From: Undaria pinnatifida
Lineage: Eukaryota; Sar; Phaeophyceae; Laminariales; Alariaceae
Assembly (NCBI GenBank): GCA_012845835.1
Contig: JABAKD010000028.1
Coordinates: 14,044,648-14,108,647, forward strand
DNA length: 64,000 bases
Direction: 5' to 3'
The position numbers and the translations under genes are program-made. The notes below the pieces were generated by a model. The model was given only the letters and a program-made list of their open reading frames with translations. It was not told the origin of the DNA and did not search any database. Positions 1-64,000 of this stretch are shown here, in pieces; position 1 is the first letter of the stretch, and the number at the start of each line of letters is the position of its first letter.

Positions 1-30
1 TACCGGTACTATTAGACTAATAAGTTTGTA

Positions 31-230
31 CATACTACGTTGTTGGATCACAACGCACCCCCAGCTCAGGTCAGCCCGGTTATATATAGCTCAGCATTGC
101 AGCGCGGCATAGTGCGGTGCCGTGCCTTGCCCTTCGTTTTGCGGTGTTGTGTCGTGCGGCGCTGTGCGTTCTTTTGAACATACAGCAAGCAGTAGTACCA
201 GGTATGATACAGGTACCAGGTACCATTTAT
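31..230 (+). repeat. Direct repeat with GTGCGGTGCC-rich segment, copy 1
   Basis: The segment with TTGGATCACAA, GCCCAGCTCAG-like and GTGCGGTGCCGTG motifs matches 5005-5215 in the same orientation. Together the two copies bracket the family A copy and the mariner region. No ORF is evident. Confidence 0.6.
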
Positions 231-967
231 TATGTACGTGCCGTGTGCTCATCACACGTACTACTACTGCCGTTCAGAACGTGACATCAACAAGCATCTA
301 GCGCAGGGCAATTAGCTCTGCACAAACACCTCTTCTTGGCAACATTATTTCACCGCTCCAGCTTTTCTTAGCTTTCTTTCACACTTTAGTCTATTGGTTC
401 TCCCATTATTTCGTCAATTGAATGTTGCATTTTTTTTGTTTTTCATTTTTTTCATTGTTCATTTTCCACTATTGTCAACCCTAAATTTTATTCGTTGGAA
501 CTCGTTTTTCAGGTTCTGAACATTTTTGTTAACCTTTTTTTTGTTCAACTCTTTATTTCCAAGTAACTTTTGTTTTTGGGAGTTGAACTTGGAACTGTGT
601 TTCTTCGGGAGCGTCCATGCGAGGGAGTTTAACCTTCATTTTGATAGACGTCCATGCGAACTTTTTTGTAATGCGCCCAAGGGCGCACAGCGCAAGGCAA
701 CAACAGGAGGAGCAAGCTTAAGCTGTGGGCCAGTTATGACAATTAATTATTAATTTTTTTTCGTTTTTCAGTTGTTTCCTCGTTCATTTTTTACTGTTGA
801 TATCTCCTATAAATTTGATTCGTTTGATGAACTCGTTTTTCATCTTCTTCTGAACATTTACCATTAATTGGTCCAGCTTTTCTTTGATTTCTTGCTTGGA
901 GTTTTCACCATTCAACCGCTCGTACTCACAGCTGACGTTTTTCAATTTTTATATAAAATATTTAAAA
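231..967. other. T-rich non-coding stretch
   Basis: The segment is T-rich and holds short ORFs without recognisable domains. Several runs of T and repeated TTCATTTTTT...GTTGAACTCGTTTTTCA-like pieces (near 420-545 and 780-850) suggest an old local duplication. I see no gene. Confidence 0.4.
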
Positions 968-2080
968 AAATGAAAATACACTCCAACTGTGAGATCGAAG
1001 ATTTCGTCGAAACTCATCTTTGCAAGCTGTGTGTGATACTCCGATCGCGCGTATTACGAGTTGTGTGTCCTCATTAAGGATATAGGTCGGCGACTCCCCT
1101 TACAACTACAGTGTAGCTATCAGGGTCAACATGATGATTTTAGTCAGTCTGTGCGCGGAAACTATAAAACCCGTTTCTGAGGGGGACAAAGTCTGACAGC
1201 TGTGAAGGGAAATGTAACCTTTGATCAAGTGAATCTTGTAAGTCGAATAACCGGTGAGGGGTTGGGGCGGAGTTTTGAAGGACGTGGGGGCCTGGTTTTG
1301 ATCAAAAGCGAGCGGGTTTGGAGGAGAGGGGGGGGGGGGGGGGGGGGAAGGGGGCGATTTGTACATGTAAGCTATAAATCCTTTCGAGGGGATAAATCTG
1401 ACGGTTTTGGCATCAGTATATTATTGGGGGCGGGGGGGGGGCGGGGGGCGTGTGGGGCAGCTCAATATGTGCCTGGAAACTATACATTATTTTGAGGGGA
1501 TACATGTGACGGTTTTGGAAATAATACATCAGTTTATCATGTATATCCTGGGGTAAGTCGTACAATCAGTGAGTAAAGAGAGGGTGGAGTGTTCGAGGGG
1601 GTGGGGTTGGGATGGGTTGGGGGGGAGGTGGGGGGTGTGGGGGCGGGGGGGGGCGGGGGGGGGACGAAGGGCTTTAGGTGAGGGGTTTGTTATACGTGTG
1701 GTGCTAGGTCTAGGCGATGGTGCGGGTGATGAGGAAGGACGGGGCGTTCGAGGCGGGGGGGGGGGGGGGACACAGCGGCATGGATGGCTCTCGAAAGATA
1801 ATGAGGTGATATCCTGTGCGTGAAGTGTTTATTAATGTGGCGGATTTCGATATTTGGTGGGGCGTTCGAGTAAGGGAGAGCAAGAGGGGGGGGGAGGGGG
1901 GGGGGGGGATTTTTTAGGAGGTTTAGGTCACCAAAATATTCTAATACACTTCGGCTGTGAGATCAAAGATATGTAGCAGCTTGTTATACGCGTGGTGCTA
2001 GGTCTAGGCGATCGTGCAGGTGGTCGGAAAAGAGGGGGCGTTGGAGGGGGGGGGGGGGGGGGGAGGGAGGAAGGGCTTAA
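968..2080 (-). repeat. Family A G-tract repeat, copy A1
   Basis: It begins with the terminal module ACACTCCA(A/G)CTGTGAGATCGAAGAT and continues through GATACTCCGATCGCGCG, AGGTCGGCGACTCCCC and several G-tract-separated modules. Runs of G punctuate module joints at about 1330, 1430, 1640, 1760, 1890 and 2045. Small ORFs here are Gly-rich by-products of the G runs. Confidence 0.8.
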
Positions 2081-2116
2081 CATATATCGATTCTTTTCAG
2101 AGGATTTTTTTTTTCC

Positions 2117-2325
2117 CCGATGACGCCTGGATTCAACCAACGAAAACCAGGCTTGTAAGCGGACAGTCTATCTACTAGACCACAAAGTCACATTGCTACG
2201 TAATTTTTTTTTTGACAAGTAAATATCGATTTTTCATGAGGATCATTTTTTTTCGATGACACCCGGATTAGAACCAGCGAAGGCCACCAGGATTATACGC
2301 GGACAGTCTATGTACTAGACCACAA
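2117..2325 (-). repeat. Two tRNA-like (SINE-type) units left of the mariner
   Basis: Reading the minus strand, units at about 2117-2191 and 2256-2325 each carry an A-box-like TGGTCTAGTAGATAG segment and a B-box-like GGTTGAATCC segment. The first keeps a TGAC/GTCA closing stem. The anticodon region (CTTACAA) recalls valine tRNA, but the stems are too degenerate for a working tRNA. T-rich linkers separate the units. Confidence 0.5.
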
Positions 2326-2384
2326 TAATATGTCACAGCAGCAGTGATGTATCTACCAACTACCATTTTTTACCAAAAAATAAA

Positions 2385-4764
2385 TACTCTCTCCTCCGTT
2401 CCAGAATATAAGCCCGGTTTGGAAATTGGGGAATATAAGCGAGGTTTCTGCAATATTGGCAGAAATGTGCCGTTTGGGCACGGTGAACGTCGGACAACCT
2501 TGCCATACGATCACATATCACATTGGAGAGAGAGAAAAAAAAAATCCGCTCCATGGAGGGGGGATGGTGCATTATCATCCCCGGGGCAGGAAAATGGCGG
2601 AAATCGGGCATTTTTGTACCCAGCGGCAGGACATACTGCCTGTCAAGTGTGACAAGAGTACTGCGAAGAGCTGGAATTAGGCGTAACATTATTTAGACGA
2701 AAAAAAAACATGATGCCTCTCGAAAAGGGAGGGGACATTTTACTCCCATCCCCGTGTTGGCGTAAGCATAGAAAACCAACTTGACCCGCGCCCCGAATCA
2801 GCTGCCTGTTCTGCGCATGCCCTTCAGCCTTGGTAGCCAGACAACTCTACTCCTCGCAGCCGTCTCCGTCTACACAGTACGGCGACATTTCTCTGCAATA
2901 GGCCGCCCCTTGCCCCACCGCAGACGCTCCCTGTTACCACGGAGTACTTCTCGGTCACACTTGATCTACTCCGAGTATTCTGTACACCGCAACCACCTCA
3001 TTCTACACGGCCGCCGTTCCTTACACCCCTGCGGCCCCCCCTCCCTGTCCTGCAGCAGCCCCCTCTCGCCGCCTCGAAGCCGCCCCTCGCCCCCCCGCAG
3101 CCGCCCCTCCCCGCCCTGAAGCCGCCCCTCGCCCTCCTGCAGCCCCCCCGTGCCCCCCTGCAGCCGCCCCTTGCTTGCCTCTCCAGCGCCGCGAGTGCCT
3201 CCCTTCCTTTCAGCCACGCCTCCTCGGATACGGGGTACCGCCAAGGGATTGGTGTCCCTCTACGCGCAGCAGTGTCCTTCCTCAAGTGGGGCAGCTTGTA
3301 GATGTTGTCCCCGTCGCAAAGCAGGATCTGCTCCAAGCAGGCCTGGAGCGAGGTCCACACCTTGCCTAGCTTGCCCGAATCCGAGGCCGCCCATGCGAGT
3401 TCGACCTCGTGGAGGAGATCATCTATGGTTTTGGCTCGAGTGCGGTCCTGTAGGGACTGGATAGACGCGAAGAAACCCAGGTCCAGGATGTTGGTGTCAG
3501 GGCTGTTGGGTGGCTGGTTGATAAGGCGGATATCGAACCCGTCCGCTAAACACGCCTCACGCAAATCCTCATCTTCGTTGATACGGTGCGGCTTGGCGTT
3601 GTCTTCTTGCTGGATGTAGATGGTGCTGCGCCGTGTGGCAGCCGGCCACTTTTCCTTGATGACGGGGATCACGCCGTTGATGAGCTTCTCCTTGTACGTT
3701 TCCTTCGTGACCTCCACACAGTTGTTGTTGGTGACCATACTCCCAGCAGCACGGTTCCGGCTGCTGCGTACCGCCTGCACCCTTTCAGTGAAGGCCCACA
3801 AGCCGATCTTGCCATCGAAGAGGGAGTTGATGGCCGGGTTGTGTCGCGGGCGAGCAACAGCAGCAAGGAACATAATCTTCGTCATGAACCTTTTGCTCTG
3901 AGCCTTGCGGACAGGGGCCTCCTCGCCGTCGCACAAATAGAACCTCTGCCCATCGTTGAACAGACAGAACCATTTCTCATCCACGTGCACGAAGTCGTCG
4001 AAGTCGTGGAGTACCCGGGAAGGGCCTGCCCTCACTGCAGCAAGCCACCGCAACACCCACCGCAGCCTTTCTTTCCTGCCCTCAGGGGTGAGGTACGGCT
4101 TGATAGAGTTCGACTGTGCCCTCAAGCCAAGCGCCTTGAGGTTGTTGTGGAGCGTGGTCGTGGGAATCCCGAGCGCCGCGGCCAAGCGGCGCTGTGTGGT
4201 GCGTTCGTTCGGCGGAATGTCCAGCAGGCGGGACTGTAGGGTCTCAACATCAAGTCCCTTTCGGCCGCTGTTCTCCTTGCGTTCGTTCCCTATGTACGCA
4301 GTGGGGTCTCCACTTTCCACCCGCTCCTCGTGCTTCCGCCATATCCTCTTGATGGTCTCCCAGTGGCACCCGTACTTCTCGGCGGCCTCCTGGAACGAAC
4401 CATGCCGCCGGACACCATCTTTGCTGCTGGCGAGGAGGTGGCGAACCACCTCTTCTCTCTGCGAAATGTTGAAATTCTTGCGTTTTTGGCCCTGAGAGGC
4501 ACTTCCAGCAGCAGACATGTCTCAACAGCAGATGGGTAGGCGTTTCATCGGAGCTCCAAAGTTGGGGTGGTGGAATCGGGCGTGGTCTGCTGGGGTGCAA
4601 CACACTTTTGTGATGGGGTGTGAAAAAGACTGCTGTTCTGGACGCCGCGCGCGGCAGCGGCGGAACCAACAAAAAAAACGGTTCGGGAAAAGACTTCTTC
4701 TGCAGACCGGAGTTACGCCGCTTTTTGCCCAAACCGGGCTTAAATTCTGGAACGGGGGGAGATA
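2385..4764 (-). mobile_element. Tc1/mariner element with plant-type DD39D transposase
   Basis: Terminal inverted repeats lie at about 2387-2423 and 4731-4762. Both share the core CCGTTCCAGAAT-TAAGCCCGGTTTGG after a CT-rich tip. TA dinucleotides at 2385-2386 and 4763-4764 fit the TA target duplication of this superfamily. The tip resembles the CTCCCTCCGTTCC ends known from plant mariner and Stowaway elements. One long minus-strand ORF fills the interior. The element looks structurally complete and perhaps recently active. Confidence 0.88.
2998..4518 (-). CDS. Mariner-like transposase, DD39D, intact
   Basis: This 506-residue ORF would cut and paste its own element at TA sites. The N-terminal third (about 15-150) carries helix-turn-helix-like DNA-binding regions. 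The catalytic acids are visible: D180 in VHVDEKWF, D306 in IQQEDNAKPH and D346 in NSPDTNILDLGFF. That leaves 39 residues between the second and third, the spacing of plant mariner-like elements. KLPHLRK at about 408 matches the usual family C-terminus. Residues 449-506 form an extra Arg-Gly-Gly-rich tail of short repeats, absent from typical relatives. The start is the first Met, 246 bases inside the right terminal repeat. No frame break is visible. Confidence 0.92.
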   Translation of the reverse strand: MSAAGSASQGQKRKNFNISQREEVVRHLLASSKDGVRRHGSFQEAAEKYGCHWETIKRIWRKHEERVESGDPTAYIGNERKENSGRKGLDVETLQSRLLDIPPNERTTQRRLAAALGIPTTTLHNNLKALGLRAQSNSIKPYLTPEGRKERLRWVLRWLAAVRAGPSRVLHDFDDFVHVDEKWFCLFNDGQRFYLCDGEEAPVRKAQSKRFMTKIMFLAAVARPRHNPAINSLFDGKIGLWAFTERVQAVRSSRNRAAGSMVTNNNCVEVTKETYKEKLINGVIPVIKEKWPAATRRSTIYIQQEDNAKPHRINEDEDLREACLADGFDIRLINQPPNSPDTNILDLGFFASIQSLQDRTRAKTIDDLLHEVELAWAASDSGKLGKVWTSLQACLEQILLCDGDNIYKLPHLRKDTAARRGTPIPWRYPVSEEAWLKGREALAALERQARGGCRGARGGCRRARGGFRAGRGGCGGARGGFEAARGGCCRTGRGGRRGVRNGGRVE

Positions 4765-4819
4765 CAAACCTGGTGTAGTAGTACCGGTATGTACTACTAT
4801 AGACTAAGCCTCAAGGTCT

Positions 4820-4968
4820 TCTCGTAGGTTCGAATCCCGGTGTCATCGGGGGAAGAAAGAAAATGATCCTCATAAAAAAAAAAAGATATCAACGTGACTT
4901 TGTGGCCTTCTAGTGGATAGACTGTCCACTTATAAGCCTGGTGTTCTTTGGTTGAATCCAGGGGTCAT
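4820..4968 (+). repeat. Two tRNA-like units right of the mariner, inverted
   Basis: A B-box-like GGTTCGAATCC lies at about 4828. A fuller unit at 4894-4968 has TGAC...GTCA ends, an A-box-like TGGCCTTCTAGTGGATAG and a B-box-like GGTTGAATCC. These match the pair at 2117-2325 in opposite orientation, so the mariner lies in the spacer of an inverted duplication. Confidence 0.5.
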
Positions 4969-5004
4969 ATGAGAAAAAAAATGATCCTCCATGAAAAAAA
5001 TGAG

Positions 5005-5215
5005 TACATACTATCAGGTACTACGCTGTTGGATCACAATACACGCCCAGCTCAGATCAGTCCGGCTTTATACAGCCCAGCAGCGCAGCGTAGCGCCGTG
5101 CGGAGCCGTGCGGTGCGGTGCCGTGTGCCCTGGTGCTGTGTCGTGCTGCGCTGTGTCCTTTCTTTCGAACATAGACTGGAGCAGTACCGGGTATAATACG
5201 TGTTGTTGTGTACTA
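5005..5215 (+). repeat. Direct repeat with GTGCGGTGCC-rich segment, copy 2
   Basis: This is the partner of 31-230. Shared landmarks are TACTACGCTGTTGGATCACAA, CAGCTCAGATCAG, GTGCGGTGCCGTG and a terminal CAGTACCGGGTATAATAC. Confidence 0.6.
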
Positions 5216-6369
5216 TAATAGTCTATACTTATCTTATTTTTATTTTTCTACATGTATTCGATCTACATGCTGAATTACTCTCGCGAAAAACATGAAGGCA
5301 TGTACCGTACGTAGTGGGGAGGGGGCAGGAGGGCACGCTACGTGACCCCTGATCTGAGTTACACTACTACTGGGAGGGAGGGCGAGAGTAGTGCAAGGAT
5401 GGGGTGGAAAAAAAATAGACTCAAAATCGAGAACAACAGCTTTTCAAGGCTAAAATCGCCATGCGACCGCAATTTGTACAAAAACAAGCTCGACCTCATC
5501 AGGATTGATCTATACAGCAGGTGGTGGTACACAGAGCGTCAAAGATAAAAAAAAATCGCACATAATTAGAACGGTGAAATCGCCATGTTGATGTATGTAT
5601 GTCCCGGCATACAACACATCCATATATTGCCCACAACTGAAATAAGGTCAATGAGCGCCTGCTCCGACTTGTGCCAGGGTGATTTTGAATCGGAATATCG
5701 CCACTGTACCGCTGTAATTAATTGTTGATGTAGCTCGTCTGTTAGTCGAGTATCATAGTATTATGCAAGAAAATCCGCGAAAACATTAGACTAGAGTGCT
5801 TAGGTTTTACCCAATTAGCGAATGAAGACGCGAGTTTCAGCAAAATTTTTCTGTGTCGCATTATTAGTGACAAAGTCGTGGTTAGAGTAATGCATGATTC
5901 TTCGACCATTACGCGTGTCAGATACGCAGTGTTTCGGCCTCATTGCAGGCGTTTTCCCACGGTTATTGAATATGCTCGTCGTGTCGTGCCAGTCTTGTAG
6001 TCCCATTTATTACGTCGTTTTACTTTGAACACCTCTTTTTCGTTGGAAATTGTACATATTATAGCCGGGGGGGGCTGAATCCTGCATGCAAATAGCTCTA
6101 TAATTCGTGCATGAATTCATATTGCGTTTGGTGCTGCTGTTCTGCCGTCAAATAGCAAGACATAGAATAGGGGGTTTCTCTTATTCTCATTTTGAGCGTG
6201 CCTGCTCAGCACGCCAACCTGATGTTAGCTCAAAAAATCGAGTTTTTGTGCGATTTATCATTCAAATAGCTGGTCGAATTGCGTTCACATTGCAAATGTT
6301 TGCCGAATACGGAAGTATGCGAGAAAACTCGAGTTAGTCGAAGCAATGATGAGCTTATTGGGTCAAGGC
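5216..6369. other. No gene seen
   Basis: About 1.15 kb of moderately AT-rich sequence with only short ORFs lacking motifs. There are no strong repeats apart from short A and G runs. Confidence 0.5.
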
Positions 6370-7015
6370 CTACCTGCCAATCACGAGTATGCCAATGGGG
6401 TCGGGGTTGATACGCCGTGCGGGAAGGTATCGACCCGGGAGATCATCGTTATAGCTCCCGCTAGCTAGTTCCCGCGTCGTTGGAGCTGTAGATATGATGA
6501 GAATTTCTGACCCGGGGATGAGGCCATATCTCCCCCGTGTGCGACGGAACTGCCCCCCGTTGATTGGTGAGCCTCTATCATCCCCCTAGAGTGTGAGGCG
6601 GCGCCGTGGAGCTCCAACCAATCAGCGATTTTAGACAACGGAGTTGGGGTTTCCACGCCGTGAAGGGCGGTGACGACCCGAGAGAACTCGGTTTTATTCC
6701 CCGGTTTGTCTATTTTCTAAAGATATAGAATTAACTCCGGAACAGGGATGCGACCCTGCCGTCCCCGGGTCGACCTGGCTCTATAATATACGACCCCCAG
6801 CCAATCACAGATCGGCCGGTAGGTGGGGTTGGGGATTATTTCCACACTGTGCGGGGAGGTATCAATCCTGGTGGTGATATCCGTGTTCGCTCCCGGGTTG
6901 TCGAAGATGTATATGTAATGTGTGTGTGAATGGGTTATGATCGTGGCATGGGACCCTGTCGTCCCCAGGTATCGGTTAACTTCTCTACGATTCCCGGCCA
7001 ATGAGCGACTAGCGA
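6370..7015. repeat. Diverged repeats of about 200 bp with CCAATCA boxes
   Basis: Four units carry CCAATCACGAG, CCAATCAGCGA, CCAATCACAGA and CCAATGAGCGA at about 6376, 6615, 6799 and 6999. Each lies near a GTTGGGG...GTGCGGG(A)AGGTATC-like or GACCC-type segment. No ORF is credible. Function is unknown; the even spacing points to old tandem duplication. Confidence 0.4.
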
Positions 7016-7648
7016 TTAGACAAGAGGCCATACATACCAGGAAATACATGTTTTTTATATTTCCGTCCAAAACTCGAGCCTGAAATTCTTAACTGCGAAG
7101 TTGTTGGCGCAATGCTATCGCGCATTTTGAATCCTCTATCTACCAGATAGCAACAAGTAGCAGCATTATAGTAGCATTGAAGAAATTGAATGACGAAGGC
7201 AGCGACACCGTGTTTCACGCCTAGAACACCGTCAGCAAGTCTCTCCACGATTAGAATATTCACAGACAGACAGTTGGTCTGCGAGCCTCGCATCTAGATA
7301 CTATCATGCATGGTGTAGCAGAAGCTGGCTCAGTGCGCGCCTCTCAGTGGCTACGTACCTCTAGAGAAAACACCGCATATAATTGGCCGCCCGCTGGCCC
7401 TGGATGCTTGGTTGAGTCAAAACATGTAGAAACGCACTCGAAACGTCTCTTCGTGGCCAGACTCGACAGTCAGCTTGTGTGGGCTCGAGATCAGACTCAC
7501 GCAAAAAAAGACAGAAGTAAGTAGTCCACTGTTGGTCTATGTCGATCCCTTGGCATTTCTTTACATTCTACACCCACCCGTAGACTATGTGTTGTGTGGT
7601 AACCGCATTGAATCGAACGAATCGAAGTGCTGACCTGCCCTACCTAGA

Positions 7649-7680
7649 GCATGGGTGCCGGCATTCGCCGGCACCCATGC
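7649..7680. repeat. Perfect 14-bp hairpin
   Basis: The arms GCATGGGTGCCGGC and GCCGGCACCCATGC flank a four-base ATTC loop. The arms match perfectly and are GC-rich. No gene end or terminal repeat is apparent beside it. Confidence 0.85.
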
Positions 7681-7734
7681 GGAGCCCTTGTATCACAGTA
7701 TTATCCTTTCCAGCCATCTATGCCGTACGTAGCT

Positions 7735-8402
7735 CCAGTGCATGTATTATAACTCTTGCCTTCCCGCCCCCTCCTTCCCCGTCACCCCCACCATCGCCTA
7801 GACCTAGTACCACACGTAATTTACTAGATTCCCACCAGGTATACATTCATGCGACCCAAAAATAGTTTTGAAATTCCCTACGCCCCCCTCCCCCCTCGAA
7901 ACCTCCGGAATATAATAAACTGATTGATGCATTCCATCCACATCCGTCAGACTAGTCACCTTAAGGGGGTTATGATTTCCGCGCACAGGTTGAGTTGCCC
8001 CCCCCCCCCCACCCCCACCCCCCCCGTTCCCCCCTCCTTTTCAACCCCCCCGCGCCCCGGCCCCCGGCCCCCACACCCTTCAAAATTCCGCCCTCCCCTC
8101 ACAGGATATTCGACTTACAGGATATACTTGATAAACGAATGCAATCCTTTCCACAACAACAGCTGTTAGATTTTGCCCCCCTCGAAAACGGGTTTATGAA
8201 ACGTTTCCGGGCACAGACTGGTTAACATCACTTTGTTAACCCTGTTTCAAGCTACACTGTAATTCCAAGGGGAGTCGCCGACCTATTTACCCTTGATGAG
8301 GACACACACGGTAATACGCGCGATCGAAGCAAGACACACAGCTTGCAAAGGTGAGTTTCGACGAAATCTTCGATCTCACAGCTGGGAAAGCGTATTATTT
8401 TT
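7735..8402 (+). repeat. Family A copy A2
   Basis: This copy is in the opposite orientation to A1, so its tracts read as C. The CCATCGCCTAGACCTAG module is followed by a C-rich block near 7999-8080 and the terminal module ending CGATCTCACAGCTGG near 8390. Confidence 0.75.
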
Positions 8403-8737
8403 ATGTTGTAGTACTCAGCAGTACTCAGCATGCTATCAATTTTGGCGAAATAAACTCAAAGTAATGCCAACTATAAATAGGGCACGTTTTTATGGCACCA
8501 TTCGACGGGAGTCGACGAGGGAAGAACATGCTGAAATGTTCTCGCGACACAAATCAAGGCACGTACCGTAGTGGGGCAGTAGAGCTTACCACTTTTTGAA
8601 TAACATGGTTGACGCACACTGTGTACGAGAAGAAGGGGTTTTCACCGTACCGTACAATGGTTGCTGCGTTTCATTCGGTTAGGGTTAGGGTACATATGAT
8701 TTTAAGGGTTCGTCAACCATGTTGCAGTACTGGGCCC

Positions 8738-8875
8738 GCTAGAGTGCAGGTGCCCGCTATAGTGCAGGTGAAATCTCTGGACACACACAGCGCCCTCAAT
8801 AGTGCAGGATCTGCACTATTGAGGAAGATCCCGCTATAGTGCAGGTTAGGCACCGCGGTGCTCTGAAATAGTGCA
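8738..8875. repeat. Cluster of TAGTGCAGG iterons with a palindrome
   Basis: Six copies of a (T/A)(A/G)AGTGCAGG-like or TAGTGCAGG motif occur within about 140 bases, five direct and one inverted. The inverted pair forms a perfect 13-bp hairpin at 8794-8824 (CCTCAATAGTGCA, loop GGATC). The cluster sits just upstream of the zinc-finger ORF. Confidence 0.75.
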
Positions 8876-8983
8876 GGTTGGACACACACATGGACAGACA
8901 AACAGCGGACAGACGCAGCTCAGAAACGAGGGTACACGTGCTGCTGCAGATTCGAAGAGCTCTATGCAGCGCAGAGGCGCACC

Positions 8984-9377
8984 ATGCCTTGTGCGGACGG
9001 TGAACCGTGCCATCAACAGGACAGAACGCCGCAAGCCCCTCATGGCCACGTCTGTCAGGGAGGATGTGGCGGGCGGGTCCATGGTATTTGCGACAGCGTG
9101 TTGGACGACAACGAAACGAAGCGCATCTGCAGCACGTGCGTCGCCGAGGCTGGCAAGCGCGAAGCGACACCAGCTGAAGGTGCTGGGGCGGGACCCTGAC
9201 GATGAGGTGGTAGAGGCTCTTCGACTGGACGAGGTGGACGAAACGGCGGCACTGCTGGCTGGAACGCATGTATCTTCCGGCTGCGAGGAGGAGGACGAAG
9301 AGGAGGACGACTGTGGCGATGAGAACACGGGGGGCGAGCGCCGTGCTCCACCGGCTTATGATGAGCTGTCGTCTTAA
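8984..9377 (+). pseudogene. Broken Cys/His zinc-finger ORF with acidic tail
   Basis: One frame (8984 to about 9180) encodes a compact Cys/His cluster: HGHVCQGGCGGRVHGICD followed by CSTCV about 15 residues later, reminiscent of a PHD or zinc-ribbon fold. From about 9180 another frame continues plausibly as VLGRDPDDEVVEALRLDE and a Glu/Asp-rich tail ending YDELSS at 9377. One frameshift near 9180 would join them, so I read it as one decayed gene. It could be the C-terminus of a transposase or a small host protein; I cannot identify it. Confidence 0.45.
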
Positions 9378-10008
9378 TTCGGCGTCCTGGAAGCGGCAGC
9401 AGAGGAGAGTGGCAACGGGGACGTGGCGTTCTACCTAACGAGAGCAAAAATGGCGAACCAAGACAAACAAACTACGAATGTCCTACAACTTTTGTTTTTC
9501 GCCTGCGCCGGGCTTACAACGCCACTTCACATCCTTGCTGGCAGAGATGTTCAGTGACGCCCTCGTTCATCCATGGTTGAAATACGGGAACCACGTCGAC
9601 GAAACGCCTGGGACAGGCTGGTTGTGCGACTATATGTTGAGATCGACTACCTCGACATATGCTTTGTTATAAGCTGTACAGTACGGGACATAAGACGGCC
9701 ATTTCCAATGCGACATAGACTGGCGAGGCATCCTAGAGTATTCACAAAACTCCTCTTATTATAGCGTACTACGATGCCAAGCTCAAGGCGGAGCGCAAAG
9801 TCCAATCGACTAACAAGTGCATAATCTAAATGTTACCGTCCTCTGCATGTGATGCCTTTCCCCTGTTCTCGTCTTCTCGCTTGTCTAGGCGTGTGCTGCA
9901 TACATATCTATATACCAGGTACATGGTTATATATTTTTTATACTAGCCGTTGTACTTCACAATTTAAACTCAAATCGGGGCGACATTCGCCGTGTCACGG
10001 GAGGCGAT
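9378..10008. other. Presumed upstream region of the transporter
   Basis: No coding is recognised. Part may be 3' continuation of the zinc-finger remnant. ATATATTTTTTATACTAG near 9930 is AT-rich and lies about 80 bases before the transporter ATG, so it could contribute to a promoter. This rests on position only. Confidence 0.25.
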
Positions 10009-10147
10009 ATGGCTCCGTTTCCGTATGTGCCCATCGCGGTGATCGTGGCTAGTCTCGTCAGCGACCAAGTTATCCAGATGAGCGTGTTTTCGTACGCGGG
10101 GTTCATGGTGGAAGACTTGGGTGCTGTTGACGACAAGGACAAAGCCG
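10009..10147 (+). CDS. Transporter exon 1
   Basis: It starts at an ATG and encodes the first transmembrane segment followed by [11 protein letters not shown]. It ends after one base of a glycine codon at a GTGAGA donor. Joining to exon 2 completes the glycine of KAGYYAG, a junction typical of ZIFL-like proteins. Confidence 0.8.
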
Positions 10148-13100
10148 GTGAGACCTCATTGTTGCCATACCTAGGCTTCATCGCAGACAACGTTCGGTTT
10201 ATTATGTTTTTGTTCAAAGGTAAAGTGGGGGAAGAGTTGTGTATCGGATAGTTCCCTTGAGTCGCCTCGTTTGTTGGCGTCGTGGCAAAAAGTGCGTGCT
10301 AGTTCAGCAAACCCCAACGCGCCTCAGAATATCTTGCGTCTCTCGGCAGCTGGTGTCACGGAGGGAGCAAACGTAGCCAATTAAATAAAAAAGTGGAACG
10401 GTTCATGCCTATATATACATGTGTCGTGCCAAAATAACCAAAACTATGCAGGTTCCTACGCGCTGAGTAAAATTATGTAGGTTCCTACGCGCTGAACTGT
10501 AGCGCTAATGGTAAATTCAAGATGAGTTTGAGCCCAACCTCTCGCCGACGTTCGTGCGTTGTACATACGAGGTCAGACGTTGCTCTTGTCGCTGCAGGTA
10601 ACGTCACCGCTAATGCTTCACGTCGTCTGAGGGCAAACATCATAGAAATCTCCACAAAAACACGGCGGAAGCGAGCCCTACAACACGTCGGAGGCTGGTG
10701 ACCCACACGCCCCCCCCCCCCCCCCCCGCCCCAACCCCCCCCCCCGCCCCCAATAATATACTGGTGCCAAAACCGTCAGATTTATCCCCTCCAAAGGATT
10801 TATAGCTTACATGCACAAATTGCCCCCTTCCCCCCCCCCCCCCCCCCCCCCTCCAAACCCGCTCGCTTTTGATCAAAACCAGGCCCCAACGTCCTTCAAA
10901 ACTCCGCCCCACCCCCCACACCGGTTATTCGACTTACAAGATTCACTTGATAAAATGATACATTTCCCTTCACAGCTGTCAGATTTTGTCCCCCTCAGAA
11001 ACGGGTTTATTGTTTCCGCGCACAGACTGACTAAAATCATATTGTTGACCCTGATAGCTACACTGTAGTTGTAAGGGGAGTCGCCGACCTATATCCTTAA
11101 TGAGGACACACAACTCGTAATGCGCGCGATCGGAGTATCACACACAGCTTGCAAAGATGAGTTTCGACGAAATCTTAGATCTCACAGCTGGAGTGTATTT
11201 TAATTTTTATATCATATATGGTTGCGCTGACATGCTGCAGCTCTAGAGTATGTGGAAACCATCTCTTGCTTGATGATGTCTCCCGACGTATACGTTTTAA
11301 AAATGAAACAATTCCATCGCTTCGCTCAACTACTGCAGCTCTGTGGAATCGACTACAACCTCGACAGCCCATGGTGGTTGCATTCTGAAAATGAACCTAT
11401 GAGGGGGGCATCCCAGTCCCAATCGCACTTTCGTCAAAATTTGGTATGGCTTAACACGATATTTGACAAAAACCGCCAGGAACACATCGTTTGCGTTAAA
11501 CCGAAATACGATATACGCCGGTAAAATGTTATAATGTATTCTTTGATAATATGCTGCTTTCTTTGCTTTACCTAGGACTTTGGCAGCTCGTTCCAATTAC
11601 TTATGAATCGAAGTTTCTTATCGTTGCACATTCATACCCTGCACTTGATAGGCCACTCCTTTTGGCATCTGAACGAGTTCGTGGCGGCGTGGATTCGGGG
11701 CTTGTGATGCCGACGCGCTCGATACTTCTCTAGATAATACGGCACGTGATCATCACACACACCTAGCTGTCCGATAGCTCCCCATCGGTGGCTCATCGTC
11801 GTTGTTAGTACTGGGGCCCGTGTCACATAATTCTCCAAGAAAAGGCGGCCGCCGGAGTAGGGGGTGTTAAGTTCATTTTTGTCGAATACGTTCCCCCTGA
11901 AATCTTGACAAAATTCGGGTGTATTTCGGAACTTAATTTCCAAATTCGCCGGCTTTCTGTCACAAATTTGGAATTTAGCAGAAAACAGAATTAATAAACA
12001 CGGAGAACTTAAGAAAGCGTCTTATTTAGCTGGCGTTTGTTTGGAATCCGGCTTGATTCTGCTGTTGATTTAGTTTTTTTTTGCGACACTTGCTTCGATA
12101 AGAATTGCCCTTTCAGTGTAGTTCACTTGGACATCGCAGCAGATTCCGTGCATGGCGGTGTATTCTACCTCCGCGTTGATAATATTTGGGATATAGAAGA
12201 GCCATCAGCTGGACCATGGTGCGGTATATCCCAAGGGTTTGATATACGACGTCCGCCGGCGATGAATTTGGTGGTAGTTATGAACCTGATACAACGAATT
12301 ACCCATCGAGATGGCAGAGTCTAAAGGTGTGATAGCCGTGGTCACCGAGGGCTGCCACGCCACACCTCACCACACCACACCACATCACACCACACCACAC
12401 CACACCACACCACACCACACCACACCACACCACACCACACCACACCACACCACACCACACCACACCACACCACACCACACCACACCACACCACACCACAC
12501 TACTATACACCCCACAGACCACACTACAAGGACGCTGCGAAGTTACGCGACGGCCCTGGTTGCTCTCGAGCCCCCCAAGCCCCCAAAGGCTTAGGCTAGG
12601 ATATTGTCAGGCGTAGGGTCTAGTTCGCCTGGGCCGGCATGCAAGGATGATGTTGACCACAAGCAACGGGCAGGATCGTTGTTCCCGTGCCCGTCCTATT
12701 TTTGGGGGAGAAGATATCTCGGGGGTGTCGTACCGAGCACGAGGCATGACACCGCAGGGGGTGTGGTAATGCAAGGTAACCGGGTGAGGAATCGGGCGGT
12801 CGTTTACGGATTTGTAATCGTCTATCACACCCCCTGTAGTCTACAACAGGGGTGTAATACACACCGTCCCGGGTAGTACACGGCGTCGTATAAGGGAAAC
12901 ACATAACCACCCCAATAAAGCATGACGACAACATGTGCACTAATTACGTATGCGCCAGGTTATTACGCTGGGTTGCTTTCTTCGAGCTACATGATCGGTC
13001 GCTTGATCTCCTCGCGATTCTGGGGCCTGGCCTCGGACCGCCACGGCAGCCGTTTTGTCATGGCCTTCGGCCTCGTATCATCCGCGGTACTCTCTATTGC

Positions 13101-16100
13101 CTTCGGGTTATCAAGAAATTTTGCTTGGGCCTTCGTTTGCAGGTGAGGCATAGCCCGCGTTATGCATCGTGCCACACTAGGCTTGCGTGTTGAGCTGGTT
13201 GATTGGGACGACACCATAAACGCACCCACACGTCGGATCAGCAACATAACCATGATGACGTGTCAAAATTGATCCACGGAGCACAGCACGAAAATATACC
13301 TTCGGCACATTGCTGCATACATCGCCGGCCGGCCACATACTCATCGGTGGTTTCTCTCGAGGTTGAACAGTCTTGCTCCAAGCCAGCTACGAGAAATACA
13401 ATTTAAAGCCTGATGTCGAAGGGATGTGGTATGTCGCACAAGAACCGTGTGCTGTCGGAGGGGCCTGGTGTAGAGGAACAAGTGACGCTGATTCATGTTC
13501 CCCACGGTTTTGTGGTATCCTTCCAGCTTAGCGTTGGACAGTTCCCACGGGTCTTAGCTCCCTGGTCTATATGAATCAATCCCACAGGAACGGCATCTGC
13601 TTGTTGCAGTTAAACAGAATGAAGGAAAGTAGAGGAAAGTGAGGGAAAGTGAAGGAAAGTGAAAGAAAGTAAAGGAAAGTGAGGGAAAGTGAGGGAAAGT
13701 GAAGGAGAGTGAAGCAAAGAGAGGGAAAGTGAGGGAAAGTGAGGGGAGGGAAAGTGAAGGAAAGTGAAGGAACATCCCGAGCGTTAGTACACACAAGTGA
13801 CAACATTTGCGCCTCACAACTCCAGTCCGTTGTCGGCCAATCATTATTATTCTGTTTTTCATCGTGACACGACAATACCGTCGCCGGTTCTGGTCGTTAG
13901 GCCCACGGCACCACCAGCCGTTAGATTGCGTCGCTCGGAAGATACAATTCCAAGACATATTTTGATACGCTGCTTATGTGCCAGATACGTTAACGTCTTG
14001 CTTGAAGGTATGCAAGTCTGGTGGGAATCCAGGCCACACAAAAGATGCATTTGGGAACTTAGATCGGCGCAGGCCTACGGAACAATCAAACAAGATACTG
14101 TGTTGGTACGCGGGAGCACTTGCATCTTCCTGCTTAAACCTTTTTCGTCGTAACTACCTCGTCCCAGGTTTCTAATCGGATTGCTCAACGGCATGAATGT
14201 GGCGTCTAGAAGTCTCGTTGCAGAAGTGTGCGGCCCGGAGCATGAAACCGTAGGCATGGGCTATACAACATGTGAGCTGTCGCGAAGGCATGCTATGCTT
14301 CCATGTTTACGTTATCTGCCGCTAGCATTCCGTCCAACATAACAGTTAGTATTCCGTGGCATGGCAGCGCGACAAAGTTCCGTTGGTCACCGCGAGAAGG
14401 AGGGCTCGGAAGATGAAATAGAGAAGCTTCGCTTTTGTGTTCGCGCACGTCAGGCATGGTGTGGTTTTTAGAGTGGTCTTCGGTATCGTTTCTACCGGTG
14501 GTAGCAAGGTGGTAGGCGGGTGCGTTTCGACACGTTTCTGGTAGGAAAACGATCACAGAACACCACCCCCCTAGAAGCTGCGAGCAACGATACAAACGTT
14601 TGTGCCCGGATAACGTTTGCTTGGAGTGCCTCCGTGAACCTCATTTCGCAGGCGTGGAGGTCCCGGCGGCGGCGCCGAACATTTCCTGTCGAACGCAGCT
14701 GGTGTCGGGGGGGGTACGTGTCGCTATGCTACGGGTCCGAGGATCACGATCTACCGCTCGTCTCGGATAACGAAGCACGCAAAAAAGAGCCCCTAGCGAC
14801 GGCTGTAGCAGCTTTTATCGTGGATCTGATGACAATTCAGTCTCTCGTCGTCCACGATTTCTGATTCACAATGCGCCACGCAGTGAATGCAGCAGTAGTT
14901 TTACTACAGCAGTACAGTGCAGCATAGAAGCCGCTTTTTCGGCCAGTATCCTGACGTTCGTTGTAGCCGTATTCACTTGTTTAATGTCAACATTGTTTTC
15001 TTTCCAGCTCCACACGTGGGAGGTTGTACACTCGGCGACCTTCTGGACATGTCAAGCCGTGGTCGCAGCTGTCCTCCCTTCTATCACTCGTTACGTGCCT
15101 TCGCCTTGATTGCGCATAGGGTTGTGCACTGCCGTTTCTAGCTTTTATGCTCGTCGCATCGCATCGAATGCGCTTACTCGTGCTTTCGCACGTACGTGCT
15201 GGTTGTCAGTTGTTAAGAAAATAGTTCCTTGCGGGGCTCTAAGCCACCACTACCACTACCAATAGCACTACCACTACCACTACCACTACCACTACCACTA
15301 CCACTACCACTACCACTACCACTACCACTACCACTACCACTACCACTACCACTACCGCTACCACTACCACTACCACTACCACTACCACTACCACTACCAC
15401 TACCACTACCACTACCACCTCGATCTCAACATCTCAACTGTTAGGTGCGGCTTACTATTACTAGTATTATTACTATTCAACTACACCGGGCACGCCTACA
15501 CCGCATCCATTGTAGGCGCCACGTTAAAGTGGGCAACCCGTAGGTAAATTAGTGGATAATATGTAGGTGTGTAATCTATAGACATAGCACAAGGTTGTAC
15601 GTTTTTCACTCACTCGCTTCGGCCTTTCGAAACGGCTACCTGTAGCCCTGTCGCAGCCCTGACCACTAATCTACATTGATAATGCGTTGCTCGGCAAAAA
15701 AGAAAATGCGGGCATGTTTTCCAGCCCCTCCAGAGGTAGTAGCTCGGATTTGTGGCGTGTGGCGTGATGGCGGCCGCTACGGCCCTAGCGCTTGCACGAA
15801 TTCGAGGCTTTTAAACTTGGTAGCGGAGGTGTATATGCTAGACAAGATGCAACCGAAAAGACCGCCTTGGGTCACTGAGGACCAAGTCCGACGTAAGCTT
15901 CAGACCAAAAAACGTCGATGTTCACACCGGGCGCTATCAGGCCGAGAACAAAAATATAAGAGTGAGACGACGGATCTGTCAGCTCTTGACAAAATAAACC
16001 CTTCGAGGCTAGATATATATGTCTTACACCGGGTTATTGTATTGATCGCTCTACACGGATGCTCCTTGGAGCTTGCTCGTGGAGGTCGATACTTCCGTAT

Positions 16101-19100
16101 AGCGAGCTAATAACTTCATCGTGGTGTTGTTTGGGAGTATATATGCTGCAACGTACCGACTTCCGGTACGAGGAACTGCTCCATGTACTCTACTCTACTG
16201 TACTGTACTGTACTGTACTGTACTGTGATTACTACAACACACTTTGGACATCAGAATATACCACTCGCATGCCAAGGTTTTTCAGTCGTAGATAGACCGC
16301 GCTCAATGCTGTCTACCATGCGTGCGTATCAGTAATACAGCGTTGTGACTGGACACCGACATCTATTATTAGTACTAGCAAGAGACTACTACGTTGTCGG
16401 ACAGAGACCCGGTAGGCTGTTTGCTACCACTGCTACTGTATTGTAACAGTGGAATGCCGATAATTAGCAGTGTCGTGCACACTGACATTACAGCGCGGAG
16501 CCAAACAAAGTTGAGTTGCAATGCTGGCCGTGGTTTGAAAAACTGACCAGGCAATAGGCAGTTTCAGATTGGTGATTTTTCGGACTTTGAACTTGGACGT
16601 TCAGAAATAGGCTGGGCTCCTCTCATACCAGTTCCGAAATTGATTCTTCGCTCATTGACAGCTACAGCATCGAAACTGCACCGGTGAAGTAGCTGTCGGC
16701 TCCCGGAAAAAAGTTCGCGACTCTAGCGCTCGAAACATTTATCACTACTATTAATACTACAGTGTTGGCCACGCAACTGATCTAACTTCCAGCCGACCTA
16801 AGTTGAAATCTTTTTCGCGAAACATTCAAAACTTGAAGTTTTTGTTTATTGTTTTAGTGCGTTCATGTCTGTACAGGTTCCAGCCTATTCCGTAGGGTAT
16901 TTCGTACTTACCGTCTGCATGACCGCCTCCCAACCTGATGCCAAGTGAAGTATGACTAACGAAGTAACAAAACTGAGCGCGTGCGCACCAATCGTTCCTT
17001 TTCAAAACACTGACGATTAGCATTCCTCCCTCTCTCTCGTCCTCAATGGCGGTGGCATTGCATGATCTCATCACCTCGCCTGTTGTATTTGGCAATATGT
17101 ATCTATTTCTTACAATTAGCGATGTCAGAAAAGGATGGTAACTACATGATTGTACCTATCGATTAAAACATTCCATCTTTCAAAATCCAGGTACCATAAC
17201 AAATTATGAAGCTTCAACACGTTGTTCGAACGCCCCACTTACAATCGAAATCGGCCAGAGAGTAATAAACACTTCTACGCAATTGATACCACGTCATTAT
17301 CTTTTTAGCCATCCATGACGTAGCTTCCATCCACCCCCCCCCCCCCCCTTTCAACGCCACCTCCTTCCCCACCACCCGCACGATCGTCTAGATCTAGCAC
17401 CACGCGTATAACAAGCCCCTACATACATTATTAATACGCGCGATAGGAGTATCACACACCATAATATTTCATCTCACAGCTGGAGCGTATTCTATTTTTT
17501 TGTGACCCAAACCTCTTGAAAACCCTTCCGCCCCCCCTTTGTTTTTGTCTTGCTCAAACGCCCCACCTAAAATATCGAAATCCGCCAGAGTAATAAACAC
17601 TTTCACGCACTGGATATCACCTCATTAACCTTCACAAGCCACTAAAGCCATCCATGCCGCTGCTGCAATGTCCCCCTCCCACCCCGCCCCCACCCCCCCC
17701 ACCACCTCTTCCTTCCCCACCACCCGCATCATCGCCTAGACCTAGCACCACGCGTATAGCAAACCCCTATATCTGTGCGATCTAACGCCCTTTCGCCCCC
17801 CCCCCCCCCCCCACCTCCCCCCCCCCCGTTCCCCACCTCCTCAACCCCCCACCCCCCCACCCCACCCCCACCCCCTCGAACACTCCGCCCTCTACTCACT
17901 GGTTGTACGACTCACAGGATATACATGATAAACTGGTGCATTCTTTCCAAAACCTTCACTTTTATCCCCTTAAATGATGTAAAGTTTCCACGCACAGATT
18001 GAGTTGCCCCGCCCGCCCCCCCCCCCCCCCCCCCCCCCGCCCCTCATGATAAATTAGTGCATTCTTTCCAAAACCGTCGGATTTATCCCCTTGAAGGATT
18101 TGTAGTTTCCACGCACAAGTTGAATTGCCCCCCCCCCCCCCCCCCCTGCTCCCTGTTAATGAAACCAAGGCCCTCACGTCCTTAAAAACTCCGACCTCCC
18201 CTCACCGGTTATTCGACCTGTGGGATTCATTTGATAAACTGATGCATTTCCTTCCACGGCTGTCAGATTTTGCCCCCCTCAGAAACGGGTATTATAGTTT
18301 CCGCGCACAGACTGCCTAACATCACCCTGTTGACCCTGATATCTACACTGTAGTTGCAAGGGGAATCGCCGACCTATATCCTTAATGCGGACACTTAACC
18401 CGTGATACGCGCGATCGGAGTATCACATACAGCTTGCAAAGATGAGTTTCGACAAAAGAAATCGATCACACAGCTGGAGCGTACTTCTTTTTTTTTTAAT
18501 ATATTGGACCAAGATTGCGTCTGCTGAAATTCAAAATTGGAGCATGTGTGTTGTGGATTGGCAGCATGTGTATATACCAGGTACCAGTAAGTTAACTACA
18601 ACTTTTTTAAGTACCTAGACTCTACACACGAATCGCGCCTACACCGAAGACCACAAAACCATGCCCATCACCACCAGCGTCAGGACAGAGCGCGCAGACG
18701 ACTCGGTACAGGTTATTTTCGCCGCATGCTTGCCCTGCTTGGTTTGCCTTTCTGGGCATCGGCCCAAGACAAGTTCTGGTTCGCTACAATCATCGTCCCA
18801 GGGCTTTTGTCCAGTCAAATAAAAAAACCTGTCGGGCGTAAAGATTGATCAGTGCCTTGAACCCCACGTAGGTCTTGGCCTTGGCCGTCTTTCGTGACTG
18901 CTGCTCTTCACGAGCAATAGCCAGGGTCTTTAGGCTGGCGGCTGCAGACCTTCTGCTATGCCGATGAGGTGGCATAGCTGTTGGGTGGGCAGGGCAGCCC
19001 CTAGGCTTGATTGTGTGACCACGCCCCCTTTCAGGTCAACTCTGATTGTTTGGGAGAGGTGCCTGGACGTCTAAAAAATTCCGGGTAGCTGCTGTAGAAA

Positions 19101-22100
19101 TGTTTTTTCAAAACCTGGACGTCTTATCTCATAATTATTATGCAGAAATTGGATGGGACCGTCAAAACCGGTCCACGGGACTGAAGCTCGGTTCTAATTT
19201 TGCGGCGAAAATCATACCAATGTATGCATGTGTTTCCACCTAAGTTAAACATAAAAAATTGAGTGCCCAAAATTCCCCACTACGTGCAAAGTTGATGGTA
19301 GAGTAGTAGCCTTCCCATGAAAGAAAGCCGTACAACGTTTTGACAGACCACGTTGATGCCGTCCTCCTGCCACCCCCTTGCCACCTATGCGGCCATTGCT
19401 GTCGACCACTCACATGATCCACGATATGACCACCAGCTTCCTGGTCGCTTGGAGCGGTGTTTGGGCCTGGAGTCGGGGGCATGCTGGTGAAACCGGCAAA
19501 ACATTACCCTGGCGTCTTCTCACAACTTGGAGTATTCGGGAGGTACTGGATGGAGTACTTGGCTTGATGTAAAGTTGCTGCCGGTTGACAATCTCGAACG
19601 GCGGCGAATGCATGCTGCACTACCACTTAAAGGGGTTTCCACTTAAAGGGGTTTTCTAGTTTTACATTGTGGCATTTATTTTCTCCTCGCAACAATGTCG
19701 GGGGGTTTTACGCTGTGAAGTTGTTGTATTCTCGCTCGCTGTTACTATCGCTGTGAGGCACCTTCACTGCCTGAATGCGGCCGAAATACCCCGCAGGAAT
19801 CCGTACCTTCTTGTCAACCTCCTCGGGGCTGGTTTGGCGCTTCTGTGCTTGCCACTGATGCTTATCTACCTCGACGCCAAGCACGCCGAAAGCAACAGCC
19901 AATCGTGAGTATTGCATAACGCGTAGACGAACCGGGTGTGTGCACCCACGCCTCCTTGATGACGTCATGGTTGAACGCATTAGTTTTCTAGGATATCAGG
20001 ACGGATTTCCACAACGGTGAACGGGGGTGCCATGTATAGCTGTACCAGCTATTATTACCTAGTACCGTCGAATTGCTCGTTACCCCGTTGGCCTCAAACC
20101 TGTGCAAACCCTTCAGTAGCACAAAATTATTGATTTCTGACATGCGTCGGGTGCTTCCCGAAGAACCGGACGGCGTCGGTAAGCGAACAACTTAGAACAT
20201 GTCAAGCACGAATATTCTCAATTAAATGGGCGTTGATCGACGACAGATGGAAACACCGAGCCCAGCTCGTCAAAAAAAATCGGAGGCGGAAGGCGGAAAT
20301 GGCAGGGGCACGATGATAAACAGTGAAATCTCGGTTCAATATTTCCGCTTTATCCGAATGAAGGTGTACCGGGTAAGCGACCTTGGAAGCATACATAATC
20401 ACAGCTATGACCCAGTATACACTTGTTGGGAAACGGGTCTCCAGGTTTGTATGAGGATACGCTGCATGATGGCTCCGACATAGAATCAGGAGTCCTCCGC
20501 CATACCACAACTACGCCCACCACACCGCAGCAACGGCTATCGATTGTTTGCCTGCTGGACAAGGCGAAACATTCACGAATATAATGGGTATAGTTCACTG
20601 CGGGCGGAACACTTGTTTGGGTTCATGAGACGTGCATGCGTATCGCGTTAGGCTTGCTTAGGTTAGATCCACATGTGTATCTGATACCTAGACAATAATT
20701 TCTCTTGAAAGTTGTACATTCGTTGGAGTCATCACACAAACTCTCAAGGCAGGGGTTACACGTTTTGGGTTAACTGATGTTTCTGACCTCCTGATCTTCT
20801 GACGTTCTCATGGCTTCACCGGTTCAGCTCCTCAAGTGCGAAAGTAAGTATCGGTTAGTGTGGAAGTACATTCGCGATCATATTGGTTTTGGACCGGCAC
20901 AGAGACATGTAGCTCAGACTGCGCGAAAGCAACGTAGTATTCGAATCCATGTTTTGGGTGAGATATTGAGCTCCTTATACTAGAAGCTAGATGCTAGATG
21001 CTAGATGCTAGAAGCGCAGAAACGTCTGCTGCGCGCATAGCGCGGGATGACTCGTTTGGATTGGGCTAAGGGGAAGAAGCGAACAGCGGGCGTAGCCGTT
21101 TTCGCCGCAGGATTCCAGGCGGTGATATTAATTCTGCTGGCATATCACCTGACACCGTTCCCACCGCTTGTCTCACCCCGCTCGTGAAAACGCACCACCA
21201 CGTGGTGTTCGTCGTCGTGTTACTTCAGCGGAGGTAGTGGGTACAAATACCAATCTTCCCTGACGAGTGTTAGCTCGGAGGCGGAGGGAAGATACATCGA
21301 TGTTCAGAAGCCGCTCTGGATTAAGCCGTCGGGGGTTCCTCTGACCCCTAGTACAAACGGGTCAGACAATGAAGCCACAACGCTCAGGCCTGCACCGAAA
21401 CATGTCAAGCCGAAAAGCTTACTGGCACAGGAACACATCCGGGTCCTCACGGTCATCACGGCAGTACATGCGGTGCGACTCCACTTCTCGATTTGTCTGG
21501 TGAAAGTAGGGCGCAGTGTGCCAGACACAGGGCGGTTGCCGTAGGGGTCTTGCTTGCTACGTCTCTGGCTATTCTAAAAATTCTGTAAGAGCGTTAAAAT
21601 GTTTGGGGTCTACGTTCTTCGCCGGTGGGTACTATATGTACCTGGTACCTTCTATACGATCAAACATCACCTGTGTTGATTTTTGTCGTGTAACACAGAC
21701 AGTGGTTTGTGGCTCTTAGCAGCCCTGACTCGCCTGCACACACTGCGCCTACCTCTTGTCGCCGAATAGGAATTCTCGTGAACACCAAACGAGCGCCCTT
21801 TTCGTGTCCTTTATTTACGCCGCGAAGGTCTCATTCTCTGGGTTTGACAGTGTAATCAATCTGTGGGCTCTCAGCAGCGCGGCCAGTGGTGGGTTAGAGT
21901 GGTCAAGTCTACACATCGGACAGGTCAGACCGACGAACGTTTCTTAACGAGGCTTTTCTCTACATTGAAATTAGTGCCTTGGTTGTGCGTTGACCGCGCT
22001 TGTTTTCCCCTGTCGACTACTCCATGAAAGAAGGAACATGTTCTATTGGAGGAGTTCTTCCGGCTGTGGAAGTTCTGTGCGCTATGATTTCATGTGTTTC

Positions 22101-23803
22101 GGCAGGTGGAGCGGTCTGCGCGCCCATTCACAGGGCAGGAGAGTTTGGGGTTAGAGTGAAGACCCCAGCCACGTTACGGGGATCATTTTCGGGACCGTTT
22201 TGTGCGGTGGCTCGGGGTGACTTTAGCGAGTTACCCGCCTGTTCTTTTTCGGTCTTTAGCTTTGGTGATGATAAGATATCCCTTCGTGGTATGAATCTGC
22301 ACTGGAATGGTAAGCTGACCTGGACCTTCAAAATAAGCTAAAGTGTTTGTGTCTGTGAGGTACAGAGACACTCGTGCTCGATACTAACTGGTTCGCTGTA
22401 AATAGTCTCGCTATTAATCGTCTCGCTATTAATAGTCCCGCTACTAATCGTCTCGCTATTACTCGTCTCGTTATTAATCTTAATAGTGTGACTATCACTA
22501 ATTTTAACCAGGTATATAGTCTAGACTAGTCTAGACTAATCTATTAGGGGTGAAAACCTCGTAGTTAAAATGTGGGTATGATAGCGTATGGTATTACAAT
22601 ACCGTAGCCTTGGTCTAGAGGCGGATGGGAAACTCATGCCGGGACTAGAGGGACGCCCTGAAGAGGGCGGGTACGGTAGAACGTCGGGTTCGCCATTCGT
22701 TCAGTTTTTTTTGTGACTACAGGCATGTGACACCATCAGCAGGATACGTTTCCCGTGTCTGCCGATTTGGTGCCCTATTCCCCGCCGTCGGCAGAGATGG
22801 CTTTGGTTGAAACCGTGTTTGTGTATATCTGCCCCGTATGGTGTGCTCGTGCTGTGCTCGTGCTCTGCCCGCCCCCGCCTCCTTGTCGATCCTTGGACAG
22901 GTGTTCTTTTGGTGTGGGGTGATGGTGCTGATCTTTGAGATATTTGCCGTGCCGCGCCTTACGCCTTGGTTGGGCATCAAAACTTCCCAAAGACTCGGGT
23001 CAGTTTTCGAGATCCCGGTCTACTTGGTCATCCCTCTCCTCTCCGTACTCGACGTTGGCGGACGTTTTGAGACCGTGGCCTTGCTGATACTCCTCTTCAT
23101 GGAGTGCGTATGCGCTAACATGGTGGGTGCCGCTGCGATGGGGGTACAGCACGGCGATGGCCACGATTATCGTAGGCGGTTGGCGCCAGTTATTGGTGTG
23201 CTGCAAATAGTGATTGCGTTTGACGTGCCTTAAGAAGACGATTTCCAAGGAGCCTCGATTGTTACGTAGCTGGCTTGGTGTCTTTTTATGTAATCGATCA
23301 CAAACCATGTCGAGAGCTGGGCGCATACGTGGAAAGTAGAGCGATTGCAATAGTGAATAGTCTTACCTTGCGTCTAGAAAATACAATTTGAAACGAGAAA
23401 CCAAAGCAAGGAACCAGGTTTAAGCTATGCAGAACACAGTCCCTAGATATATTGGCGAAACCTGTCGTCCGTCCCGCGACGCCCACTTACGCCCGTCTTT
23501 CTGCAATAATTGCGCAATTGCCGTTCATCGTTTGTCGCCGAGAAGTTTTATGTTGGCTTGGCCTTGGTCACCAACAACGCCACGGAACCGGACCGTCGAG
23601 GAGAGCTTAACGGTATTGCGGCCACGGCCAACTCTCTAGCGAGGATACTCTCCCCTATCGTGTCTTCGTCGTTGTTCGCCTTCACCCTCGACGGAGACTG
23701 CAGCTACCCCTTCAACTACCAGTTCACATTCTACCTGCTGGCTTGTTGGAGGCTGGTCGCCGCTTGGTTAGGGTGGAGCAAGATAACCGACAACAAGGAG
23801 TGA
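10009..23803 (+). CDS. Major facilitator superfamily transporter, ZIFL-like, eight exons
   Basis: Proposed exons are 10009-10147, 12959-13142, 14168-14271, 15008-15089, 19797-19904, 21770-21923, 22901-23122 and 23546-23803. Intron phases agree throughout (1,2,1,2,2,0,0). The joined length is 1251 bases, giving 416 residues and a TGA stop. The product should be a polytopic membrane carrier. Exon 2 holds the MFS loop 2-3 motif [11 protein letters not shown], which resembles the plant zinc-induced-facilitator-like signature. Exon 6 has [11 protein letters not shown], exon 7 a run of hydrophobic helices, and exon 8 the C-terminal block [24 protein letters not shown] proteins are proton-coupled antiporters; the substrate here is unknown. 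The antiporter motif expected around exon 4 (G-P-x2-G-G) is not intact, so exon 4 is either mis-modelled or degraded. The start is the ATG opening the hydrophobic first segment; an upstream non-coding exon is possible. Introns hold repeats and microsatellites. The family is well supported; exon 4 is the weak point. Confidence 0.8.
10700..11210 (+). repeat. Family A copy A3, in transporter intron 1
   Basis: C runs at about 10710-10745 and 10830-10850 alternate with modules (CAAATTGCCCCC, TTTGATCAAAACC, CGGTTATTCGACTTACA). The copy ends with the terminal module CTCACAGCTGGAGTGTATTTT. Confidence 0.8.
12358..12505 (+). repeat. CACAC pentanucleotide microsatellite, intron 1
   Basis: About 28 near-perfect tandem copies of a 5-bp CACAC/ACACC unit. 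The ORFs across it (Thr-His-Pro repeats or Val-Trp-Cys repeats) are artefacts. Confidence 0.95.
12959..13142 (+). CDS. Transporter exon 2
   Basis: The acceptor is GCGCCAG and the donor GTGAGG. It encodes [14 protein letters not shown], the loop motif [11 protein letters not shown], and a helix ending [11 protein letters not shown]. The exon breaks after two bases of an arginine codon, which exon 3 completes. Confidence 0.88.
13617..13772 (+). repeat. GGAAAGTGAG 10-bp minisatellite, intron 2
   Basis: About 15 imperfect copies of a purine-rich 10-mer, all purine-rich on the plus strand, inside the transporter's second intron. It could adopt triplex-type structure. Confidence 0.85.
14168..14271 (+). 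CDS. Transporter exon 3
   Basis: The acceptor is CTCGTCCCAG and the donor GTGAGC. It encodes [20 protein letters not shown] and then [11 protein letters not shown], matching the MFS helix 4 region (GLLNGN and an acidic motif) of ZIFL proteins. It ends in phase 1. Confidence 0.85.
15008..15089 (+). CDS. Candidate transporter exon 4
   Basis: A strong polypyrimidine acceptor (TTTTCTTTCCAG) precedes an 82-base segment with the only phase combination that links exon 3 (phase 1) to exon 5 (phase 2). It encodes GGCTLGDLL and then PPFYHS, which loosely resembles the GPALGGLLA...YP stretch of relatives but is shorter and lacks the GP. The proposed donor, GTTACG, is weak. Treat this as the least certain exon. 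Confidence 0.4.
15244..15419 (+). repeat. CCACTA hexanucleotide microsatellite, intron 4
   Basis: About 29 tandem ACCACT/CCACTA units with few interruptions. It lies 155 bases after candidate exon 4 and creates a spurious Pro-Leu ORF. Confidence 0.95.
16190..16226 (+). repeat. TACTG pentanucleotide repeat
   Basis: A short run of six to seven TACTG units in intron 4. Confidence 0.85.
16840..18500 (+). repeat. Family A copy A4, long, in transporter intron 4
   Basis: This is one of the longest copies. Module order is the CGAAATAC/CATGACCGCCTCCCAACC region, the CCTCGCCTGTTGTATTTGGCAATA unit, an AT-rich TTATGAAG...CAACACGTT module, the CGCCCCACTTACAATCGAAAT module, the TCGTCTAGATCTAGCACC module, repeated C-tract modules, and the terminal CACAGCTGGAGCGTA. 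It serves as a reference for module order. Confidence 0.75.
19797..19904 (+). CDS. Transporter exon 5
   Basis: The acceptor is CCCGCAG and the donor GTGAGT. It encodes [20 protein letters not shown], a transmembrane helix equivalent to the PYLLPNLLGA segment of ZIFL relatives, then a hydrophilic central loop that is shorter than in plants. Confidence 0.8.
21770..21923 (+). CDS. Transporter exon 6
   Basis: The acceptor is CCGAATAG and the donor CAG/GTCAGA. It encodes the end of the central loop and the helix around [19 protein letters not shown], matching the FPLWALSS-ASGGLGW block of the family. It ends in phase 0 after HIGQ. Confidence 0.8.
22405..22485 (+). repeat. 15-bp tandem repeat GTCTCGCTATTAATC
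   Basis: Five diverged copies of a 15-16-base unit in transporter intron 6, followed at about 22519 by a doubled TAGTCTAGACTA palindrome. Confidence 0.75.
22901..23122 (+). CDS. Transporter exon 7
   Basis: The acceptor is CTTGGACAG and the donor ATG/GTGGGT. It encodes two or three hydrophobic helices ([15 protein letters not shown], then [13 protein letters not shown], then [16 protein letters not shown]) joined by a short [13 protein letters not shown] loop. Both ends are phase 0. Confidence 0.85.
23546..23803 (+). CDS. Transporter exon 8 (last)
   Basis: The acceptor is GCCGAGAAG. It encodes the highly conserved [15 protein letters not shown] and [17 protein letters not shown], then [22 protein letters not shown] and a final helix ending WLGWSKI. 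The stop is TGA. This exon gives the clearest ZIFL-type similarity. Confidence 0.88.
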   Translation, partial: FYVGLALVTNNATEPDRRGELNGIAATANSLARILSPIVSSSLFAFTLDGDCSYPFNYQFTFYLLACWRLVAAWLGWSKITDNKE

Positions 23804-24889
23804 TTTGGCTAGTCGTTGGAGGAGTAGCTCTACACTGGCAGTCATACATATTAGGACACGGTTATAGCAGCTTGATACTGCACGGCCTGTGATTTATTTG
23901 GTTGGGAGGGGGGGTAGGTACATGGTGTATCGTGGTGTTGCCGATTGGTGTGCCACACTCACGGAGTATCGCACACAGCTTAGACTACAACGATGAGTTT
24001 TGACTCTCACAGCTTTTAGTCTACTTTAGCTTGTTTCACAATATATTTCGAAGTGTTAGTTCTTGCAGTAGGCCAGCCGTTCCGCCCTCGTATCGCAATA
24101 TCCCGACATGACAGCACAAAGAACGATAGCCACGGTTGTAGAATCGGTATTTACCCGTTTGCCTACCCGCTTTTTTTCTTCTGGTTGTGAAATATTCGCG
24201 GTCTTCTCCGCCCACGCAATGGCGTAAAACATATTTTCGAATATGTTACCTCGTCAGACATACACGCTTTCGAGCTGTTTACCTTGGTGCGCTGCTTAAC
24301 TATATGGAATTGACGGCCACACCATATTTTAGCAACAAGAAGTGTGAACGATGTGTGTCTCAAACCATGCAAGTGAACGAGTTAAAGCGCCGACTGAGCT
24401 GGTGGCGCAATAAAGCTACCATAGTACGATGGAAGGAGCGTGCTACACTGTTATATACCCAATAGATTGAGCCACGACGAGAGCAAACGGACCAACGGGG
24501 ATCGGCGAAGCGATGGCGCGAGTGAACAGTGAACAGCAGTGCTTAATATCACCACACACTTGTTCCGCAGGATACGTACCTGGTACGTACGAACAGCAAA
24601 TTATATGTAAAATTACTAGCAGGAGCATCAGTACCAAGCGTCAGGGACGATGTTACGATAGTATGTATTGCGACTCTACTATTTTGTTGGATTTAATCAT
24701 ACTTCTTCACATTGTCATGTACGCATGTAGTCTATTGTATCGATGATAAATCAAAGATAATAAAAATTGTACTGCCATACGTACTACGATTGCACTGTAG
24801 TGTAGTGTACGATACAGAAGCATGTTGATAGATACAAATATGTTAAACTTGGTTGTGTTTGACAAGTTCAATAGTGCACCTGATGCAAC
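23804..24889. other. Transporter 3' flank, no further gene
   Basis: Only short motif-less ORFs and a family A fragment (23950-24030). A clear polyadenylation signal is not obvious in the first 150 bases. Confidence 0.4.
23950..24030 (+). repeat. Family A terminal-module fragment
   Basis: ACGGAGTATCGCACACAGCTTAGACTACAACGATGAGTTTTGA...CTCACAGCTTTTAG is a diverged piece of the terminal module, just downstream of the transporter stop. Confidence 0.5.
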
Positions 24890-25093
24890 GAAATTGCATT
24901 TACCGTGCCTACGCTTTGGAGTACAGATGCTTTGAGCCGCGCAAGCGTCGATGTCGATTTTCTCTCGAGATATCAGCGTTTTCTTCTCGATGGTAACCAA
25001 ATCGCCTCCCCCAGGGAGCACGATAAACGGCATAGTAAACCGGACTGGTTCCCATGGAGTTTCGATCGTTACGTGGAGCGGACAAGGCTGCGT

Positions 25094-26152
25094 CTAAATA
25101 TCCCAATCCTGTCCCAACGACGTCACCACACGCGCACGCCCAACAAATGCCTGCGTTAACGCGGTTAGGGTCATCCCCGGCTGTCCCTGCAGGGCCTCTA
25201 CCAGCTCCTCCGACATAGCTGTAATACCTGAACCAGGATCCATCAGAACCTTCACCTCAGCAGCCGCGGAAGCACCGGGAACCACGAGACGCCCTGCGAC
25301 CTGCTGTGTCAGGGCATCCAAGTGCGGCTCGGTTTCCACCGTATCCACGCTCGAATCACCACTTCCACCCGGCTGTAAGACCGAGCCACGCGTGCACGGA
25401 ATGGTGCTGCAATCACCACATGGCTGTTGCGACGCGGGTGCCGGCAGCTGCACCGGAACGGAGTGAGGAGCTGGCGCTGCATTATGTAGCCCAGCGCTCT
25501 CGGACACCTGTTGCCGCACCGTCTCGGTGAGCCCATAATCTACTGGCATCATCCTTTCCCGAGGCACACGAATGTACACGTAGTCGTCGTCATTCTTCCT
25601 AGATGGTTCAGGGAAAGCAGGTTTGGTCTCCGTAACCATCGCTTTTGAGGCGGTATTGTACGCACTAGGGATGACCGACGCAGGGGCCATCCCGGTTGTC
25701 TTGCTCCGGGTATTTTGAGCAGGACCGCTTGTGGACTGCTGTTGCTGTATGGAGATCATGCCGTGGCTCTCGCCTTGAACGCCTTTCCCTGTCTTACCCT
25801 GCTGGCTTTGGGGGCAGTCCTTGCGCTTGTGACCTTGTTTGCCACACACCCCCCACTCCTTATTGCCGTACCGACGGTTCCGCTCTGCTTTCACACCATT
25901 AGGCTTGGCACTCTGGCGTGAGTTGTGCCCGTCACAAGTATGTCCCTCCGACTTGGTCCCCGCAACAACCACCAACCTAGCGTCACGACGCTTTGCTGTT
26001 TGCTGGCGTACAGCATCGGTGGCCTGAATTACCGCTTGATCCCATTGCTGCGTGGCAATTATGCCGAACAAAGTGGCAGGGTCGTGCGTTACCAGATCGA
26101 AACGCATCGGTTTTTCCAGCTTGCGGCGGAACTTGAGTGGCTCGGTTCCCAC
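25094..26152 (-). pseudogene. Ty3/gypsy gag (zinc knuckle) and protease fragment
   Basis: This 352-residue ORF has a CCHC-like zinc knuckle at about 100-113 in which the first cysteine is tryptophan (W100, C103, H108, C113). A Gln/Pro/Ser-rich linker follows, then an aspartic-protease-like segment with LMDPGSGITAM, where D305-P306-G307 replaces the usual D-S/T-G. The frame stops at TAG and then continues with recognisable protease-downstream sequence (TMPFIVLPGGGD) to about 24890. In retrotransposons these parts package RNA and process the polyprotein. Here they are inactive. Confidence 0.75.
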
Positions 26153-26181
26153 GGCTATTGCCTCAACTAGTATCTTGCCAT

Positions 26182-27203
26182 CAATGATGTCGGATTACGG
26201 CTGGAGATGCTTATCCTTACGCGTTTTTCGGCAAAATGGGTTTTTCGCGTGCTTACGGGTAATTACGGCAAAAACAGGGGACGTTCAAGAAACAACCCCG
26301 CTAGGATCAAAAGGCACGTCCAAAATTGTGCAGACCACTATTTCATATATTTTTTCGCAATTTATGTGGATTTATAACCTATTATTTAGGAGAGGACGTG
26401 TTTAGGAGAGGACCGAGGCGCCGCATGTCCATAACTGTCTTCATCTCCTCTCCGATCTTGGCATAGGCCTCGGCGAGGCGAATCTCCGCGATGGTCGTCC
26501 TATGCTCGGCACGCCATCCGGGGTCCTTCGACACTGCTGTGACGAAGTTGTGGAAAAGGTATTGCTTCCCCGCGTCAAACGCCAAGCCGGTCCCAAACAC
26601 GAGCGCTGCGAAAGCGTGGTGTGTTTCCTTCCTGACACCTCCCTTAAACGAAGAAGGGATAGTCTGCTGAGAAAATGCGGTATCCCTGACGCGCTTCGTC
26701 AGGACGCCCTCGTTCGTGAGGTTGACGGTGTCGAAGTATGCCTTCGCCGCCAGCACAGCCGCCTCCGGCGGATGCTTTGCTGTGCACACCGCAACGCCGT
26801 GCCCCTTCTTCTTGAGGAAATGAGCCGCCAGCCGAGCAAGGGTCAGGCTGATGCTTTGGCGGCATGACTTGCAGCTGCCACGCATGTTGGTACCCGCGTC
26901 CGGTTGGCCAGGAGGGATTTTGATGTAGGGGTCGAACTGCTCGCGTACACGTGAGTGCTTGGACTTCTTCGCGATCCAAGATGCCATCGCCATGCTCGCA
27001 GCAGGTTGCAGGGTCACAGAGCAAGCTCAAAGTCCAAATGTGGCTGGCTACTGGGAAGCAAAAATGCAGGGGTTTCCTAGATATTTTTTTGATTTTCGTT
27101 TATAGGGGACTGGGGGCGTAGCGTAGTTTCGCCGGCCCAGTCTTATTACTTACCGCCAAAACGGCTCGCTGTAAGGACGTAATTACGTAATCCGACGTCA
27201 CTG
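26182..27203 (-). mobile_element. hAT-type element with 18-bp inverted repeats and 8-bp duplication
   Basis: Ends are 26182-26199 (CAATGATGTCGGATTACG) and the reverse complement at 27186-27203 (CAGTGACGTCGGATTACG), matching 16 of 18. They are flanked by CTTGCCAT (26174-26181) and CTTGCCAC (27204-27211), a 7/8 match. CA(G)TG tips and 8-bp duplications are hallmarks of hAT transposons. At 1022 bases it carries only a partial transposase and is non-autonomous. Confidence 0.85.
26382..27017 (-). CDS. hAT transposase N-terminal fragment with BED-type zinc finger
   Basis: This 211-residue ORF lies wholly inside the hAT element. A Cys/His cluster (GSCKSCRQ...LAAHFLKKKGHGVAVC, residues about 48-78) fits a BED finger. 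It is followed by FGTGLAFDAGKQYLFHNFV, matching the start of the hAT transposase core where the protein meets its target. The catalytic DDE and dimerisation regions are missing. It may still be translated; a DNA-binding-only product is possible but unproven. Confidence 0.6.
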   Translation of the reverse strand: MTLQPAASMAMASWIAKKSKHSRVREQFDPYIKIPPGQPDAGTNMRGSCKSCRQSISLTLARLAAHFLKKKGHGVAVCTAKHPPEAAVLAAKAYFDTVNLTNEGVLTKRVRDTAFSQQTIPSSFKGGVRKETHHAFAALVFGTGLAFDAGKQYLFHNFVTAVSKDPGWRAEHRTTIAEIRLAEAYAKIGEEMKTVMDMRRLGPLLNTSSPK

Positions 27204-27211
27204 CTTGCCAC

Positions 27212-27903
27212 GCGTTTGTGTGTACTGCCGAACGTCGGGCCTCGCTAATTCCGTGGACGCGCTGTCAACTAAGGTATTTCCGCATGGCACGTTTTGCATG
27301 AAGACCTTCCTATCTACCGGCACGCTCGCATCCATCTTCAGCACACGGAATATCTGGCGGCAAAATTCTTCATCACTCGTCGGCTGCATGTCAACGCCAG
27401 CAAACCCTTTGAGTTCGTGCGTTAGCTCCTCCACGGAGAGGTCGACCCATGGCTTGCCATCGTAGAACTCATGAACCACCATCATTTGGGTCGCCGAATC
27501 TACCAGCTCTCGCCTCCTCGCGAGTTCCCGGACTCTTCCATCTTGGTTTGTGACATGCATCTGCAGCTCATACTCCGAGTAGGGCAACAAGGAATTCACG
27601 CTTATCTTCGAAGGTAGCAACATCACCACCCAACCTAGGCGGTCTATATCCCCCGATCGTAACCCTTCTTTCCGGCTTTAGCTCGACTCCGGCTCGGTCT
27701 CCACCTCTCGGGTTGCCCCAACATTCAGAATGGACTTTGCCAGTGCCAAGCGCTCGCGCTCCTCTTGCTGCTACAGGGTCTTCCATTGCATTCGGCTGGT
27801 GCCTCACACAAGCACGCAAAACAGTGTTTTCCGGCCTCCGAAATTTAAAAAGCAAAAATAAATGGTCACGTTTTGGGCAGCAAGCAGAACTCACCCATTT
27901 CAA
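27212..27903 (-). pseudogene. Ty3/gypsy gag N-terminal fragment, frameshifted
   Basis: The frame opening at 27903 carries a gag-like RPPRLGGDVATFEDKREFL and shifts near 27580 to a second frame with YSEYELQMHV, LSVEELTHELKGFAGVD and DEEFCRQIFRVLKMD. That frame is cut at the hAT target duplication (27204-27211). Its phase is the one needed to continue into 26152-25094 once the hAT insertion and one duplication are discounted. Confidence 0.65.
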
Positions 27904-28067
27904 TTGAATTGTACCTACTCGCGCGACCGCGCGCCCGGTGGTATCAGCTCCGAGGACTCTCCCTCGTCGGCCCGGAGTCCGTTTGCCGACAATGCAATAG
28001 TTAGTTCGTTATCACACGGGGAAGTGACATGGAATCGGCCGTGGACCTTTTCGTATAAAATATAGTA

Positions 28068-28210
28068 AAAAATACACCCCAGCTGTGAGATCGAAGATTT
28101 TGTCGAAACTCATATTTGCAAGCTGTGTGTGATACTCCGATCGCGCGTACTTTACGGGTTGTGTGCCCTCATTAAGATATAGGTCGGCGACTCCCCTTGC
28201 AACTCCCGTA
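28068..28210 (-). repeat. Family A terminal-module fragment A5
   Basis: Only the terminal module is present, from ACACCCCAGCTGTGAGATCGAAGAT to AGGTCGGCGACTCCCCTTGCAACT. The copy is cut where the repeat would go on. Confidence 0.75.
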
Positions 28211-28419
28211 TATATCTCAAGATCTCAAGAGCTCACAAGAATCGCCAATATTGACAATTAAACTTCGTGACAAAATGTATCCAACACCATTCTATGTACG
28301 GTAAAATGCCTAATGATACGACCACAGCGGTACAACTCGCAGACGGCAGAAGGTTGCCAGGCCCAGCTTGTCGCACCGGCCCCGAAAACCGATGTCTCGA
28401 GGCCTTACAGTCTGGCCAG

Positions 28420-28803
28420 GAGAGCGCTCTGTGATGAGGCTTAGTTTGCGTGAGCTATCGGTTAACCTTTTGCAAGTGGTCAAACGGATTAATACCCCAC
28501 TAATATTTCAACAAATGGCGTCGTCGACAGACCATGGGTTTTTGGGTCGTGGGTTCAAATCCCACCATCCACATAATAAACTTCTTCAGACTTTCCCCAT
28601 TGCCATGTCGAACTCGAAAAATACCTTCCCCGGTATACCCAGGAAATGAAACCGCTTGGATATTGACAGGTCTGCCCGTATATCCGGCCGACCTGCTATC
28701 TCGCCATTTCAGGGGCGGAGAGTGATATAAGGCTTAGTTTGGGTAAGCTGTCGGTTAACCTTTTGCAAGTGGTCAAACGAACTAATACCCCACTAATACC
28801 TTA
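28420..28803 (+). repeat. Duplicated 85-bp segment around a tRNA-like T-arm
   Basis: GGCTTAGTTTG(C/G)GT(G/A)AGCT-TCGGTTAACCTTTTGCAAGTGGTCAAACG...ACTAATA occurs at about 28437-28507 and 28728-28800. Between them, GTGGGTTCAAATCCCAC at 28547-28563 looks like a tRNA T-arm with a perfect stem, and AGTGGTCAAACG resembles an A-box. A tRNA-derived SINE is possible; no full cloverleaf is seen. Confidence 0.45.
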
Positions 28804-29329
28804 ACAGCTCGGCGGTAGCAGAGAGCAGAGACTTCCTGGTGTGTCCGTGGAGTTCTGCGGTCGGCTATGCTCTGTGACCCACATAATATTTCGACAGTGG
28901 GGGAACGGTCTTTTTGTGCAACAACAGCGGATTGCCTGTATCTGAGCTAATTACTTGGTAGCAGTACGGATGTCTAAAGTTGGGGTTTTGTGGCATTGTA
29001 GGTCAGAGTTGTGGGGCAAGCGGTCAGCTCGCTGACCGTCGCTCATTCACAAGCCGCCGTCTGTAAACCAGAGTTGTCGCCTGTCGCGTGCATGAGTGTA
29101 GATCAGGCCACCCGGCGTGTCCATGAGCCCCTGTGGTCGGAGTTGTGTCCCTCAGCATGCCGTGTCCCGACATTCCGGGCTGGCCCACGTGTCCTGGTAT
29201 ATTTTTTATGAGGTTTTGCTATAGTCTAGACTAGAGCGAATTATCAATTCTTCCATGTGTCTGTTATTTATCCAGGTCACTTTTAGCAAGATTTTTCGGG
29301 CCACCTGCACTTTCTGCATTTTAGTTCTA

Positions 29330-30200
29330 AGCTTCCACGGCTTCCACGGAAGCTTCCACAGGAGATACTTCCACAAAACCTTCCACGGAAGCTTTCGTGG
29401 ACGTAAGTTTTCTTCTACAGAAGCTTTCAGGAAGCTTTCACGGAAGAAAAAGTTCACGAAAACTTTCACCAAAGCTTTTCACGAAAGATCTCAGGGAAAC
29501 TTATGTGGAAGTATCATTGCTTCCTCGGAAGCCTTCACGGAAGCTTTTGTGGAAGTAAATTTGCTTCCAACGAAGCTTTCACGGAAGCTTCCGTGAAAGT
29601 AAATAACAAATAAATCAGAAATATTAGATGGATTTTTTCTTCCACGGTAGCTTTAAAACAAAATCCAATGGAGCTTCCACGGGAGCTTCCGGGAAAGAAA
29701 AGCACTGCCACGAAAGCTTGCGCGAAAGCTTCCGGCATGTGGTTGATATACTCTTTAAATTATATATACCCCAACCCTAACCCAATGAAATGCAACAACC
29801 AACCAATGTACGGTGAAACCCCCTTCGTCTCACGTACAGCGTGCGTCAACAGGTTGTTCAAAAAGTGGTGAGCTTTACTGAAGGCACGGTAGTGTACAAT
29901 ATCAACAAATATATCCGTGGGAGCAGCCGTGGAAGCCACTCACATTATGTGGAAGCTGCAGAAGCTTCCACGGAAATATAACGTAAAATTCCGTGGATTT
30001 AGCTTCCAACTTTTTGTGGAAGCTACTTCAAAAGCCTTCACGAAACGCTTTCGTCGAAGCTTTCACGAAAAGCTTTTGTCGAAGGTTTCGTGGAAGCCGC
30101 TGAGCTTTCGACCTTCCGTAGAAGCTGCCGCTTGCTTCCATGGCACCAAAACCTAAAAATCCGTGGAAGTAAGTGCTTTCGTGGAAGCTCACACCCTGTA
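29330..30200. repeat. GGAAGCTTCC-type interspersed palindromes
   Basis: Two blocks (about 29330-29735 and 29915-30195) are dense in variants of TTCCACGGAAGCTT, each a short near-palindrome around AAGCTT. More than 30 copies in both orientations are separated by a few to a few dozen bases. ORFs across it (Lys/Phe-rich) are by-products. Confidence 0.8.
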
Positions 30201-30246
30201 CAACAACAACTAACAACTACAACTAATCGTTTCGTTTGGTGATCCA

Positions 30247-30695
30247 GGCCAGTAGTTTGTATGTAGACAACTAGTTGCACAGGAATTCAAGCCAGTAGTT
30301 GTCCGTAGACAACTATTTGGGGATTATCTCAAACAAGTAGTTGCCTGCAGACAACTAGTTGCGCAGGAATTTAAACAAGTAGGTGCCTGCAGACAACTAA
30401 TTGCGGAGGGTCTTCAGACAGTAGTTGTCTGCAGGCAACTAGTTGCGCAAGATCTCAAACAAATAGTTGACTGCAGACAACTAGTTGCGGAGGGCCTTAA
30501 GACAGTAGTTAGTTGTCTGCAGGGAACTAGTTGCGCAAGATCTCAAACAAGTGTTGCCTGCAGACACCTAGTTGCGCAGGATCTCAAGACCAAAGTTGCC
30601 TGCAGACAACTAGTTGCGCAGGATTTCAAACAAGAAGTTGCCTGCAGACAACTAGTTGCGCAGGATTTTGAGACAGTAGTTGTCTGCAGAAAACA
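30247..30695 (+). repeat. 42-bp satellite with palindromic core, about 10.5 copies
   Basis: Units of about 42 bases begin (C/A)A(A/C)GTAGTTG and continue CTGCAGACAACTAGTTGCGCAGGA. The core AGTTGTCTGCAGACAACT is a perfect 18-bp palindrome in the best copies, followed by a second palindrome, AACTAGTT. Divergence is 5-20% between units. Confidence 0.9.
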
Positions 30696-31164
30696 GATTT
30701 AGTTGAGAGACGAGCGGAGATGGTTACGGTTCCGAGTTCCGAGGAGCGTTGAATTTGATGACCTCTTCTGCCTAGAACAGTTGAAACCAATCGCCAAGAT
30801 CCAGTGGTGCGAACGAGACCAGCGCCGCACATCACACGCGCACGGCTAACACACGTGGGCTGCTGTCAACTGTCAACATGTCAACTGTAACTGTTGCCCA
30901 AGCAATATGGTCCGCCGACCGAGGAATGAGCTGGCGGGTCTAGTTCAGCAGCAGCAGCAGTGATTGTGGATGGCGACACAGCTGCGTTGGAGGTGCGTGA
31001 AACCCAAAGACAACACGAAAACATACACACACGCACAAATCAACACGTACACTGCTGTATCACTGCTGTCTTTGTGCCGTCCGTGGTGAAAGAGGTGGGC
31101 CTACTCGTACCAACTTCTCGCCAGGGTCGCACGCGTGGTTTTCGTGGCTCCTACATCGGCAGCA

Positions 31165-32615
31165 GTGCTAGTCGTCGAAGATGTTATGGTCCTGTTGATG
31201 TCGCGTCCATGTCTGGTGCTCTTTTCTAGTGGTATCCATGAAAACATGCCCTAGCGTGTAGTAGATGATGTTAGAACAACAACAAGATGATCGCTAAGTG
31301 GTGTTCCTTTCCTTTACATCAAACCAGGTAGTATTTGTCACCGTAACCGCTTGCTTGAAAACGACAAAGAAAATTCCTCAAACACCTGATAAAGAGGAGA
31401 CGCGGCCCGAAGATTGTTCAGTATACCGCCGGTCAGGAACAGGTTATCGACCAGCGCTCTTGGTTTTTGCTAGCGCTCCTCACTCCACCTAAGACGCTAC
31501 GGGCACGCGTTGGACCCAGTTCGCTGATGCCCAAGACCAATTGAAAGGAGGTGATGCGGTGGTCGAATGCCATAATGATATGCGCTACTGTGATTACCCC
31601 GTCTGTCGTTCTCTTTGTCCTTGCGTTCTTGATGAACCTGTTATTGGCAACGAGCAGTTTTGACGCATTTAGGTTTGTGTAATGGCTACATGTAGACTGT
31701 GTGATGTTTCTGACTCGTAGGGCTCTCAATTTGGAACCCAGCGTATATAGGTTCCATCTCTTGACTGTGTTTCGTATGTGAACGTAGATGTGGCTTAAAG
31801 GTGCGGACATCCTTATGATTTGAGAATTTTGTGTCCGGGTGATTGTTGCTACACGTGTATGTTTTGGTTGATGTTCTAGACTTCGTTATTGTGTTGTTAT
31901 TTTCGCATGTGCACGTGTATGTGGTTTTAGTGTGCGTCCATCTATATGATTTGAGAATTTTGTGTCCGGGTGGTTGTTGCTGCACGTGTTGTTGTTGTTG
32001 TTGTTCTCACATTAACTCGCATAATCAAGTCCGTGGTCACAGGACAGGCTCCAGTCACTCTGGAGCTGAGGAATACCCCAGGGAAAACACACACACACAG
32101 CCCAAGGTGGTACACGCATATATCACAGCTGACGCAATGCATGCCTCCACCAGAAACATAAAAAAGTAAAATCGGGAGTCAGTCTACGATGTGCCAGGTC
32201 CAGGCCGGTGCATACGTCTCACTACTCACGCCTGGAGAAACCAAATATTCCGATCGCCACCCAAGGAAGACTACCACGTATATATTACACGTAGTATCTA
32301 TCACTACGCATACGCACGACAGGCATAAGTCAATTGGAGAAAAAGAAACAAAGAAAAGAAAAGAAGATGAAGGAAAGGAAAGAAAAGAGAAGAAAAAACG
32401 TGTATGCTTGGTTGATGTTCTAGACTTCGTTATCGTGCTTGTTTCAGAGTGGTGGTTCCGAGTACATCATGGTTGACAGTGCAAAACAGTACACATCCGC
32501 AAAACGTATTTGTCTACGCCGCGAAAACAGTTAGTTTCGGGGGGCTAAGAACGAAGCTGCGAGGGATGTTTGGCAATTGCAACGTTCCCCTTCGTACCTT
32601 TTGTCAAGTATGGTC
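31165..32615 (+). repeat. Family C dispersed repeat, copy 1
   Basis: It matches 52750-53905 in order and orientation: GTCGAAGATGTT(A/G)TGGTCCTG at the start, GCTTGCTTGAAAACGACAAA, ATTTGGAACCCAG, the unit GTTTTGGTTGATGTTCTAGACTTCGTTAT, and CTGCGAGGGATGTTTGG near the end. A segment at about 32000-32290 is an insert of another repeat (family B). No conserved ORF is seen. Confidence 0.75.
32000..32290 (+). repeat. Family B repeat, copy 1
   Basis: After a GTT run comes CTCACATTAACTCGCATAATCAAG, GTCACAGGACAGGCTCCAGTCACTCTGGAGCTGAGGAATACCCCAG, then TACACGCATATATCACAGCTGACGCAATGCATGCCTCCACC. It is found inverted at 59975-60285 and partly at 62865-62980. A GTT/AAC tract always borders one side, suggesting a microsatellite-tailed transposon such as a SINE. 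Confidence 0.65.
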
Positions 32616-33440
32616 AAATGGGCGGCGGGGTATATTGTGTTTTGCTCAGGAGCAGCGAGAGAAAAGCACGAAAAGAAGGGGAACCACGGGGTAGGCTTAG
32701 CTGTTAGAGAGTCTATCGTGGCAAGAATGGACAAGGGCGACGTCGCGGTTGAGTGCATCAGTGCTGGATTGATGAAGGTTCGCATCCAACTCAAAGGGAA
32801 ATATAACGGTGTGTCTTTCACTGTAGGCTATGCTCTCACTCTCGACAAGAGCACCAGCGAAAATGATTACTTTTGGAGTTAACTTGACGAGGTGGTCAAG
32901 GGGGTACCCAGTAGGAACGACCTCCTTGTTCTGATCGACGCAAATGCTCGTACAGGCTTGAGAGCGATCGGGTGGACCGACAGCAAGGTATTGGGTGCAT
33001 ACGGACGTGACGAGCTGGACGACAACGGAGAGCGACTAATAATTCAACTGATAACAAACTCGCCCTCCTCAACACGTACTATGCTACTACACCTGCTCGT
33101 GGTATATCGTACACGTTTCAGAGTCCTCACCGAGGAAAGGCCCAGTACAGGCTTGACTACATACTGACACGGCAACATGATAGACGATTGGTACGTGATG
33201 TCACTGTGCAGAACCCACTCAGGGAGAACGCTGAGTCGGACCACAACCACATATTCGAAAATACTCGCTTTTTGGGCCGCATCGCATCAAATCGTCCAAA
33301 GAGAGTTATCAAAAACCGGCGAGCTAATAATCTACCAAGATTAATGGCGGACCCGCATCTCCGGAAGAATTTGCTTAACGCGATAGCAGCCAAGCTAGCC
33401 TTTACCCACCCGGAATACTATTGCCGGAAGCATTGATGAC
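32616..33440 (+). pseudogene. LINE apurinic-type endonuclease region
   Basis: Across three frames the region carries NHGVGLAVRESIVARM, LLVLIDANARTGL (the Asp-x-Asn active-site strand), YRLDYILTRQ and ESDHNHIF (the terminal Ser-Asp-His). These are hallmark motifs of the endonuclease that nicks the insertion site in non-LTR elements. At least one stop (32880) and two shifts destroy the frame. Confidence 0.7.
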
Positions 33441-34006
33441 ATGGCATCATTACTGACCGAGACGCTACTGTCAAATGCGGCCGACATAGGGCCCCCTACT
33501 TGGCGCAAACAAGTACCGGGGTCTGGTGTGTGACCGAGGCGACGGAAGCGGAGTTGAACGCACGATGGCAGGATAGGGAAGTCGCGAGGAAACGGGTCCG
33601 TTCTGCTCCAAACGATCGTGGTCGACGGCCAGCCTTGAAGGCGACCACCAAACAGGTGAAACGCACGTGGGCAGAAGCTGTTCAGAGGTTCTTCGAAGAT
33701 TGCGTTAGCCAACTCGAAGGGCGTATCCGAGAAGGTGATCAAATTGGTTTCTACAAACACCTCAAGGGGAAGGATGTGGAAGGGAAGAGGACGTTTAACT
33801 GGCAGTAAATCAAAGACGAGGAAGGTCGATTTCTTCGGGATAATGCCCTCATCCGCGAGCGATGGGTTAGGTGGTTTCACCAAACGCTTAATACCAAGTC
33901 GCCGACCCTTGAACCGAGCATTGTGGACGAGCTTTAGCAGTGGCTTCCGTGCAGACCATTGGACGATGTCCCGTCTAGGTACGAAGTATAGGAGGCGATC
34001 CCTGCG

Positions 34007-35585
34007 TTGGCAAACCGAAAGGCGGTAGATCCCGATGGTCTCCCGGCCGAGCTCTTGAAGGTTTTCGCCGACGAAGGAGAATTAAACACTCTCGGAAAGT
34101 TCCACGATATCATCGTCGCTGTGTGGAGGGGAGGTGGCGTACCGCAACAATGGAAAGATGCAACGATTAAGGTGCTTCACAAGAAGAAAGGTCGGACTGA
34201 GTGTGGCAATTATCGTGGCGTCTCCTTCGTGGCTCACACCGGCAAAGTACTGCCCAAGTTTATCGCGGGTCGCCTGAGTGACTATTACGAACGCGAGAAC
34301 ATTCTGTCGGAGGAACAGTGTGGGTTCAGACCCCAACGCTCGACGGTTGCCATGATGTTCGTCGTACGACGACTGCAGGAAATGGCGCGAGAGAAGGACA
34401 CCCCTTGTACTTGTGCTTCATCAACCTCACTAAAGCATACGACTCCGTCGACCGAACCGTTCTGTGGGATGTCCTTGCTCGTTTTGGCGTGCTACCTAGA
34501 ATGCTCGCCGTCATCCGCCAATTCCACGACGGCATGCAAGCATGCGTGCGGTTGGATTGTGCAGGGTGCTCGACTAAGTTCGACGTGGGGCAAGGTCTCA
34601 GGAAAGGATGCGTGCTCGCGCCACTGCTGTTCAACATGTTTGTCACGGTGGTACTGCGTGGTGCCGAGAAACGCTTCCTTGATGATGCAGCCATCACGGG
34701 CAATATGGTGCAGCTCCAACGAAAGGAGGAAGGCGAGAAGATGGGCACTTCATGCACAGGCAACGTCGACGGGCGGAGGGGAAGGAGGGGGAGGAGGTGC
34801 AGAGATTGTGGGGTATGCTGTACGCGGACGATGCGGGCATCGTATCGCATTCATCAGAAGGGCTGGAGAGGATGATGACGGTGATTGTGACTGCGTACTC
34901 GGCGTTCGGGCTAACTGTCTCTGAGGCGAAAACAGAGATTATGTGCCTGCAAACCAAAGGTGGGGGGAAGGTGTCGTTCACAATCAATGCAGCCGGCCAG
35001 GTATACAAATAAACAATCGAGTTTGTGTACTTGGGCGTGGCTATCACCGCAAACAGAGACCTTAGCACTGAAATAACGCGGCATCTTCAGACGGTATGGG
35101 CGTGCTTCCAACGGAAAAAGATGGAACTCTATGATCGCCCGGGTGTGCGATTACGGTTGAAGGTGCGGTTGCTGAAAGCTGAGGTGATCGAGAGACTGCT
35201 TTACGGTTGCATGACGTGGAGCCCGAACAAGCCTGACTATGACAGGCTACGACGGGTTCATCACTCCATGCTCCTCCGATGCCTCGGATGGCGGAAACGG
35301 AAGCGCGACGACCACACCCTATCGTACGTTAACGCGCTTGCCAAGACAGCTTCCGAAAGCAAAGAGGCAATAGTGCGCAAACCAAGGATATTGTTTGCGG
35401 GATTCGTGGCACGTATGGGGGAGGAGCTTCTGCAACAGAGGGTAACCTTTGGGGAGCTTGTTGGGGGTAAGGGCTACTCAGGGGGGCAAGAGAAAGACTG
35501 GATGGATCATCTGAAGGAGGATATGTTGGTCTTTGGAATGGGATTCGAAGGACAGCGAAAGGCTGCTCAGAAGGCTGGCAAATGA
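34007..35585 (+). pseudogene. LINE reverse transcriptase, copy 1, with YADD
   Basis: Successive frames encode [74 protein letters not shown] and the catalytic YADD (34821-34832). A C-terminal segment with LLYGCMTWSP and LGWRKRKRDDHTL ends at a natural-looking stop, 35585. Frame switches occur near 34330-34400 and near 34780; the second is a one-base loss relative to copy 2. A TAA at 35010-35012 interrupts the last third. Confidence 0.8.
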
Positions 35586-35694
35586 TTTCGACGAGTAGAG
35601 GAGGGAGCCGGGTTGTACATGCGAAATTGGCATGAAACCGAAAGACACAGTGCTGCAGAGCGACACGCAAAGGCTGCGGCAGCGCCATCCCCCA

Positions 35695-36005
35695 CGTCTT
35701 TAAAACTCCGCCCTCCCTTCACCGGTTATTCGACTTGCACGATTGACTTGATAAACTGATGCATTTCCTTCCACAGCTGTCAGATTATGTCCCCCTCAAA
35801 AACGGATTTTATAGATTCCGCGCACAGACTGACTAACATCACCCTGTTGACCCTGATAGCTACACTGTAGTTACAAGGGGAGTCGCCGACCTAAATCCTT
35901 AATGAGGACACACAACCCGTGATACGCGCGATCGGAGTATCACACACAGCTTGCAAATATGAGTTTCGAAAAAATATTCGATCTCACAGCTGGAGTGTTT
36001 TTTTT
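35695..36005 (+). repeat. Family A copy A6, abutting LINE copy 1
   Basis: The repeat begins at ACGTCTTTAAAACTCCGCCC, immediately after the LINE tail, and ends with CGATCTCACAGCTGGAGTG. The sharp junction marks one sequence inserted into, or recombined with, the other. Confidence 0.8.
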
Positions 36006-36009
36006 CTAT

Positions 36010-38300
36010 ATATAGACTACATTTTTAATCTGCTTATTGAAAACATTGATGTGGACGAAGTAGTAGGTGCTTCATCGGTGCGATCGCTGGATCGCGATAT
36101 ATTTGCGGGTGACATGTGATGAGCTGTAAGAGGTTTAAACGCGACAGATAGATATGTGTTGAATGATTGGGGATAAAGCCGACGACTAGCTCTTTCTACC
36201 TTAACAGTAGGGACACGAGGTGGATTTACATCACCTGATACCCTAGTTGTACCGTGTGAGTATTGCGTTTCGGCGTGATATTGACTCAGTAACGTTCGTT
36301 GTCTCCGTTAACCTACCACGTTTTGGCATGATTGATTGTCGGCGTTGTTTATTTTTTTAAATACTTTGGTTTATATAACTCCAGCTGTTTTACGGACACA
36401 ACCAACACGAAGAAGAGGAAGAAGATTCCGACATAAGGCATAATAAGGCCGGTGGGGAGAGAAATAAGGGAGCAAATAAAAATAAAGAAAAAAAGAAGAA
36501 AAAAAGAAAGGACGACAACAAGTCATTATTAGAGTATACTGTCGCGTTCGCGCTACCCCTATTTAACTCAACGTAAAACAAATAAACGAGGCAGAAGGTA
36601 CCACTCGCTGTATGTAGAGGGTTCAGGGCTATAATAAAACACGATCAACTTAATTAGTCGAACTGATATCAGAGCCATCCCACGGTACGGTCGCCCCGGT
36701 GGCGTATCAGGTTATCCTCGAGCCTGGTATAGGTCAGTTTCGTGAGTTCGAGCCCCCCCCGGGTGCATACACGTATGAATTCGTGGGGACTTTTCTTGTC
36801 CACAAATAGACTTGCGGAAAGCGCAAGAGCATGAATTAGCAACACTCGATGAAAAATCGACGAGCAGTGGGAATGTTGAACCCTATGCGCGATGTAAATT
36901 CAAGGCAAGAACCGGGGGAGAGAAGGGAAGGCACCTGTGACCACGGCTTGTGCAGAAGCTGGAAAGTGGAAGTGTGCCAAAAAAAAAAAAAAAAAAGTTG
37001 CAGCATAAAGTTCCTGAGCTCCTGACATGAGGAACTCAATATCTCACCATGAAAATGACTTGGAAGGCATTTGTTCGCACAACCCGACGAAGCTTCTATG
37101 CCTTAGTCCAGAAATACAATGTACGCGTGAAATTACTCCTTTGACCGGCAGTTCCTCACATGACGAACTCAATCCCCCAGGGACGTTTTATCGCATTCCT
37201 ACAACTGAAACGCCTACCGTTTCTGCATGAGCCTACAGCTGTATCAGTACAGCTGTTCCCCTCCCCCGCCCCCCCAGTTTCCCTTGGTTGCTGCTCTTGT
37301 CGTCCTCTGCTGTGAGGCGCTGCCATCTCTTCTCTGCCTCGCCCCTGTGCCATCTCTTAGTAGAGCGGTCCGCCGCGTCGACGATCCCCTGGTGTCAGTT
37401 CCCACTCCCTCGGCCATTCCACAGTAGTCGTCTTTAATCCGAACAGTAAAGGCGAGCTATCCGTGGACCCCTCCGTTGCTTCGAATACCCTGAGACCGCC
37501 TTAGACTACCAGACACTGGCCCAGTTCTTTTATGGTTGGCCTCGTCATAGTAGGGTCGTCATAGAAGGGTTCACCCCGCCATAGTAGAGTTTAAAAATAT
37601 GAAAACCACAGCAGTAGTACGACTGCATGCAGCAACCACGCGATACGTACCCTACAAAGTGCATGTTACCTGATGTTTTCAGCATGTTACGCACTATGTG
37701 TACAGTGCCTTTCTTTGTCGTACGCAGTAAAGCCTTTTATATTGCTGGTACTACCTCCTACCAATGAGTTTCCTTCTTGCACAGTGCCCTGTTACAGCAT
37801 ATCATATATAGTTCAGCTACAGTAGTACTATTCTTTGGTGTGTTCCATCCCGTTCTCCCCTGGCCTTGCCCTGCCCAGAAAAGAAAACGCTCATCCCAGC
37901 TCTTTTTTTTGTTCTGATCTGCCGTGCTTATTGCCTTCGCTCACTCAGCCCGCTCGTTTAGACGTTCCCTGGTTCTAATCGCCTTCGCTCACTCAGCCAG
38001 CTCCCTTGCACATGCGGCCGTTCGTTGACACTCAATTTCAATGCCACTGTCGGCTTAATAATAAATTAAAATGCCTCTCGCGGCCTTCTGTGTGCTGGGC
38101 TTGAAAAAATATTGAGAATGACCACGCCATCACCACCACCACCACCGCCACAACCGTCACCGCGGCAGGGACATGTACCGAGTATAACTTGGTGGCGATG
38201 GTGGTGGTGGGTGGGCGGGCGGGTGAGTGGATGGTGGTGATGGCGGAAACATAGAGTTCCTAGGAGGTTTTGTTGTTTATACTACACTTTATTGAGGACC
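36010..38300. other. Mostly unannotated, with a possible tRNA-like segment
   Basis: CGGTGGCGTATCAGG and GAGTTCGAGCCCC at about 36697-36760 resemble tRNA A and B boxes, but no cloverleaf is convincing. CACCACCACC-rich and GGTGGTGGTGG-rich segments at 38125-38155 and 38190-38240 form an imperfect inverted repeat. No gene is seen. Confidence 0.35.
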
Positions 38301-38315
38301 CTTTTTGCAATGGCC

Positions 38316-38339
38316 GGAGTCACTCGTGCGAGTGACTCC
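38316..38339. repeat. Perfect 11-bp hairpin
   Basis: GGAGTCACTCG and CGAGTGACTCC flank a TG loop, about 50 bases before family A copy A7. Confidence 0.85.
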
Positions 38340-38387
38340 CTGGTCCTTTCTGGTCTTAAGCTTTGGTACTACTATAACAATAAAAGT

Positions 38388-39700
38388 ACACTTCAGCTGT
38401 GAGATCGAATATTTTGTCGAAACTCATATTTGCAAGCTGTGTGTGTGATACTCCGATCGCGCGTATTGCGGGTTGCGTGTCCTCAACAAGGATATAGGTC
38501 GGCGACTCCCCTTGCAACTACAGTGTAGCTATTAGGGTCAACAGGGTGATGTTAGTCAGTCTGTGCGCAAAAACTATAAAACCCGTTTCTGAGGGGTACA
38601 AAATCTGACAGCTGTGGAGGGAAATGGCATCAGTTTATCGAGTGAATCTTGTAAGTCGAATATCCGGTGAGGGGAGGGCGGAGGTTAGAAGGACGTGGGG
38701 GCCTTGTTTTGATTAAAAGGGAGCGGGGGTGGGGGGAGGGATGGGGGCGGGACGGGGGGGGGCAGCTCAATTTGTGCGTGGAAAGTATATGTCCTTCAAG
38801 GGGATAACTCTGACGGTTTTGGAAAGAATGCACCAGTTTATCGTAGGGGTGGGCGGGGAGCGGGACGGGCGTGGCAGCTCAATCTGTGCGTGGAAACTAT
38901 ACATCCTTTAAGGGGATAAATCTGACGGCTGTTGGAAAGAATGCACCAGTTTATTATGTATATCATGTAAGTCGTACAACCAGTGAGTGGAGAGCGGAGT
39001 GTTCGAGGGGGTGGGGGTGGGGTGGCGGGGGGGGGGGGGTGTCGGGGGGCGGGCGGACGAAAATGCTTTAGGTCGCATAGATTTAGGGGTTTGCTATACG
39101 CGTGGTGCTTGGTCTAGGCGATGGCGCGGGTGGTGGGGAAGGAGGGGGCGTTGGAGAGGGGGGGTTGGGGGGGGGGGGGGGATTGCAGAAGCGGCATGAA
39201 TGGCTCTAGAAAGATAATGAAGTGATATCCAGTGCGTGGAAGTGTTTATTACTCTGGCGGATTTCGATATCAAGTGGGGCGTTTGAGCAAGAGAAAGCGG
39301 GAAGAACAAAAAAAAAAGGCGGGGGAGGAAGGGGAGGGGGGGGGTTCAAGAGATTTAGATCACATATAATATTTCGACAAAATATTCTATCTCACACCTG
39401 GAGTGTATTTTCATTTTTTTGACTAATATATAAATACCCTCCAGAGAGCTGTGAGATCAAAGATTTGGTCGAAGCTCATATTTGCAAGATTGTGTGTGAT
39501 ACTGCGATCGCGCGTATCAATCATTTATGAAGGTGCTTGCCATACGCGCGGTGCTAGGTCTTGGCGATCGTGCGGGTGGTGGGTAAGGAGGGGGCGTTAG
39601 AGGGGGGGGGAGGGGGGGTTAATGAAAGCTACGTCACGGATGGCTGGAAAGATAATGACGTGATTATCAGAGATGCTGCTTGTCAGTAACAATGATGTCG
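38388..39700 (-). repeat. Family A copy A7
   Basis: Terminal module, then two G-tract modules of the GCAGCTCAAT(T/C)TGTGCGTGG type, then the GTGCTTGGTCTAGGCGATGG module, a GCATGAATGGCTCTAGAAAGATAATG module, an internal ACCTGGAGTGTATTTT motif, and a second round of the same modules. Confidence 0.75.
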
Positions 39701-40439
39701 TTACTTGATAACGCTTAAAAGTCTTCTGGTATACATTGCGAGTTGTTCGTACAACAGACAGTTACAATAAGTAAGTCTGTTAGTTGTCGTTTATCGATGC
39801 AGTACGTAGCAAGCACAAGTCTCAGCAGCGATATCTTGGATACATGATGCACAGCAGCTTGCTGGTTAGTCATATCCAAAAGCTGGTACATGTAGTACGT
39901 ACGAGTAATGTTGGTACAGAAAATTTGCGGCGAAATAAAATACCCGGAGCAACATGTATCGAACATGATTTAGGTTAACGGTCGGGACGTTGACTCAGCT
40001 AAGCTCCCAGAAGCAAACCTCAGGGAACATTGCCATAGGTACGGTAGACCACGAGCAAGCCTCAGGAAACGTTGCTGTAGGTAGATCAGACATCTACCCG
40101 TAGAGTACATATGTCCGTAGCATACGCATTGTGCCGCCTCGATCTGGTGATGGCCAGGCCTACCTCGATCGCTCCTCTTTGCTCAACATCAGCTCTCATC
40201 TGCTGAGAAAATAAATCATCAATCAACATATCGGCCTGGGGTCGCCGAACAACGTCTTCTCTGCTAGAGCCCTCTGCTCTTATAGGCTCACCTAACCGTG
40301 GCCTTCGTTTGCCTCGAATCATATATAGTCTGTAGGCTGTGTCTTCATCGGGTCATCCGAAAGCAAGCCTACGAGCGTACACCAGCTAAGAGCTGATACA
40401 CGCCACATGCCACCTAAAGTTCAATAGGTTATGATCAAT

Positions 40440-41330
40440 AGGTTATAGCCTCGAGAGTTTCAAAGAAGAAATAAATAGTGATATCAATTGTGTAAAAGTG
40501 TTTATTACTCAGGCCGAATTCGATTGTAAGTGGGGCGTATGAACAAACTGGGCGGGGAAAAAATATACTCCGGAGTATATTAAAAGAAAAGCGGGGGGGG
40601 GGGGGAAGGAGTGCGGAAATGAGTTGGAGCTACGGCATGGATGGCTAGAAAGATAATGAGGTGGTATCAGCTGGCTGGTAGTGTTTGCTACTCTGGTAGA
40701 TTTTGCTTTTAGGTGGGGCATTTGAACAAGAGGGATCGGGGGGGGTGGGGGGGGGGGGGGTGGCGCGCGGGACATTTCAATATGTGCATGGAAACTTTAA
40801 AAATCCGGACACATCTGACGGTTGTAGCAAGAAGACATCAATTTAGATCACCTGCCTGGTAGTAATGTTGATTATCCTAGAAGGTTTGATCTTTGATGTT
40901 TGATGTTGTACGATCGTATGCGACCCAGTCTTATAGTAAACGACTTGTTAAAGCTTCATAATCTGTTATTGTACATGGATCGAAAGCTAGAATATTTCAA
41001 TCGATAAATACAATCATGTGAATACCATTATTTCTGACATACATCGCTAATTATATTAGCTAATTAAATTAAAAGAAAGAGATACATATTGGAAAATACA
41101 ACAGGCGAGGTGATGTAGTCATGCAATGTCACCGCCATTGAGCACGAGAGGGAGAAATGGGATTCGTCAGTGTTTCGAAAGAAACGCTTATGGTACCCGC
41201 TCTCAATTACGTTACTTGGTTAGTCATACTTCGCTTGGCATAGATAGGTTGGGGGACGATCATGCAGATGGTAAGTACGAAATACCCTACGTGGTAGATT
41301 GGTAATAATGTGGTTTGCCGCAATTCAAAA
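40440..41330 (-). repeat. Family A copy A8 (distal modules)
   Basis: It contains the AAGTGTTTATTACTC module twice, a G-tract block near 40740, the AT-rich TGTTATTGTACATGGATCGAAAG module and the TTTCTGACATACATCGCTAATTAT...AACAGGCGAGGTGATG unit. It lacks the terminal module. Confidence 0.7.
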
Positions 41331-41384
41331 TATTTGCCTGTACTTCTTATTCACACTATTATTATTATTGAAAAAACAAACAAA

Positions 41385-41628
41385 CATTCCAGGTGTGCGA
41401 TTGAATATTTTGTCGAAACTCGCCATTGCAAGCTGTGTGTGATACTCCGATCGCGCGTACTACGAGTTGTGTGTCCTCATTAAAGATATGGGTCAGCCAC
41501 TCCCCTTGCAACTACAGTGTAGCTATCAGGGTCAACAAGGTGATGTTAGTCAGTCTGTGCGCGGAAACTATAAAACCCGTTTTTGAGGGGGGCAAATCTG
41601 ACAGCTGTGGAAGGAAATGCATCAGATT
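41385..41628 (-). repeat. Family A copy A9, ends at the Harbinger-like element
   Basis: The terminal module reads intact up to GGAAATGCATCAGATT, where the terminal repeat of the 41629-42787 element begins. Confidence 0.8.
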
Positions 41629-41989
41629 AGAGTGTTTGCGAAAAAACGTTTCTAAAAATTTACTTGCCTTCCGCTAAAAAAAGTAAATTGCCTTCCCACC
41701 GAGTTTTTGGTGTGTTTGCGCTAGCGGTAAACAAAATCCTGCAGGCGACGCCTCCGAAATTTAGAAGGGAAACGGGGATGTGCGCGATTGTAATATACGT
41801 ACGAGTACAGCAGCAGCAGTGCGAGTTACTGCTCTATAGTACTAAACGATACGAGTACTCGTTGTACGTACTCCAGTCTCGAGCCTCTCGTTTCAGGTGC
41901 AGCAGTACCTGGAACACGGTACATGCAAGCACCCAACAGACTACAAATTAGAGGTATGGCGGTCTGTCTCGCGCGTAAAAACACCTTGT

Positions 41990-42382
41990 GAGCAGGGACT
42001 ACCTCATTACACGTGCTACAAGCAGAGCAACGCCTTCCTCCTGCGACGGAAGGGAAGGCGAAGCGCAGTTTCCCCATGGAACGTGGACCTGTTATTGCGA
42101 AGCACCACCCTGCGAAGAATCTGCACGCAGCGGTTTAGGGCAGAGGAGTTTCCGCTCCTCTGCCCTAAACCAAAAGTCATGCCACGCTTCAGTCGCGGTG
42201 ATGTTGGAGAAGCGCGGTGGCTGCTGTCGCACAGATGGACCGATACGAGTCCTATCTTGCCAGATGCGGCACACGATAGCCGCAATCAAGGCGCGTGGTG
42301 TCGCTCTCTGCGTTGAGGCTCCTCTCCGCGTGCGTGCGTTCGACTCCGCCAGCTGCGAGAAGTTCACCACAGCTTGCAGCAA
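41990..42382 (-). pseudogene. Possible Harbinger-type transposase N-terminal remnant
   Basis: Minus-strand frames contain ATEAWHDFWFRAEE and then, in another frame, FHGETALRLPFRRRRK. The latter resembles the GETALCLLLRRLSYPCR block that precedes the catalytic region in PIF/Harbinger transposases. No DDE motif is visible and the frames are broken. The call rests on pattern memory and on the terminal repeats. Confidence 0.35.
42132..42171. repeat. Perfect 17-bp hairpin inside the Harbinger-like element
   Basis: Arms GGTTTAGGGCAGAGGAG and CTCCTCTGCCCTAAACC are perfect complements around a TTTCCG loop. It interrupts the remnant transposase frames. Confidence 0.9.
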
Positions 42383-42799
42383 GCGCTGAACCCTTGGTCA
42401 CGGACGCAGAGGGCAGCAACAGGCGGTTCATCACCGGCCTGCTGCATATCTCTGATGTTACGCCTGTGCGTCGTGCTCAGGGTACTACCCTCTCCATCCT
42501 CCGTGCGTTCGTTGCTTGTACTGCTGCTGTGCAAACAGCGGTGCTTGTCCTGTTTGTCCCGTGGTTGGGGCGCTATAGACCCTTGCAGAGGCGTTCTGCC
42601 TCGGACAAATGCTCGGTGTATTGTAGGCCAATGAAACAGAGAGACAAAATTTACCGTAACTTTTGATCAAAACCTACCTTCGACAAAGTACATTTTTGCC
42701 TTTTTTTCAAAAATTTACCGCAAATATTGCCTTCGGGACAATTTTTGAAAAAGTAAATTTCTAAAAACGTACTTTCGCAAACACTCTATCATTGCAAAA

Positions 42800-43480
42800 A
42801 ATTATAAAAAATGAAAATACACTCCAGCTGTGAGGTCGAAGATTTCGTCGAAACTCATCTTTGAAAGCTGTGTCTGATTCTCCGATCGCGCGCATTACGA
42901 GTTGTGTGTCCTCATTAAAGATGCAGGTCGGCGACTCCCCTTACAACTACAGTGTAGCTATCAGGGCCAACAGGGTGATTTTAGTCAGTCTGTGCGCTGA
43001 AACTATAAAACCCGTTTCTGAGGGGGACAAAATCTGACAGCTGTGGAGGGAAATGTATCCTTTTATCAAGTGAATCTTGTATATCGAATAACCGGTGAGG
43101 GGGGGGGGCGGAATTTTGAATGACGTGGGGGGCTGGTTTTGATCAAAAGCGAGCGGGTTTGGAGGGGGGGGGGGGGGAAGGGGGGGCAATTTGTGCATGT
43201 AAGTTATAATCCTTTGAAGAGGATAAATCTGACGGTTTTGGCACCAGTTTATTATTGGGGGGGGGGGTTGGGGCGGGGGTGGGGTGTGTGGGGCAGCTCA
43301 ATATGTGCGTGGAAACTATACATTATTTTGAGGGGATAAATGTGACGGTTTGGAAGTAATGCATCAGTTTATCATGTATATCCTGGGGTAAGTCGTACAA
43401 TCAGTGAGTAGGGAGAGGGTGGAGTGCTCGAGGGGGTGGGGTTGGGATGGGTTGGGGGGGGGGAAGGTAGGGGGGGGGGG

Positions 43481-43513
<33 letters not shown>

Positions 43514-44620
43514 CGGGGGAGGGGGCGGGGGGGGGCGGGGGGGGAGGGGGGGGGGGGGAAGGAAGGGTTTTAGGTGAGGGGTTTGTTATACGTGTGGTGC
43601 TAGGTCTAGGCGATGGTGTTGGTGATGGGGAAGAAGGGGGCGTTCGGGGCGGGGGGGGGGGGGAAAGCAGCGGCATGGATGGCTCTCGAAAGATAATGAG
43701 GTGATATCCTGTGCGTAAAGTGTTTATTTATCAGGCGGATTTCGATATTTGGTGGGGCGTTTGAGTAAGGGAGAGCGAGAGGGAGGGGGGGGGGGGGGGG
43801 GAGGGAAGAGATTTTTTAGCAGGTTTAGGTCACAAATAATATCCAAATACACCTCGGCTGTGAGATCAAAGATATTTAGGGGCTTGTTGTACGCGTGGTG
43901 CTAGGTCTAGGCGATCGTGCGGGTGGTTGGAAAAGAGGGGGTGTTGAAGGGGGGGGGGTCGGGGGGAAAAAAAATGAAAATTACGTCATGGATGGTCAGA
44001 AAGATAATGACTTGATATCAACTGCGTATAGGTGTTTACTACTCTGGCCGATTTCGATTGTGAGTGGGGCGTTTGGACAAACTAGGCGGAAGGGGGGGGG
44101 GATCGGGGGACGGGGGGCGGGGGGCGGGGGGCGGGGGGGGTTATGAACAAGAGGGGTCAGGGGAGAGGGAGGGGAGGGGGGGGGCGGGGGGCGGGACATT
44201 TCAATATGTGCGCGGAAACTATATATCCTCAAAGGGGACAAACCTGACGATTCAAGCAATAAGACGTCCCTTTACATAATCTGGCTTGTAATGTTTACTA
44301 TTTTAGAAGGTTTGATGTTCGATGCAGCATGCAACCTAGTGTTTATGTGTAGTAAATAACGTGTTAAATCTTCATAACTCGTTGTTGTATGATACATGGA
44401 TCGAAAGGTAGAATATTTTATAGAATATTTGTAGTTACCAATATTTTCTGACATCGCTTATTATAGAAAGAGATACGTATTGTCAAATACAACGGGCGAG
44501 GTGATGTGGTCATGCACTGGTTGTCACCGCCATCATACAGTTACCATTATTTTCTGACATCGCTAACTATACGAAAGAGAAACGTATTGGGAAATACAGC
44601 ATGCGAGGTGATGTTAAGTG
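42800..44620 (-). repeat. Family A copy A10, most complete, with the longest G block
   Basis: Full module series: terminal module, two GCAGCTCAAT modules, GTGCTAGGTCTAGGCGATG, GCATGGATGGCTCTCGAAAGATAATG, a second internal terminal-like motif (ACACCTCGGCTGTGAGATCAAAGAT), a second pass, the AT-rich module, and two tandem TTTCTGACATCGCT units. About 43430-43560 is almost pure G and could form G-quadruplexes. Confidence 0.8.
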
Positions 44621-45200
44621 AATCGTGTCAGTCGAATAACCGGTGAGGGGAGGGCGGAGTTTTGAAGGACGTGGGGGGCTGGTTTTGATCAAAAGGGAGC
44701 GGGGGTGGCGGGGGGGGAAAGGGAGGTGGAGGGGGGGGGGCGGGGCAGCTCAATTTGTGCGCGGAACCTATTAATCTTTCAAGGGGATACATCTGACGGT
44801 TTTGGAAGAATGCACCCGTTTATCATGGGGGAGGGGGGGGGGGCAGCTTAATCTGTGTGTGGAAACTATACATTTTTTTAATGGGATAAATGTGACGGTT
44901 TGGAAAAAATGCACCAGTTTATCATGTATATCGTGTAAATTGTACAACCAGTGAGTAGAGGGCGGAGTGTTCGAGAGTGTGGGGGTGTGGGTGGGGTGGG
45001 GGGGGTGGGGGGGTGTGGGGTGTGGGGGGGAACGTTTGGGGGGGGGAGGGGGGGGGATGGCATAGATGTAGGGGTTTGCTATACGTGTTGTGCTAGGTCT
45101 AGGCGATGCTGCGGGTAGTGGGGAAGGAAGGGGCGTTAGAGGGGGGTGGTTGGGGGGGGGGGGGAGAATGAAAACTTCGTCATGGATGGTTGGAAAGATA
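44621..45200 (-). repeat. Family A copy A11, left part
   Basis: It starts mid-module (GTGAATCGTGTCAGTCGAATAACCGG) and runs to CATGGATGGTTGGAAAGATA, where an LTR element interrupts it. It resumes at 51584. The uninterrupted equivalent is visible at about 43985-44035. Confidence 0.8.
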
Positions 45201-45505
45201 GTGTTGATTGTATGCTTGGGTATGATACGGATATGATGACGGTTGAGTATAGTAGGGGTTTCCAGTGATAGATTGGCTTCATCGTAGCGGTATATCGGGA
45301 TGGTGGAATGATTTAAGCTTTTTCGCCGTCACTCCTCCTTGTGCTTCTTCAACCGTGTGAGTCTTCTCTTCTCCACGCTGCGCCTTGGCTGGGAGCAACG
45401 TATTTTGTATGCACGTCTAAAACTTGTCTTCATACCGGCGACTCCACCACCCCACTATTGTCAGCTCAACGGTAAGCCCTCTACGCTTCGTAGGGATCAA
45501 CAAAC
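45201..45505 (+). repeat. 5' LTR
   Basis: 305 bases sharing GATTGTATGCTTGG, TATAGTAGGGGTTTCCAG, CGGTATATCGGGATGGTGGAA and CCCTCTA-CTTCGTAGGGATC with the 3' copy. The leader that follows shows no clear initiator-methionine tRNA primer site. Confidence 0.8.
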
Positions 45506-45678
45506 GCGATAACCATCGTGTACCGTACGCTATACTTTCCCTGTTCGAAGAAAACAGTGTTGAGTGACGTGGGCTCTTTTGCGGAAGAGAGCTAGCTGGA
45601 GATATATCAAAAACAGCCCTCCCTGTGAAAGGGAGATCTGGGTGCCTTATTTGAACCATACCTGAGGGCGAGGTAAAA

Positions 45679-46149
45679 ATGGGCGTTGTGGACGTGAAGG
45701 CGTTGACAGCCAGGGCGGGGAGCTCTCAGCGGGCCAAGATGCGGGAGCTGGAAGAGCTGCTCGCAATACGGGACCAACTTGAGAAACAAATCGAGGGTGT
45801 TTTTCGTTATGGTTTCCGGACCATAGACCAGATTTTATCAGGATGGCACGAGTTCTATCAAACAGAAGGTCGCATTGAGGAAGGCGAACTCATCATTTGC
45901 GAGTACTCGCAACTTATCCTAGAGCTCTCAAGATTCTCTCGACGACTAGAGCAAACGCGAGATATTTCTCAGCCGTCTCACGTACCAGAGAGGGGAGCGG
46001 GCGTGGCCAGATGTCAGTCACAGCTCGTGACGCCAGCACTTGAGACTGGAAGTGAGAGCACTGCTCAGCAGCAGCCGCAGCAGCAGCAGCAGCAGCAGCA
46101 GTTCAAGACGGAGAAAAGTTTTATAGTGGAATTTGAGACGAGGGGGTAA
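45679..46149 (+). CDS. Unidentified 156-residue ORF in the LTR element leader position
   Basis: It begins 174 bases after the 5' LTR, where a gag start is expected. The N-terminal half is charged and helical (AKMRELEELLAIRDQLEKQI, then GWHEFYQTEGRIEEGELIIC). The C-terminus is a Gln run encoded by CAG repeats. No zinc knuckle or gag motif is seen. The CAG-containing segment is duplicated about 217 bases downstream (46234-46335), after the stop. It could be a diverged gag or captured host sequence. Confidence 0.4.
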   Translation: MGVVDVKALTARAGSSQRAKMRELEELLAIRDQLEKQIEGVFRYGFRTIDQILSGWHEFYQTEGRIEEGELIICEYSQLILELSRFSRRLEQTRDISQPSHVPERGAGVARCQSQLVTPALETGSESTAQQQPQQQQQQQQFKTEKSFIVEFETRG

Positions 46150-46339
46150 GAACAGGAGGAGCTCTCGCAGCTGCCATTGAAGCAGCAGCAGCAGAAGCAG
46201 CTGCAGCCTCCGGCGGCACCATCCCCTGCTTGGACGTCACAGCTCGTATTCCCAATGCTTGAGACTGGGAGCGAGCGCACTGCGCAGCAGCAGCCGCTGG
46301 GGCAGCAGGAGCAGTTTGAGACGGGGGAGAAGAGATGGC

Positions 46340-49300
46340 TCGAAAAATTTGGTTGTGAAACTAAATTACGATCAGTATCTGCCGTGCTCCTTGGGAGCGC
46401 CGGCTGCTGAGCCCGTTGACGTGTGGGCCCGGGTTGGGGTCGGCCTATTGTGGCTGGTTGCGGTGGAGGACGCTGGGTGTGGGAGGCGCGGACGCCCTGG
46501 TGGAGAATCCTTCCCACCGTTTGCTCCCGACTAAGGCAACCACCACAGGTCATGTCATGAAAAATTGTTTCTGTCTGGGCTTTGTCTTGATTCCAGAGTA
46601 TTGAAGCATGTGTGTGTGTGTTCTTCACATTAAACCGTTCTTCTACTCGTCGACATCCAGCACACCCAGTGTCCGTACTGATTCTTCACCCTAGAAAGAT
46701 CAGCTCTGTGGTCACAAGCCACGACACAGAGATAATGCATCGTAATGCATTCGACAACGCAATGTCATGCCCTAGTACTGGGTACGACAGGCACAACATA
46801 CATACGTCAGCAACAGAAATACATTGGAAGAGAGAAATACGAAATAAACAAAAACAAAAACAAAAAACAAAAAACAAAAACAAAATAAGAAAACACATAA
46901 AAACAAAGATAAAAATAAAACAAAAAATGAAACAAACAAAACGAAGGGGAAATCGAAGAAACAACCCAACCGGAGAGGAGAGCCAAAGCTCGGAAAAGAA
47001 ACACAATAAAATGAAATAAAATAACTTAAAGTAAAACCAAAATAAGATAATCCGAACACGAGCCAAAAACCTGGACACGCAACGAGGGAACAAAGGAGAA
47101 AAAAAAAAAAAAAATACCCCAGAAAAAGACGAAAAGTGCTATGTACCTACTAGTCGGCCTGGTACCTTGCTACCCTGTCTGCCATCTCCTTCCTGCCTTC
47201 GTCCACCGCGGTCTCCCTTCTATTCCTCCTGTTGCCCCCCCTGCCCCCATTCCCTTGGACGGCTTTCCTTCTACTCCTCCTGTTTCCCCCCCTCCCCCGT
47301 TTGTGTTCTTCTCATTAAACCAAAATACCTTGTAAAAGAGAGAAACAACGAAAGAAACCAAGACAAAATAAATAAATAAATAAATAAAAAGGGGAGCCAA
47401 GCATGTAGTAGACTTTTGCTGTGTGAAAATACATCATATGAACTGCTGTGGCGATGCTGTCTTGGCTTTGTCTTGATTTTAGAGTAATACAGCAGGTAGT
47501 GGGCGTTTGCTGTGTGAACATGCATCATATGAACTGCGGTCGCGATATATGACACTGCTAACTATACGGCAGCAAGCAGTAGTTGACTTTCGTAGCGATG
47601 ACATGTTGGTATCTGAGGCTGTGAGACGATCTTTTCCTTTCGCATTCTTTGCGGTCAAGACTTTTTTTTTCGCTTTAAATCATAGCAAAGGACAGAGTAG
47701 TAGCGTGGGCAGAGGGGCGGGCAGGATAAATGCTTGTGGCTGTCCCCCAGCCCCTCTGGCCCCAACCACCGGCAAATGTGATTGCTTGTGGTATGATAGC
47801 TCTACTGATCAACAGGTTACTAGGCACAGGATGCAGGATGATTGACGGATTGACAGTAGATGATGTCAGTAGCTAGCGATTGCTTGCGACAGCCGTATTC
47901 TTTGTCTGTCTTATGTACAGCAGTTTGGTACTTTGGTTCATTTTCAATCAACCATTTTCCCTCACGCACCAAAGAGGGAAGGAGTTGAGAACGAATTCGC
48001 TATCTCCGAAACATAAATTTTGATTTCGGTTGTGTGCCGTGTGTTTTCCAAACAAAATTCCTGGTTCGATATTGTACGTCATCCGGTTTTACAGATAAAT
48101 TGGTGACGACTGATGATGTCTGTAGGGGTATGGACAATACCAGTAGTATTATTTTTGAGGTACGCCCGGGGGATCATGACGGGTATTGTTAGTACCAGTA
48201 GTACTTGTATTATATTTCGGGTACGCACGAGAGATGATGACAACATACGTGGTAGTTTGGTTGGTCTTATACAATGCGGGCTACTTCCAGAACAGCTGGT
48301 TGTCAACCTTAGCAGCGATCTAGCATAGTACGGTACACCGAGGACCAACGCCCGAATGGGTAGGGTGGACCGTAACTGGACCAAGTCCGGCGGAAGGCCA
48401 TCTCCCATGGGCAGGGGTTTTGTTAGTCGGTGAGCTTGCGCAAGTCCCTCACTACCCGGAAAGATGACATACCGGGTGGCTATCTCCACTGAAACTGACC
48501 CTCAGGGGACAGGCCGGGTCGACATACACACGCACCCGTATACAACGGCAGCTTGCGCTGCCAGGGTTGTAACGAAGACCACTGATAGGGACAGCTTACG
48601 CTATACCTACAATGGGACTCGAAGGGTGCGCCAGCTAGCGTTGGGCTGCGAAAGCAACTGAGTTAAATCGACACACACGTATGAAAATACGCGGAAGTAT
48701 GGTGAGCTAAAGCTTTATTTTTCCCCATCCGCCGGAGGATAAAAAAAAAAGAAAAAAAGTACGGTACAAGTACACGAAATGAAGGAACCGGTACTGAGGA
48801 AATAAAGTATTACTCACGTGTTATGATGCAATATGTGGTGAAAATATCGGGATGACATCATGTGTTTTTCTCGTTAAACTCAAGATTCCACCCTGATTTT
48901 GTCCCGGTTATGCCTACTGTATTATGACCATCACATTGTAGTCTAGTCTGACATGCTTTGCTTGACAATGATCGATGATAGGATTTTGATTATGTTCAAG
49001 CCTCCTTTGGTTTGATCGCCCCCTCGACTTCCCCCCGCCCTTATGGTGCGCGTGTGCAGAGTGTTATGGTAAGCGGTATCTGCTGTGTGCCGGACGAAAA
49101 ATAATGAGCAGGGGGAATAGGGTAGATTATATGGTTCTTATAGTCCACAGCAGTTAGGTGCTCAAACAATATATGTACGTAGTATACGAGCATTTTGAGT
49201 ACAGACGAAGATAGTCAGCACTCCTGCGTTTGTTATCGAGTATACCTGATACCATATCCTATATACGCGTTTAAATCAAGGTTGCCAAACAGTTTAAAGG

Positions 49301-49680
49301 ATCGTTATTTCTTTATTGCGGTAGCTTAGCAGCATCGACAAACACTCTTCCAGCACTGTGATTCTACTATACGTGTCGCTCTTCCGGAAAGGAACATGCG
49401 GAATAACTTGACCCTCGATAAAACAACCTCGTCACGTGTAGCGAGGCGTTTGCGCTCTGATCTATCGGTACTCTGAAACAGAAATAAACACGCGGTTGAA
49501 TTCGTGCTATACCGGCATCAAACAGTTGTCGAATCAACTCTGAAATATAGTGGCATATTGCGGGATTTGATATTGTTTTGCGGGTTTTGCGGTTAATGGT
49601 GATATATCCGTTAGTTCGGGTAGGGCAATCCCGCTCGAGGAAGGTCTCAAACAGACTGGCCTTTCCAAGAACTGGTATGG
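46340..49680. other. LTR-element interior without recognisable pol
   Basis: This 3.3-kb stretch holds an A-rich CAAAAA-type tract (46835-47120), a short AAAT run near 47370, local duplications, and a 48330-48660 segment with ACTGGACCAAGTCCGGCGG and a 65-codon ORF of unknown origin. I see no integrase or reverse transcriptase motifs. Confidence 0.5.
46835..47120 (+). repeat. A-rich low-complexity tract
   Basis: Repeated AAAACAAAAAC-like sequence ends in a run of A. On the minus strand it gives Phe/Leu/Val-rich ORFs that mimic membrane proteins but are compositional artefacts. Confidence 0.8.
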
Positions 49681-49683
49681 TGC

Positions 49684-50308
49684 TTGATGTGGCTTGCAAA
49701 CCAGACACGTCCGGACATTGCGAACGCAGTGAGAGCGGTAGCCAGGTACACCAACTCGCCCAGGGAGATACACTGTAAGACAGCAGTTGGCATTTTAGAG
49801 TATTTTTTTTTCACGAGTGATTTTGGCATTACTTTTCAGAGAGGCAGTGGACTAGAGCTGGTTGCGTATGCGGATGCAGACTACGCTAGCAAGGCCTCGG
49901 TTTCCGGTAGGGCTGTCATGTGCGCAGGGGCATGCGTGTGCTGGTTTTCGATGACTCAAAAGTGCGTGACGCTTTTCGACCACAGAAGCCGAGTACGTAG
50001 CACTGGCAGACACCGTCAAGGAGGTGATTTTTTTGCGGTACGTGAGTATTATTTTGCCTGGTCTTGGTTCTGCATGCATCACGGTTTTTGAGGACAACAA
50101 GGGGGCAAGGCACTTGGCTCATAACCCGGTGTGCGCCTCGAATTCGGAACACATTGATATTAGAAACCACTTCCTACGAGAGCTTGTATTCAGGGGAGAA
50201 TTTGATATTTTCGCCGTAGAGTCTGAGCATCAACACGCAGACTTCCTGACAAAGGCACTCGCCGGTCCAGGTTTTCGTTTTCACCGGGATTTTGTTATGA
50301 ACTTTTGA
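49684..50308 (+). pseudogene. Ty1/copia RNase H region, one frameshift
   Basis: The first frame reads TRPDIANAVRAVARYTNSP (end of reverse transcriptase) and ELVAYADADYAS (RNase H aspartate). After an extra T in a T-run near 49975 the second frame continues TTEAEYVALADTVKE, FEDNKGARHLAHNP and SEHIDIRNHFLRELV, ending HADFLTKAL...FHRDFVMNF at a stop. RNase H removes the RNA template during reverse transcription. One inserted base explains the break. Confidence 0.85.
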
Positions 50309-51285
50309 GTTTGGGAGAACGGTAGAATATGTCATGATTTAGTACGCTAGGTTCGCTGTTTATACTGTTTAACAATGATATTTGAGCAGGAGATTTGAGA
50401 CGGCAACGGTTTTTTTAACACTACCCGGGGTCATCCCCGCGTAATCAGTCTATGGTTTTCTCAACTAGCCCCGTAATGAGACCCAGCTGAGCCAAACCGT
50501 TTAGTTTTCATCCTGCAAGGAGGGGTCACGCCCACCTGTTACCGCTTGTGCGGGAAAGGATTCGCTTGACCACTTGAGAGGATTATGGCTCGTTAAGTGG
50601 GGAAAAGGTCTCAAACTCGACGAGTTCGATACGTCTGCACCCGAGGGCGACCAAGTTTTTCGCGAGCTGATTTGAATTGTTTCTTGACGGATAATTCTGC
50701 ATATATTAGCTGGATTACATTTCTTTTAAGAGTGCATGGTAGTTAGAGAGGCAAGTACCTGTTTCTTGTTTTTTGAAATATTACTGTTTTCACGATTGCG
50801 TTGTCTAGTATGGCCTTATTTTGCTTTGGATTTGAGCGTTCGGAATCTTAATCGATTTTTAGATGTACCCAGCAGGGAGGTGTTTGTCTCATTCGAAAGT
50901 GAGTTTTGAGACTGCTGTCCGATCACACTTGTTGGCATCCCTGTTCTATGAAGCTGACAACCGTTTCATAAGGAAGGCTGAGTGCTGATAATTAGGCCGA
51001 TGTTTGAGTTTTTGGAATTTTGGAATTTAGATGTCGGATTTAAGTATTTTTTTTGTTTTTGGACCTAAGACTTTACGACTTAGATCTTAGGTTCGTGAAG
51101 ATTGATGTTGGATACTGTCTTGAATTGTATCTCTAGATTTCTGGAGTGCTTTTCAAGGGCTACGGTGATGCAATCTTTCTTTTTTGTCACAGTGGCACTG
51201 GGAAGACATTGATTGACCGAAATCTTCATTGAATCGTTTTACCCTGATGATATGACAATATACCACCATACCGTATGCAGGGAGG

Positions 51286-51583
51286 CTTTTGATTGTATGC
51301 TTGGAAACGATACGGATACTATGACGGTTAGGTATAGTAGGGGTTTCCAGCGATAGGCTTGCTACATCTTAGCGGTATATCGGGATGGTGGAATGATTTT
51401 GGGTGTTTCGCCGTCACTCGTTGTTGTGCTTCTTCTACGGAGTGAGGCTTCTCCCCTCCACGCTGCGCCTTGGCTAGGAATATATATGTACGTCTTATAC
51501 TTGTCTTCATACCGATGACTCCACTACCCCACTATTGTCAGCTCAACGAGTAAGCCCTCTAACCTTCGTAGGGATCAACAAAC
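51286..51583 (+). repeat. 3' LTR
   Basis: 298 bases matching 45201-45505. It is preceded by a short purine stretch (GCAGGGAGG) that could be a degenerate polypurine tract, and followed directly by AGATA. Confidence 0.8.
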
Positions 51584-52730
51584 AGATAATGACGTGATAT
51601 CAACTGCGTAGAGGTGTTTATTATTGTGGCCGATTTCGATTGTACGTGGGGCGTTTAAACAAACTGGGCGAAAAAAAAAAAAGAAGGGGGGAGGGGGGGA
51701 GAGAAGGGCGGAAATGACTTTGAGCTACGGCATGGATGTCTAGGAAGATAATGAGATGACATCAGCTGGCTGGTAGTGTTTTCTACTTTGGTAGATTTTG
51801 ATTTTAGATGCAGTATGCAACTCAGTGTTGTAAATAACGTGTTAAATCTTCACAATTTGTTATTGTACATGAATCGAAAGATGAATATTTCAATCGATAG
51901 GTACTATCATGTAGTTTCCATTATTTTCTGACATCGCTACTTACATGAAAGAGATACGTATTGCCAAAAACAACAGGCAAGATGTGGTCATGCATGTCAC
52001 CGCCATCATGTAGTTACCATTATTTTCTGACATCGTTAAGTATAAGAAAGATATACGTATTGATAAATACAACAGGAGAGGTGATGTGGTCATGCAATGT
52101 CACCGCCATTGCGCACGAGAGGGAGAAATGCGAATCGTCAATGTTTTGAAAGGAACGCTTGGTGTACACGCGCTTAATTACGCAACTTCGTTAGTCATGC
52201 TTCGCTTGGCATAGGTTGGGAGGCGATCATGCAGACGGTATGTACGAAATACCCTTCGTAATAGGTTAGTAGTGTGGTTTTACCGATTTTAACATATTTG
52301 CCTGTGCTTCCTTTTCAAATAGTATTTGTCTCAAATGTACAATTTCACGCCCATGATTGTTACCGTGCCGATGTGAGGCTCTGAGGTTGCCAATCCTAAG
52401 ACAGAGATACATCTTTCAAATGCAACAATCGAGGTGGGCATGCGATGTCACCACTATTGAACGCGAGGGTGACTTTACTTCGTTAGGCATATGCTACTGC
52501 GTTTGGTAGAGGTTGTCTCACGTGGGCATGCGATGTCACCACTATTGAACGCGAGGGTGACTTTACTTCGTTGGGCATATGCTACTGCGTTTGGTATGTT
52601 AGAGGTTGCCAGGCGATCATGCAAACGGATGGAGGCACGAAATACCCTGCGCAATAGGTTGGTCGTGTGGTTTACCGCAGTGTTAACATATCTGTCTGTA
52701 CTTCTTTTTGACATCATTTCCTAGTGCACG
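51584..52730 (-). repeat. Family A copy A11, right part
   Basis: It resumes with AGATAATGACGTGATATCAAC, the continuation of the module cut at 45200, then the AT-rich module and two TTTCTGACATCG units. Near the end an 88-bp tandem duplication (52434-52609) repeats GTGGGCATGCGATGTCACC...TACTGCGTTTGGTA. Confidence 0.75.
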
Positions 52731-52749
52731 ATTATACGCCCTGTTTTCT

Positions 52750-53905
52750 CCCCACTGTCGTCGAAGATGTTGTGGTCCTGTAGATGTCGCGTCCGTGTCT
52801 GGTGATCTTCTTAGTGGTGCTCATAAAAACATGCTCTAACGAGTAGTAGATGATTGCTGAGTGGTGTTCTTTTCGTTTACATCAAGCCAGGTAGTACATG
52901 TCAACGCAACCGCTTGCTTGAAAACGACAAAAAAAAATCCTCACACACCTGACACAGAGGAGACGCGGCCCGATGATTGTTCAGTATACCGACGGTCAGG
53001 AACAGGTTATCGAGCAGCGCACTTGGTTTTTACTACCGCTCCTCACTCCACCCAAAACACTACGGGCTTGCGTTGGACCTGTTTGCTGATGCCCAAAACC
53101 AATTGCAAAGGAGGTGATGTGGTGGACAAATGCTATAATGATATGCGCTGCTGCGATTACCCCGTTTCTCGTTCTGTTTTTCTTGCGTTCTTGGTGAACC
53201 TGTTATTTGGCAACGAGCAGGTTTTGACGCATTTTGGGTTTGTGTATAGACTTTATGTAGACTATGTGATGTTTCTGACTCGGATGCACCTCAATTTGGA
53301 ACCCAGGGTGTATGGGTTCCATCTTTTGACTGGGCTTATATGTGGACGTATATATATATATGTGGTTTTTGTGTGTCGTGTGTCCGCGTGGTTGTTGCTA
53401 TACGTGTATGTTTTGGTTGATGTTCTAGACTTCGTTATCGTATTGTTTCAAAGTGGTGCTTTCAGCGTGGTTGTTGCTACACGTATATGTCTTGGTTGAT
53501 GTTCTAGACATCGTTATCGTGTTGTTTCATAATGTTGTTTTCGAATACATATTATGTAATGTCCGCGTGGTTTTTGCTACATGTGTATGTTTTGGTTGAT
53601 GTTCTAGACTTCGTTATCGTATTGTATAATAAGAGTGGTGTTTTCGAATGCATATTACTTTGGGTGCGTATGATTGTTGCTACACGTGTATGGTTTGGTT
53701 GATGTTCTAAACTTCGTTATCGTGTTGTTTCAGTAGAGTGTTTTCGAATACATATTTTATACAGTGGTTGGGGGGGGGGGCGGCTGTTGTGCATATCTGC
53801 AAAACGTACTTATGTCCTCCGAGAAAACTGCTTCGAGGGGATAAAAATGAAGTTACGAGGGACGTTTGGGAATTTCAACGTCCCCCCTCGCGTTATTTGA
53901 CCACG
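52750..53905 (+). repeat. Family C dispersed repeat, copy 2
   Basis: This is the partner of 31165-32615. The unit around TTTTGGTTGATGTTCTA(G/A)AC(T/A)TCGTTATCGT occurs four times in tandem (about 53392, 53467, 53565 and 53668), versus two or three dispersed copies in copy 1. A 212-residue ORF starts here but shows no domain. Confidence 0.75.
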
Positions 53906-53986
53906 GGTGGTAGGTCCATGGTTGGGTCACTCACGGAGACAGAAGTCACGTAATCCGGAGAGCCATCGGGCTGGGAAGAGAAGTAA

Positions 53987-54650
53987 AGTAGAGTTTCGAA
54001 GTACGGCTGTGGGGATTTTCCTCCCCAGCGACTTGGTGACCCCAATCATGAGAAATTGGAGACCACGTACAATTTTATTATTATTTCTCGGAGAACCAAC
54101 CTGGTTCCGCCGCATCTCCTCACATGCGTTACGGTTTCACAAAACCACAAATAATATCCCTATCAGGCTTTGGTACAAGCACAAACCAACATTCCCCCTA
54201 CTTGTAACACAGTCATGATAACGCCCGTTCAAACCGACAAGCAAAAATCAATACTCAGAACCAACCAATATTGTCCACTCAAATCAATATACTCCAAGTC
54301 CTCCATCAACCGAATTTTTTATACCGAAATCGAGATAAAAAATCTCAAATATCATCGTTCAATACTCAAAAGCAACCAATAATGTTGTTCCCCCATATTA
54401 ATATACTCCGAGTCCTCCATCAACCGATTTTGTTTTTTTTTTGTCAGAGTTTCGAAGAAGTGCAGCTGAGGGGCGTTTCCTCCCCAGCCACGTGGTGACC
54501 CCAATCATGAGAGATTGGAGACCACATACATTTTTATTTTTATTTCTCGGGGAACCAACCTGGTTCCGCCGCATCTCCTCACATGCGTTACGGTACACAA
54601 ACCACAAACAACATTCCAATCGGGCTTTGGTACAAGCACAAATCAACACG
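53987..54650 (+). repeat. Two direct repeats of about 200 bp and inner tandem repeats
   Basis: AGAGTTTCGAAG...CCTCCCCAGC-AC-TGGTGACCCCAATCATGAGA and GGAACCAACCTGGTTCCGCCGCATCTCCTCACATGCGTTACGG occur at about 53987-54185 and 54450-54645. Between them, AATATACTCC(A/G)AGTCCTCCATCAACCGA(A/T)TTT occurs twice (about 54287 and 54400). No coding is recognised. Confidence 0.75.
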
Positions 54651-55084
54651 CGTCTCTTGTCAAGTATGGCGAAATGCATATTTATCTCTGAATATGAAAC
54701 ATGCAATAACCAGCCTTGCCAACTATGGGTTGTAGCGGTATCATAATACACTTATAATACATTTACTCTTGATAGTTTGACAATGTGTGCAATAATTATT
54801 TTGCTGCACGGTGTGGGTTGAATCCATGTACGGAGTGAGGCTAGGGTTGAAGCTTTAACAATAAAGAAAGAGAAAAAAGGGGGGCATTTTACAAGAAAGC
54901 TTCTATATATAGTTAGTCCGCTTATTGAGTACATTGATGTAGACGAAGTAGTAGGTGTTTCATCACTGCGATCGTTGACGAAGTAGTAGGTGTTTCATCA
55001 CTGGGATCGTTGGATCCGGACATGTTGGCGGGTGACATGTATGTGATGAGCTGTGGGAGGTTTTAACGCGACAGATAATATATA

Positions 55085-56080
55085 AAATACTCTACAGCTG
55101 TGAGATCGAAGATTTTTTGGTAACTCATTTTTGCAAGCTGTTTGTGATACTCCGATCGCGCGTGTTACGGGTCGTGTGTCCTCATTAAGGATACAGGTCG
55201 GCGACTCCCCGTGCGACTTCAGTGTAGAAATCAGGGTCAATAGGGCGATGCTAGTCAGTATGTGCACGGAAACTATGAAACTCGTGAAAGGAAATGCATC
55301 AGTTTACCAAGTAAGTGAAACCTGGAAGTCGATGATCGGTGAGGGAAGGGCAGAGGTTTTAAGGACGTGGGGGCCTCGTTTTGATCAAGAGGGAGCGGGG
55401 GAGGGGGCGGGGGGGGGCAGCTCAATTTGTGCGTAGAAACTATATATTCACTATATATCGTTTAAGGGGATGGCTCTGACGGTTATGGCAAGAATGCACC
55501 CGTTTAACATAAAGGGGGGGGCGGGGGGGCGGGACAGGTGGGGCAGCTCAATCTGTGCGAGGAAACTATACATCCTTCAAGGGTATCATAAATGTGACGG
55601 TTTTGGAAAGAATGCATCAGTTTATTATGTATATCCTGTAAGTCGTACAACCAGTGAGTAGAGGGCGGAGTGTTCGAGGGGTGGGGTGATGGGGTGGGGG
55701 AGGGGTGGGGGGGTTGGAGTGGGGAGGGTTTTAGGTCGCGTAGATGTAGGGGTTTGCTATACGCGCGGTTCTAGGTCTAGGCGATGGTGCGCGTGGTGGG
55801 GAAGGAGGGGGTGTTGGGGGCGGGGGGGAAGGGCGGGCGGGGGGGGGGGGAGGGGGGGAGTGAATTCCAGCAGCGGCATGGATGGCTTTAGAAAGATAAT
55901 GAAGTGATATCAAGGGCGTGGAAGTGTTTACTACTCTGGCGAATTTCGATATTAGGTGGGGCGTTTGGCCAAGAAGAGGGAGCGGGACCTAAAAACAAAG
56001 AGGGTGGGGGGTGGGGGGAAGGGTTTGCAAGAGGTTTAGGTCACAAAATTTACACCCCAGCTGTGAGATCAAAGATTTGG
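55085..56080 (-). repeat. Family A copy A12
   Basis: The terminal module (CTACAGCTGTGAGATCGAAG) is followed by G-tract modules near 55395, 55515, 55690 and 55820-55860, and an internal ACACCCCAGCTGTGAGATCAAAGAT near 56050. Confidence 0.75.
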
Positions 56081-56299
56081 TACATATAGCAACCATGTTT
56101 GTCATATATATTTCGTTTCGGAAATATTTCTCGCAGACAGCCTGGACACAGCTGACCGCATTTTACACAGAGACTACGTTCAGCGCTGTGGCTTCGCTCC
56201 ATCGCCTGCTCCTCATTAAAAGTGGCGAATAACAGCTACGAAGCAAAAACACGTGATTATACCTGGTCATCCGGTGCTATGTTTCCCAGGGTTCGTTTT

Positions 56300-56570
56300 C
56301 TGTCGGTCCGGTGCGATTCGGTGCGGTTAACCACACCGAACCGCACCGTAGGATAAAAAATAAAATACAACCGCACCGTAGGGTTCAAGACATCGGAAAC
56401 CCGCGCCGAACCGCACCGCAGGATGTGTCAACAGCAGTAGTAGCAGTTTTGACAGTATTAGCAGTAGTATGGCAGTACCAAACCGCGTTGTATGATTTAT
56501 AATATCTGAAACCGCGACGAACCGCACCATAAGATTCCCGAAATCATAAACCCACACCGAACAGTACAGT
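56300..56570. repeat. CCGAACCGCACC iterons
   Basis: CCGAACCGCACC and variants recur at least six times in about 270 bases, including an inverted pair around GGTTAACC near 56326. Surroundings are A-rich. No ORF is convincing. Confidence 0.55.
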
Positions 56571-56689
56571 ACGACTGCTACCAGGTATACTGCGGTACGT
56601 ATATAGCGTGTATATATAGACTATACCAGTTGTGTATACAATTGTAATGTTCCAACACCTATAGTATTGGAATATCATTATGGTATATG

Positions 56690-57265
56690 CATTAATCCCC
56701 TAGACCTAGCACCATGCGTATAGTAAGTTCCTACCGGGTATACATTTATGCGATCTAAAGCGATTAACCCCCTCCCCCCCCCACCCCCACTTTCGAACAC
56801 TCTCCCCCCTCTCCTCACCGGTTGAACGATGTACCATAAAGGGTATTCATGATAAACTGATGCGTTCCTCCCACAACCGTCAGATTTGTCCCCTTTAAGG
56901 GTTTATCGCTACTACTGCACAGATTGAGTTGCCACCTCCGCACGCCCCGCCCCCCCCCGGCCCCACGCCGTGAAAAATATTCTTCCTCCCCTCACCAATT
57001 GTACGACTTACAGGATATACTTCATAATTTTATTCCTTTCCTTCCACAGCTGTCAGATGTTTCCTCCTCAAAACTGGTTTTACTGTTTCCGCGCACAGAT
57101 GGATCACCCTGTTGACCCTGGTACACGCTTCATTGTAGATCCAAGGGGAGTCGCCGACCCCTATCCTTACTGAGGACACACAACCCGTAATACGCGCGAT
57201 TGGAGTATCACACCCATCTGGCAAAAGATGAGTTTTGACAAGATCCTCAGTGTCACAGCTGGATT
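56690..57265 (+). repeat. Family A copy A13
   Basis: It runs in the C-tract orientation from CCCTAGACCTAGCACCATGCG to the terminal module ending GTGTCACAGCTGGATTG. The G/C tracts are short, and the copy is more diverged than A10. Confidence 0.7.
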
Positions 57266-58074
57266 GAATTCTGGTATCACGCAGGTACCATTCATTTTAG
57301 CGCATGTTTGTCGGTGTCGCTGCTGTCTTCCAAAATTTTGACGACAAAGAACCGTTTCAACTTCCTGCAAAACCACCTCCAGGGTCACCGCTTTACTTCC
57401 CAAATCAATGTACCAATGATGAAAATTCTTGTTTGCGCATTTCAATAATTTGAAAGTTATGAATCATTAATAATACATTCAGGAAAATACGAAAAATTCG
57501 ATGATCTGCGTGGTGCTTCGTGCTGTAGACAAATCTTCTCTTCTAACACGGTGATACGCATCTAATCTTCTCCTCTAACACCGGTTCAAAATTACTTATT
57601 ATAACTTCACTAATTCCTGTGGCACACACAGGTTACGGTGCCGTGGACATTGGGCTCACAGCGCAATCATGTGGGCGTTTGGCTTAGACGTCGCTTCGTC
57701 AAAGTGCCTCCCTACCCTGCAAGACGCTGGTTGGGAAGGGTGCTACTTCTTCTCTCGTGAGGGCCTTTAGCCACTCAGCTGTCACCTTTGACGAACAGCC
57801 GGACACGAAGAACGTACGCGCGAAAGCGCTACGAAGTCTTTGCAAAGGCGCAGGATGTTGTTTGTGCGGGGATTGTAGGGGGTGTAGTCTAGAGTGTGGT
57901 GCTCGTGAAACGTGGTAGGCCACGTGTGTGTGGATGTGCAGGTAAGACAAAAGAAAAAATGACGTTTTTAGTTGCAATCTCACTTACTCCACTCATTTCC
58001 AAAATCACAATACGAGACATAAACCTACGATATTGCGTTCGCAAGTACCGGTAGTCTAGACTAAAACCCCGGAA
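57266..58074. other. No gene seen
   Basis: Sequence between family A copy A13 and LINE copy 2. Short ORFs only. CGTGGCCTACCACGTTTCACGAGC-type sequence near 57900 has no recognised relatives in this window. Confidence 0.4.
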
Positions 58075-59500
58075 GAACAGTGTGGGTTCAGACCCCAACG
58101 CTAGACGGTTGACATGATGTTCGTAGTACGACGACTGCAGGAACTGGCGCGAAAGAAGGACACTCCCTTGTACTTGTGCTTTATCGACCTCACTGAAGCA
58201 TATGACTCCGTCGACCGTTCGGTGGGATGTCCTTGATCCTTTTTGCGTGCCACCGAGAATGCTCGCCGTCATTCGCCATTTGCATGACGGCATGCAAGCA
58301 CGCGTGCGGTTGAATGAATCATGATCGAGAGTGCTCGGATAAGTTCGACGTGGGGCAAGGTCTCAGGCAAGGATGCGTCCTCCCGCCACTGCTGTTCAAC
58401 ATGTTCTTCATGGCGGTACTGCGTAGGGCCACCAGACGCTTCCTCGCAGATGCAGCCATCACGGACAACATGGTGCAGCTCCAACGAGAGGAGGAAGGCG
58501 AGAAGATGGGCGCTTCACGCACAGGCAAAGTTGACAGGAGGAGAGGGAAGGAGGGGGAGTGGGTGCGGAGATTGTGGGGTATGCTGTACGCGGGCGATGC
58601 GGGCATCGCATCGCGATCATCAGAAGGGCTGAAGAGGATGATGACGGTGATCGTGACTGCGTGCTCGGCGTTCGGGCTTACGGTCTCCGAGGCGAAAACA
58701 GAGATTATGTGGCTGGAAACCAAAGACGGGGGGAAGGTGTCGTTCACAACCAATGCAGCCGGCCAGATATACAAATAAACTATCGAGTTTGTGCAGTTGG
58801 GCGGGACTATCACCGCAGACAGAGACCTTAGCATCAAAATAACGCGGCGTCTTCAGAGGGCCTGGGCGTACTAGCAGCGGTACAAGATGGAACTCTATGA
58901 TCGCCCGGGTGTGCGCTTACGATTGAAGGTGCGGTTGCTGAAAGCTGAGATGGTCGAGACACTGCTTTCCGGTTGCATGACGTGGAGCCCGAACAAGCCT
59001 GACTATGACAGACTACGACGGGATCACCACTCATTGCTTCTCCGATGCCTCGGATGGCGGGATCGGAAGCGCGACGACCACACCCTATCGTGCGCCGACG
59101 CGCTTGCCAAGACAGCTTCCGAGAGCATAGAGGCGATAGTGCGCAAACGGAGGATATTGTTTGCGGGATTCGTAGCACGTATGGGGAAGGAGCGTCTGCC
59201 ACAGATGGTAATCTTTGGGTAGCTTGTTGGGGGTAAGGGCAACTCAGGGGGGCAAGAGAAAAACTGGATGGATCATATGAAGGAGGATATGTCGGTCTTC
59301 GGAATGAAATTCGAAGGGTGGCGAAAGGCTGCTCAGAAGGCCGACAAAAAAAATTCGAAGGGTGGCGAAAGGCTGCTCAGAAGGCCGGCAAATGGGTTCG
59401 ATGAGTAGAGGAGGGAGCCGGGTTGAACATGCGGAATTAGCATCAAACCGAGAGACACAAAGCTGCAGAGCGACGCGCAACGGCTGCGGCAGCGCCATCC
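58075..59500 (+). pseudogene. LINE reverse transcriptase, copy 2, 5'-truncated
   Basis: Homologous to 34310-35680. It starts at EQCGFRPQR and includes DLTEAYDSVDRS, GLRQGCVLPPLLFN, a catalytic box mutated to YAGD (58587-58598), [15 protein letters not shown], a TAA at the same position as copy 1 (58776-58778), and CMTWSPNKPDYDRLR. A short duplication of AAAATTCGAAGG(G)TGGCGAAAGGCTGCTCAGAAGG lies near 59310-59390. Confidence 0.78.
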
Positions 59501-59607
59501 ATTGTCGGCATCTCAAAGCGGCCGGGGGGAGAGGAGGGGAAGGGGGGGGGGGGGGGGAGAAGGGGGGAAGGGGGGAAGGGGAGGGGGGGGGGAGGGGGGA
59601 CGTCATG

Positions 59608-59805
59608 CTCAAGAGACTGAAGTCTGGGTCTGGCCATCATCGTCTTGAATTTTGTGGGCCTTCCGATGGCCGTTACAAGGTTGCGTTAGACTGCCCTGAC
59701 TTGTTCGCCATGTTTCGTTTCCTCCCCGGTGCCATTGATGATGCACTCAATACCTTCTACAAGCCCAATGCCGTCTTTAGTCAGTTCCTAGGGTCTGCAA
59801 GTATG
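59608..59805 (+). other. Exon-like coding segment of unknown origin
   Basis: Just past the LINE copy 2 tail and a G-rich block, an open frame reads HHRLEFCGPSDGRYKVALDC then DLFAMFRFLPGAIDDALNTF and FSQFLGSA, with balanced composition. A possible donor (GTCTGCAA/GTATGA) lies near 59800 and T-rich sequence follows. I recognise no domain; it could be a host exon or a transduced fragment. Confidence 0.3.
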
Positions 59806-59974
59806 ACATTTTTTCCCTTTTCCTTTCCTTGCTTCCTCTTCTTGTCTTTTTCTTGCTTTTTCTATCTTTTCTTTTTTTCATACCTTTTGCGTCTTTTTGT
59901 TTTCTTTTCTTTCCTTTCCTGTATCTTCCTTTAATTTCATTTTTTCATATTTTGATTGACTTGCGTCTGTCGTG

Positions 59975-60285
59975 CGTATGCGTAGTGATAGGTACTACGT
60001 GTAAAATACACGTGGTAGTCTTTCTTGGGTGGCAAGCGGTATTATACCAGGCGCGCGTAGTGAGAAGTATGCACCAGTGTGGACCTGGCACATCGTAGGC
60101 TGACTCCCGATTTCCTTTTTATATGTTTCTGGTGGAGGCATGAATTGCGTCAGCTGTGATATGTGCGTGTACCACCTTGTGTTTGTTTGTGTGTTTTCCC
60201 TGGGGTACTCCTCAGCTCCACAGTGACTGGAGCCTGTCCTACTTGATTATTCGTATAATATGCGAGTTAATAATGTAAGAACAAC
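59975..60285 (-). repeat. Family B repeat, copy 2
   Basis: Reverse-complement match to 32000-32290. It ends in an AACAACAACAAC tract at about 60275-60292, the counterpart of the GTT tract in the other copies. Confidence 0.65.
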
Positions 60286-60292
60286 AACAACA

Positions 60293-61050
60293 ACCCCATC
60301 GATGGCTAGTGGTTTTGTGCTGTGCATGATTCTGCGTGATTGCGTAATTTTTCGCCATTCATTGCGTAGATCCAGTTTCTGCGTTTAACACGGTCGGCCT
60401 TTTGCTGGGAAAACAATACAAATCCAATATGGGGACGCCCCGCAATCGGAACGAAGGAGACAGGTTAAAATGCCCAGGCCATTTCTTACACAGTCGGATT
60501 CGGCCAGTCGAAAGCGGCCTTTCTTTGTCTGGACGTTTTTTGACTGGATTATTTTGGTCTTTGTTGTTGTTGGCGTGTTCCGAGCTAAAGCTGGATTATT
60601 TTGGGGTGGGGGGGGCAGATTGTTACCATCCCCTCTCCTGTCTTCGAAAAAAAAATCACATGATCCTTGGCTATAATAGTAATGATGTGTAAATTTTGAA
60701 AATCAAACTCGTTCGTCTCACCCGGGTTTCAACACACTTCATCCATACCAGGCGGCTAATTCACGAAAACGCAAAAATCGGGGATGGCCACCAAATGTCC
60801 CCGTGTTTGAAAAGTGCTCACATCGATTTGAATTTTCAGGTCAGGGTAACGTTTGGGCGGGAATAACGAATCCGGCGCCAGAATTTCCGAATTTAATTTT
60901 GATACAGACTTATTATAGTGCCGCACACATTTTGCCGCAGATGTTCAGAAAGAACGCCACCAAAACTCACTGCTACACGCGGTCGTGACGCGTTTGCCGC
61001 CCCCCCCCCGAAAAAAAAAAAACATGAGTACGCTCTCAGTACCTGGACAA
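60293..61050. other. No gene seen
   Basis: Short ORFs without motifs. A G run at 60606 and C/A runs at 61000-61022 are the only distinctive features. Confidence 0.4.
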
Positions 61051-61057
61051 CCTTCTT

Positions 61058-62481
61058 CTACTTCTCATTGCAGAAATAATCGCCGAACTGCGTCCCACGT
61101 ACCCTCTTCATCATACAGAAATCCTCCTTGCCGAACACGATTGCCGCAGGTTTTCTCTCGCTACGGGGCACAGGAATAACCCAAATCACGGGATCCACCC
61201 CAGTGACCCTAACGACCGTCTCCTCAATTTCGTCTGCTTTGAGCACGGGAACTTGGCCCGGGTACATGCTATTCGTGAAGCACTTGTTGTACTCATACTG
61301 TCGGCACGCTGAGCGAAAACGAGACGCGGCCGAGGAGTAAAGCTCGTGGGTGAGGACAATCTTCTCGGCGCGAAGCACCTCGCACCACCCCTCCGTTTCC
61401 TCCCCCGCCGATTCTACTACCCCCTCCTCTTCCTCCTCCTCTTCTTCTTGCTCCTGCTCTTCCGGCTCCCTCTCCTCTTCCTCCTCCTCAACCTCTCTTC
61501 CCCTTTCTCATCCTCATACCCCTCCACCAACTCGAAAAGCGCAACCGGCCTCCGCGCCCTGCCGCTGCGTCGAGCACCGGCGGACCCATCCCCCCACGTC
61601 TTTTTCCTCTCCTCGTTTTCCTCTTCCTTCATCTCTTCTTTTCTCGTCACTAGGATCCGTGAGGTGGATATTCCTCTTCCGCTTCCTGTCCCGCGTCAGA
61701 GTCAGCCCCTTGCCCCGTCTCTGTCCCTTCCCATTTGCCCCCCTCTCCCCCATCGCCCCCAACGCGGCTCTCCTCTCTCGCAGCTGCGCCCCCTTTCCAC
61801 GCGGGGCTCCACGGCACATAAGCCCTCGCCACTTTCACGGTGAGCTCCGTCTCCTCCGCCCGCCCCTCCTCCGTTCCCATCGCCAACGCGCAGTCTTTCT
61901 CCATCACGTCCGGCACGCTCCCGTATCTCCCTCGTCTAGTCGTGGTCGTCGGGGTTCTTTAGGCCCGCGTTGACCCCTACAAAAAATAAGGTGTCTCGGG
62001 TGGTGCTGTTGGCAGAAGCACGTATCCTTAATGTCTCCTGCGAACCCTGGATGGCGGCGATGACGGGGCAGGACATATCCCTGTCTGTCCCGCAGCCCCC
62101 GCCTACGCCGCCTTGTGGTACGCCGGCTTTCCGAGCTTCGTTTCGCTTGCCCCTCATGATGGCGTCAGCCTTTTCCCGGGCCAAGTTGGACGCAACCACC
62201 TCGCTAGCCTCGCGGTGTAGCCGGTGTGTTTGGCGGCTTGTCTACCCCTATTTTTGCTGTTCACCAAGGTTGTGCGAAGTCTGATTCCTCGCTCGTGTGG
62301 GGACCAGGTGTGGATGACCTCGTACCTGGTCTGGCCAGCATGCATGATGCGTGTACACTGTACATTCGCCCGCGGCAGTCACCGCTGGGCCCTGGCCGCG
62401 CAGCATCTTCAAGCCCGCTTCCCACCACCAGTTTTTGTCTGAATAACTTTCTGAGTGGTCTGCCCCCCCTAGTTCGACCAA
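61058..62481 (-). pseudogene. Unidentified frame-broken coding-like region
   Basis: Several minus-strand segments look coding but fall in different frames: VIHTWSPHERGIRLRTTLVN (near 62310), LAREKADAIMRGKRNEARKA (near 62180), a Lys/Arg/Glu-rich stretch with a basic RKRRGSRKSRSKKKRRRKRR run (near 61460), and VPVLKADEIEETVVRVTGVD with VIWVIPVPRSERKPAAIVFG (near 61200), ending in a stop at 61058. It may be a decayed gene or transposon ORF. The plus-strand Ser/Pro-rich ORFs here are shadows. Confidence 0.35.
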
Positions 62482-62683
62482 GGGGGATCGAGTTGCGACG
62501 ATTCCCGCTACAAAAATGTTCGGGAATGCGGCGGAAACAGAAGTTCGAGCTGAAGGGGATTTTTTAGTTCTGGAACTTTATTTGAACGTTGGTTTTGGGC
62601 GTTTGAGAACGAGCTGCGAAGTCGAATTTTTCTTTTTTTTCTCCGAGGTGGAAGAGGCGACTTGGCTTTAGCTCTGAACACGC

Positions 62684-62684
62684 C

Positions 62685-62724
<40 letters not shown>

Positions 62725-62734
62725 GCTGTTGTCG

Positions 62735-62777
<43 letters not shown>

Positions 62778-62779
62778 GG

Positions 62780-62817
<38 letters not shown>

Positions 62818-62980
62818 ATTGTTGTTGTTCTTGTTCTTGTTCTTGTTCTTCTTCTTGTTGTTGTCGTTCTCACGTTTACTCGCATAATCAATTCCGCGGT
62901 CACAGGACAGGCTCCAGTCACTCTGGAGCTGAGGAATACCCCAGAGAAAAACACAAACGAACCAAAGGTGGTACACACCT
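62684..62980 (+). repeat. Long GTT microsatellite plus family B copy 3 (partial)
   Basis: About 60 GTT triplets (62684-62865, with minor interruptions) lead into CTCACGTTTACTCGCATAATCAATTCC and the GGACAGGCTCCAGTCACTCTGG core, truncated near 62980 where family A begins. The poly-Val, poly-Leu and poly-Asn ORFs here are artefacts. Confidence 0.8.
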
Positions 62981-64000
62981 CGCATGTTGTATTTGGCAAT
63001 ACGTATCTCTTTCGTATAATTAGCGATGTCAGAAAATAATGGTAACTATATGATGGTGGTGACAAACCGTGCATGACCACATCACCTCGCCTGTTGTATT
63101 TGGAAATACGTATCTCTTTGTTGTAATAAGCGATGTCAGAAAATGATGGTAACTACAAATATTCTATAAAATATTCTAGCTTTCGATCCATGCACAACAA
63201 CAAATTATGAAGATTTAACACGTTATTTACTACACTTAAACACTGGGTTGCATACTGCATCTAACATCAAACCTTCTAGAATAGTAACATTACCAGGTAG
63301 ATGACATAAAATGATGTCTTCTTGCTACAAATCGTAAGATTTGCCCCCTTTAAGGAGTTATAGTTTCCGCGCACATATTTAAATGTCCCGCCCCCCGCCC
63401 CCCCCCTCTCCTCCCCCTCCCCCGATCCCTCTTGTTAAAAAAAAAACACCCCTTTCCCCCCCCCCCCTCTCCCCCGATCCCTCCCGCCCCCTCCCCTTTT
63501 CCCGCCTAGTTTGTCCAAACGCCCCACTCACAATCGAAATCGGCCAGAGTAATAAACACCTATACGCAGTTGGTATCACGTCATTATCTTTCTGACCATC
63601 CATGACGTAGTTTTCATTCTTTCCCCCCACCCCCCTCAACCCCCCCTCCAACGCCCCCTCTTTTCCCACCACCCGCACGATCGCCTAGACCTAGCACCAC
63701 GCGTATAACAAGCCCCTACATATCTTTGATCTTACAACCGGAGTGTATTTGAATATTATTTGTGACCTTAACCTCCTGAAAAAGTTTTTTCGCTCTCTCT
63801 TGCGTCAACGCCCCACCTAATATCGAAATCCGCCAGATTAATAAACACTTTACGCACTGGATATCACCTCATTATATTTCTAGAGCCATCTATGCCGCTG
63901 CCTCCCCCCCCCCCCCCCCCCCGCCCCGAACGCCCCGTTCTTCCCCACCACCCGCACCATCGCCTAGACCTATCACCGCACGTATGACAAACCCCTCACC
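62965..64000 (+). repeat. Family A copy A14, truncated by the window edge
   Basis: Two tandem CCTCGC(A/C)TGTTGTATTTGG units, the AT-rich module, C-tract modules at about 63390-63500, then the CGCCCCACTCACAATCGAAAT and CGATCGCCTAGACCTAGCACC modules. The terminal module would lie beyond the window. Confidence 0.75.

What the first reader, a model, noticed from the sequence alone, without database searches (positions are those of the whole stretch)
42800..44620. Family A: modular repeat punctuated by strand-polar poly-G tracts
At least 14 copies or fragments cover about a fifth of the window, in both orientations. Modules of roughly 80-150 bases recur in a fixed order, with runs of 8 to more than 30 G at the joints. 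The G runs always fall on the same strand relative to the repeat. The GGAAACTATA...GATAAATCTGACGG...CAGTTTATCA segment appears in several modules, including the terminal one, so the family may have grown from one tandem monomer. I see no ORF and match it to no known superfamily.
Basis: partly seen in the sequence, partly recalled or inferred. Interest (0 to 1): 0.72.

Follow-up and report, generated by a model that had tools for sequence, protein, structure and literature searches.

The report
Long non-coding kelp retroposon with G-tracts
The repeat is a very abundant 'jumping' DNA of a kelp that carries no recognisable gene and appears to be copied through RNA by another element's enzyme, usually arriving cut short at one end; its long runs of G lie between old duplicated pieces of the element.

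Summary
Family A covers about 20% of the window; all 99 G/C runs of 6 or more inside its copies lie on one strand, and module order holds in 18 of 19 long copies. The assembly is almost certainly Undaria pinnatifida. Exact 22-mers of the family occur 7,870 times near one end, 2,054 times 560 bp further in, 150 times 2.3 kb in. Of 20 copies sampled by a 37-mer at that end, 18 stop at scattered points on the other side; four others elsewhere are only 21-22 nt long. Several long copies have 7-15 bp target duplications, but an independent sample of 18 shows no excess over A/T-rich flanks. No coding signal was found. Best reading: a long, non-coding, LINE-type (target-primed) non-autonomous retroposon whose sense strand is opposite to the G-runs. 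Its B, C and D modules diverged 17-39% before copies dispersed (2-5%), so this is not a growing satellite. An inverted end beside one window copy looks like a tiny nested antisense insertion, not a terminal inverted repeat. The partner enzyme and the far end were not found. The G-tracts look like hypervariable joints; truncation is not clearly concentrated in them. New variant of a known kind.

The parts
42795..44614 (+). longest window copy with the constant end (c11), in the G-rich orientation; inferred sense strand is minus. Constant terminus at 42795-42820, far end at 44614
   Evidence: 61 genome matches to query 42800-44620 (40 of 10,087 candidates scored), many spanning query 2-1815 at 87-92%
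42808..43054 (+). module U with constant terminus; its end is a diverged B monomer (B0)
43062..43154 (+). module J
43191..43254 (+). B1 monomer
43295..43441 (+). B2 monomer plus its 3' spacer
43454..43559 (+). longest G-tract, at the B2-C joint
   Evidence: joint length 137-204 in 18 genome copies
43577..43645 (+). module C, first copy
43673..43770 (+). module D, first copy
43812..43871 (+). module E: internal decayed copy of the constant terminus (AAATACACCTCGGCTGTGAGATC), probably a former nested or tandem insertion
   Evidence: also found in c1, c14, c16
43877..43943 (+). module C, second copy
43984..44080 (+). module D, second copy
44199..44259 (+). B3 monomer
44261..44614 (+). G-poor tail modules T1, T2, T2'
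955..2072 (+). copy c1, begins at the constant end, ends in a G-rich tract
7765..8414 (-). copy c2
10710..11219 (-). copy c3, ends in a G-tract
16880..18506 (-). copy c4, reaches the tail modules
28054..28219 (+). copy c5, about 145 bp of the constant end only
35689..36014 (-). copy c6, abuts an RT-bearing LINE copy at 35690
38366..39302 (+). copy c7
39372..39424 (-). tiny antisense copy of the constant end between c7 and c8, with TAATAT on both sides (read by eye)
39428..39670 (+). copy c8, constant end joined to module C
40460..41363 (+). copy c9, lacks the constant end
41364..41634 (+). copy c10
44615..45210 (+). copy c12, internal fragment adjoining c11
51584..54940 (+). copy c13, mostly the part beyond what c11 holds; matches element (reference) positions 1438-3970, interrupted after about 53892, similarity to L026 resuming near 54655 (by eye)
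55070..56085 (+). copy c14
56695..57275 (-). copy c15
62972..64000 (-). copy c16, runs off the window edge

Best explanation
Family A is a long (copies reach at least 4 kb), non-coding, non-autonomous retroposon of the kelp Undaria pinnatifida, multiplied by target-primed reverse transcription with an enzyme supplied by another element, most likely a LINE. SHOWN: one sharp shared terminus ((TATAT)TATAAAAAATGAAAATACACTCC in the G-rich orientation); scattered truncation at the other side; copy numbers that fall steeply with distance from the shared end; insertion at A/T-rich sites, often TATAT; 7-15 bp target duplications in some copies; no coding signal in the part tested; modules duplicated before dispersal. 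INFERRED: the shared terminus is the RNA 3' end, so the transcript is the C-rich strand and ends about ...GGAGUGUAUUUUCAUUUUUUAUA(AUAUA); its AU-rich end pairs with a nicked TATAT target, the enzyme copies the RNA into a G-rich first strand, and stops early in most events. A/T-rich sites inside the family are themselves targets, so copies nest head-to-tail; the internal terminus in module E is a fossil of such an event, and the same process plus tandem duplication of B explains the modular plan. The G-tracts are slippage-prone joints inherited with the element.
For: One sharp end, one scattered: 20 copies were drawn by an exact 37-mer at the terminus (so that part is shared by design); the few bases outside it are also nearly fixed (16-18 of 18 at positions -5 to -1), then unrelated flanks begin; 18 of 20 end on the other side at scattered element positions from 92 to about 1280. 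Exact 22-mers fall from 7,870 (position 39) to 2,054 (600) to 150 (2310), reversed-pattern controls 0. Of 20 fetched variants of the terminus, four stop after 21-22 nt, two of these between TATTATAT or ATAAATATA repeats. Target duplications: L015 15 bp, L023 12, L032 11, L035 8; over 27 long copies the summed flank match (173) was reached in 0 of 2,000 flank swaps. Target: A/T 83-100% at each of the first 7 bases after the truncated end, TATAT before the constant end (18 copies). No codon periodicity and no Pfam match above cut-off in four frames overlapping or matching the family. Module ages. Nested insertion: 9 of 52 upstream flanks are Family A, 8 of 9 head-to-tail.
Against: In the independent sample of 18 copies the flank match is no better than swapped flanks (sum 90; 1,998 of 5,000 swaps reach it), so duplications are short, absent or hidden by A/T-rich targets there (four of those ends set by hand). 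No autonomous element with the same 3' end was found: the RT-bearing LINE seen in the window ends in (AAC)n. The tail is not poly-A. The true far end was not reached. A stop-free run of 140-146 codons lies at the same place on the G-rich strand in 9 of 16 aligned sequences, so a lost or very fast-evolving frame is not excluded. L009 and L027 show short pieces near their far ends that resemble inverted parts of the family (by eye). The 27 copies come from the best-scoring hits, not a random sample, and the 22-mer at 2310 is held by fewer fetched loci (15 of 40 against 33 of 40 for the other two), so the last step of the decline may partly be divergence.
Confidence: 0.72

Rival explanations
1. 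The same one-ended, truncated insertion, but driven by a Penelope-like element (PLE) rather than a LINE; such elements are known (recalled) for head-to-tail partial copies and variable duplications.
For: Head-to-tail neighbours are common (six window pairs on one strand 0-1,160 bp apart: c7-c8, c8-c9, c9-c10, c10-c11, c11-c12, c13-c14); PLE/Chlamys families with 4,782 copies are listed for the brown alga Ectocarpus (PMC12477816, passage).
Against: No RT or nuclease domain seen in the family frames scanned (four frames only); no ribozyme match in Rfam. Head-to-tail arrangement is also explained by nesting at A/T-rich targets.
Confidence: 0.15
2. A non-autonomous DNA transposon or MITE with long terminal inverted repeats.
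For: Copy c7 is followed by a 47-bp inverted copy of the constant end at 87%, 949 bp between the arms. L009 has about 22 bp of inverted module U near its far end, and L027's A/T-rich far flank resembles the inverted terminus (by eye).
Against: Far ends are scattered and in the far flanks printed for the long copies and the 20 sampled copies I saw no fixed inverted end. The inverted piece beside c7 has TAATAT on both sides and is absent at the corresponding place (module E) in c1, c11, c14 and c16.
Confidence: 0.04
3. A Helitron or Helentron-type rolling-circle element carrying internal tandem repeats.
For: Non-autonomous Helentrons can carry satellite-like repeats (title and abstract start of PMC7492417, listing); A/T-rich insertion sites.
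Against: Scattered truncation of one end, target duplications in several copies, no fixed second end found.
Confidence: 0.05
4. A satellite or locally expanding tandem array, with poly-G an artefact of sequencing or assembly.
For: B+G units look tandem inside a copy (periods 121 and 99), and 2 of 20 sampled copies have an extra C-D-E unit.
Against: Modules cluster by position, not by copy. Thousands of dispersed exact matches on both strands. Read-end poly-G artefacts would be expected on either strand (inference), but all 99 window runs are on one.
Confidence: 0.03

Closest known systems
RTEX-N1_Ec32 of Ectocarpus (non-autonomous LINE-dependent family; PMC12477816, passages read)
   Same: Brown-algal, non-autonomous, very abundant (more than 6,000 copies), thought to be moved by a LINE; origin of its 5' region undetermined.
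   Different: About 600 bp and its 3' end matches autonomous RTE-X elements; Family A reaches at least 4 kb, is modular with G/C tracts, and no partner was found. The sequences were not compared.
SVA/LAVA composite retroposons of apes (abstract start of PMC7353768, listing; otherwise recalled)
   Same: Non-autonomous, composite, with internal repeats, moved in trans by a LINE.
   Different: SVA/LAVA contain recognisable Alu and VNTR parts and (recalled) end in poly-A; none of these was recognised in Family A, which has G/C-tract joints and a U-rich, A/T-ending tail.
LINE-1 3' UTR G-rich polypurine tract (recalled; PMC4407331 and PMC8074290 seen as listing and abstract start only)
   Same: G-tract inside a retroelement, with quadruplex potential.
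   Different: In L1 the tract is on the sense strand (recalled); here it is inferred to be on the antisense (first cDNA) strand.

Membership tests
Non-autonomous LINE-type (TPRT) retroposon | one constant end and variable truncation at the other | tested here: met
Non-autonomous LINE-type (TPRT) retroposon | target-site duplications of variable length | tested here: inconclusive
   Met in the 27-copy set (0 of 2,000 swaps) and in single cases (L015, L032, L102); not above chance in the 18-copy sample (1,998 of 5,000 swaps)
Non-autonomous LINE-type (TPRT) retroposon | no functional ORF | tested here: met
   No codon periodicity at positions 2151-3340 (16 sequences); four frames overlapping or matching the family, including a 146-codon run of L025, have no Pfam match above cut-off. 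Caveat: that run is open at 140-146 codons in 9 of 16 sequences; beyond position 3987 untested
Non-autonomous LINE-type (TPRT) retroposon | 3' end shared with an autonomous LINE | tested here: inconclusive
   Window LINE ends in (AAC)n; of 64 genome variants of the terminus, 20 fetched: 13 are Family A variants, 4 ultra-short insertions, 3 other; extension search did not complete
SINE in the strict sense | tRNA-, 7SL- or 5S-derived head | tested here: inconclusive
   ARAGORN 0 genes in window; Rfam no gathering match; permissive searches of two stretches give only two sub-threshold hits. The sense 5' end, where a head would lie, was not reached
TIR DNA transposon | inverted repeats at both ends | tested here: not met
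   clear only beside c7, explained as a nested insertion
Satellite | homogenised tandem array | tested here: not met
Penelope-like element | RT with or without GIY-YIG nuclease | not testable with these tools

The most novel reading that the evidence does not exclude
The G/C tracts are not passive: as the first cDNA strand is made from a C-tract RNA, each finished G-tract folds (quadruplex) and makes the enzyme pause or switch template, so the joints are both where copies break off and where modules are duplicated and joined, giving a self-diversifying modular retroposon.
Probability: 0.08. Interest if true: 0.65.

Novelty: new variant of a known kind. Interest (0 to 1): 0.42.

Why it matters
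In the published Undaria genome 36.1% (184 Mb) of sequence is repeat of 'Unknown' type (PMC7058681 Table 1, passage). If the TPRT reading holds, a share of that can be classified as one retroposon group with thousands of copies, recognisable by a 22-bp tail. It also shows how a non-coding element can become modular by nesting in its own A/T-rich sites, and it gives a natural set for testing how long G/C homopolymer tracts affect reverse transcription and assembly.

Tried and rejected
Terminal inverted repeat from the 47-bp inverted end beside c7: rejected. Window LINE (RT match at 33992-34924) as partner: its tail is (AAC)n, and in 10 of 10 fetched copies it runs on into its own G-rich tract, so c6's junction with it at 35690 is not its 3' end. 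Twin-priming inversion for L009: its inverted piece comes from the wrong end; left open. Truncation enriched in G-tracts: 4 of 18 ends lie in a G-tract (L064, L067, L070, L075), while G-runs of 6 or more fill roughly 16% of that part of the element (189 of about 1,200 bases, my sum from the run list): not convincing. Hot spot: 3 of 18 ends at 92-93 (L062, L066, L069); cause unknown. A conserved stem at the RNA 3' end: pairs GATCGGAG/CTTCGATC fold in one copy but break in c11 and c15 (alignment, judged by eye); not claimed. Sub-threshold Rfam hits snoR118 at 42804-42880 (22.8 bits against 44 needed, E 0.21) and mir-1302 (E 3.6): taken as chance. Sub-threshold Pfam hits of two frames overlapping or matching the family (E 0.063 and 0.028, both below cut-off): taken as chance. 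Exact patterns in viral contigs and blastn against phages: no match, as expected for a eukaryote.

Full report
Setting. The window is stretch C35:14044648-14108647 of a 511,146,479-bp assembly in 68 contigs. Contig C34 is 16,510,065 bp long, exactly the scaffold N50 printed for the Undaria pinnatifida genome (GC 50.14%; PMC7058681 Table 1, passages read). That paper gives 114 scaffolds and 511,280,173 bp, so the held version differs slightly (short contigs may be left out). I infer that the organism is this kelp; nothing in the tools names it.

Is the pattern there? Yes. BLAST of 42800-45300 against the window and self-BLAST give 15 blocks in both orientations, 13,056 bases or 20.4% of the window. 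Inside them all 99 runs of 6 or more G/C lie on one strand of the repeat; the 40 outside are G or C. Of 65 runs of 8 or more in the window, 57 are in the blocks, against a mean of 1.56 in 50 mononucleotide shuffles. In 52 genome copies there are 632 G-runs and 9 C-runs of 6 or more; all nine are in L019, inside the stretch that interrupts that copy between 3648 and 4585, part of which matched inverted family sequence.

Anatomy. Reading in the G-rich orientation, the order is U(B0)-J-B1-B2-C-D-E-C-D-B3-tail, with G-tracts at the joints. In 19 long copies B is found 76 times, 19 at each of four positions; the whole order is intact in 18 of 19, one C of L028 not being detected. C and D hold their length (65-68 and 94-99 bp), while the joints vary, for example 137-204 bp between B2 and C, with longest G-runs of 10-26 there and 10-55 at the B0-B1 joint (18 copies). 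Midpoint-rooted trees of 76 B, 37 C and 38 D modules put every position in its own clade (supports 0.61-1.0): divergence is 2-5% between copies at one position and 17-39% between positions, the same within one copy as between copies. So the module duplications are older than the spread of the family. Module E contains a decayed copy of the element's own terminus.

Ends. The left (G-rich orientation) terminus is constant. Long copies (L009-L028; the best-scoring hits) share ...TATATTATAAAAAATGAAAATACACTCC next to unrelated flanks. The right end is not constant: of 40 long copies 32 begin at the constant end, and they stop at 31 different reference positions between 861 and 3987; three of these leave their stretch and L026 defines the reference. 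The other eight lack the constant end in the aligned chain. Sampling through a 37-mer at the terminus (3,349 exact genome matches, reversed control 0) gave 20 copies on contig C1: 18 end at scattered points between 92 and about 1280; two (L068, L076) contain the C-D-E unit once more and their ends were not resolved. Whole-genome counts of exact 22-mers are 7,870, 2,054 and 150 at element positions 39, 600 and 2310, each with 0 reversed-control matches; the three 22-mers are present in 33, 33 and 15 of the 40 fetched loci.

Some insertions are extremely short. Of 64 genome matches to the terminus with a changed next base I fetched 20: 13 are Family A with substitutions or indels; four (L079, L095, L096, L098) stop after 21-22 nt; three (L088, L089, L090) share another A-rich sequence after it, and two of those hold a Family A terminus again about 60 nt further on. 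Flanks of the four ultra-short ones show 8- and 9-bp direct repeats in two (L099, L102) and no clear repeat in the others.

Target duplications. Clear cases are L015 (AAGCCAAGGAAATAT), L023, L032 and L035. Over 27 of 40 fetched long copies the summed match between the two flanks was 173, reached in 0 of 2,000 reshufflings. The 13 left out: eight without the constant end, three that leave the stretch (L036, L040, L041), L026 (defines the reference) and L034 (chained over a gap). In the independent 18-copy sample the sum was 90 and 1,998 of 5,000 reshufflings reached it (L068 and L076 dropped, four ends set by hand). Both flanks there are A/T-rich, so short duplications cannot be told from the target preference. 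I take this as support, not proof.

Mechanism. A sharp end on one side, truncation at any length down to about 21 nt on the other, and short variable duplications at A/T-rich sites are the marks of target-primed reverse transcription (established knowledge of LINEs). The sharp end is then the RNA 3' end, the transcript is the C-rich strand, and the A/T preference is explained if the AU-rich RNA end pairs with a nicked TATAT. This sense assignment is inference; no expression data were available. Copies also land in each other: 9 of 52 upstream flanks are Family A, 8 head-to-tail, and in the window six neighbouring pairs on one strand lie 0-1,160 bases apart (c7-c8, c8-c9, c9-c10, c10-c11, c11-c12, c13-c14). 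This gives a route to the modular plan and to the internal terminus in E.

Coding. Between element positions 2151 and 3340, 277 of 1,190 sites vary among 16 sequences with no codon-position pattern; a stop-free run of 140-146 codons on the G-rich strand is nevertheless present at the same place in 9 of the 16. That run (taken from L025) and three window frames that overlap the family or match it (44771-45328 minus, 52861-53499 plus, 31433-31885 minus) have no Pfam match above cut-off. Ten other window frames, none of them in the 15 blocks, gave a DUF7769/Tc-like transposase and two RT fragments.

Partner. Not found. The RT-bearing LINE of the window ends in (AAC)n. It carries its own G-rich tract on its sense strand (10 of 10 fetched copies), so long G-tracts are not confined to Family A in this genome.

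Literature. Searches with brown alga/poly-G/transposable element, brown alga/non-LTR/SINE/kelp, Undaria/transposable elements, and poly-G/retrotransposon/non-autonomous/modular listed 15, 12, 10 and 10 papers of 318, 257, 13,324 and 80 that held enough terms; none of those listed describes such a family by title or abstract start. Beyond listings I saw only passages of PMC12477816, PMC7058681 and PMC5907723. Repeat libraries themselves could not be searched, so the family may exist unnamed in one.

Verdict. A real, abundant family that I could match to no described one; most likely a long non-coding TPRT retroposon with an unusual modular body. The kind is known, the architecture is a variant, and the role of the G-tracts, if any, is unproven.

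Noticed in passing
window 41630-42786: An element with inverted ends GAGTGTTTGCG...CGCAAACACTC and a duplicated TA (Tc1/mariner-like by these features, read by eye) sits between Family A copies c10 and c11.
   Followed up: partly
window 2998-4521, minus strand: 507-codon open frame with a DUF7769 match and sub-threshold transposase HTH matches: a possible DNA transposase gene.
   Followed up: no
window 34308-35690 and 58070-60294; loci L049-L058: RT-bearing LINE with an (AAC)n tail and a long purine G-tract on its sense strand downstream of the RT region.
   Followed up: partly
window 35690: This LINE is joined directly to the constant-end part of Family A copy c6, just where its own G-tract should begin: a possible chimera or template switch.
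   Followed up: partly
window 45204-45505 and 51289-51583: A 300-bp repeat (84% identical) meets module D in both c12 and c13 at nearly the same place, perhaps a subfamily insertion.
   Followed up: no
L062, L066, L069: Three of 18 sampled copies end at element positions 92-93, next to GATCGGAG; a possible stop site or a short subfamily.
   Followed up: partly
L088, L089, L090: The family's 21-nt terminus followed by a shared A-rich stretch; in L089 it then runs into a tRNA-like sequence (by eye).
   Followed up: no
L032 and L018 flanks: Family A copies inserted in or right beside the 3' region of the (AAC)n LINE (by eye).
   Followed up: no
window 62685-62868: Long TGT repeat next to copy c16, apparently the microsatellite tail of the (AAC)n LINE.
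   Followed up: no
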